A stretch of DNA of 32,595 nt from an uncultured Lachnospiraceae bacterium. GTDB taxonomy: Bacteria > Bacillota > Clostridia > Lachnospirales > Lachnospiraceae. Positions 1-32,595 of the stretch are shown here, one piece after another. Numbering within the stretch: position 1 is the first letter of the stretch; every line of letters begins with the position of its first letter. The translations under genes and the position numbers were made by a program. The notes beneath the pieces are model-generated. The model saw only the letters and a program-made list of their open reading frames with translations. It was not told the DNA's origin and made no database searches. The stretch spans positions 1-32,595 of the forward strand of contig CAMWLJ010000035.1 of assembly GCA_947175055.1 (NCBI GenBank), given 5' to 3'.

Positions 1-127
1 GGCGGGCCGCATGGCCATCCATACTGTGAAAGGCGAAGACTTTCACAGTAAACTTACATCATGCTCAGCCTGCCGTCGGGCGGGCCGCATGGCCATCCAT
101 GCTATGAAAGTCAAAGACTTTCATAGT
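1..127. repeat. Tandem 78-bp repeat, each copy with a perfect palindrome
   Basis: Two copies lie exactly 78 bp apart (GGCGGGCCGCATGGCCATCC begins at 1 and at 79). Each carries a hairpin: arms 22-32 and 40-50 in copy 1, arms 102-111 and 117-126 in copy 2. The arms differ between copies but stay complementary: pair 26/46 is G-C in copy 1 and the equivalent 104/124 is A-T in copy 2. This compensation suggests selection for the hairpin, as in REP/ERIC-like intergenic palindromes. The first copy may start left of the window. Confidence 0.8.
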
Positions 128-229
128 AAATGTCTGTCATACACGGTTTACTGTCCGGCAGCCTGCAAGGATGTCTTGGAGTGGGAAGCAGTGGAACGGA
201 AGCAGCGCTTGGAGAGGGAGTTTTGGTAT

Positions 230-616
230 ATGGGCAAGATCATTAAGATAACTTGTGTATCCTGTGGACATGAGTGGGTCAATGAGATCGGATGTGGATT
301 GTTGCATGGGAGTTTGGGGAATATTGCCGAATTATTTTCGGAAGAGGAGAGCAGAGAAATCAGACAGCATATGGCGCAAAATGCATATCCGGTTTTTGAT
401 TTTGCTTATCGGCTGGCTCATTGTCACCATTGTGAGAGTCTTGTGAGTACTCCTGTTCTGGAATTACAAGATGGATTCGGAAGATATATCGGTTCCTGCA
501 AACAGTGCGGTCGGAAGATAGATATTGCAGATATCATAGAAGAAATGGACAGGACATCGTGTCCGGTCTGTGACAGGGTATCTTTGCATTCAGAAGAGAT
601 GGGACTGTGGGATTAA
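230..616 (+). CDS. Zinc-ribbon protein of unknown function (128 aa)
   Basis: The frame is open from base 11, but the upstream part runs through the palindromic repeat and is unlikely to be coding. The ATG at 230 is preceded by GAGAGGGAG with normal spacing, and the protein then starts MGKIIKITCVSCGHEW. Four CxxC knuckles (CVSC near residue 9, CHHC near 67, CKQC near 88, CPVC near 109) suggest two zinc-ribbon sites. No catalytic motif, signal peptide or membrane segment is visible. I do not recognise a named family. A hairpin follows the stop directly. It appears monocistronic. Confidence 0.7.
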   Translation: MGKIIKITCVSCGHEWVNEIGCGLLHGSLGNIAELFSEEESREIRQHMAQNAYPVFDFAYRLAHCHHCESLVSTPVLELQDGFGRYIGSCKQCGRKIDIADIIEEMDRTSCPVCDRVSLHSEEMGLWD

Positions 617-623
617 TGTTTAA

Positions 624-650
624 GAGAATGCCCAGAAAACGGGCATTCTC
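624..650. terminator. Hairpin after the zinc-ribbon gene, possible terminator
   Basis: Perfect 10-bp arms GAGAATGCCC (624-633) and GGGCATTCTC (641-650) with a 7-nt loop lie 7 bases after the stop codon. No clear T-run follows, so intrinsic termination is plausible but not proven. It could act for either strand, between the convergent zinc-ribbon and nitroreductase genes. Bases 651-762 hold no recognisable gene. Confidence 0.5.
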
Positions 651-762
651 CCAGACAAACTTGGTTGTCTTCAGATTTTGTGTCGCAGTGCGGTCTGGCG
701 GCGCAAGATATACCTTATACGCCGGCTATTTTGAATGCAAGAGCTAATGCGACATCTTGTGG

Positions 763-1293
763 TTACAGATAAGTAATCTGTGCGTCCGCATCATAAGTGT
801 GTGGCTCCTTGGTCACGGCTTTGTGGCCGAAGGCGATGGCGATCTCGTACTCATAATTCTCCGGAAACTGCAATGCCTTGGAGAAATATTCTTTCTTCTC
901 GCCTCTGAGAGCGTCATAGATACAACCGATGATCAGATTACCAAGGCCCAGGTCTTCCGCAGCCAGAGCCATATTCTCTACAGCGATACCGGCATCCAAG
1001 AAACTCCAGCGGTAGGAACTGTCGGCGCTTAAAATGACTACCACGGGGGCTTCATAATAGAAATTATGTTCCAGAGCGGTGAGATTGCGCAGACGGTTTT
1101 TCTCCGTCTCCAATTCTGCGAGTATCGGATGGTCTCCTTTCAATACGGTAAAGTGGATCTCCTGTTTATTGGCCGCTGTCGGTGCCTGCAGCCCGGCGTG
1201 GAGCAGGGTCTGTAATTGGGCATCTGTCAGAGCTTCAGCGGTGTAACCTCTTGTGGAACTTCTCTTTTTGATCGTTTCGATCACATTACTCAT
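763..1293 (-). CDS. Nitroreductase family FMN-dependent oxidoreductase
   Basis: The 176-aa protein has nitroreductase hallmarks: RSSTRGY near residues 11-17 (phosphate/FMN-binding arginines), APTAANKQ near 37-44, and the helix DAGIAVENMALAAEDLGLGN near 100-119. The family are cytosolic flavoproteins using NAD(P)H to reduce nitro compounds, quinones or related acceptors; the substrate cannot be read from sequence. A strong ribosome binding site (TAAGGAGGAG) lies just before the ATG. It is the second gene of a leftward pair, 35 bp after the acylphosphatase, so they are probably cotranscribed. Confidence 0.92.
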   Translation of the reverse strand: MSNVIETIKKRSSTRGYTAEALTDAQLQTLLHAGLQAPTAANKQEIHFTVLKGDHPILAELETEKNRLRNLTALEHNFYYEAPVVVILSADSSYRWSFLDAGIAVENMALAAEDLGLGNLIIGCIYDALRGEKKEYFSKALQFPENYEYEIAIAFGHKAVTKEPHTYDADAQITYL

Positions 1294-1328
1294 GTATCTT
1301 CTCCTCCTTAAAATAATATTTATTATGG

Positions 1329-1598
1329 CTATCGTACCTTAAACTTGCGCTCTTTGTCTATGACCGGAATGGTATTTTGTTCAAAATAGTCAATGGAGAT
1401 GAAACGTTCACTGTGGAGCATAACAAGCAGACGGTCTATGGTTTCTTCAAGGCCCTGAACTTCCATCTCTACGCTGCCGTCCCAATCATTTTGAACCCAG
1501 CCTGTCAGTCCGAGACTTAATGCGCTGTAATAAGAACGGTACCGGAAACCGACTCCCTGTACCTGCCCATAGAACCGGATATGTTTACGGATGATCAT
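1329..1598 (-). CDS. acyP: Acylphosphatase
   Basis: A small cytosolic enzyme (89 aa from this start) that hydrolyses acyl phosphates such as acetyl phosphate. It carries the family signature GQVQGVGFRYR (catalytic Arg near residue 19) and GWVQNDWDGSVE with the catalytic Asn near residue 37; length is normal. A start four codons upstream (1610) is possible, but GGAGG sits just before the ATG at 1598, so the shorter form is preferred. A minus-strand TATAAT at 1637-1642 is a likely -10, placing it first in the acyP-nitroreductase unit and divergent from padR. Confidence 0.9.
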   Translation of the reverse strand: MIIRKHIRFYGQVQGVGFRYRSYYSALSLGLTGWVQNDWDGSVEMEVQGLEETIDRLLVMLHSERFISIDYFEQNTIPVIDKERKFKVR

Positions 1599-1659
1599 AC
1601 TTGCCTCCATTTGATTGATAGATTACTTCTACAGTGATTATACCAGAGAAAACTTTAGG

Positions 1660-1720
1660 TTGACATATATAGATTATCTATATATAATGAAATTAAGACA
1701 TATATAGGTTATCTATATAA
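1660..1720 (+). promoter_or_regulatory. padR promoter with two PadR-type operator palindromes
   Basis: TTGACA (1660-1665), a 17-bp spacer and TATAAT (1683-1688) form a near-ideal sigma-A promoter. Inside the spacer is a perfect 10-1-10 inverted repeat (1665-1674/1676-1685, core TATAGAT-T-ATCTATA). A second copy with one arm mismatch is centred at 1710, exactly 35 bp downstream and just past the -10. Placement over the promoter and start point fits autorepression by the PadR protein encoded next. The nearby minus-strand -10 for acyP could make this a shared control region. Confidence 0.75.
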
Positions 1721-1759
1721 TAAAGAATCTATAAATAAAGAATCTATAAATAAAGAATC
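1719..1759. repeat. 15-bp tandem repeat in the padR leader
   Basis: AATAAAGAATCTATA occurs at 1719-1733 and 1734-1748, followed by a partial third copy (1749-1759). It lies between the second operator and the ribosome binding site (AAAGGAGAGG) of padR, and may reflect slippage in the leader. Confidence 0.85.
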
Positions 1760-1779
1760 AGAAAGGAGAGGATCGAGAA

Positions 1780-2121
1780 ATGGCAATAGACAGATCACTG
1801 ATCTCGGGAAGTACCGCCATGCTTTTGCTTCGACTGTTGGAGGACAAGGATATGTATGGGTATGAGATGATTGAGACATTGGAGAAGAAATCAAACAATG
1901 TCTTTACGTTGAAGGCGGGGACGATGTATCCGCTGTTACACTCTTTGGAGGAGAAGAACTATCTGAACTCCTATGAGAGCCCGGCGAATGGGAAACTTCG
2001 GAAATATTACAGCATCACGAAGGATGGAAAGAAGTATCTTAAGTCCAGAAAGGAAGAGTGGCAGGAATATCAGGAAGCGGTGCTCAACGTGCTATGGGTG
2101 GGACTGGCATGTGAGTGTTAA
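1780..2121 (+). CDS. PadR family transcriptional regulator
   Basis: A 113-aa winged-helix repressor. The PadR core is clear: DMYGYEMIETLEKKSN, then LKAGTMYPLLHSLEEKNYL (recognition helix and wing), then KLRKYYSITKDGKKYL. PadR proteins bind AT-rich palindromes as dimers and often repress their own gene plus a neighbouring membrane protein gene. Two matching palindromes lie in its promoter. The next gene, 61 bp downstream, encodes a HAAS-SEDS protein, a common PadR partner arrangement in Firmicutes. The inducing signal is unknown. Confidence 0.93.
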   Translation: MAIDRSLISGSTAMLLLRLLEDKDMYGYEMIETLEKKSNNVFTLKAGTMYPLLHSLEEKNYLNSYESPANGKLRKYYSITKDGKKYLKSRKEEWQEYQEAVLNVLWVGLACEC

Positions 2122-2182
2122 GGGAAACTGTCCGGAGGCTGGCAGTGCCCCGGCATATGAGCTTTCATATTAAGAAGGAGGC

Positions 2183-3568
2183 ATGGGTATCAAGATGGAA
2201 GATTTTATCAGAAGTATTACAGAGCAGATTCGCTGTGTCAGGGCGCGCGAGGCTGTAGCGAAGGAATTGTCTGATCATATTCTGGATCAGGCGGCAGCAT
2301 ATGAAGAGAAAGGGGAAGCGCATGAGACGGCGGTGAGCCGGGCGATCCGTGAGATGGGCGATCCTGTAGGGATTGGCGTGGAATTGGACCGGATCCACAG
2401 ACCGCAGACAGATGTGAAGATGATCGTTATGGTACTGCTGTTCAGCATCGGTGGAATGCTGCTTCAATACATAGTGGGAGGATATGCACTGGCGGGTGAG
2501 ACTAACGGTGCATCCGTATATTTGAGTCAATTTGGGAGACAGAGCCTGATCCTGCTGATATCCTTTGGGGTGATGGCAGGGATGTATTTTCTGGACTATA
2601 GCTTTATCGGGCGTTATGCCGGGACACTCTATTGGATGATGACGGTGGCTTTCTTTGTGATAAGAATGGTGAGCGGGGAAGTGAATGGGAGATATCCTGT
2701 AATGCTGATGCTGGTCTATCTTTATGTTCCGGTCTATGCAGGTATCCTGTATCAACTGCGGGGTAAGGGTTACAGCGCGGTATTGCGGGGGATAGCATTA
2801 CAGTTTTTGACAGCGGCTTTTGCGAACTATTTCTCTAATGTTTTTCATGCGGCTTTTGCGGTGTATCTGATGCAGACAGTCCTGCTTGTCCTGGCGATCT
2901 GTAAGGGATGGTTCCAGGTGAACAGAAGAGATGCAGTCATAGTGGCAGTAACGGTTCTTTTGATCTTACCGCTGGTGGTATGTCTGGTCTCTCTGGTGAG
3001 CGCTTCGGATACGGCTGCCAATTTCAGACTGCAGCGGATTCATGCGTGGCTGCATCCGGAAGATGAACCGTATGGGAAAGGCTATACTTATATGTGGATA
3101 AGGGAGGGGCTGGCGAAGTCAAAGCTGGTCGGCGCATATGAAGGGTTTGCTTTTGACGATGAGATCATGTGGTCGGCTCCACGGACAGACCCGTTTATTC
3201 TGCTCGAGCTTGTCTTCACATTTGGATTCCTTGTAGGCCTGTTGGTGATCGGGGCCTTTGCGGCGCTGATATTTCACGTATTTGGGGTTGTCAGAAGACA
3301 GAGAAATCAGCTGGGATTTATGATGTCTGCAGCCTGCTTTCTGGTGTTACTTGACAATTGCGTAGAAGGCATTCTGGTAAACGGCGGCTTTCTTCCGGTA
3401 ACGAGTGTGCAGTTCCCGTTCCTATCCTTTGGCGTGGGATCAACGGTCACTTATGCGGTCCTGATCGGGTTGCTGCTCAGTATCTACCGCAACGAGAAGA
3501 TCGTTACGGACCACATGGTGACGGGGATGCCGGTCTGGCGGTTAGGTATCAAGCTGGAAAAGCGGTGA
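2183..3568 (+). CDS. HAAS-domain SEDS (FtsW/RodA/SpoVE-like) membrane protein
   Basis: The 461-aa protein begins with a cytoplasmic HAAS-type domain (about residues 5-75, IRCVRAREAVAKELSDHILD), followed by about ten hydrophobic segments. The C-terminal third aligns with SEDS glycosyltransferases: RTDPFILLELVFTFGFLVG (like TDFIFAV-GEEFG) and LPVTSVQFPFLSFGVGSTVT (like LPVTGIPLPFISYGGSS). SEDS proteins polymerise peptidoglycan, usually with a class B PBP; no PBP gene is adjacent, and several conserved SEDS residues differ. AAGGAGG ends one base before the ATG at 2183 and 13 bases before the ATG at 2195 (MEDF); the family pattern favours 2195. PadR probably controls it. Confidence 0.8.
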   Translation: MGIKMEDFIRSITEQIRCVRAREAVAKELSDHILDQAAAYEEKGEAHETAVSRAIREMGDPVGIGVELDRIHRPQTDVKMIVMVLLFSIGGMLLQYIVGGYALAGETNGASVYLSQFGRQSLILLISFGVMAGMYFLDYSFIGRYAGTLYWMMTVAFFVIRMVSGEVNGRYPVMLMLVYLYVPVYAGILYQLRGKGYSAVLRGIALQFLTAAFANYFSNVFHAAFAVYLMQTVLLVLAICKGWFQVNRRDAVIVAVTVLLILPLVVCLVSLVSASDTAANFRLQRIHAWLHPEDEPYGKGYTYMWIREGLAKSKLVGAYEGFAFDDEIMWSAPRTDPFILLELVFTFGFLVGLLVIGAFAALIFHVFGVVRRQRNQLGFMMSAACFLVLLDNCVEGILVNGGFLPVTSVQFPFLSFGVGSTVTYAVLIGLLLSIYRNEKIVTDHMVTGMPVWRLGIKLEKR

Positions 3569-3614
3569 TGAGAGAACCGGCACAAGGAGGGCAGCGGCAT
3601 GTGCCGATCTTCTA

Positions 3615-4688
3615 TTATTGAGCCGCTGCCTGCCCTTTGCGGAATTCTTTCGCCAGAAGGAAAAATCCGAACAAGATTCCGTTTAGGATTAATGAAAGCG
3701 GGAGCGCAGACCACGTTACTTGCTGGTCCTGCAGGATATCTGCAGAGTACTCATTGGCCACGACCAGTATCAGGTTATTGTTCATAAAGTGTAGGATCAC
3801 TGGCACCCAGATATTGTTGGTCTTCAGGTAGGCCCAGGCAAAGAAGATACCCAAGGTCACGCAGGTGATGATCTGAGACAGTGTCATGATCAGTCCCGTG
3901 GCCGGCGTGGCGTAGTAGAAAAAGTCCAGGAAAATGTGCCAGATTCCCCAGGCAACTCCAAGGAGCAGAACGCCGCCCCGCAGACCGAACCGCTTCTGCA
4001 GGATTGGCTGCAGGTAATACCGCCATCCATATTCCTCTCCCAGAAAGGGTGCGAAAGCCAAGAGAAAGTTAAGCGGTGTGGAGAGCAGATAGATAATGGT
4101 TGCAGGATCCTTTAAGATCGTCATGACCATATCTGCCTGACCGGATATGATATAAGTGATAGCAGCCCGGCCAAAGTACAGAAGAAAGAAGATAAGGATG
4201 CACCAGAGAGAAGAGCGTCCTTGTTTCCAGGAAAGTCCATAAACAGCCCGTCGTTTCTTGCCGGATAGCAGCAGCGTGATCCAACAGAGGATCGTGCCGC
4301 CGATCATGATATACTGGCTTATCATCGACCACATTGACAGGGACTGGCCGTTAAGCATAAGCGGCTGTCCTGGCAGGAACACGGAGAACACTGCGCAGAG
4401 GAGCATAGCAGCGGTCACCAAAAGGAAACATAAGTAGAACCATTTCGGCAGCAGATCGTCTTTCCGGCGGGTGACCAGATAAGCCAGCATCACACCGGCG
4501 GCCGGATAGAACATCTGCGCATTGGGAAAAGGGCTTAAATCTGCCGTGACAAAGCGGCCATACCAGGTCAGAAGACCCATAGCGAAAGTTACGCCATAGG
4601 CCACAAGGAGAAAGAGCAGAAGCTGTGTTTTCATGTCTGTAGTTTCTGCCGGATTTATAATTTTAAGCGTTTCATTGTTTTCTGTCAT
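3615..4688 (-). CDS. CPBP family intramembrane metalloprotease
   Basis: A 357-aa multi-pass protein with the CPBP (Abi/Rce1-like) motifs EEYGWRYYLQ near residue 215, GVAWGIWHIFLDFF about 35 residues later, and HFMNNNL near the end; the Glu-Glu, His and Asn are the predicted site. Such proteases cleave membrane substrates or give bacteriocin self-protection. The frame extends to a TTG overlapping the telA stop, but GGAGG at 4694-4698 with a 5-nt gap points to the ATG at 4688. It is the last gene of a leftward xpaC-telA-CPBP operon. A short hairpin (3590-3598/3622-3630) overlaps its 3' end. Confidence 0.87.
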   Translation of the reverse strand: MTENNETLKIINPAETTDMKTQLLLFLLVAYGVTFAMGLLTWYGRFVTADLSPFPNAQMFYPAAGVMLAYLVTRRKDDLLPKWFYLCFLLVTAAMLLCAVFSVFLPGQPLMLNGQSLSMWSMISQYIMIGGTILCWITLLLSGKKRRAVYGLSWKQGRSSLWCILIFFLLYFGRAAITYIISGQADMVMTILKDPATIIYLLSTPLNFLLAFAPFLGEEYGWRYYLQPILQKRFGLRGGVLLLGVAWGIWHIFLDFFYYATPATGLIMTLSQIITCVTLGIFFAWAYLKTNNIWVPVILHFMNNNLILVVANEYSADILQDQQVTWSALPLSLILNGILFGFFLLAKEFRKGQAAAQ

Positions 4689-4744
4689 TTTATCCTCCAT
4701 TCCAAAGTGCAAACTCAAACTATCTTCCATTTCAAAGTGCAAAT

Positions 4745-5902
4745 TCAAACACGGGAAGAGCGGCTGACAGCAAGAAGCTTCTGGCGCATTTCATCCTCGA
4801 TACGCACAAGCTCGGTCTCCGCGCTGCGCCGTTTGGCGCGTCCTTCTTCCTGAATCTTCATGACCTCGTCCAGGGTACTGATCAGCGTCTGATTGGTGGC
4901 GGTGAGGGTTTCAATATCCACGATTCCCCGTTCACTCTCCCGAGCCGTCTCGATGGTGGCGGTCTTAAGCGCCTCGGCATTTTTCTTTAGGAGAGCGTTG
5001 GTCATATCCGTCACTTCTTTCTGGGCCCTGGCAGCTTCGCTGGAGTGGTTTAAGCCGATGGCGATCACCATCTGACTTTTCCAGAGGGGAATGGTATTCA
5101 CGAGCGTGGACTGTATCTTCTCCGACATGGCAGTATCATTGCTCTGGATCAGCCGGATCTGGGGAGCCATCTGCATGGAAATAGTCCTGGTCAGTTCCAG
5201 ATCGTAGATCTTTTTCTCGAAGCGTTCGCACATGGCAGCATAATCGTTGGCAGCCTGGGTATCTTCCGGAAGAGAGCTCTGCTCTGCTTTCTTTAGAAGA
5301 GCCGGAAGCTCTATAGTCCTGGCCTGCTGTAGTTTCTGCTTACCGGCCAGAATATACATGGAAAGTTCTTTAAAATAATTGAGATTCAACTCGTACATCT
5401 TGTCCAGCATGGCGGCATCTTTTAACAGTGTCACCTGATGGTCTTCCATGACTTTGCAGATCTTATTGATGTTAGCTTCTGCCTTGTCATATTTGATCTT
5501 CAGTCCTTCCAGCTTATTGCTGCTCTTCTTGAAGAATCCGAAGAGACCCTTGTCCTCTTCCTCACCAAAGTCCTTCAGCTCCGTGACCACGTCTGCCAGC
5601 ATCTGGCCGATCTCGCCCATATCCTTAGTGCGCACGTTGTTTAAGGCGCTTTCTGAGAAGTCAGCGATCTTCTTCTGGCTGCCGGCGCCATACTGCATTA
5701 CCAGCTGAGTGTTGGTGATATCGATCTGGGCGGCGAAATCGTCTACCATTTTCTGTTCCTCGGGTGTCAGTACCACTTCGGGAACCTTGGGCTCTTCCTC
5801 CACTACAGAGAGAACGGTGTCCTCTGCTGTCTCTGTCTGTGCAAATGGCGACAGAGTCAGAGAGGGTGCTTCTTGTAACATTTCATCCAGGTTACTGCTC
5901 AT
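4745..5902 (-). CDS. telA: TelA-family protein (toxic anion resistance / YaaN-like)
   Basis: A 385-aa soluble, mostly helical protein matching TelA/KlaA/YaaN: LTPEEQKMVDDFAAQIDI, then GFFKKSSNKLEGLKIKYDKA, TLLKDAAMLDKMYELNLNYF, and IPLWKSQMVIAIGL. Relatives are linked to tellurite and cell-wall stress tolerance; the mechanism is unclear. An upstream ATG (5938) is in frame, but GGAGG followed by 8 nt precedes the ATG at 5902 (MSSNLDEM), which I chose. It starts 16 bp after xpaC, and this pairing is conserved in Firmicutes. The C-terminus is strongly charged, probably coiled coil. Confidence 0.9.
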   Translation of the reverse strand: MSSNLDEMLQEAPSLTLSPFAQTETAEDTVLSVVEEEPKVPEVVLTPEEQKMVDDFAAQIDITNTQLVMQYGAGSQKKIADFSESALNNVRTKDMGEIGQMLADVVTELKDFGEEEDKGLFGFFKKSSNKLEGLKIKYDKAEANINKICKVMEDHQVTLLKDAAMLDKMYELNLNYFKELSMYILAGKQKLQQARTIELPALLKKAEQSSLPEDTQAANDYAAMCERFEKKIYDLELTRTISMQMAPQIRLIQSNDTAMSEKIQSTLVNTIPLWKSQMVIAIGLNHSSEAARAQKEVTDMTNALLKKNAEALKTATIETARESERGIVDIETLTATNQTLISTLDEVMKIQEEGRAKRRSAETELVRIEDEMRQKLLAVSRSSRV

Positions 5903-5918
5903 TTTCATATCCTCCATT

Positions 5919-7478
5919 CTATTTAAAATCCATCTCACTCATCAGGCCTTCTCTTGCCAGCATGGTCTTCAATACCTGAGCGTCGGTGGTGACATCCAGC
6001 ACCGCGTCCTGGAAGAGATTGTTCAAAAGCTCGGTATAGGCTTGATTGATGGTGTCCAGTGTATTCTCGATCTCAGCCTTGGCGGCGATGATGTCGTCTC
6101 CGGGAGTGTTCACCCGGTCAAATTCTTCATAGGCCTCCACCAGCTTTAACGTGGTGGGAAGGTAGTAATTCATCAACTTGTGCATTCGGTGCATCTGTTC
6201 AGGATGTTCCCGTACGCTGTCAAAAAGATTCTTTAACAGATTTTCCATCTTTAAAAGCTTGGAGGAGATCACTTCGCCGGGAATCTTATCGTTTAGAAGA
6301 TGCAGTTTGCGGATACATTCCATACCTTCTGCGATCATGGCGTGGAGTTCTGTCTCCTGTGCCGAAAGGTCGGATGCCTGTCCGGTATCTGTCTCTGCTG
6401 TACTGCGCACATGCTGCTGTACTGCGGCCTTATTCTTCTCTTCCTCCAGAAGACGGCAGTTGTTCTCTGTCTCCAGGTACTGTCTGTAAATATCATCGCT
6501 CAGCATGAAGCAGGTCTTCTTTGCATCCAAATGGCCTTCGGGAAACATGCCCAGCCGCATCATTTTCTGCAGATCCTTGATCACACGGCGTGTTTTTCGG
6601 CCGGTGTTTCTGGCCAGATGTTCAATCTCACCGTAGAGGTTTCGACCGCACAGCCCCAAATAGCGCTGGGCCAGCTTCAGACGTCTGCGCTGCCCGATAC
6701 CCAGCCGGATCATACCCGCGAATAAAGCGATAAAGAGCAGGTTAGCGATCAAGCTCGGCATGTTTATGCTACGTTCCACCATTATTACGGTGAAATGAAA
6801 AAAGGTGATCAACAGGGTGGTGCCCAGGCCGATTCCGCCGAAGACCTGATAGAGCACATTGGACACGTTTCCGACCTTCTTAAATTGTGACGGCGGGAGC
6901 ATAGTGGCATTCGCCGGTGCGGGAACACCATGGACTGCCTGCCAGGAAGATGTCCCCGGCGTGTCTTCGTAAGGGGTATCCGACTGGCGATACATCTGTC
7001 TGGCCTGCCGGCGCGCCTGTTCCTGTCGCCTGGCTCTTTCCTGCTGCCGTATCTGTTCTCTTTCCTGCCGGACCTGCCGCTGGGTTTGCCTTCGGGCCTG
7101 CTCCCCGGATTCCCATGCTTGCCGTGTCTGATCCTGACGGGGAGCCTGTTTCCAGGTCTGGCCCGCCTGATCCTGACGGGATGCCTGCTTCCAGGTCTGG
7201 CCTGCCTGATCTTGACGGGATGCCTGTTTCCAGGTTTGGCCTGTCTGATTCTGTTGAGGCGCCTGCTCTTTGCTCCGCTGTGCCTGGCTCTGCTGCTCCT
7301 TGTTCTGTGTTTCTCCATAATCCATAAAGGAGATATGCTTTCCTACTTCATTTAACGCGTTGACGACACTTTGGGAGACCAACCGGTTCAGAGTGCTGTA
7401 ATCCCCGTCCTGTAGGGCGTCCGACAGAGCATCCATGATCTGTTCGCCCATGTTGTGTTCGCTCTGATTATCTTTCAT
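5919..7478 (-). CDS. xpaC: XpaC-family protein with glutamine-rich repeat region
   Basis: A 519-aa protein. Residues 1-60 look helical. Residues about 70-170 are a low-complexity Gln/Arg-rich stretch with three 13-residue repeats (GQTWKQASRQDQA). Two membrane segments follow near 225-275 (GGIGLGTTLLITFFHFTVI; SLIANLLFIALFAGMIRLGI). The C-terminal half is the XpaC-like helical domain (RRVIKDLQKMMRLGMFPEGH; YYLPTTLKLVEAYEEFD). XpaC is annotated as a 5-bromo-4-chloroindolyl phosphate hydrolysis protein, but its real role is unsettled. First gene of the xpaC-telA-CPBP operon; GAGG lies 9 nt before the ATG. Confidence 0.85.
   Translation of the reverse strand: MKDNQSEHNMGEQIMDALSDALQDGDYSTLNRLVSQSVVNALNEVGKHISFMDYGETQNKEQQSQAQRSKEQAPQQNQTGQTWKQASRQDQAGQTWKQASRQDQAGQTWKQAPRQDQTRQAWESGEQARRQTQRQVRQEREQIRQQERARRQEQARRQARQMYRQSDTPYEDTPGTSSWQAVHGVPAPANATMLPPSQFKKVGNVSNVLYQVFGGIGLGTTLLITFFHFTVIMVERSINMPSLIANLLFIALFAGMIRLGIGQRRRLKLAQRYLGLCGRNLYGEIEHLARNTGRKTRRVIKDLQKMMRLGMFPEGHLDAKKTCFMLSDDIYRQYLETENNCRLLEEEKNKAAVQQHVRSTAETDTGQASDLSAQETELHAMIAEGMECIRKLHLLNDKIPGEVISSKLLKMENLLKNLFDSVREHPEQMHRMHKLMNYYLPTTLKLVEAYEEFDRVNTPGDDIIAAKAEIENTLDTINQAYTELLNNLFQDAVLDVTTDAQVLKTMLAREGLMSEMDFK
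7144..7260. repeat. Three 39-bp in-frame tandem repeats within xpaC
   Basis: Near-identical units begin at 7144, 7183 and 7222, each coding 13 residues (GQTWKQASRQDQA on the minus strand), with a few substitutions. The frame is preserved, so copy number can change without breaking xpaC. The repeat falls in the hydrophilic linker before the membrane segments. Confidence 0.9.
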
Positions 7479-7521
7479 ATGATAAAACCTCGTCGTGTCT
7501 GAAAGTATTATGTAAAAATAT

Positions 7522-7558
7522 TGTGTGATAGAAAACCTTTAAACTCTATTATCACACA
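7522..7558. promoter_or_regulatory. Inverted repeat in the xpaC-HTH divergent intergenic region
   Basis: TGTGTGATA (7522-7530) and TATCACACA (7550-7558) are perfect 9-bp inverted arms with a 19-bp gap, upstream of the xpaC start and flanking its possible -35 area. This is an operator or hairpin candidate; the binding protein is unknown. Apart from this and the HTH promoter, bases 7479-7687 hold no gene. Confidence 0.5.
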
Positions 7559-7635
7559 TTGGATGCTGTTTCGCAATCAATTTCATTATGAATCCCTTGC
7601 CATGTAAGCTAAAACATATAAAAAGTAAAATATAA

Positions 7636-7664
7636 TTGACACATCATACCATGCGTACTATACT
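7636..7664 (+). promoter_or_regulatory. Sigma-A promoter for the HTH-ABC operon
   Basis: TTGACA (7636-7641), a 17-bp spacer and TATACT (7659-7664), 24 bp before the HTH gene start. A G-rich ribosome binding site (run of eight G) precedes the ATG. Confidence 0.8.
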
Positions 7665-7687
7665 GTTTTTGAAAAGGGGGGGGGTAA

Positions 7688-7888
7688 ATGGCGAGAAACA
7701 TCGCGCTCAAAGTAGCGCGGGCCGAGAAGGATATGACGCAGAAGGAACTGGCGGAAGCTGTTGGCGTATCGAGACAGACGGTGAACGCGATCGAGCAGGG
7801 AGAGTATAATCCGACGATCAAATTGTGTCGTGCCATCTGCCGGGTATTGGGGAAGCGTCTTGACGACCTGTTCTGGGAAGAAGAATAA
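7688..7888 (+). CDS. Small XRE-family HTH transcriptional regulator
   Basis: A 66-aa protein that is almost entirely one HTH domain (KDMTQKELAEAVGVSRQTVN, then AIEQGEYNPTIKLCRAI), like the YozG/Cro-type regulators often placed in front of NatAB-like exporters. The C-terminal DDLFWEEE is typical. It has its own strong promoter and is followed 55 bp later by the ABC ATPase, so it probably controls this operon. No ligand domain is present. Confidence 0.92.
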   Translation: MARNIALKVARAEKDMTQKELAEAVGVSRQTVNAIEQGEYNPTIKLCRAICRVLGKRLDDLFWEEE

Positions 7889-7943
7889 GAACAGGATTGG
7901 GGATGGGATGGAAGAAAATGACAGAATGGAGGTCATTATATTA

Positions 7944-8837
7944 ATGAAGGGGAATCATAACATGATCATGGCGGATCATCTGGTAAAGACTTTTATCAAG
8001 AATGAAAAGAAAAACAGGAAGAGTGAGATCAAAGCAGTGGACGATATTTCCTTGACGGTAAGGGAAGGGGAAATCGTGGGGATCTTGGGGCCTAACGGGG
8101 CGGGTAAGACAACATTGCTTCGCATGATGTCCAAGCTGATGCGGCCTACGGACGGACAGGTCAGCATCCGGATCGGTGCGGAAGAGATAACGGATGAGAT
8201 TGAGATCAAGCGGTATATCGGGTATCTGTCCAACAACACGAAGCTGTACGGAAGACTTTCCACAAGAGAATTGCTGCAGATGCTGGGGACGATCTACGGA
8301 ATCCGGGAGAAGACGGTGGAGGAGAGGATCGCACAGATCAGCCAGGTCCTCTCAATGGATGCGTTTCTGGATAACCGGATCGAGAAGCTTTCGACAGGAC
8401 AGACACAGCGGGCTTCTATTGCCAGATGCCTTGTGCATGATCCGCAGGTCTATATCTTTGACGAACCCACACTGGGACTGGATATCATCAGCAGTGCAGC
8501 CATTATCGACTTCATGAAACGGGAGCGGGAGCGGGGAAAGACCGTGCTCTATTCCACACATTATATGGAAGAGGCAGAATATCTGTGTGACCGGATCGTC
8601 ATGATCCACCATGGCAGGATCATCAGCGAGGGTACACCGGGAGAACTGAGGAGTAAGACGGGACAGAACAGCCTGCGGGATATCTTCTCAGGACTGATCT
8701 TGTCTGCGGACGGCAGCAAAGAAGGTTTATTCGGTAACGGAGAATTGCAGGATGATATAGTGTCGGCAGGGAGTGGGGCTGCGGGCGGTATGAGCAGACA
8801 GACAGCGAAACGGGAGGGCATGTATGATGAACGCTAA
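7944..8837 (+). CDS. natA: ABC transporter ATP-binding protein, NatA-like
   Basis: A 297-aa ATPase with Walker A GPNGAGKTT (residues 49-57), signature LSTGQTQRASIARCL, Walker B VYIFDEPTLGLD and the switch His in STHYMEEAEYL. The usual Q-loop glutamine position reads YLSNNTKLY, as in some NatA-type proteins. A C-terminal tail of about 50 residues follows the core. Several starts are possible (7908, 7944, 7962); GGAGG at 7928-7932 supports 7944. It overlaps the permease gene by 14 bp, implying translational coupling. NatAB exporters move Na+ or peptides; the substrate here is not known. Confidence 0.9.
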   Translation: MKGNHNMIMADHLVKTFIKNEKKNRKSEIKAVDDISLTVREGEIVGILGPNGAGKTTLLRMMSKLMRPTDGQVSIRIGAEEITDEIEIKRYIGYLSNNTKLYGRLSTRELLQMLGTIYGIREKTVEERIAQISQVLSMDAFLDNRIEKLSTGQTQRASIARCLVHDPQVYIFDEPTLGLDIISSAAIIDFMKRERERGKTVLYSTHYMEEAEYLCDRIVMIHHGRIISEGTPGELRSKTGQNSLRDIFSGLILSADGSKEGLFGNGELQDDIVSAGSGAAGGMSRQTAKREGMYDER

Positions 8838-10887
8838 GATTATCAGAACATTGGTGAAGAAGGAAATGCTGGATGTCTTCCGCGACAAGAAGACGGTGAT
8901 CATGATGCTGGTGGTGCCGATCATTCTATATCCGCTGATCTTTGTGGGAGCCATGCAGTTGATGAATTTTATCGCGTCCAGTATGGAGACTCAGAATTAT
9001 CGGATTGCGGTGGACGCTGAAGACGGGGATGCTTTCCTGCAGAAGCTTTTGGAAAAGGCGGAAACGGAGCGGGAGACAGCGGAGGAACCAGGTGCAGTCG
9101 AGGCGAAAGGTGAGAGTGCCTACGAGATCACTATCGTAGATGATGCAGCGGTGTCCGACTATGAGACGGCTCTAAACGAAGAGACGATCGATGCCTATGT
9201 ATCCGGCCGGGTACAGGATGGCCGGATGCAGTATGACGTATATTATCTGGATTCCGTGACCAATTCCGGTTATGCGGCCGGTATTGTTATGGATGCCTTC
9301 GATGATCTAAGAGATGAGATGACGAGACAGCGTATTGCAGCAGCGGGCCTTGACGTGCATGAGATCCTGGATCCGATCGGGTATGAGAAGGAGAACCTGG
9401 CCAGCAGCGAACAATCGCTTGGCAGTATCATGGGCGCGGTGCTGCCTTTTATGCTGATCATCAGTCTGCTGATGGGCACCATGTATCCGGCCATCGATAC
9501 GACGGCGGGCGAGCGGGAGCGGGGAACGCTGGAGACTATCCTCACTCTGCCGGTGACCAACAGACAGCTGATCGTGTCAAAATTTATTACAGTGGCAGTG
9601 ATCGGGATGATCTCGGCGCTTTTGAATATTCTTTCTATGGGTGGTATTGCATTTTATATGTATGAGATCCTGGAAATGCAGACGGATATAGGATCCTTTG
9701 ACATGACGAAGTTTGTTCCGGCGATCCTGGTATGTATGCTGGCTATTTTTGCTTTTTCCATGTTTATCAGTGCGGTGACCATGTGTGTGACTTCTTTTGC
9801 TAAAAGCTATAAAGAAGCAAATAATTATATTACACCGCTGATGCTGGTGGTGATGTTCGTGGGGTATATTGGTTTCATTCCCAATCTGGAACTGACCCAG
9901 GCCATGGCCATGCTGCCGGTGGCGAATATCTGTCTGCTGATCAAGAATATGCTGGTGTTCAAGGTGGACTACGGGATGATCGCAGTGGTACTTATAAGTA
10001 ATGTGGCCTATGCGGTGGTGGCGATCCTGTTCCTGAGTAAGATCTACGACAGCGAGGCGATTCTTTTCTCGGAGCAGAAGGGCAGTCTGCAGCTGTTTGA
10101 GAAAAGGAGCAATCTGCGAAAAGGCGGTGTGCCCACCGTGTCGGATGTCTGGCTGGTCGTGGCAGTCACTATCCTGCTGGTATTGTATGTGGGCAGTCTG
10201 CTGCAGGTGAAGTACGGTCTGGCAGGTCTGTTCGGTACCCAGCTGATCTTGCTTCTCGTACCGCTTGCCCTGGTACTTTACACGAAAAAGGATGTTCGGC
10301 AGACCTACGGCTTTACAGGAACAGGGGCTGCTGGGTTTCTCGGCGGCTCATTATTGATCACCGGACTGTATCCGATCAATAGTATGCTGGCCAGCGGATT
10401 GACACAGCTTTTTCCGGGGAGTGCCGGGAATGTGGAGACGGTTTTTTCCGGGATCCTGGGAGACAGTGCGCTGGTATCGCTGCTAGTGATCGCGCTGGCG
10501 CCAGCCATCTGTGAAGAGATGCTTTTCAGGGGGCTGATCCTCCATGCTTTGAAGACGAGATACAAGATCGCGTCGGCGATCTTCATAACGGCGGCACTGT
10601 TTGGCTTCTATCATATGAGCCTGGTGAAGTTTATCCCGACAGGACTTCTGGGTCTGGCGCTATGTTATGTGGTGTGGCGGACGGGCAGTATCTATCCGGC
10701 GATATTGATGCATTTTCTCAACAATGCTTATAGTGTGATCATCATTTATTATCCGGAACAGGTGGGCAGGATCTTCCCGGTATTCGTACAGGAGACATTT
10801 ACGCTTTCCGACGGGCTGCTGCTTCTGGGGGCGGGTCTGTTCTTAACAGGGATCGGAGGCTATGTGCTGAAGAAGTGCAGGAAGTAG
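8824..10887 (+). CDS. natB: NatB-like ABC permease fused to a CPBP protease domain
   Basis: A 687-aa protein. The N-terminal part is an ABC-2/NatB permease: KKEMLDVFRDKKTVIMMLVV at the start, TM1 near 20-45, an extracytoplasmic domain about 50-195, then five or so TMs with the marker AGERERGTLETILTLPVTNR. After about residue 430 a further membrane module contains CPBP motifs: CEEMLFRG (Glu564, Glu565, Arg569), GFYHMSLVKF and HFLNNAYSV. Permease-protease fusions of this kind are known in Firmicutes. The ATG lies 14 bp inside natA. The protease part may process the exported or a membrane substrate (inference). Confidence 0.9.
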   Translation: MMNAKIIRTLVKKEMLDVFRDKKTVIMMLVVPIILYPLIFVGAMQLMNFIASSMETQNYRIAVDAEDGDAFLQKLLEKAETERETAEEPGAVEAKGESAYEITIVDDAAVSDYETALNEETIDAYVSGRVQDGRMQYDVYYLDSVTNSGYAAGIVMDAFDDLRDEMTRQRIAAAGLDVHEILDPIGYEKENLASSEQSLGSIMGAVLPFMLIISLLMGTMYPAIDTTAGERERGTLETILTLPVTNRQLIVSKFITVAVIGMISALLNILSMGGIAFYMYEILEMQTDIGSFDMTKFVPAILVCMLAIFAFSMFISAVTMCVTSFAKSYKEANNYITPLMLVVMFVGYIGFIPNLELTQAMAMLPVANICLLIKNMLVFKVDYGMIAVVLISNVAYAVVAILFLSKIYDSEAILFSEQKGSLQLFEKRSNLRKGGVPTVSDVWLVVAVTILLVLYVGSLLQVKYGLAGLFGTQLILLLVPLALVLYTKKDVRQTYGFTGTGAAGFLGGSLLITGLYPINSMLASGLTQLFPGSAGNVETVFSGILGDSALVSLLVIALAPAICEEMLFRGLILHALKTRYKIASAIFITAALFGFYHMSLVKFIPTGLLGLALCYVVWRTGSIYPAILMHFLNNAYSVIIIYYPEQVGRIFPVFVQETFTLSDGLLLLGAGLFLTGIGGYVLKKCRK

Positions 10888-10894
10888 TGTTTAA

Positions 10895-10922
10895 GGTGCT
10901 CTGTACTTCGGTGCAGGGCATC
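10895..10922 (+). terminator. UUCG-capped hairpin after the ABC operon
   Basis: A 12-bp stem (GGTGCTCTGTAC / GTGCAGGGCATC, with three G-U pairs) closed by a TTCG tetraloop, 7 bp after the natB stop. The nearest T-run is about 14 nt later (after CCCCCG), so it is an imperfect terminator or an RNA-stabilising hairpin. Confidence 0.55.
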
Positions 10923-10926
10923 TGTA

Positions 10927-10995
10927 CATTCCCCCGTTTTTGTGGTATTTTATATATGTGTAAAATCTTAGCGAAATCTTAGCAACGGGGGAATG
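10927..10995 (+). promoter_or_regulatory. 12-bp inverted repeat that includes the mscS ribosome binding site
   Basis: CATTCCCCCGTT (10927-10938) is the exact reverse complement of AACGGGGGAATG (10984-10995), which contains the GGGGG ribosome binding site 8 nt ahead of the mscS ATG. In a transcript reading through from natB the two arms could pair and hide the site. A transcript starting between them (TAAAAT at 10961-10966 is a weak -10) would lack the left arm. AAATCTTAGC also occurs twice in the loop. Confidence 0.5.
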
Positions 10996-10999
10996 CAGA

Positions 11000-11806
11000 A
11001 TGGGATTATTATCTAAGGTAGGTATTTTTGTTGTTATCATCCTGCTCTCAAACTATCTGGTCAGCCTGGTCTTTAAGTACATAGCGAAGAAGAGCAAGGC
11101 GGTCCATCTGCGCTTTACGAAAAGTGCGATCAATGTGATCATCGATGTGATTGCCTTCTACAGTCTGGCGCAGCAATTCGAGATGACAAAGGATATTAGT
11201 AAGGTGTTGCTGCAGAGCGGTTCGTTGATTCTGGCGATCGCCACTTTTGCGGCGCAGCAGGCGCTGGGCAATGTGATCAGCGGCATTTCTTTGTCTGTGT
11301 CGAAACCCTATAACGTGGACGAGAAGATCCGGGTGCTTCAAGGCGGGACTGTGCTCGCGGAAGGACTGGTGAAGGATGTCACGCTGCGGCATACGCTGAT
11401 CTATCAGTTTAACGGGGAGACCTGTATCGTGCCCAATTCCGTAATGGATTCGGCGGTGGTCATCAATACTAACTTCACGGAGAATATCGGTAACTATGTG
11501 GAGATCGAAATCGGGTACGGGGCGGATATCGAGAAGGCCATCGGGATCATGCGGCAGATCTGTGTGGAGCATGAACTGACGCTGAACACGGAAGCCAATG
11601 CCGTCACCGCCAGCGGTTATACGCAGAATGGGGTTATCCTGAAGACGATCATATGGACAAGGAACCTGAATGACAGCTTTCGGGCCTGCAGTGATATCCG
11701 GGTCGCTCTGGTCAGGGAATTTGGTAAGTGCGGCATAGAGATACCGTACCAGACGGTGACGATCTCTAACTACGAACCGGCAGAGAAGGAGAGTGCAGGG
11801 GTATAA
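11000..11806 (+). CDS. mscS: Small-conductance mechanosensitive channel, MscS family
   Basis: A 268-aa channel protein: a first TM near 5-28, a second near 44-62, and the pore helix and its continuation around 70-100 (SGSLILAIATFAAQQALGNV, then ISGISLSV). The beta domain follows (DEKIRVLQGGTVLAEGLVKD; CIVPNSVMDSAVVINTNF) and a C-terminal alpha/beta domain. It opens on membrane tension to release solutes during hypo-osmotic shock. Length is normal for compact MscS. GGGGGA precedes the ATG. The MATE gene starts 30 bp downstream and may be cotranscribed. Confidence 0.93.
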   Translation: MGLLSKVGIFVVIILLSNYLVSLVFKYIAKKSKAVHLRFTKSAINVIIDVIAFYSLAQQFEMTKDISKVLLQSGSLILAIATFAAQQALGNVISGISLSVSKPYNVDEKIRVLQGGTVLAEGLVKDVTLRHTLIYQFNGETCIVPNSVMDSAVVINTNFTENIGNYVEIEIGYGADIEKAIGIMRQICVEHELTLNTEANAVTASGYTQNGVILKTIIWTRNLNDSFRACSDIRVALVREFGKCGIEIPYQTVTISNYEPAEKESAGV

Positions 11807-11836
11807 GGAACATAAGAAGAGGAATGGAGACGGGAT

Positions 11837-13189
11837 ATGAATGAGAAGAACGACTTGACGCAGGGCAGTGTGGCAAAGAATCTGGTACTCTTTGCCATGC
11901 CGTATCTGTTATCCAGTTTTATGCAGACTTTCTATGGGATGGCAGACCTGTTCGTGGTTGGATTGTATAACGGATCGGAGACTACCACGGCGGTGGCTAT
12001 CGGCAGTCAGGTCATGCATATGCTGACCGTCATTATCATAGGATTTGTCATGGGGACCACGGTGCGGATCGGGCAGTGTGTGGGTGCCAGGGACGGGAAG
12101 GCAGCGGCGAAGACGACAGGGACGTCAGCCCTGTTTTTTTCTGTGTTCGCAGTTGTAGTGACGGCGGCACTGTTGCTTGGCACAGCACCGATTGTTAAAG
12201 TTATGTTAACTCCGGAGGAGGCGGTAGCACAGACAAGGGTTTATCTGATGATCTGCTTTGCGGGAGTACCTTTTATCGTGGCTTACAATGTGATCAGCGG
12301 CATTTTCCGCGGTGCGGGGGATTCCAGAAGACCCATGTATTTCGTGGCGATGGCCTGTGTGACGAACATTGCTCTGGATTTTGTATTTATCGGTGTATGC
12401 GGTCTGGGTGCAGCGGGAGCGGCGCTGGGAACGGTCTGTGGACAGGCAGTGAGCGTGGTGGCAGCCTTACTTGTGATCCGCAGGCAGAATCTTGGCTTTA
12501 CAGTGAGCAGACAGGATTTCCATATGGATAGAGGAGAGGTCGGCAGAATCCTGAAGGTGGGGACGCCGATTGCCATGCAGGACGGGCTGATCCAGATAGC
12601 TTTTATCGTGATCACGGTGATCGCCAACAGCCGGGGACTGATCGTATCGGCGGCAGTGGGGATCGTGGAGAAGCTGATCGGCTTTATGTTTCTGGTGCCT
12701 TCTGCTTTTCTGTCAGCTATCTCCACCATCACGGCCCAGAACATGGGGGCAAACAAGGCAGATCGTGCCAGAAGAAGTCTGTACTACAGCCTGACGATCA
12801 CGGTGGGCTGGGGAGTTTGCTGTACCCTGTACAGTCAGTTTTTGCCGGATACGCTGGTAGGTATCTTTACGCGGGATGCGGATGTGCTGACAGCGGGATG
12901 TGATTATCTGCGTTCCTACGCTTTCGATTGTATCTTTGCGGCAGTCCACTTTTGCTTTAGCGGGTATTTCTGCGGCGATCAGAAATCCATGGTTTCTTTT
13001 ATCCATAATATCACGGCTATCATATTGGTGCGTATTCCGGGGGCCTGGCTGGCCAGCAGGCTGTTTCCTGCGTCCCTTTATCCGATGGGCTGGGCCGCGC
13101 CGCTTGGATCGCTTTTGTCGGCAATGATCTGTGTGGGATTCTATTGTTACTATATACGGTCTGAATCCCGGACTGGACGCAGGAAGTGA
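11837..13189 (+). CDS. MATE family multidrug/cation efflux transporter
   Basis: A 450-aa, 12-TM protein with MATE features: AMPYLLSSFMQTFYGMADLF near residues 20-39, GIFRGAGDSRRPMYFVA near 155-170, GLGAAGAALGT near 195, and the second half starting MQDGLIQIAFIV. MATE pumps export drugs or metabolites using Na+ or H+. GGAGA lies just before the ATG. Substrate and regulation cannot be read; the position after mscS suggests a small membrane operon. Confidence 0.93.
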   Translation: MNEKNDLTQGSVAKNLVLFAMPYLLSSFMQTFYGMADLFVVGLYNGSETTTAVAIGSQVMHMLTVIIIGFVMGTTVRIGQCVGARDGKAAAKTTGTSALFFSVFAVVVTAALLLGTAPIVKVMLTPEEAVAQTRVYLMICFAGVPFIVAYNVISGIFRGAGDSRRPMYFVAMACVTNIALDFVFIGVCGLGAAGAALGTVCGQAVSVVAALLVIRRQNLGFTVSRQDFHMDRGEVGRILKVGTPIAMQDGLIQIAFIVITVIANSRGLIVSAAVGIVEKLIGFMFLVPSAFLSAISTITAQNMGANKADRARRSLYYSLTITVGWGVCCTLYSQFLPDTLVGIFTRDADVLTAGCDYLRSYAFDCIFAAVHFCFSGYFCGDQKSMVSFIHNITAIILVRIPGAWLASRLFPASLYPMGWAAPLGSLLSAMICVGFYCYYIRSESRTGRRK

Positions 13190-13202
13190 TTTCGGGTATA
13201 AT
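13174..13202 (+). promoter_or_regulatory. Predicted promoter of the chemoreceptor gene
   Basis: TGGACG (13174-13179), a 17-bp spacer and TATAAT (13197-13202). The -35 lies inside the end of the MATE gene. It would give a leader of about 110 nt. Confidence 0.55.
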
Positions 13203-13236
13203 ATCGACATAATATGACGATGCAGGAGTAAGGTTT

Positions 13237-13286
13237 ACTAAATTGTCTGATGAGCAATTTAGTTCAACAAACTGAACAAGTTCAGT
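13237..13286 (+). promoter_or_regulatory. Two palindromes in the chemoreceptor leader
   Basis: ACTAAATTG/CAATTTAGT (13237-13245/13255-13263) and ACTGAAC-AA-GTTCAGT (13271-13277/13280-13286) lie between the predicted promoter and the ribosome binding site. The sequence between them (GTTCAACAAACTGAAC) is also near-palindromic. They may be operator sites or leader hairpins. Confidence 0.5.
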
Positions 13287-13319
13287 CAGAGCTTGTAACG
13301 CTTCGGAATGGAGGGAATA

Positions 13320-14597
13320 ATGAAAACAATCAAAGGCAGGCTGTTAGCTACGGTCTCTGCAGCAGCATTTATCGTTCTTTTTGTCGGCGTGGCGGCGGCA
13401 GCGGTGGTGGCCGGTAAGGCCGGGTTTGGCCGTGCTGTCAGTGCAGGATTTCTGATCGGTGTAGTGGGAACGGCGGTTATTGATCTGGCTGTGTCTTCGG
13501 TTCTTGGCAGGGCACTGGGGCCGATCACGGAACTGAAACAGTTCGCGGTCGGGGATTTCAGCGAACAGGGTCATAGCGGCATGACGGGCGGTGTGGCGGA
13601 CGGATTCCGGGACGAAGTGGAAGAAGTGACCCATGCGGCCAAGGCCATCAGACAGCGGATGCGGGAGACCATCACCAGCACCAACGGGGAAGCGGCGAAT
13701 ATTGCAGATACTGCGTCGGCGGCGTACAGTGAGATGGCGGATCTGAATAATAAGATCGACGAGATGGATCAGGTGATGGACGGTCTTACCGGCAAGGTGC
13801 GTGAGGCGGCGGAAGTGACCCAGAGCATCAGCGACGCCAGCGGAGAAATCGGTATGGTGGTGGACGATGTGTCCTGCAAGGCCTCTGAATCGGCGGATGC
13901 TTCCCGGGATATCAATATCCGGGCAGACAAGCTTTATAAGAGTACGGTGGAATCTCAGAAACAGGCCACGGTCGTTTATCATAATGCGGCCGGTGAGTTG
14001 GAGAGGGCACTGAAGGAAGTGGAGAAGATTGAAGTCATCAGGAATCTTTCCAAAGAAATTGGGGAGATTGCGGGTAAGACCAATCTGATCGCCCTGAATG
14101 CGGCTATCGAGGCGGCCAGGGCAGGTGACGCGGGCAGAGGCTTTACGGTGGTGTCCGAGGAAGTCAGGAACCTGGCGGAGAGTTCGCAGGTTACGGTAGA
14201 CAAGATCCAGAAGGTGATCGGTGAAGTGGTGGATTCCGTTATGGATCTGAAAGACAGCTCCGGGAAACTGTTGGAATTCGTGCGGGAAGAAGTCATGTCT
14301 GATTACGACACGATGGTGAGCACTGCGGAGCAGTACCAGAAAGACGCCTTCTTTTTCGACGGTATCGCCACGGATCTGGGTGCTTCGGCAGAGGAGATGG
14401 GTGCTTCCATCGAGGAGATGCTGGCTTCCCTGCAGACCGTTTCTTCTCTAAATAATGTGATCGTTGAGGAAGTCAGCAATGTGGCCGGTGCGATGCAGAA
14501 TACCAATGTAGACTCAGAGGAGATCCTGCGTAAGATGTCGATCATGGAGCGGAGCAGCCGTTCCCTGCAGGAGATCGCTTCCGCCTTCCGGGTGTGA
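13320..14597 (+). CDS. Methyl-accepting chemotaxis protein lacking an external sensor domain
   Basis: A 425-aa transducer. Two hydrophobic segments (about residues 8-32 and 38-58) are separated by only a few residues, so there is no extracytoplasmic sensor. A HAMP-like linker follows, then the signalling domain with the conserved tip [20 protein letters not shown] and [13 protein letters not shown]. It would feed the CheA/CheW pathway or a related system. Its signal may be membrane state or a cytoplasmic partner (inference). GGAGG 5 nt ahead supports the ATG at 13320 rather than 13308. No other chemotaxis gene is in the window. Confidence 0.92.
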
Positions 14598-14617
14598 GCG
14601 GCATGCGTTAGGCGGTC

Positions 14618-15913
14618 TTAGTCCTTGATATGATTTCGCAGGCAGTACAAGGCCAGCACGTTAGGCAGGACCATCATGGCATTGATCAGGTCGGTGCTCT
14701 CCCAGACGAGGCGCATGGGAATGATGGCGCCGAAGTAGATCATCAGAATATAAGCGAGTTTATAGAGCGGAATACCTTTTTTTCCTACAAGGTATTCCGT
14801 TGCTTTTTCTCCAAAATAGGACCATCCGATGAGGGTGGTAACGGCAAAGGCTGCCAGAGAGATGGTCAGGAAGGCATCTCCCACGTAGGGCAGGTGACGG
14901 AAGGCGGCTGCTGTCAGGTCGGTTTCCGCCGCGCCCGCTACGGAGGCCGGATCATAGAGCATGTTGGCCACGATGACGATGCCGGTGACCAGGCACATGA
15001 CCACCGTGTCCCAGAAGACTGCGGTCATGGAGACGTAGGCTTGGATACGGGGTTCGGACACATGGGATGCGGCGGCCGCGATGGCTGAAGTACCGATGCC
15101 CGCTTCGTTGGTGAAAAGTCCCCTGGCGATGCCGTAGCGCAGAGCGTGCTGTACTGCCGCGCCTGCCATGCCGCCGGTTACGGATCTGAAGGAGAAAGCA
15201 TCTCGTAAGATCAGCAGACAGGCGGAGAGCAGCACGTCGTGATAGAGCAGCATGAGCAGCAGACAGCCGAAAAGGTAGACAAAGCTGATGGCCGGCACCA
15301 TGCGTTCGCAGATGTTGGCGATGCTCTTCACGCCGCCGAGAATCACGGTACCGGTGAGGAAAGCGAGGACGATCCCCACCAGATGGGGTGACAGGCGGAA
15401 GGTGGCCCGGGCCGCCTGGGTGACGGAGTTGGCCTGGGTAGTACAGCCTACGCCGAAGGCAGCGATCAGCGTGCAGGCGGCATAGATACCACCCAGATAT
15501 TTGTTATGTAAACCATTTTTCAACACATACATGGGGCCGCCCACATAGTCGCCAGCGGCATTGCGGCTGCGAAAGAGGACGCTTAAGTAGCATTCACTGT
15601 AGGCAGTAGCCATGCCCAGGATGCCGGTGATCCAACACCAGAAGATGGCTCCCGGACCGCCCAAAGCCACGGCGGTGGAGACGCCGATGATATTGCCGGT
15701 GCCTAAGGTGGCAGCCAGGGTGGTAGCCAGAGCGGAGAAGGGAGACAGGTTCTGCCCGGTGTTGTCCGCCTTGCCGAAGGACAATTTCAGCGCATAGAGA
15801 AGATTGCGTTGGGGAAAATGCAGTTTCAGGGTGAAATAAATGTGGGTTCCCATCAGAAGTGTCAGGAGGGGAAGGCCCCAGATTAGGTCGTTGAGTCGTT
15901 CCAGCAGAGCCAT
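14618..15913 (-). CDS. AGCS family sodium:alanine/glycine symporter
   Basis: A 431-aa membrane protein with about 11 TMs and strong AGCS hallmarks: ATTLAATLGTGNIIGVSTAV near residues 63-82, GGPGAIFWCWITGILGMAT next, then GLFTNEAGIGTSAIAAAA near 265-282. These carriers import alanine or glycine with Na+. The ribosome binding site is weak (AAGGAA about 12 nt ahead). It is convergent with the chemoreceptor gene (20 bp gap) and divergent from the next rightward genes, so probably monocistronic. Confidence 0.93.
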   Translation of the reverse strand: MALLERLNDLIWGLPLLTLLMGTHIYFTLKLHFPQRNLLYALKLSFGKADNTGQNLSPFSALATTLAATLGTGNIIGVSTAVALGGPGAIFWCWITGILGMATAYSECYLSVLFRSRNAAGDYVGGPMYVLKNGLHNKYLGGIYAACTLIAAFGVGCTTQANSVTQAARATFRLSPHLVGIVLAFLTGTVILGGVKSIANICERMVPAISFVYLFGCLLLMLLYHDVLLSACLLILRDAFSFRSVTGGMAGAAVQHALRYGIARGLFTNEAGIGTSAIAAAASHVSEPRIQAYVSMTAVFWDTVVMCLVTGIVIVANMLYDPASVAGAAETDLTAAAFRHLPYVGDAFLTISLAAFAVTTLIGWSYFGEKATEYLVGKKGIPLYKLAYILMIYFGAIIPMRLVWESTDLINAMMVLPNVLALYCLRNHIKD

Positions 15914-16080
15914 AGGCGGTAATATTCCTTATCGGATGGCGTTTTGTCCGGTGGGATCCTGACGCCGGAGTAAGCCTTTTCATTCTATATATATCGATAA
16001 GGGGAAGTAAAAAGAACTGAAATGTGGTACACTTAGTATAAAACATTAGAAATTAAACTGCTCTGACAGGGAGGATCGGT

Positions 16081-16464
16081 ATGGAAGAACGGGCATATCA
16101 ATGGGCGCAGGCACTCTGTTCTTGTGCGGGAGAAGACACGGATTTTTTACGGAGATTTTGGACGGCGCTTTTGCAGTCGGAGGGAGTCTATCGGGAATTT
16201 GTGTATTATCTGGAACATGAGACGTTTCTCTGTGACTATAAGGTGGCAGGTTACAGTGTAGTTGATATTATGGTGTGGCAGATCGATCATTTTAAGGCCA
16301 ATCTGGATTTAAGCCACAGTGGAGCGGCTTACGCGGGCGGACACAACGGTGACCGGATGCTGTTATCCGCTTTCGATACGATGCTGAAGATGGAGCGGGA
16401 ACCGGAGCGGTATGCGGCGTCCATGCGTAGCGAGACAGGGACCGACTATCCGGATAAGTATTAG
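16081..16464 (+). CDS. Conserved-looking protein of unknown function (127 aa)
   Basis: A soluble protein with aromatic and acidic residues throughout, four Cys-His-type residues scattered but no clear motif, no signal peptide and no TM. Distinct segments are TDFLRRFWTALLQSEGVYRE and VVDIMVWQIDHFKANLD, both predicted helical. GGGAGGATCGGT gives a good ribosome binding site. It starts a rightward cluster with a nucleoid-associated protein (44 bp later) and an Mbeg1-like protein. I do not recognise a family. Confidence 0.7.
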   Translation: MEERAYQWAQALCSCAGEDTDFLRRFWTALLQSEGVYREFVYYLEHETFLCDYKVAGYSVVDIMVWQIDHFKANLDLSHSGAAYAGGHNGDRMLLSAFDTMLKMEREPERYAASMRSETGTDYPDKY

Positions 16465-16508
16465 GGAACGCCCGGCACAAGTATTATAGAAAGGAATACA
16501 ACATACCA

Positions 16509-17534
16509 ATGAACAAAGAGGATATCAGAATCAAAAATGTGATTGTACATATTATGGATCCGACCATCGGGATGCCGGTGCTGTCGGATACGGAGCTGGA
16601 GTATGGCTCCGAGATCGCAGAATTCTTGAAGGAGCATATCGCTAAGATCAGTTCCGGGGATGATGCCAAGGAGTGTCGGTTTTACAAGGAAGAGTCAGAG
16701 ATCTATCAGATGCTGAATGCCTATTCAGACGAAGAGTTTGTGACGGTCAGCAAGGACATTGCCGGGCTTTTGTATGAGATCATGAGCGGTAATATCGACA
16801 TTCCGCCGGCAGATCTGATGGTGGTCCGTTTCCGGGAAGGGGAGGAAGAATATCTGGCGCTTTTGAAAATGAACTATAAGGCCTTCTATACGCATCGGAC
16901 GATGGCGGCAGAGGACGGGGACGGCAACCGCAATGAGATCATACGGCATAAGTCCATCCTGCCGTCGGAGAGCCAGCGGCTGACGGAAGCGGCGATCATC
17001 CGATTGAGCGATCTGGCGTTGCAGGTGATCGAGAGGAAGTATGAGGTGAATGGGGAGAAGACGAATTATTTTTCCTTTCTTTTTCTGAAATGCAGTGCTC
17101 ATATGTCCCATAAGTCGAAATTATCCATTGTCAGCCGAGCCGTAGAGAGCGTACAGAAAGAAGGATTCGACGAGACGGAGCGGTTTGAGAAGCAGATGCG
17201 GGCCAAGAGCATCATCCAGGAAGAGATTGAGGAAAAGGGTGGTTTTGTGGTGGAAGAGCTGGCGGAGAAAATATTTGAGGAAGAACCGGAATTGAAAGTG
17301 GCTTTTCAGGATAAGATGGAAAAGTATGATATGGTAAAGGAAGAGATACAGCCGCAGAGCGAGAATACGGTACGCAAGTACCAGAGCCAGCATCTATATA
17401 CGGACACCGGGATCGAGATCAAGATTCCCATGGAACAGTATAAGAATCCGCACAGTGTGGAATTCATCACCAACCCGGACGGAACGATCTCCGTGTTGAT
17501 CAAGAATATAGAACATTTGGAAGCGAGGCTGTAG
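16509..17534 (+). CDS. Nucleoid-associated protein (37-kDa NdpA/YejK-like)
   Basis: The 341-aa protein resembles the nucleoid-associated 37-kDa family: IRIKNVIVHIMDPTIGMPVL at the N-terminus, LLKMNYKAFYTHRT near 118, a middle segment YFSFLFLKCSAHMSHKSKLS near 182, and a C-terminal VEFITNPDGTISVLIKNIEH. The family binds DNA or nucleoid; its role outside E. coli is little known. Ribosome binding site GAAAGGAA is 9-16 nt ahead. It is probably cotranscribed with the unknown 127-aa gene and the Mbeg1-like gene. Confidence 0.83.
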   Translation: MNKEDIRIKNVIVHIMDPTIGMPVLSDTELEYGSEIAEFLKEHIAKISSGDDAKECRFYKEESEIYQMLNAYSDEEFVTVSKDIAGLLYEIMSGNIDIPPADLMVVRFREGEEEYLALLKMNYKAFYTHRTMAAEDGDGNRNEIIRHKSILPSESQRLTEAAIIRLSDLALQVIERKYEVNGEKTNYFSFLFLKCSAHMSHKSKLSIVSRAVESVQKEGFDETERFEKQMRAKSIIQEEIEEKGGFVVEELAEKIFEEEPELKVAFQDKMEKYDMVKEEIQPQSENTVRKYQSQHLYTDTGIEIKIPMEQYKNPHSVEFITNPDGTISVLIKNIEHLEARL

Positions 17535-17644
17535 GGAGAGCCCCTGCCGGTGAGCAGCGCTATGGCAGGGAGGAAGTGGAAGCGTTCAATAGGAATCGTT
17601 ACAAAAAGACATGCAGGCAGGATCTGTATGTGGAGGACAGGACT

Positions 17645-18931
17645 ATGGGAACAGTTTTGGATTATTTGAAGGAGTACGGGGACTATACGCTGACGGAGAT
17701 GCCTTTCAGTGAGGTGGACAGTCTGATACTCAGCCAGTTCTCTTATTTGAAATTCGACGAGATAGTGCCGGAAGCACAGGAAAAGCAGGCGCAGGCTGCT
17801 ATGACGGAAGCGCCGGTAATGCCGACAGGAGGAGAGGGGAAGGAAGCAGACAGGCCGGAAGCAGCGGAACATGGGGCGGTGCAGAAGGCAGAAATGACGG
17901 AGGCTGCGGCGGTCAGTCTGGAAGAGATGTTCCGGCATGAGAAGTACGATTCTCTGTATGGGGACGAACGGTACCGACGGGACAATACGGCATTGTTTTT
18001 GGGCATGTACGGCAGTAGGCGGTTCCATGAAACAAGGATAACAAATTATGTAAATCAAATCGACTTGGATACAGAGATGCAGTTTTCGGCAGTGACAGTC
18101 CATTTGCCGGACGGCATGGTCTATGTGGCCTTCCGGGGAACGGACGAAACCATCGTGGGCTGGAAGGAGGATCTGAATCTGGCTTTCTCGGAGCCGGTGC
18201 CGGGACAGCTTATGAGTGTGGAGTATCTGAATCATACGGCAGAGACGTTTGCCGGGGATTTCTATGTGGGTGGGCATTCTAAGGGCGGTAATCTGGCTGT
18301 CTATGCGGCGATGAATTGTCGGAAGGAAGTGCGTGACCGTATTGTGACGATCTACGATCATGATGGTCCCGGATTCCGTCCGGAGGTGAAGGCGCAGAGT
18401 GCTTACGGGGAAATCGAGGGCCGGATACGCAAGACGGTTCCCAGGTCATCTTTGGTGGGAATGCTTCTGTACTCAGAAGGGGAGTATGAGGTAGTGGAGA
18501 GTAAGACCATCGGGCTGGCTCAGCATAATCCTTATACCTGGCTGGTAAAGGAAGATGCGTTCCTGATCGTAAAGGATATCCGTACGGGAAGGAAATTCAT
18601 GGATAAGGCGCTGAATCAGTGGATCCTGTCGTTGTCCCAGGAGGAAATGCACACTTTCGTGGATACTTTTTATCAGGTGATCTTAGCTTCGGAGACCGAT
18701 AATCTGATCGATCTTACGGGCAACTGGATGAAAAGCCTGCACCGGATCAGAATGGCCTTAAAGGAGATTGAGCCGGAGACGGAGAAGGCCATCTGGCAGA
18801 TCATGCGGGCGCTTCTGGATATCATTTCCGCGAACATGAAAGAGCGGTTCCGCAACAGGAACGAGACGGAGCGGGAGAAACTGGAAGAAGCCATCAGGCA
18901 GCTGGAATCAGTGTTCAGGAAACAGTCTTGA
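17645..18931 (+). CDS. Mbeg1-like (DUF2974) alpha/beta-hydrolase fold protein
   Basis: A 428-aa protein. The N-terminal MGTVLDYLKEYGDYTLTEMP is typical of the family. An Ala/Glu-rich insert (about 45-90) follows, then the hydrolase core: VYVAFRGTDETIVGWKEDL, the nucleophile elbow GGHSKGGNLAVYAA (Ser212), and IYDHDGPGF. The last 130 residues are helical and charged. These are predicted lipases or esterases acting in the cytosol; the substrate is unknown. The frame extends to 17576, but GGAGG 8 nt ahead selects the ATG at 17645. A weak inverted repeat (CCCTGCC/GGCAGGG) lies between it and the previous gene. Confidence 0.85.
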   Translation: MGTVLDYLKEYGDYTLTEMPFSEVDSLILSQFSYLKFDEIVPEAQEKQAQAAMTEAPVMPTGGEGKEADRPEAAEHGAVQKAEMTEAAAVSLEEMFRHEKYDSLYGDERYRRDNTALFLGMYGSRRFHETRITNYVNQIDLDTEMQFSAVTVHLPDGMVYVAFRGTDETIVGWKEDLNLAFSEPVPGQLMSVEYLNHTAETFAGDFYVGGHSKGGNLAVYAAMNCRKEVRDRIVTIYDHDGPGFRPEVKAQSAYGEIEGRIRKTVPRSSLVGMLLYSEGEYEVVESKTIGLAQHNPYTWLVKEDAFLIVKDIRTGRKFMDKALNQWILSLSQEEMHTFVDTFYQVILASETDNLIDLTGNWMKSLHRIRMALKEIEPETEKAIWQIMRALLDIISANMKERFRNRNETEREKLEEAIRQLESVFRKQS

Positions 18932-18958
18932 GGCTGCGCCATGATGCTCTATCCCGGA

Positions 18959-19630
18959 TCAGTGCGGTGCAGCGGCAGGAGTGCTTTCGGCGAAATACTG
19001 TAAAAGCCTGTCGCCGCTGCTGTCCTGCAGGCGCTCTGGGTGCCACTGCACGGCAATGACCGGCAGGATCGTGTGCTGGATGCCCTCAATGATATTGTCG
19101 CCGGAGCGGCAGACGGAAAGCAGGTTTTTACCAACTCTGTCTATGGCCTGGTGATGGGCAGAGTTGACGGGTGTGCTCAGCCCATATAACTGATAGAAGA
19201 AATCGGTACGCGTCAGCCCGCTGTGATAGACTCGGTGGTTTTGATCTGCGCCGTTCCATTGGTGGTTTACGGCGGTGGGAATGTGCTGGGTGATGGTGCC
19301 GCCCAGGGCCACATTGATCAGCTGCAGCCCTTTACAGATTCCGAGTACGGGTTTTGCCTGCTGCAGAAAGGACTCAAAAGCCTGCATCTGTAGAATATCC
19401 AGTTCTGTGTCTATGCTGCGGGAGCCGAGATCCTGTTGGCCGAAAAAGGCGGGGGTGATGTCACCGCCGCCGGGTAGGAGCAGATGGGAAGCGGTGGCAG
19501 CATATTCGGGATCTAAAGTGGTGAAGCAGGGATGCTTAAGCCTGCGGAGAGCGTTTTCGTAATTTATGGTATCACGGCTGCGGCCGAGAATGGCGATGGT
19601 GACAGGAACTTTCCGATCAGGATAGAGCAT
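18959..19630 (-). CDS. Class I glutamine amidotransferase, gamma-glutamyl-GABA hydrolase type
   Basis: A 223-aa cytosolic hydrolase with the PuuD-like layout: LLLPGGGD near residues 51-57, nucleophile GICKG (Cys99), HSGL near 136-139, SAHHQAID, and QWHPE (His197, Glu199). Relatives cleave gamma-glutamyl-GABA or related gamma-glutamyl amides. No putrescine-pathway gene is adjacent, so the substrate is uncertain. The frame reaches 19684, but TAGGAG 8 nt ahead favours the ATG at 19630. It is convergent with the Mbeg1-like gene and divergent from the arabinofuranosidase. Confidence 0.88.
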   Translation of the reverse strand: MLYPDRKVPVTIAILGRSRDTINYENALRRLKHPCFTTLDPEYAATASHLLLPGGGDITPAFFGQQDLGSRSIDTELDILQMQAFESFLQQAKPVLGICKGLQLINVALGGTITQHIPTAVNHQWNGADQNHRVYHSGLTRTDFFYQLYGLSTPVNSAHHQAIDRVGKNLLSVCRSGDNIIEGIQHTILPVIAVQWHPERLQDSSGDRLLQYFAESTPAAAPH

Positions 19631-19748
19631 AGGATCATCTCCTATTGTAGTTGTGTTACTATAGTATATGTACCTTCTGTTCATTAGTCCATTGTGATGT
19701 TGTTTTGGACGAGGGACGAGTTACTTGTCTAAAAATTGAAAATAGCAG

Positions 19749-19795
19749 TTGCTTTCTTATGTGCTATCTCATATAATTTAGACATAACTAAATTA
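19749..19795 (+). promoter_or_regulatory. Arabinofuranosidase promoter with an operator-like palindrome
   Basis: TTGCTT (19749-19754), a 17-bp spacer and TATAAT (19772-19777). The inverted repeat TAATTTAG-N6-CTAAATTA (19774-19781/19788-19795) overlaps the -10 and the start point, a position where a repressor would block transcription. It does not resemble the AraR box of B. subtilis, so the regulator is unknown. Confidence 0.65.
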
Positions 19796-19878
19796 TTTTA
19801 AAATGTTTTGAAGAATGAAATCTTCATGCATCTTAGAAAATGGAGAGACGGACAATTTCCAGAAGAAAGGGACAGGTA

Positions 19879-21402
19879 ATGGCGATGGTGAGACTGTTTA
19901 TCAACGAGAAAAATAAGAAAGGGCATATTGACCCGGAGATCTACGGACATTTCTCGGAGCATCTGGGTCGGTGTATCTACGAGGGATTGTATGTGGGAGA
20001 GGACTCTGATATTCCCAATGTGAACGGGATGCGCACGGATGTGGTAGAAGCTCTGAAAGAGATGAAGATCCCGGTGCTGCGGTGGCCGGGCGGCTGTTTT
20101 GCGGATGAGTATCATTGGAGGGACGGAATCGGGCCCAAGGAAAACCGCAAGAAGATGATCAACACCCATTGGGGCGGTGTGGTGGAAGACAACAGTTTCG
20201 GAACACATGAGTTCTTTGAGCTGTGTGAGCAGTTGGGCTGTAAAACTTACGTGAACGGCAATGTTGGCAGCGGCACGGTACAGGAGATGAGCGAGTGGGT
20301 GGAGTATATGACCTTTGACGGGGTGTCCCCCATGGCGGATCTGCGCAAGAAGAACGGACATGAGAAGCCCTGGAAGATCGACTATTTCGGTGTTGGCAAT
20401 GAGAACTGGGGCTGCGGCGGCAATATGACTCCTGAGTATTACGCGAATCTGTACAGAAGATATCAGACTTATGTGAGACAATATCACAAGGATGCACCGA
20501 TCAGGAAAGTGTGCGGCGGTCCGAATGTAGCGGATTATTTCTGGACGGAGAAGGTGCTCGAGACATGCTTTGCAAAGCCGCAGCCGGGTGAAGGTATGGG
20601 GACAAGAGGATTTATGGACGGCCTTTCCCTGCATTATTATGTGCATCCGGAAGGATGGGAGAAGAAGGGCAGTGCTACGGAGTTCGACGATAAGACCTGG
20701 TATAAGACAATGGCCAAGGCGGCTTATATCGAGGAACTGATCGAGCGTCACGGAGCAATCATGGATCAGTATGACCCGGAGAAGAAGATCGGTATGGTCA
20801 TAGACGAATGGGGCTGTTGGTTCGAGGTGGAGCCGGGAACGAATCCGGGATTTTTGTATCAGCAGAATACTATGCGCGATGCGTTGGTGGCAGGCGTGTC
20901 TCTGAATATTTTCAATAAACACTGCGACCGTGTCAAGATGACTTGTATCGCGCAGATGGTGAATGTGCTGCAGTCTGTGATCCTGACAGAAGGGCCGAAG
21001 ATGCTCCTGACGCCTACCTATCATGTGTTTCATATGTACAAACATCATCAGGATGCGGAGCTTGTGGACAGCTATATAGAGGGTAATCGGACGATCGGAA
21101 TGGAAGAGGAATACCAGGTGCCGCTTTTGAGCGAGTCTGTGTCCGTGGATGCCGAGGGATATGTCAATGTGACCTTAAACAATCTGTCCGTGACTGAAGA
21201 GGTGCCGGTGGAAATGGCATTCGCGCAGCTTTTGCCAAGCCAGGTAACGGCCGCGATCCTGCGGGAGGAAATGCATGCATACAATACCTTCGAGGAGCCG
21301 GAGAAGGTGAAGGAAGAGGCATTTGATGCCTATGAGATCAGGGACGGGAAAGTCTGCTTCACAGCGCCTGCCTGCAGTGTGATCAGCTTCCGCATTAAGT
21401 AA
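19879..21402 (+). CDS. abfA: GH51 alpha-L-arabinofuranosidase
   Basis: A 507-aa enzyme without signal peptide, so intracellular. It releases L-arabinose from arabino-oligosaccharides taken up by the cell. GH51 marks: [20 protein letters not shown] at the start, [15 protein letters not shown], acid/base Glu175 in [11 protein letters not shown], nucleophile Glu310 in IDEWGCWFE, and a C-terminal beta domain. Length is normal. The frame runs back to 19840; the ribosome binding site AAAGGGA suits the ATG at 19879. No arabinose uptake or catabolic gene is next to it, so it is a stand-alone locus with its own operator. Confidence 0.95.
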
Positions 21403-21468
21403 TACAGACCGCCGACTCTGGAAATCGGCATCATGAATGTGGATCAAAGAAAGAAGTGTGTATAAGAG

Positions 21469-21732
21469 ATGGAAATAGAGACAAGACGTCACTGCCGTAA
21501 GTGTCTTACAAGGGATATGGATCAGAAGACATATTTTGAGAATCTGCACACGTATATCCGGAATCTGGATGATGAGCTTAAAGTTGAGGAGCCGCTTTAT
21601 GAGGAGCGGCTTTCTCAGTGCAAAGAATGCGATCTGCTGACAGATGGCATGTGCAGGGCCTGCGGCTGCTATGTGGAACTGCGCGCGGTGATGAAAAAGA
21701 ACGGCTGCCCCTATGACAAGTGGAAATTATAG
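21469..21732 (+). CDS. DUF6171 family cysteine-rich protein
   Basis: An 87-aa protein with HCRKC near residue 8, CKECD near 51, CRACGCYVELRAVMKKNGCP near 60-79 and a terminal KW: the Cys pattern typical of DUF6171, probably a zinc site. Function unknown. It starts 66 bp after abfA with a weak ribosome binding site, so may be read through from it; a small hairpin (21411-21415/21425-21429) lies between. Its end overlaps the convergent phosphoesterase gene by 6 bp. Confidence 0.8.
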   Translation: MEIETRRHCRKCLTRDMDQKTYFENLHTYIRNLDDELKVEEPLYEERLSQCKECDLLTDGMCRACGCYVELRAVMKKNGCPYDKWKL

Positions 21733-22533
21733 TAATTTGACCGGACCGGAAATGATCTCTCTGGCTACATACAGGATGCTGTCGACTCTGGACTGCATCG
21801 TCCATTTTACCAGTGTGAGTTCTCCCCGCTCGATCTCGATACAGGTGATACAGCGGGGATGCACACAGCTTCCGGTGTTATAATAGAGCGATGGCTCCTG
21901 CGGCAATATAGGCCGATGGGTGTGACCTGTGATCAGAATACAGTGTCGGTTTTCGGCCCAGCTGCGCAGACGTGCTTCACATTTTTCTTTTACCTCATAA
22001 TTTTTGGCGGCGCTGGTGGGATCTAAGAAGCCCAGATTTTCGAGAGGGCTCCAGAAATAACGCACCAGAAACCGGGCCAGCGGCCAGAGTGTGGAATTGA
22101 GCAGGCTGGCCTGGTGGCCGTGAGTCAGGTAGAGAGATTTTTCCGGCAAAGATTCGGAGCGCAGGATCAAAGCTTCCAGAAAGGCCGGGTTCTTCTTACG
22201 GACGATGTTGTGATTGCCGTAGAGAAGATACAGCCGGCCTCTTTCTGCAAACCGGTCAAACATGCAGTAGACATCTTCGTGAATCTCAGTGATGTTGCGC
22301 AGCTTTCGGTTTTCCCACAATTCTTCTCCATCTCCCAGCTCGATATAAGTGAAACCGCTCCGATAGTATTGCTCCAGAGCCGCATAGTAGAGGTGTTGGT
22401 TCTTGAGGAAGTTGTCAGAGGAAGTGCCTACGCCTCGGTGGCAGTCGCTGATAAGAACGTATCGGGAGCATTTGTTTAAGGGCAGTATGGGCGCCTGTGC
22501 AAAAGCGCGGTCCAATCGACTGGTGATACTCAT
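21727..22533 (-). CDS. Calcineurin-like metallophosphoesterase
   Basis: A 268-aa cytosolic protein with all metal-site motifs in order: LISDCHRG, IELGDGEELW, LLYGNHN, LTHGHQ and ITGHTHRP. It would hydrolyse phosphomonoesters or diesters using two metal ions; the layout recalls the LpxH/UDP-sugar branch, but a lipid A role is unlikely in a Gram-positive. AAGGAGA precedes the ATG. It follows the DUF4474 gene by 37 bp on the same strand, so the two are probably cotranscribed. Confidence 0.9.
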   Translation of the reverse strand: MSITSRLDRAFAQAPILPLNKCSRYVLISDCHRGVGTSSDNFLKNQHLYYAALEQYYRSGFTYIELGDGEELWENRKLRNITEIHEDVYCMFDRFAERGRLYLLYGNHNIVRKKNPAFLEALILRSESLPEKSLYLTHGHQASLLNSTLWPLARFLVRYFWSPLENLGFLDPTSAAKNYEVKEKCEARLRSWAENRHCILITGHTHRPILPQEPSLYYNTGSCVHPRCITCIEIERGELTLVKWTMQSRVDSILYVAREIISGPVKLL

Positions 22534-22570
22534 GGATCTTCTCCTTATTTATTTCAATAGATTATTCCGG

Positions 22571-23524
22571 TCATACCTTTTTGTGGTGGTGAGGATGGCA
22601 TCTGCGGCAGTATTTGGGACGGCGGCAGCCATTCTTTCGGTGACAGCGTCTGTGGAAACGGTGCATGCGCATCAGCCTCCGGAAGCAGAACGGAAGGTAG
22701 AAGTAGAGATATAATACACGGTCTTCCGTGCAGAGGAAGGGTCTGGTGATCCAGATGAAGAGACGGCAGTACATCCGATTCAGGCACTGGGAAAAACGAC
22801 GATGGAAACGAGTAAACAGGCCGTAGTGTACGGGCATGGGCCGGTGAAAAGTGAAGGACAGGCAGAGATTCTGTATCGTGATCTGCTCCGCCGGGTATTC
22901 CGCTTTGCATAAACCGTCGTAGAAGGCATTCAGCATTTCTTCATTGGGGAAATAGACGGCAGCCTTCAGCCGAAGATCCCCGGGACGGGAAAAGACGCCC
23001 GGCAGAAAAGCGGTGAGCCACCAGTGCTTTTCGGAGAGCTGGACATAGGTACCGTCCGCCATGCAAAGATGCAGAGAGCAGGAGAGTGTTTCATGCTCAT
23101 CGGCAGCAGAGAAATGGGCTACCTGATATTCGGCCTCGGACAACAGTCTGTCGGCATGATAGATACCGATCTCGGCACCGGTGTTGATGCCGTATTGCCC
23201 TTTCCAGAATTCGATCAGCCATGTTTTATCCAGATAATCAAAGTAGACAGGAAGCGCGTCGAAGACCATCTGGAAACGGGGCGCCATATAGTCGTAGATC
23301 CAAGTATAGCCGGCGGATTTCTGCCACGCATCCAGTGTGGAAGAAAAGAAACCGCAGCAGCAGTGGTAGGCGTAGCCGAAGGGCGTTGCCAGTTCCTCCA
23401 GAAGAGAGCATTTCTGACATTTGTCCATACACTTAATTTTACAGATGATCTTTTTTCTGCGGTAATGACAGAACAGCATACATACAAGTGCGACCAGAAA
23501 TAAGATAAAAAGAGTAACGTACAT
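22571..23524 (-). CDS. DUF4474 domain protein with N-terminal membrane anchor
   Basis: A 317-aa protein. Residues 1-20 form one TM, followed by a basic stretch with CMDKCQKC. The DUF4474 core spans about 45-230: CCGFFSSTLDAWQKSAGYTW, FDYLDKTWLIEFWKGQYGI, NTGAEIGIYHAD. The last 60 residues are unusually basic and rich in His and Cys (HRRCHRKNGCRRPKYCRRCH), which could bind metal or nucleic acid. Function unknown; family members are spread in Clostridia. The ribosome binding site is weak. First gene of a leftward pair with the phosphoesterase. Confidence 0.82.
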   Translation of the reverse strand: MYVTLFILFLVALVCMLFCHYRRKKIICKIKCMDKCQKCSLLEELATPFGYAYHCCCGFFSSTLDAWQKSAGYTWIYDYMAPRFQMVFDALPVYFDYLDKTWLIEFWKGQYGINTGAEIGIYHADRLLSEAEYQVAHFSAADEHETLSCSLHLCMADGTYVQLSEKHWWLTAFLPGVFSRPGDLRLKAAVYFPNEEMLNAFYDGLCKAEYPAEQITIQNLCLSFTFHRPMPVHYGLFTRFHRRFSQCLNRMYCRLFIWITRPFLCTEDRVLYLYFYLPFCFRRLMRMHRFHRRCHRKNGCRRPKYCRRCHPHHHKKV

Positions 23525-23724
23525 AATGAATAACCTATAATCCTATGTGGTTTGGTTCTATTTTATGCCGGGAAATATAAAAGGTTATTGAAGATTTTAG
23601 GTGTGCAAGATCGTTTATATAAGTATGTAAGGGCACCGTTCTTTTCACAGAACGTTTATGTCTGGCAAAGAATATTCCAAGGAACTTACTGTTTGATCGA
23701 AAATTGTGAATGGAGGATGCAGTC

Positions 23725-24648
23725 ATGAGAAGGAAAATCTTGCAGGTCGTGCTGTGTGCGCTGACAGTACCATGCCTTTGTAGCTGTACAACGGTGCTGC
23801 CGGAGGAAATAGGAGGAAGCGGTGAATGGGCTGTTTCGGAACAGTCGAGTTATTTTGAGGATTATGTTTCCGAGACTAGCGATGAAAGCTGCAGCGTAAA
23901 GGGGAATGTGTATCTGTTTGCCGAGGATGCAGGGGTGTGCCGATTTACGTCCGCGGAAGAGTCCGTGATCGACCTGCAGGGCAGTGTGAGGAATGTGAAG
24001 GGAGATGTGCGACTGGTCTGTGAAGCGACGGACGGAGTGCAGACGATCCTTGTGGAAGGGGAAGACCATAAGATTGAGAAGACAGTAATGGTGTCAGAAG
24101 GAGGAGGGGAGATTTACTTTACCGGGGAAGGCAGGTGCGAGTTCAAGCTGGAGATGAAAGCCGGGATGGATGTGACATTTGGCAATGGAACCGAATCGGA
24201 ATCTACGGAGACGGATGAGGATCTGATGTTGTCGGAAGATATAGATGAGATACCGGAAGGACTAAGTGGGCTGTCAGAATCGCCAAAGTTGTTGCGTATA
24301 GACAGTGAATTGCCGGAGGGCATCGAGGGGGAAGGAGACGCAAGATTCCCAGGTGTGACGGATGAATGGCCGGAGAGTATTTCACTGGAAAATAAGGGGA
24401 TGAGCGCAAACCCGCTTTATATCGACTTTAAAGTGGATGAAGCGATGAAAGTCTCTGTTTCGTGTGTGACGACAGAAGGCACGCTTCAGGTAAAGATCAT
24501 AGATCAGGATAAGGATCGTGTTTATTTTGACGAAAAAGATCCGCGGGGAGATTATGAGATATCGATCGATGAGACCGGAACCTGCTGTCTGGTGATTTAT
24601 GCGGACGCCCATAGAGGAAGTATCAAGATGACGCCCGTGAAAGAATAG
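23725..24648 (+). CDS. Acidic lipoprotein of unknown function
   Basis: A 308-aa protein with signal peptide MRRKILQVVLCALTVPCLCS and a lipobox-like LCSC near residues 18-21 (several Cys, so the exact lipidated one is uncertain). The mature part is very acidic. Two beta-rich parts (about 45-140 and 225-308) are joined by a Glu/Ser-rich linker, and may be diverged copies of one fold. GGAGG 8 nt ahead supports the ATG at 23725 over 23710. It would sit on the outer face of the membrane. The 200 bp before it separate it from the divergent DUF4474 gene and hold only a short hairpin (CGTTCT/AGAACG). Confidence 0.75.
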   Translation: MRRKILQVVLCALTVPCLCSCTTVLPEEIGGSGEWAVSEQSSYFEDYVSETSDESCSVKGNVYLFAEDAGVCRFTSAEESVIDLQGSVRNVKGDVRLVCEATDGVQTILVEGEDHKIEKTVMVSEGGGEIYFTGEGRCEFKLEMKAGMDVTFGNGTESESTETDEDLMLSEDIDEIPEGLSGLSESPKLLRIDSELPEGIEGEGDARFPGVTDEWPESISLENKGMSANPLYIDFKVDEAMKVSVSCVTTEGTLQVKIIDQDKDRVYFDEKDPRGDYEISIDETGTCCLVIYADAHRGSIKMTPVKE

Positions 24649-24665
24649 ACCTTATGAACACCCGG

Positions 24666-24729
24666 CAGCTTGCTGCATTGTGAGCTTATTGCGTTGTAAA
24701 TTTGCTGCATTCTCAGCTTGCTGCGGGGT
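24666..24729. repeat. Four-copy degenerate 16-bp tandem repeat
   Basis: Units begin at 24666, 24682, 24698 and 24714, with a consensus close to CAGCTTGCTGCATTGT. They fill the gap between the convergent lipoprotein and acetyltransferase genes. No coding frame or terminator T-run is seen. Confidence 0.7.
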
Positions 24730-24735
24730 ATTTGG

Positions 24736-25257
24736 CTAAGTTGTATATAGTTCAAAAATACCACCTTGAAATACTATGTCATTTCCTAGAGCATCTTTGT
24801 AGAACGACACATTTTCGATCCCGACCATTTCAAAGCCCAGCGATTTTAGTAATGAAACCGACGGCGTGTTATTTATAGCTGTGCCTGCAGTAAATTTCGT
24901 TATTCCAAGAGTACGAAGATGATCAAACAATGCTAAATGGCTTTCCTTAGCATATCCGTTACCGTGATGATCCGAATGGAAGCAGTATCCTATTTCATAG
25001 CTGTCCTGCCGTATATTTAAAGCGATATAGCCGATCATAACATCGTCAAGGCATACAGCAAAAAAGTTATGTTCCATTCCTTTATTTGCCTTTGCCCATT
25101 TGGAGATTTTTATGCGCACATCTTTATCATCTGTATTATGAGGTGTATCATATTGCGCAAATTCAGATGTTTTAAAGTTCTCCCATATAGCTTTGATTTC
25201 TTTCCAATCATCTTCTATTATATGTCTGATGATGAGCCTGTCTGTCTTTAGCAACAT
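24736..25257 (-). CDS. GNAT family N-acetyltransferase (RimJ/RimL-like)
   Basis: A 173-aa enzyme starting LLKTDRLIIRHIIEDDWKEI, as in RimJ/RimL-type proteins. It has YEIGYCFHSDHHGNGYAKES (acetyl-CoA pyrophosphate loop, here variant HGNGYA) and NNTPSVSLLKSLGFEMVGI, the conserved C-terminal part. It would transfer acetyl from acetyl-CoA to a protein N-terminus or small amine; the target is unknown. Base use is more AT-rich than genes to its left, which may mark newer DNA. It is followed on the left by the 16-bp repeats. Confidence 0.9.
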   Translation of the reverse strand: MLLKTDRLIIRHIIEDDWKEIKAIWENFKTSEFAQYDTPHNTDDKDVRIKISKWAKANKGMEHNFFAVCLDDVMIGYIALNIRQDSYEIGYCFHSDHHGNGYAKESHLALFDHLRTLGITKFTAGTAINNTPSVSLLKSLGFEMVGIENVSFYKDALGNDIVFQGGIFELYTT

Positions 25258-25304
25258 AGCTTTACTCCCCGCAATTTCTTATAAATATCTTTATAGGACC
25301 TTAT

Positions 25305-25332
25305 AGAGCTGTTGTTTGGTCATAGCAGCTCT
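25305..25332. terminator. Hairpin between the HAD and GNAT genes
   Basis: AGAGCTG (25305-25311) and CAGCTCT (25326-25332) are perfect arms; on the plus strand ATATTTT follows, while on the minus strand (the sense of the HAD gene, whose stop it overlaps) no T-run follows. Termination is uncertain. Confidence 0.35.
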
Positions 25333-26050
25333 ATATTTTCATATACTGCTCTACTTCGCGCCAGGTCCTTACTGTCAGAATATTTCTGTCTTCCTTATAT
25401 GGCAGATCGATCGCCCCTATGTACCATATCGGCAGCAGACCGGCATTTAAGGAGCCTTTCACATCACACTCATACTGATCCCCGATATACCAGACTTCAT
25501 CCGGTCGTAATTCTGCTTTTTCCAAAGCCAGGTCAAATATTCTTTTATTTGGTTTGCGGAACATATAATTACTTGAGGTGATGATAAATTCAAAAGTATT
25601 ATCCGGAAGCAGTCTGTTGATACGCTCTGCGACCACGGATGGATCGAAAGAAATATTGCTGATGACACCGGTGCGGATACCCTTGTTCTTCAAATATCCT
25701 AAAAACTCTTCTATGCCCTCTGTCGGCGTTCCGGGAGCAGCAGCATTCCAGAATACCGTATCAATCTCAGAGCTACTGAGTGCAATCTCTATTCCCTGCG
25801 ATTCATATAGATAAGACGTAAACATGGAATTAGGTATCTCTATCTGAGATAAATGCCTTTTCGCGGGATCAAATCTGCCGAATTCCCGATTGATCTCATC
25901 TGCTTTGGCTTGTACCTGCTTCGCCGATAAATGATATTTGTTTCTTGCAGCATACTGTAAAACAGTTTCTGTTCCCTTTAATCCGTCAAATTTCTGTTCT
26001 GCGATCAGCGTTTGACCGTAATCGAATAATACCATTTTGGGTGTTTTCAT
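25331..26050 (-). CDS. HAD family hydrolase
   Basis: A 239-aa phosphatase-like protein: motif I FDYGQTL (nucleophile Asp10), motif II VISNISFD, motif III Lys in FRKPNKRIF, motif IV WYIGDQYECDVKG. In motif I the second acidic residue, usually the general acid, is Gly12 (DxG); this variant occurs in some HAD subfamilies and may change the chemistry. The frame reaches 26116; GGAG 6 nt ahead supports 26050, while 26062 is also possible. A hairpin (26066-26071/26080-26085) lies just upstream in the leader. Substrate unknown. Confidence 0.88.
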   Translation of the reverse strand: MKTPKMVLFDYGQTLIAEQKFDGLKGTETVLQYAARNKYHLSAKQVQAKADEINREFGRFDPAKRHLSQIEIPNSMFTSYLYESQGIEIALSSSEIDTVFWNAAAPGTPTEGIEEFLGYLKNKGIRTGVISNISFDPSVVAERINRLLPDNTFEFIITSSNYMFRKPNKRIFDLALEKAELRPDEVWYIGDQYECDVKGSLNAGLLPIWYIGAIDLPYKEDRNILTVRTWREVEQYMKI

Positions 26051-26259
26051 ATAAATCTCCATTCCGCCGCCTTTCAGTTGGCGGCACAAATAGTAATGAA
26101 AGTCTACTTTTTTCACAGTAATCTACCCCCCATATACAGGGGATTTCGCTTGTATCAGTATCCTCCTACAACTGTTTCTCGTTCCAACATTGTTTGATCG
26201 CTTCAGATTAATTCAATTCCTGCAAAGTAGTAAAAATATCATAGACTTGCAGATGATAT

Positions 26260-26391
26260 GATTGTACCATATTAAGAATATATTTTGAAGGCTATGAAGA
26301 GAAGCAATAAAATGCTGCGAGGGAACGCCTGATTGAGAAATCAGTATTAGCAGGAGGAAATGCGATCATAGGAATAGACTTAAGCAGATAA
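26260..26391 (+). pseudogene. Fragment of a YbjQ/DUF74-like heavy-metal-binding protein
   Basis: Reading frame from 26260: FEGYEEKQ, a TAA stop at 26308-26310, then NAARERLIEKSVLAGGNAII and GID. The pattern A-RER-I-K----GGNAIIGID matches the C-terminal part of YbjQ-family proteins, which form small pentameric domains of unclear role. The in-frame stop and the missing N-terminal half show it is broken. No start codon or ribosome binding site is found. Confidence 0.5.
26261..26289 (-). promoter_or_regulatory. Predicted promoter for the HAD gene
   Basis: On the minus strand: TTCAAA (26284-26289), a 17-bp spacer, TACAAT (26261-26266), giving a leader of about 200 nt with a GCCGCC/GGCGGC hairpin near the start codon. 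It overlaps a decayed gene on the opposite strand. Confidence 0.4.
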
Positions 26392-26682
26392 CATTCCGAC
26401 AAAAAATATAAAAGAACGTACTGCTGCAAATAAAGCTGTTTTTGAAAAAACAGAAATTATTGTAGCCGTTCAAACCCATATTCCAAACCGCCCCATTATA
26501 TCATCAAATATAGGAAATTTAGATATGACATAAGGCACATCTATGAATTTTGCAGTTATCCCTAAAATTATACCAATAATAAATGGTAAAGAAAGTGAGT
26601 ATACATTTGATCTCTTTGACATTTGTTCTATTTCCGTAACTTTCGATTTATCTATTTGTGGTTTGTGAATTGCCGATTCATT
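26380..26682 (-). pseudogene. DUF6518-like membrane protein fragment with an in-frame TGA
   Basis: The minus-strand frame reads MSKRSNVYSLSLPFIIGIIL, then KFPIFDDIMGRFGIWV, a TGA at 26470-26472, and continues in the same frame as TATIISVFSKTALFAAVRSF, then IFFVGMLSA, before a TAA at 26380-26382. The two parts together resemble the N-terminal half of DUF6518 proteins (small integral membrane proteins). Homology-like sequence on both sides of the stop argues for a decayed gene; the C-terminal half is missing. Confidence 0.5.
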
Positions 26683-26764
26683 CTATTCAGAGTCTTTGTA
26701 GGACATGAAGATTTTGTCACAACGGAAAAATAGTATGAGTTTCCGACTAAATCTACGCAACTTG

Positions 26765-26983
26765 TCAACTGTCTATCATTATTGGGGTAAAAGGCTTTTG
26801 CTTTTTATAATGCGATGTTAAGTATCCTCTGAAAAACAATTCCTCTGTTATAGGTCCAAGCAGTACATTGAAAATACCATAATAGACACAAGTTATGATC
26901 ACTAGGGGTTTTGAAAAAGTTTTGAGGTACTCATGATCTGTCCAATCAAATCCTCTTGGCAAACTATATAGAGGACATTGGCT
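26765..26983 (-). pseudogene. Fragment of a CPBP family protease
   Basis: The open frame, bounded by stops, contains LPRGFDWTDHEYLKTFSK and GPITEELFFRGYLTSHY: the first conserved CPBP motif (EELFFRG). The second and third motifs (His and Asn) and the N-terminal TMs are missing. The only start would be a TTG with no ribosome binding site. From 26983 to 27317 I see no gene on either strand. Confidence 0.6.
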
Positions 26984-27317
26984 TTATTGCAAATCACATC
27001 ACTGTTTGTCTTATACCATTCTAATTCTTTACATTCTTTGTGTGTTTAGGATATATCCGGATTTTCGGTCACTTTCCATGAAGGTACGTTCTCATTTCTT
27101 ACGGATAATTTCTGATAATCCAAAAGGAATTTTTCGGTACAATTTCATATTCAAATTTTCTTTAATAGCTCATATGCAGCTTTTGTTGATTTTATGTCTT
27201 GATGCTGCATCAGACCCACAAAATGATACAAAAAGTGACCAAAATGTCATCCAATTTGCAAAAATAAAAAGAGCCAAAAACATTGAAAAATCAACGCTTT
27301 CAGCCCTCTAAGACTAC

Positions 27318-27340
27318 TGCGGAAGATGGGACTTGAACCC
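27318..27340 (-). other. tRNA 3'-end fragment, probable attachment site of an integrated element
   Basis: On the minus strand, positions 27340-27318 read GGGTTCAAGTCCC followed by ATCTTCCGCA: a T-loop (TTCAAGT), one side of the T-stem and a 3' acceptor strand. The 5' side of the T-stem pairs at only three of five positions and no other tRNA part is present, so it is not a whole gene. Integrases of islands and phages often leave such a 3' piece. With the tRNA pointing left, the host should lie left and the element right, which agrees with the fall in GC content after this point. The acceptor strand CTTCCGC would fit a tRNA starting GCGGAAG, as in many tRNA-Leu genes. Confidence 0.6.
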
Positions 27341-27345
27341 TGACA

Positions 27346-27418
27346 AGTGACCATGAATATGTAGTAAAATCAAGGGTTTCGGGGATATCTAAAAGAAAAG
27401 TGACCAAAAAAGTGACCA
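27346..27418. repeat. Repeated AGTGACCA boxes next to the attachment site
   Basis: AGTGACCA occurs at 27346-27353, 27399-27406 and 27411-27418 (the last two 12 bp apart), with a further copy on the left at 27234-27241. Short direct repeats beside an att core are typical of integrase arm or excisionase sites; the proteins that would bind are not in the window. Confidence 0.5.
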
Positions 27419-27488
27419 TTTAGTAAAAAAATGCAGGAAAGGAGAAATTTGCACATATGTTAGGACATTTAAATAAGTCCTTTATCAG

Positions 27489-27556
27489 TTGTAGAAATAT
27501 GATTGATAGAGGGCTTATTTATGTGGTTTAGCAATTGGATCACATAAATTCTACAA
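27489..27556. repeat. Two nested inverted repeats near the element's left end
   Basis: TTGTAGAA (27489-27496) pairs with TTCTACAA (27549-27556), and inside it TTTATGTG (27518-27525) pairs with CACATAAA (27541-27548). The two right arms are adjacent, so a long two-tier hairpin could form. It lies in the 388-bp gene-free stretch between the att piece and the first element gene. Purpose unknown. Confidence 0.55.
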
Positions 27557-27607
27557 ACGATCCTAAAGCGCCTGTATGAGCCTTACAGAGCGTCATAGGG
27601 GTATCTA

Positions 27608-27657
27608 CATGTAACTTGTAAACATATTTATCTCTATAATCCTATTCCATGTAACTT
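27608..27657 (+). promoter_or_regulatory. TATAAT flanked by CATGTAACTT direct repeats
   Basis: TATAAT at 27635-27640 is a possible -10 for the next gene; the -35 is poor. CATGTAACTT occurs at 27608-27617 (over the -35 zone) and 27648-27657 (downstream), exactly 40 bp apart, which could be paired operator sites. Confidence 0.4.
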
Positions 27658-27728
27658 AAAACACGCATTTCATAGTAATTTCAGCTTTCATGATCACAAT
27701 AACAAACCATAAAGGAGGACGGAACATA

Positions 27729-27971
27729 TTGCACGGACGAGTAACAAGATATCATCATGACAGGAAATATGGATTCATCAGGGGTGACGATGGTAACACG
27801 TATTTCATCCATCAATCAAATTTGAACGGTGAGCATATAAACTCTGGCTATTTTGTATTCTTTAAACCGTTCCAGAATGACAGGAGTGATCACAACGCAA
27901 GAGATCTTGTGGTGATCGAAGCAGTAGAAAGGAAAAGAACACATGGCAAGACACATAAGAAACATGGATGA
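27729..27971 (+). CDS. Cold-shock-domain-like protein
   Basis: An 80-aa protein with a cold-shock (OB-fold) pattern: GRVTRYHHDRKYGFIRGDDG, then NTYFIHQSNL and a later NARDLVVIEA, equivalent to GKVKWFN-KGYGFI, DVFVH and AANV in CspA. RNP1 is partly conserved (KYGFI); the first aromatic is replaced. It would bind single-stranded nucleic acid. The TTG at 27729 follows GGAGG by 10 nt and is preferred over the ATG at 27690, which has no ribosome binding site. The basic tail KRTHGKTHKKHG overlaps the next gene. First gene of a four-gene run. Confidence 0.72.
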   Translation: MHGRVTRYHHDRKYGFIRGDDGNTYFIHQSNLNGEHINSGYFVFFKPFQNDRSDHNARDLVVIEAVERKRTHGKTHKKHG

Positions 27972-28377
27972 GCTGGCAAAAGCAATGCAGCCGGTATTAT
28001 TGAAAATGACTGACCAGTTGGCAGACAGGGTATATGAGACATTGAATTATTTCATATTGGATTATTACAAAGGATATGAGCCATCCAGCTACCAGAGGAC
28101 ACAGGACTACTTACAATCGGCGATCAAAGTAGATGCACATCCATATAAAAGTGGTGTCCGGGCAACTGTGTATATTGATTATGATTCTTTGAACAGCTAT
28201 GGTGTATCGGGGCATCAAGTGGCTAAGTGGAGCAACGAAGGAACACATGGTGGCATGGAAGTAGATCACAAACCCCCATGTATGCAGGATACTATGGATA
28301 TGACAGTCGATAATGGGGAACTTCTAAGATTGGCAGTAGATCATTTGAAGAGTAAGGGATTTTCAGTGCGAACATAG
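27943..28377 (+). CDS. Phage/ICE-type hypothetical protein, possibly HK97 gp10-like
   Basis: A 144-aa soluble protein: helical start (MDELAKAMQPVLLKMTDQLA), then DYYKGYEPSSYQRTQDYLQS, TVYIDYDSLNSYG and WSNEGTHGGMEV. The YxxYxPxxYxRTxxLxxS run followed by a beta stretch and G-HGG resembles small neck/tail proteins (HK97 gp10-like) common in Firmicutes prophages and conjugative elements. The identification is tentative. It overlaps the CSD gene by 29 bp with ribosome binding site AAAGGAAAAG, so is translationally linked to it. Confidence 0.6.
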   Translation: MARHIRNMDELAKAMQPVLLKMTDQLADRVYETLNYFILDYYKGYEPSSYQRTQDYLQSAIKVDAHPYKSGVRATVYIDYDSLNSYGVSGHQVAKWSNEGTHGGMEVDHKPPCMQDTMDMTVDNGELLRLAVDHLKSKGFSVRT

Positions 28378-28395
28378 AATGAAGGGAGAAAAATA

Positions 28396-28689
28396 ATGTC
28401 AGTATTGAAGAAAGAATTTATAGACAGGATGGCAGAGAATGGCGGTATCACCAAAAAGGCTGCAAAACAGGGACTTGACCTGTTCTTTGAAACGTTGATG
28501 GAATGTATGGCGGAAGGAGAAAAAGTACTATTAGTGGGGCTTGGCAGATTTGAGATGAAAACAACTAAAGAAAGAAGGGGCAGAGTACCGTTAAGCGGAG
28601 CAGACTGTATTGTACCAGAACATAGAAAGATGAAGTTTCATGCAAGTGAAACGTTGACTGGTAAGATAGAGGAACTACAGGAGGATTAA
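28396..28689 (+). CDS. HU/IHF-family DNA-binding protein
   Basis: A 97-aa protein on the HU fold: KKEFIDRMAENGGITKKAAK, LFFETLMECMAEGEKVLLVG, LGRFEMKTTKERRGR, and the last helix SETLTGKIEEL. The DNA-binding arm (GRVPLSGADCIVPEHRKMKF) departs from the usual GRNPxTGExxxIPA: the Asn-Pro at the start is Val-Pro, and a Cys is present. Element-coded HU-like proteins may bend DNA for recombination or replication. It starts 18 bp after the previous gene with ribosome binding site AAGGGAG. Confidence 0.88.
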   Translation: MSVLKKEFIDRMAENGGITKKAAKQGLDLFFETLMECMAEGEKVLLVGLGRFEMKTTKERRGRVPLSGADCIVPEHRKMKFHASETLTGKIEELQED

Positions 28690-28695
28690 GTACAT

Positions 28696-28989
28696 ATGCA
28701 ATTCAAAGAATTAGTGTGGAAGGATGTTGTTTCAGATAGCGTGACTGTTTGCAGTCATTGTGAAATCAATTTATGTGGATGGATAAAAATAGAATTCCGT
28801 ATAAACCATGAACCAAAAGAAAATAAATATTATCTGTATTCTTTCGGCAAAGGAAGTATCAGAAGAATAGAGCCTGAAAAGTATGATTCTGTAGAACTGG
28901 CTAAAAATATGGCATACAGGATATATAGTAATGAGATAGCAAGGATTAAGAAAGCGATTGATTTTCTGGTAGCAGATGATTGTTATTAG
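28696..28989 (+). CDS. Small protein of unknown function (97 aa)
   Basis: It begins 6 bp after the HU-like gene (ribosome binding site GGAGGA inside the HU gene's end), so belongs to the same operon. It contains CSHCEINLCGW, a possible partial zinc site, and a lysine/tyrosine-rich helical end (YDSVELAKNMAYRIYSNEIA). No TM or signal peptide. I do not recognise a family. Confidence 0.65.
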   Translation: MQFKELVWKDVVSDSVTVCSHCEINLCGWIKIEFRINHEPKENKYYLYSFGKGSIRRIEPEKYDSVELAKNMAYRIYSNEIARIKKAIDFLVADDCY

Positions 28990-29208
28990 AGGGCTGCTGC
29001 CTCATGGTCGAAAATTAGGCTGTGAAATGTAATTGCCATTACAGAACAATCAAAACAAACTGTAAAATTGAAATTTAAGAAATTCTAATAACTATCAATA
29101 GTGTCGATTGTGTGATTCTACACAATAATTCAATTATATAAAAACTGAATATTTGAAGATGAATATTTGAAAAGGGACTTAATAGTTTTAAGACCCAATG
29201 ATGATAAA

Positions 29209-29231
29209 GGGCTGAATGAAATGTTCAGTCC
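29209..29231 (+). terminator. Hairpin in the gene-free stretch 28990-29424
   Basis: GGGCTGAA (29209-29216) and TTCAGTCC (29224-29231) form an 8-bp stem (one G-U) followed by TATTTAC. It may end the CSD-HU operon, but it is 220 bp away. The rest of 28990-29424 is AT-rich with no gene on either strand; it includes one copy of the GTCGAAAATT motif (29007-29022). Confidence 0.35.
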
Positions 29232-29424
29232 TATTTACAATGTAAAAAGTTAACATTTCTGATTTTTAGTATAACGAGTTAGAAATGCTGGATATAGGAT
29301 TTTTGTTAAGTTTTGGTCTAAATGAAAATTTAATAGAGAAATGTAAATATGGGATGTCACATAAAAAAGAAATATTTATGTAGAGAATTATTATTTTAAT
29401 GATTATTTTAAGGAGGCTTTACGC

Positions 29425-29625
29425 ATGAACAAGAAAAAAGTGATTTACAACTACAACATTGAACAGAGTAACCAATTAATTAAGAAAGGTATGTTTCCTA
29501 TTGGTTGTGGTATCAATCCGAAATCGGGAGGATTCTTCCTGGTATTCTCAGGAACACAGGGATATTTCAATACGTTGGATTTGATAGCGTTGGAGGGCAA
29601 ACAGAAGGAGCGATCACAAGAGTAA
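29425..29625 (+). CDS. Small element-type protein of unknown function (66 aa)
   Basis: Preceded by an excellent ribosome binding site (AAGGAGG, 8 nt). The sequence VIYNYNIEQSNQLIKKGMFP, then IGCGINPKSGGFFLVFSGTQ, has the shape of small proteins common on Firmicutes plasmids and conjugative elements (NxxQAxxLIxxGxxPIGCG). Function unknown. It stands alone, 265 bp before the winged-helix gene. Confidence 0.7.
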   Translation: MNKKKVIYNYNIEQSNQLIKKGMFPIGCGINPKSGGFFLVFSGTQGYFNTLDLIALEGKQKERSQE

Positions 29626-29673
29626 ATTTTACATGGTAAATGTCATTGGAATATTTGTGGAATCGCACCGTGG

Positions 29674-29751
29674 TATCAATTCGTACAGTTTGATGTACAT
29701 TCTACTCCACTAGAATAGGCAAAAACGTACATGAAAATGTACAACTTGATA
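29674..29751. promoter_or_regulatory. Array of four YGTACA boxes within a dyad, upstream of the winged-helix gene
   Basis: CGTACA-N6-TGTACA occurs at 29682-29699 and again at 29726-29743, 44 bp apart. Between them ATTCTA/TAGAAT (29699-29704/29711-29716) forms a hairpin, and TATCAA (29674) to TTGATA (29751) bracket the whole. Such regular boxes suggest binding sites for the following protein: an origin or autoregulatory operator. Confidence 0.6.
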
Positions 29752-29890
29752 CTGTTAATATATATGATGAATTCTATTATACAAGATTAATAAATACGCA
29801 CTCAATTACTATCGTAATTAAGTACTCCTTAAATATTTTAATGATTGCTCAATATTCTATTTTGATTTTTGAAAGGAAATAAAAGTTATT

Positions 29891-31171
29891 ATGAAGAAAT
29901 TGTTTTTAAATAATGCAGTTATCAGAGACATAAATTTAAATGACTATGAGATAGCTGTTTATGTAGCATTGAGAAGTTTATATGATTTACAAAAAGAGTT
30001 ACAGTATGTTACCTATAATTCAGTTGCATTTGAGTTATATAGCGGTTTGCAGATTTCAAGAAGATGTATGGATCATATTAAGTCTGCTTTAGATTCACTT
30101 GTAGAAAAAGGATTGGTCAAAAAGGTAAATACATTTTCTGCGACTGAATTTATCCTTGATATGAGTGGTCTATACTTTGAGCAGAATACAGAAAAAGATC
30201 TATTCTATACAGTTATTACATTTGATGAAGTACATAGGATAATGAATATTGATACAAAGAAAGATAACTTTTCCATACTACGATATTTTATTATCCTGAT
30301 TAGTTCCATCTGTCATGATAAAGGTACATATGATCATTCTGCTGGATGTAGTGAACATACTGATTTTGTTGGTTTTATGACTCTGGACACACTTGCGAAT
30401 TGGTGTGGGACAACCAAGGCACGTATTATTGAGTATAATTCTATTCTTGAAACTGAGAAAATTATTTATATTTATCGCCATAAACAGAATAAAAAAGATA
30501 AAGAAACAGGACAGATTATGAGCTTTTCTAATCACTATGGCAGATATGAGGATAGACAATGGATTATCCAGTTTGCAAATGAATATGTAGCTACTTATAA
30601 CTTGAAGGAGACGGAAACTCTTGTAAAAGCAGAAAAATCCAGGGAGAACAAAAGATATGCTGCTATCTATAATCTACTGGCAAAAGATTTTGATAAGTAC
30701 ATAGATAATTTTTCGGATGCAGAATTGATTGGAACATATAAATATATCCATAATAAGAATGCCTGTAATGAGAAAAAGCTGAGAGAAATAGAAGAAGGCA
30801 CTGCTGCTTATGATGATATTATTGGCAAAATCAAGAATGAGGATCTGTTCGATGATATTTCATGTGTGGTAGATTATGTCAATAGAATGGCTGAGAAGAA
30901 AAGAAATATGGAAAAGCGAAAGTGTAGCCTTGTTAATGCTGTATCGGATGATAACTGGGGAGAATCTGTTTCCATGGAGTATGATTTTTCTATAGAAGAA
31001 ATACTGGATATGCCTACAGAGGGTGAGGTTCAAATGAACCTGACAAATACAGATTGCATGGGTCAAAATGACCTTTGCAAAAATGAATCTCACGGCGGAA
31101 AAATCCCTTGTGAGTTATTTTGCGTTACGGGAAAAGATTCAGATTATATTGATATAGAGGATTTATTTTAG
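29891..31171 (+). CDS. Winged-helix protein, possible replication initiator-like protein
   Basis: A 426-aa protein. Residues about 15-80 look like a winged helix (LNDYEIAVYVALRSLYDLQK; RRCMDHIKSALDSLVEKGLV). A second HTH-like segment lies near 160-190 (FMTLDTLANWCGTTKARIIE). The middle is charged and helical and the last 60 residues are acidic. Two winged helices in a row resemble plasmid/ICE initiators, but no named Rep motif is seen; a regulator is equally possible. The ribosome binding site is AAAGGA, rather far (13 nt). The box array upstream supports a DNA-binding role. Confidence 0.65.
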   Translation: MKKLFLNNAVIRDINLNDYEIAVYVALRSLYDLQKELQYVTYNSVAFELYSGLQISRRCMDHIKSALDSLVEKGLVKKVNTFSATEFILDMSGLYFEQNTEKDLFYTVITFDEVHRIMNIDTKKDNFSILRYFIILISSICHDKGTYDHSAGCSEHTDFVGFMTLDTLANWCGTTKARIIEYNSILETEKIIYIYRHKQNKKDKETGQIMSFSNHYGRYEDRQWIIQFANEYVATYNLKETETLVKAEKSRENKRYAAIYNLLAKDFDKYIDNFSDAELIGTYKYIHNKNACNEKKLREIEEGTAAYDDIIGKIKNEDLFDDISCVVDYVNRMAEKKRNMEKRKCSLVNAVSDDNWGESVSMEYDFSIEEILDMPTEGEVQMNLTNTDCMGQNDLCKNESHGGKIPCELFCVTGKDSDYIDIEDLF

Positions 31172-31198
31172 CAGTGAAAAATTACTGTATAAAATAGG

Positions 31199-31227
31199 TT
31201 GAATATATCCTATAAATTGCATATACT
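31199..31227 (+). promoter_or_regulatory. Promoter of the toxin-antitoxin operon
   Basis: TTGAAT (31199-31204), a 17-bp spacer, TATACT (31222-31227). An ATATACTATAT palindrome overlaps the -10; Phd-type antitoxins usually bind such sites to repress their own operon. Confidence 0.6.
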
Positions 31228-31261
31228 ATATTTAAAATACGATATTAGGAGATATTTGACT

Positions 31262-31504
31262 ATGAAGATTGATACAAATACAATGGTTTCTATTACAGAA
31301 GCAAACCAGAACTTTTCCAAGGTGGCAAGATTGGTGGATGAACATGGGACAGCCGTAATATTGAAAAATAATGTGCCGAGATATCTTGTCATAGATTTCA
31401 GCAAAGTGGAGCGAGATTCTGTTGCATCAGATAACGACATTATGAATCTCTCGAAAAGGTTAATAGAACAGAATAGAGAAGCATATGAGGTATTGGCAAA
31501 ATGA
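31262..31504 (+). CDS. Phd/YefM-family antitoxin
   Basis: An 80-aa protein with the Phd/YefM N-terminal DNA-binding fold: MVSITEANQNFSKVARLVDE, then GTAVILKNNVPRYLVID. The C-terminal part (NLSKRLIEQNREAYEVLAK) would wrap the toxin. GGAG 10 nt ahead fixes the ATG at 31262 (the frame extends to 31199 without a good site). Its stop overlaps the toxin start (ATGA at 31501-31504), the standard coupled layout. It should neutralise Doc and repress the operon. Confidence 0.9.
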   Translation: MKIDTNTMVSITEANQNFSKVARLVDEHGTAVILKNNVPRYLVIDFSKVERDSVASDNDIMNLSKRLIEQNREAYEVLAK

Positions 31505-31878
31505 TCCGTCTGACAAAAAAACAGGTGTTGATGCTTCATACTCAATTGATAGAATCCACAGGTGGAAGTGATGGTATACGGGATGAAGGATTACTTGATT
31601 CTGCATTGGAAAGTCCGTTTCAATCATTTGGTGGTGAAGAACTATATCCAAGCATTCAGGCAAAAGCAGCAAGACTATGTTATGGACTTGTAAAAAATCA
31701 TGCAATGGTAGATGGGAATAAGCGAATAGGGGCACATACCATGCTGGTTTTTCTTGCGGTAAATGGGTATGAATCAAGGTACACACAAAAAGAATTATAT
31801 GAATTGATACTTTGTGTGGCAGATGGGAAAAAAGAATATGAAGATATTTTGTCGTGGATATTGGAACATCAAGTGTAA
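31501..31878 (+). CDS. doc: Doc-family (Fic-fold) toxin
   Basis: A 125-aa protein with SGGSDGIRDEGLLDSALESP-like Doc N-terminus (STGGSDGIRDEGLLDSALES) and the Fic/Doc motif HAMVDGNKRIGAH (His67 to Arg75). Doc enzymes phosphorylate EF-Tu and halt translation. Here the usual Phe after His is Met, while GNKR combines the Fic-type Gly with the Doc-type Lys. Length fits Doc. It follows the antitoxin with a 4-bp overlap. The pair would stabilise the element. Confidence 0.93.
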   Translation: MIRLTKKQVLMLHTQLIESTGGSDGIRDEGLLDSALESPFQSFGGEELYPSIQAKAARLCYGLVKNHAMVDGNKRIGAHTMLVFLAVNGYESRYTQKELYELILCVADGKKEYEDILSWILEHQV

Positions 31879-32595
31879 ATGTGACGCTGGCGCTCAAAGG
31901 GCACTGTAAGATATATATCCAACATGTACCAAAAAGTACGGCTTCGACATAATTGACGGAGCAGATTATAGGTGGGCGGTATTTCGCCGTAGTCCCGTGA
32001 GACGGTGGTTCCTCGCGAGTAACTGGTGTGTACCTGTGGGTACGGAGGTTATCAGGTTTTGAACTATCTTGCTTTAAAAGCAATGTGGTAGATTTCATCT
32101 ATTCGCCCATAAGTGGTCGAAAAATTCCTGCTCCACTGTAGTGAACCTAATTTTGTGCTGGCTGATGGTAAATATTTTACTATCAGATAGAGTCGAAAAT
32201 TCGGCTGTCCTAATTCTGGACATCCGAAAGTGCATAATCTGCATTTTAGAAAATCTGATAAGCGAACACTTTAAAAGGTTTGCTCACTCATTTTGGCGAG
32301 CAAAGATATAGTTTTTGCCAATTCTGGCAAGAACCTATTTCTTTTCAAAATGAAAAACCTGAAACCTTGCAAAGGGTTTAAACCCAACGCCTACAAGGGG
32401 ATAAGTTTTAATAGAGTTGTGTAAAAGGTTGTCCCACGGTGGTACAACCACAAATTAATGCGGATTTATGAATTAGCCCAGGGTGGGCTAATTCGGATAT
32501 GCATACTCTGCATATTTGAAATTCTATCTTTCCCTATAAACTGGGAAAACAGTGTTTCCCGATTTGGAAACGTCACCATTTAAACCAATCGTACA
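31879..32595. other. Gene-free hairpin-rich region, possible large structured RNA or transfer/replication locus
   Basis: No credible reading frame. Hairpins follow one another: 31941-31946/31957-31962, 31975-31978/31985-31988, 32030-32034/32039-32043, 32069-32074/32078-32083, 32162-32172/32176-32186, 32201-32210/32218-32227, 32279-32285/32298-32304, 32315-32320/32325-32330, 32427-32449, 32470-32479/32485-32494 and 32543-32548/32555-32560. AGGTT (32276-32280) and AACCT (32332-32336) could close a stem around two of them, a three-way junction. A hairpin TGCAT-N-TCTGCAT module is duplicated at 32231 and 32499. The strand of any RNA is undecided and the region runs past the window end. Confidence 0.5.

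Follow-up and report, generated by a model that had tools for sequence, protein, structure and literature searches.

ROOL is a large, hairpin-rich RNA of mobile DNA that is often found near tRNA islands, and the Rfam collection includes profiles for ROOL, GOLLD, and OLE, according to the sections of PMC12286853 that deal with these RNAs. The region described here occupies the last 717 bases (31879-32595) of a 32,595-nt stretch analyzed at its full length (the window), which is a whole contig of the draft genome of an uncultured Lachnospiraceae bacterium (G000:C35). Compared with the part of the ROOL account given in that source, it is also large, hairpin-rich, and situated in mobile DNA, with seven tRNA genes in the same orientation upstream in one homologous locus (L025), but it has no Rfam match, is followed by an HNH gene, shows no enrichment of GNRA loops, and has tRNA genes nearby in only a few loci. 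It differs from GOLLD in the lack of an Rfam match, in its gene neighbors, and in whole hairpins that come and go along its length. A homo-oligomeric RNA particle is a mark of ROOL, and expression that rises during phage lysis is a mark of GOLLD.

HEARO, or omega RNA, which accompanies IscB, is likewise a structured RNA beside an HNH gene; however, the HNH protein of the present region matches PHROG 953 and 374, and the region has no Rfam match. The IscB family combines RuvC with HNH, and no RuvC/IscB family was reported among the four HNH proteins scanned against Pfam and the three scanned against PHROG. All three of the latter match HNH endonuclease families (phrog_953, phrog_374, and phrog_959), which are also those of the free-standing HNH homing genes of phages; such genes are not known to have a conserved structured stretch of 0.4-2 kb in front of them.

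The Rfam comparison proposed in the initial annotation gave no family for the region at the gathering threshold, ROOL and GOLLD included, in the window and 16 loci, and only tRNA genes were matched in the loci. Relaxing the limit to E 5 brought up no plausible family either for window positions 31800-32595 or for L024 positions 440-2420; weak matches (microRNAs, STnc240, and the like) were far below gathering scores and were rejected. A literature search returned no paper that we recognized as describing this region. The setting and size resemble those of ROOL and GOLLD, with membership in neither as far as the Rfam models tell. The first reading had been an RNA of the ROOL or GOLLD type or a new class; as far as the models can show, membership in the two named classes is excluded, and a large structured RNA outside Rfam 15 is the part of that reading that is best supported.

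The excess of hairpins in the region was determined by comparison with shuffled sequences. Perfect hairpins with a stem of at least 5 bp and a loop of 3-8 nt numbered 13, against a mean of 3.36 (maximum 9) in 200 shuffles, and those with a stem of at least 6 bp and the same loop range numbered 7, against 0.90 (maximum 4; 200 shuffles). Two had a stem of at least 7 bp (shuffled mean 0.26, maximum 2). Overlapping 717-nt windows of the remaining contig contained a mean of 1.24 and at most 5 hairpins with a stem of at least 6 bp. The RNA fold of the region had a z-score of -6.96 on the + strand and -6.86 on the - strand (20 dinucleotide shuffles each). The density of hairpins is above chance, and the hairpin-dense stretch of about 700 bp noticed at first is real. 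A 212-codon ORF on the minus strand (31460-32098; mechanical ORF call) overlaps it. The coordinates of the region, its structural parts, and the neighboring features are collected in the table.

Table. Positions in the window of the structured region, its hairpins and conserved blocks, and the neighboring features.
Feature	Position	Strand	Basis or remark
Attachment-site-like duplicate of the final 23 nt of a tRNA-Leu gene	27318..27340	-	exact copy at G000 C1:16191-16213
Cold-shock-like protein, 93 aa	27690..27971	+	Pfam CSD, E 2e-5, under the curated cut-off
144-aa protein	27943..28377	+	aligned from 9 loci
HU-family DNA-binding protein, 97 aa	28396..28689	+	Pfam PF00216, E 2.4e-21
Second 97-aa protein, family unassigned	28696..28989	+	relatives in L021, L025, L027, L036, L037
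"Rep-like" gene, 426 aa	29891..31171	+	name coined in this analysis; no family match
Phd/YefM-type antitoxin gene	31262..31504	+	Pfam, E 3.7e-5, under the cut-off
Fic/Doc-family gene	31501..31878	+	Pfam PF02661, E 2.9e-17
Structured region	31879..32595	+	incomplete, contig end; fold z -6.96; 20 homologous loci
Best-conserved block (model R1), holds the CCCGTGAGACGGTGGTTCCTCGCGAG hairpin	31951..32058	+	one match per locus, 21 loci
Possible long-range helix, 5' side (pairs with 32250-32261)	32049..32060	+	pairing across loci
11-bp hairpin with one G-U	32162..32186	+	read off the sequence
Hairpin with C/T mismatch	32200..32228	+	read off the sequence
Conserved hairpin GCGAAC/GTTTGC	32261..32284	+	consensus fold, 93.2% of cells paired
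Conserved four-helix block (model R2)	32362..32495	+	present in 17 of 21 loci
Hairpin GGTTGTCCCAC/GTGGTACAACC	32427..32449	+	consensus fold
11-bp perfect hairpin, loop GGG	32470..32494	+	hairpin scan
Hairpin TTTCCC/GGGAAA	32529..32548	+	hairpin scan, 17-sequence alignment
Hairpin GTTTCC/GGAAAC	32554..32571	+	hairpin scan, 17-sequence alignment

Most of the individual structures pointed out in the initial annotation were found in place. The stem at 32162-32186, with its one G-U pair and a TAT loop, was read as described, and a C/T internal mismatch is present in both the 32200-32228 hairpin, whose limits were slightly corrected, and the 32427-32449 hairpin. The hairpin at 32470-32494 was correctly placed, but it has a perfect stem of 11 bp and a 3-nt loop rather than 10 bp and 5 nt, and the suggested AGGTT/AACCT three-way junction is absent from the consensus fold. 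The location had also been described as the right side of an element, which finds no support: the contig stops inside the feature, so that the region is truncated, and homologs with the same gene order (L064 and L028) continue to an HNH gene.

The possible long-range helix between 32049-32060 and 32250-32261 is formed by 12 of 12 pairs in the window and L036, 9 of 9 in L064, and 11 of 12 in L025, and by 6-9 of 11-12 pairs in L018, L019, L024, L027, L028, L030, L034, and L040 (109 of 149 pairs summed across all loci). Two further long-range pairings predicted in the window were not kept in the homologs. Beyond the six pairs of the 32529-32548 hairpin, the next inward pair is C-G in 11 of 17 sequences, A-U in 3, and unpaired in 3, including the window. 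One pair of the 32554-32571 hairpin is U-A in 7, C-G in 5, and U-G in 4 of the 17, and its other pairs are frequently open (78.8% of cells paired).

Twenty further distinct loci (L017-L021, L024-L030, L032, L034, L036, L037, L040, and L064-L066) were obtained from searches at the DNA level in two genome samples (397 and 392 genomes), from pattern scans of viral and genome contigs, and from a covariance model run over the relatives of one carrier. In the genome contigs, 15 of 16 pattern hits were homologous, of which 4 repeated known loci; the match L035, which had no other similarity, was dropped. Short blastn matches of 25-42 nt in five genomes (G027, G270, G346, G420, and G480) could not be extended and were not counted, and additional scans of viral contigs returned nothing or L024 again. 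Model R1 matched exactly once in each of the 21 loci, and was found in 6 of 397 genomes of the family, in 4 of 154 relatives of G264, and in 1 of 155 relatives of G381; in a class-level sample of 291 genomes, it was found in the genome of the window only.

The carriers with a given name are Lachnospiraceae, including Petralouisia, Parablautia, and Roseburia, and the remaining genome carriers belong to the same family as the window; L040 ("uncultured bacterium") and L024 (a viral contig) are unplaced. Parablautia muri appears to carry three copies, with L064 as the third beside L028 and L034, because the match coordinates in genome G1022 are identical to those in the carrier of L028 and L034. 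DNA similarity searches against plasmids (72,556 records, at a distant DNA level) and phages showed no match to the region.

Next to the region, a recurring set of genes was observed. The composite order, assembled from several loci, is a cold-shock-like gene, the 144-aa protein gene, HU, the 97-aa protein gene, the Rep-like gene, a Phd-Fic pair in four loci, the structured region, and an HNH gene; no single gene was found in all loci. Where the Rep-like gene or the Phd-Fic pair is present, the array lies behind it; the array is ordered and conserved in 21 loci. The 144-aa protein had no Pfam match at E 0.001 and no PHROG match at E 0.01, and the second 97-aa protein had no match in either collection. 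The stretch between 28990 and 29890 is a second long intergenic one, with a small ORF and a z-score of -2.46, and is partly similar to other loci. The Phd/YefM-type gene occupies the same place in the window, L028, L064, and L065.

The last approximately 75 codons of the Rep-like gene (about 30947-31171) are common, whole or in part, to proteins with dissimilar N-terminal parts. This tail of about 75-80 residues (...DDNWGEPVSM...EEILDMPTEGEVQMNL...IDIEDLY, the last motif being its end in most cases) was whole or partial in 10 of 11 aligned upstream proteins; it is absent from the L018 protein, and the L030 protein stops before its end. Synonymous codons in the tail gave a value of 0.786 against 0.738 in the body of the gene, a difference too small to claim an overlapping RNA. 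A Rep-like gene was not found in L019, L020, L029, and L066.

The region does have neighboring genes on the other side as well: an HNH gene comes next after it in 16 of the 17 loci with sequence beyond it (L017-L021, L024, L027-L029, L034, L036, L037, L040, L064, L065, where it is cut short, and L066). In L019, it is split across two frames. No HNH gene was found in the few hundred bases past the L030 region, and that region merges into a stretch that in L018 comes after the HNH gene. The sequence ends before the HNH position in the window, L025, L026, and L032. L064 has the same order as the window (Rep-like, Phd, Fic, a 740-nt region, and HNH); accordingly, the contig of the window most likely stops short of an HNH gene. 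The L064 HNH protein, used as a query, had no match in the genome of the window (81% complete). The HNH proteins are of dissimilar subtypes, sharing 27-97% identity with the L064 protein. After the HNH gene, directly or some hundred bases on, comes a terminator-like hairpin (AAGGCATATCGGATGTAAAAGTCTGGTATGCCTTATTTTTT in L028) that is nearly the same in all eleven stretches examined from ten loci (e.g., L017:6301-6357 and L024:3720-3771).

Several observations concern the edges of the element. The 23-nt match in contig C1 forms the 3' terminus of a tRNA-Leu gene, detected in L067, and an integrase match lies close by in that contig; no whole tRNA gene is present in the window. The ORF end adjoining the copy in the window (27006-27340) looks similar to an integrase C-terminus. 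The cassette may occupy a tRNA attachment site, next to a decayed element. In L019 (G381:C1:2400914-2401792), an 18-nt repeat of a tRNA-Gly end adjoins the cassette about 790 bp from the tRNA gene. Among the 20 loci scanned (L040 excluded), tRNA genes were nearby in 3, with seven consecutive genes upstream of the cassette in L025 (5946-6666) and one each in L019 and L030. Positions 6433-24000 of the IMG/VR contig contain mixed genes, with no integrase match in the record.

Conservation of base pairing was analyzed in alignments of different extent. In the 16-sequence alignment, the 103 predicted pairs were standard in 90.7% of cells, compared with a mean of 88.9 and a maximum of 89.9 after shuffling and 41-45 in slid versions, and 18 pairs changed on both sides (mean 11.2 and maximum 16 in 300 shuffles; 7-15 in slid versions). 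The best-aligned block (A3; 13 sequences), which was made before L064-L066 were added and leaves out L021, L025, L028, L034, and L036, where the region is short or absent, contained no pair changed on both sides. A5 consists of A3 refitted to the model plus four sequences, three of them low-scoring. In these 17 sequences, the count of cells with changes on both sides was 13 against 3.0, in an alignment that leans toward structure; the score of 0.233, reached by none of 500 shuffles (0.147; slid versions at most 0.086), was obtained on the same model-fitted alignment. A11, the hairpin that precedes the HNH start (7 sequences), scored 0.372 against 0.214, a level that 1 of 500 shuffles attained, and slid versions reached no more than 0.095; one of its pairs varies among A-U, C-G, and G-C. 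A12, which leaves out L020, L025, L032, and L040, was weaker: it scored 0.206 against 0.163, a level that 5 of 500 shuffles attained and that slid versions approached (up to 0.146), and 80.8% of its cells were paired. A simplified R-scape-like test (own code, 18 sequences) showed no significant Watson-Crick pair, and the sole pair below E 0.5 was rejected as an alignment artefact that is not Watson-Crick. Covariation among homologs, named in the initial annotation as a check, was observed in a few hairpins (A5, A11, and A12) and in part over the whole structure, but not in A3 or the R-scape-like test; the outcome is mixed, with some real support that is local and weak.

Taken as a whole, the sequence comparisons give about an even chance that the region is part of a large structured RNA, present here as an incomplete copy, that belongs to a Lachnospiraceae mobile cassette and measures 0.4-2 kb between the flanking genes. 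Such an RNA would most likely represent a new class with no Rfam 15 family. Transcription would run left to right, either from a promoter of the region itself or as an extension of the cassette transcript, and would mostly halt at an intrinsic terminator ahead of HNH; the RNA would fold into a series of hairpins with a few longer-range helices. In L024 and the window, promoter-like matches were no more frequent than in shuffles. Of the 16 HNH-bearing loci, 13 were scanned for terminators; in 10 of them a terminator-like hairpin with a T tract lies upstream of the HNH start, ending 24-120 nt short of it, whereas L037 has a weak one at 156 nt and L020 and L029 lack one. A second scan of L024 did not list the hairpin counted by the first. 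A stop at this position would suggest that the region acts as an RNA and is not a mere leader. From its setting, the RNA may be of use to the element, in the way that ROOL and GOLLD may benefit phages, and the HNH protein might help the cassette to spread by cutting vacant sites.

The same terminator-like hairpins can also be explained by a region that acts only in cis, as a very long untranslated stretch whose attenuators, terminators, and ribosome-site hairpins silence the HNH gene or stabilize the end of the upstream message. Consistent with this, the clearest covarying hairpin (A11), the last before the HNH ribosome site, sits in the HNH leader past the terminator, and in L036 the similarity to the region of the window starts at the stop codon of the upstream gene. 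However, a length of up to 2 kb, in our judgement, far exceeds the needs of a leader, the same region stands ahead of dissimilar HNH subtypes, the conserved blocks are distant from both genes, and L030 has no HNH gene in the available sequence. We consider the purely cis-acting explanation rather unlikely.

The strand on which the structure acts bears on a second alternative, in which the hairpins are a DNA-level site of replication, transfer, or recombination, perhaps bound by HU or used by the Rep-like protein, the genes of which are close by. Fold z-scores on the + strand were below -3 in 18 of 21 loci (mean -6.3), and in none of the 10 control genes, taken from the 16 HNH genes (mean -0.86; 12 shuffles each for both sets); L064 (-2.8), L065, and L066 (-2.0 each) folded more weakly. 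The strands are about equally structured, with a mean of -5.8 on the - strand, which fits a DNA element, and the + energies were below the - energies in 10 of 10 HNH genes also. The consensus fold of 16 sequences reached -80.8 on the + strand (shuffled columns -21.4, sd 3.4) and -57.4 on the - strand (-13.8, sd 3.8), in favor of a + strand RNA.

Single in-stem mismatches, counted without regard to strand in 19 loci, were G-T in 23 and A-C in 5 cases (shuffled 2.7 and 2.2), or 22 and 4 by distinct context (binomial p 0.0015 against the shuffled ratio), which argues against a DNA element; a stricter earlier count gave 13 and 4. The same bias was found in Rep-like genes (8:1 in 12 loci) and coding flanks (9:1), with 1:0 in HNH genes and 0:2 in the rest of the window, and the region did not differ from genes. 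Because the bias is common to Rep-like genes, the RNA reading was lowered slightly and the DNA alternative raised slightly. A column-based strand test of majority Watson-Crick stems was not significant (G-U 185, A-C 136, p 0.11; isolated control pairs 429 and 354), GNRA and UNCG loops were not enriched on the + strand (5 of 464 hairpins against 11 of 735 in shuffles), and many loops are A/T-only, all of which would suit DNA hairpins. In these analyses, L026 and L037, which are close to L029 over much of their length, were left out of the mismatch, consensus-fold, strand, and loop counts; the earliest mismatch count, the consensus fold, and its covariation test were made before L064-L066 were added, and L030 was trimmed to 2250 nt in the per-locus fold comparison and subsequent analyses.

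Against a DNA site, no Rep-like gene was found in the four loci named above, and its N-terminal part is dissimilar in others. The initial annotation had named a transfer or single-strand origin as the main alternative, and no oriT or single-strand origin match was seen by distant DNA similarity to the 72,556 plasmid records, a search that unlike sequences with the same role would escape. A DNA-level role is an unlikely explanation, and an RNA read from the + strand has modest support overall.

A more specific proposal is a partnership between the large RNA and the HNH protein, in which the RNA attaches to the endonuclease and guides or permits its cleavage. The result would be a homing cassette that depends on RNA and has no relation to IscB and Cas9, and the C-terminal tail of the upstream proteins would belong to the same machine; this seems improbable. 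A mobile intron or its relic, with the gene for an HNH homing endonuclease on the 3' side of a self-splicing RNA, would fit the weak HNH_3, NUMOD4, and AP2 similarity of the HNH proteins, which is typical of introns and free-standing homing genes. However, no group I or II intron core was matched in Rfam, at the gathering threshold in the window and 16 loci or at E up to 5 in window positions 31800-32595 and L024 positions 440-2420, and no split exon was noticed, short of a systematic search. An intron has very little probability.

The order of the region is preserved among homologs. BLAST blocks were collinear in 590 of 606 cases across the 196 locus pairs with blocks, and the alignments show whole hairpins gained or lost between loci. 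Large structured RNAs vary by the presence or absence of hairpins with their order kept, and this pattern speaks against random piles of palindromes. A neutral build-up of palindromic repeats in an untranscribed intergenic dump would also let hairpins appear and vanish as whole units, but it is scarcely likely, given the conserved order, several stretches that are nearly invariant among homologs, and the absence of direct repeats inside the loci at E 1e-3.

In summary, one tail on dissimilar upstream proteins and one region before dissimilar HNH genes suggest that the cassette has this region as its unchanging core. If it is an RNA, it would be a further class in the small group of giant ornate RNAs that mobile DNA carries. 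The recurring neighborhood of HU, the 144-aa protein, the Rep-like protein, and HNH, together with named carriers such as Parablautia muri, would then make its function testable.
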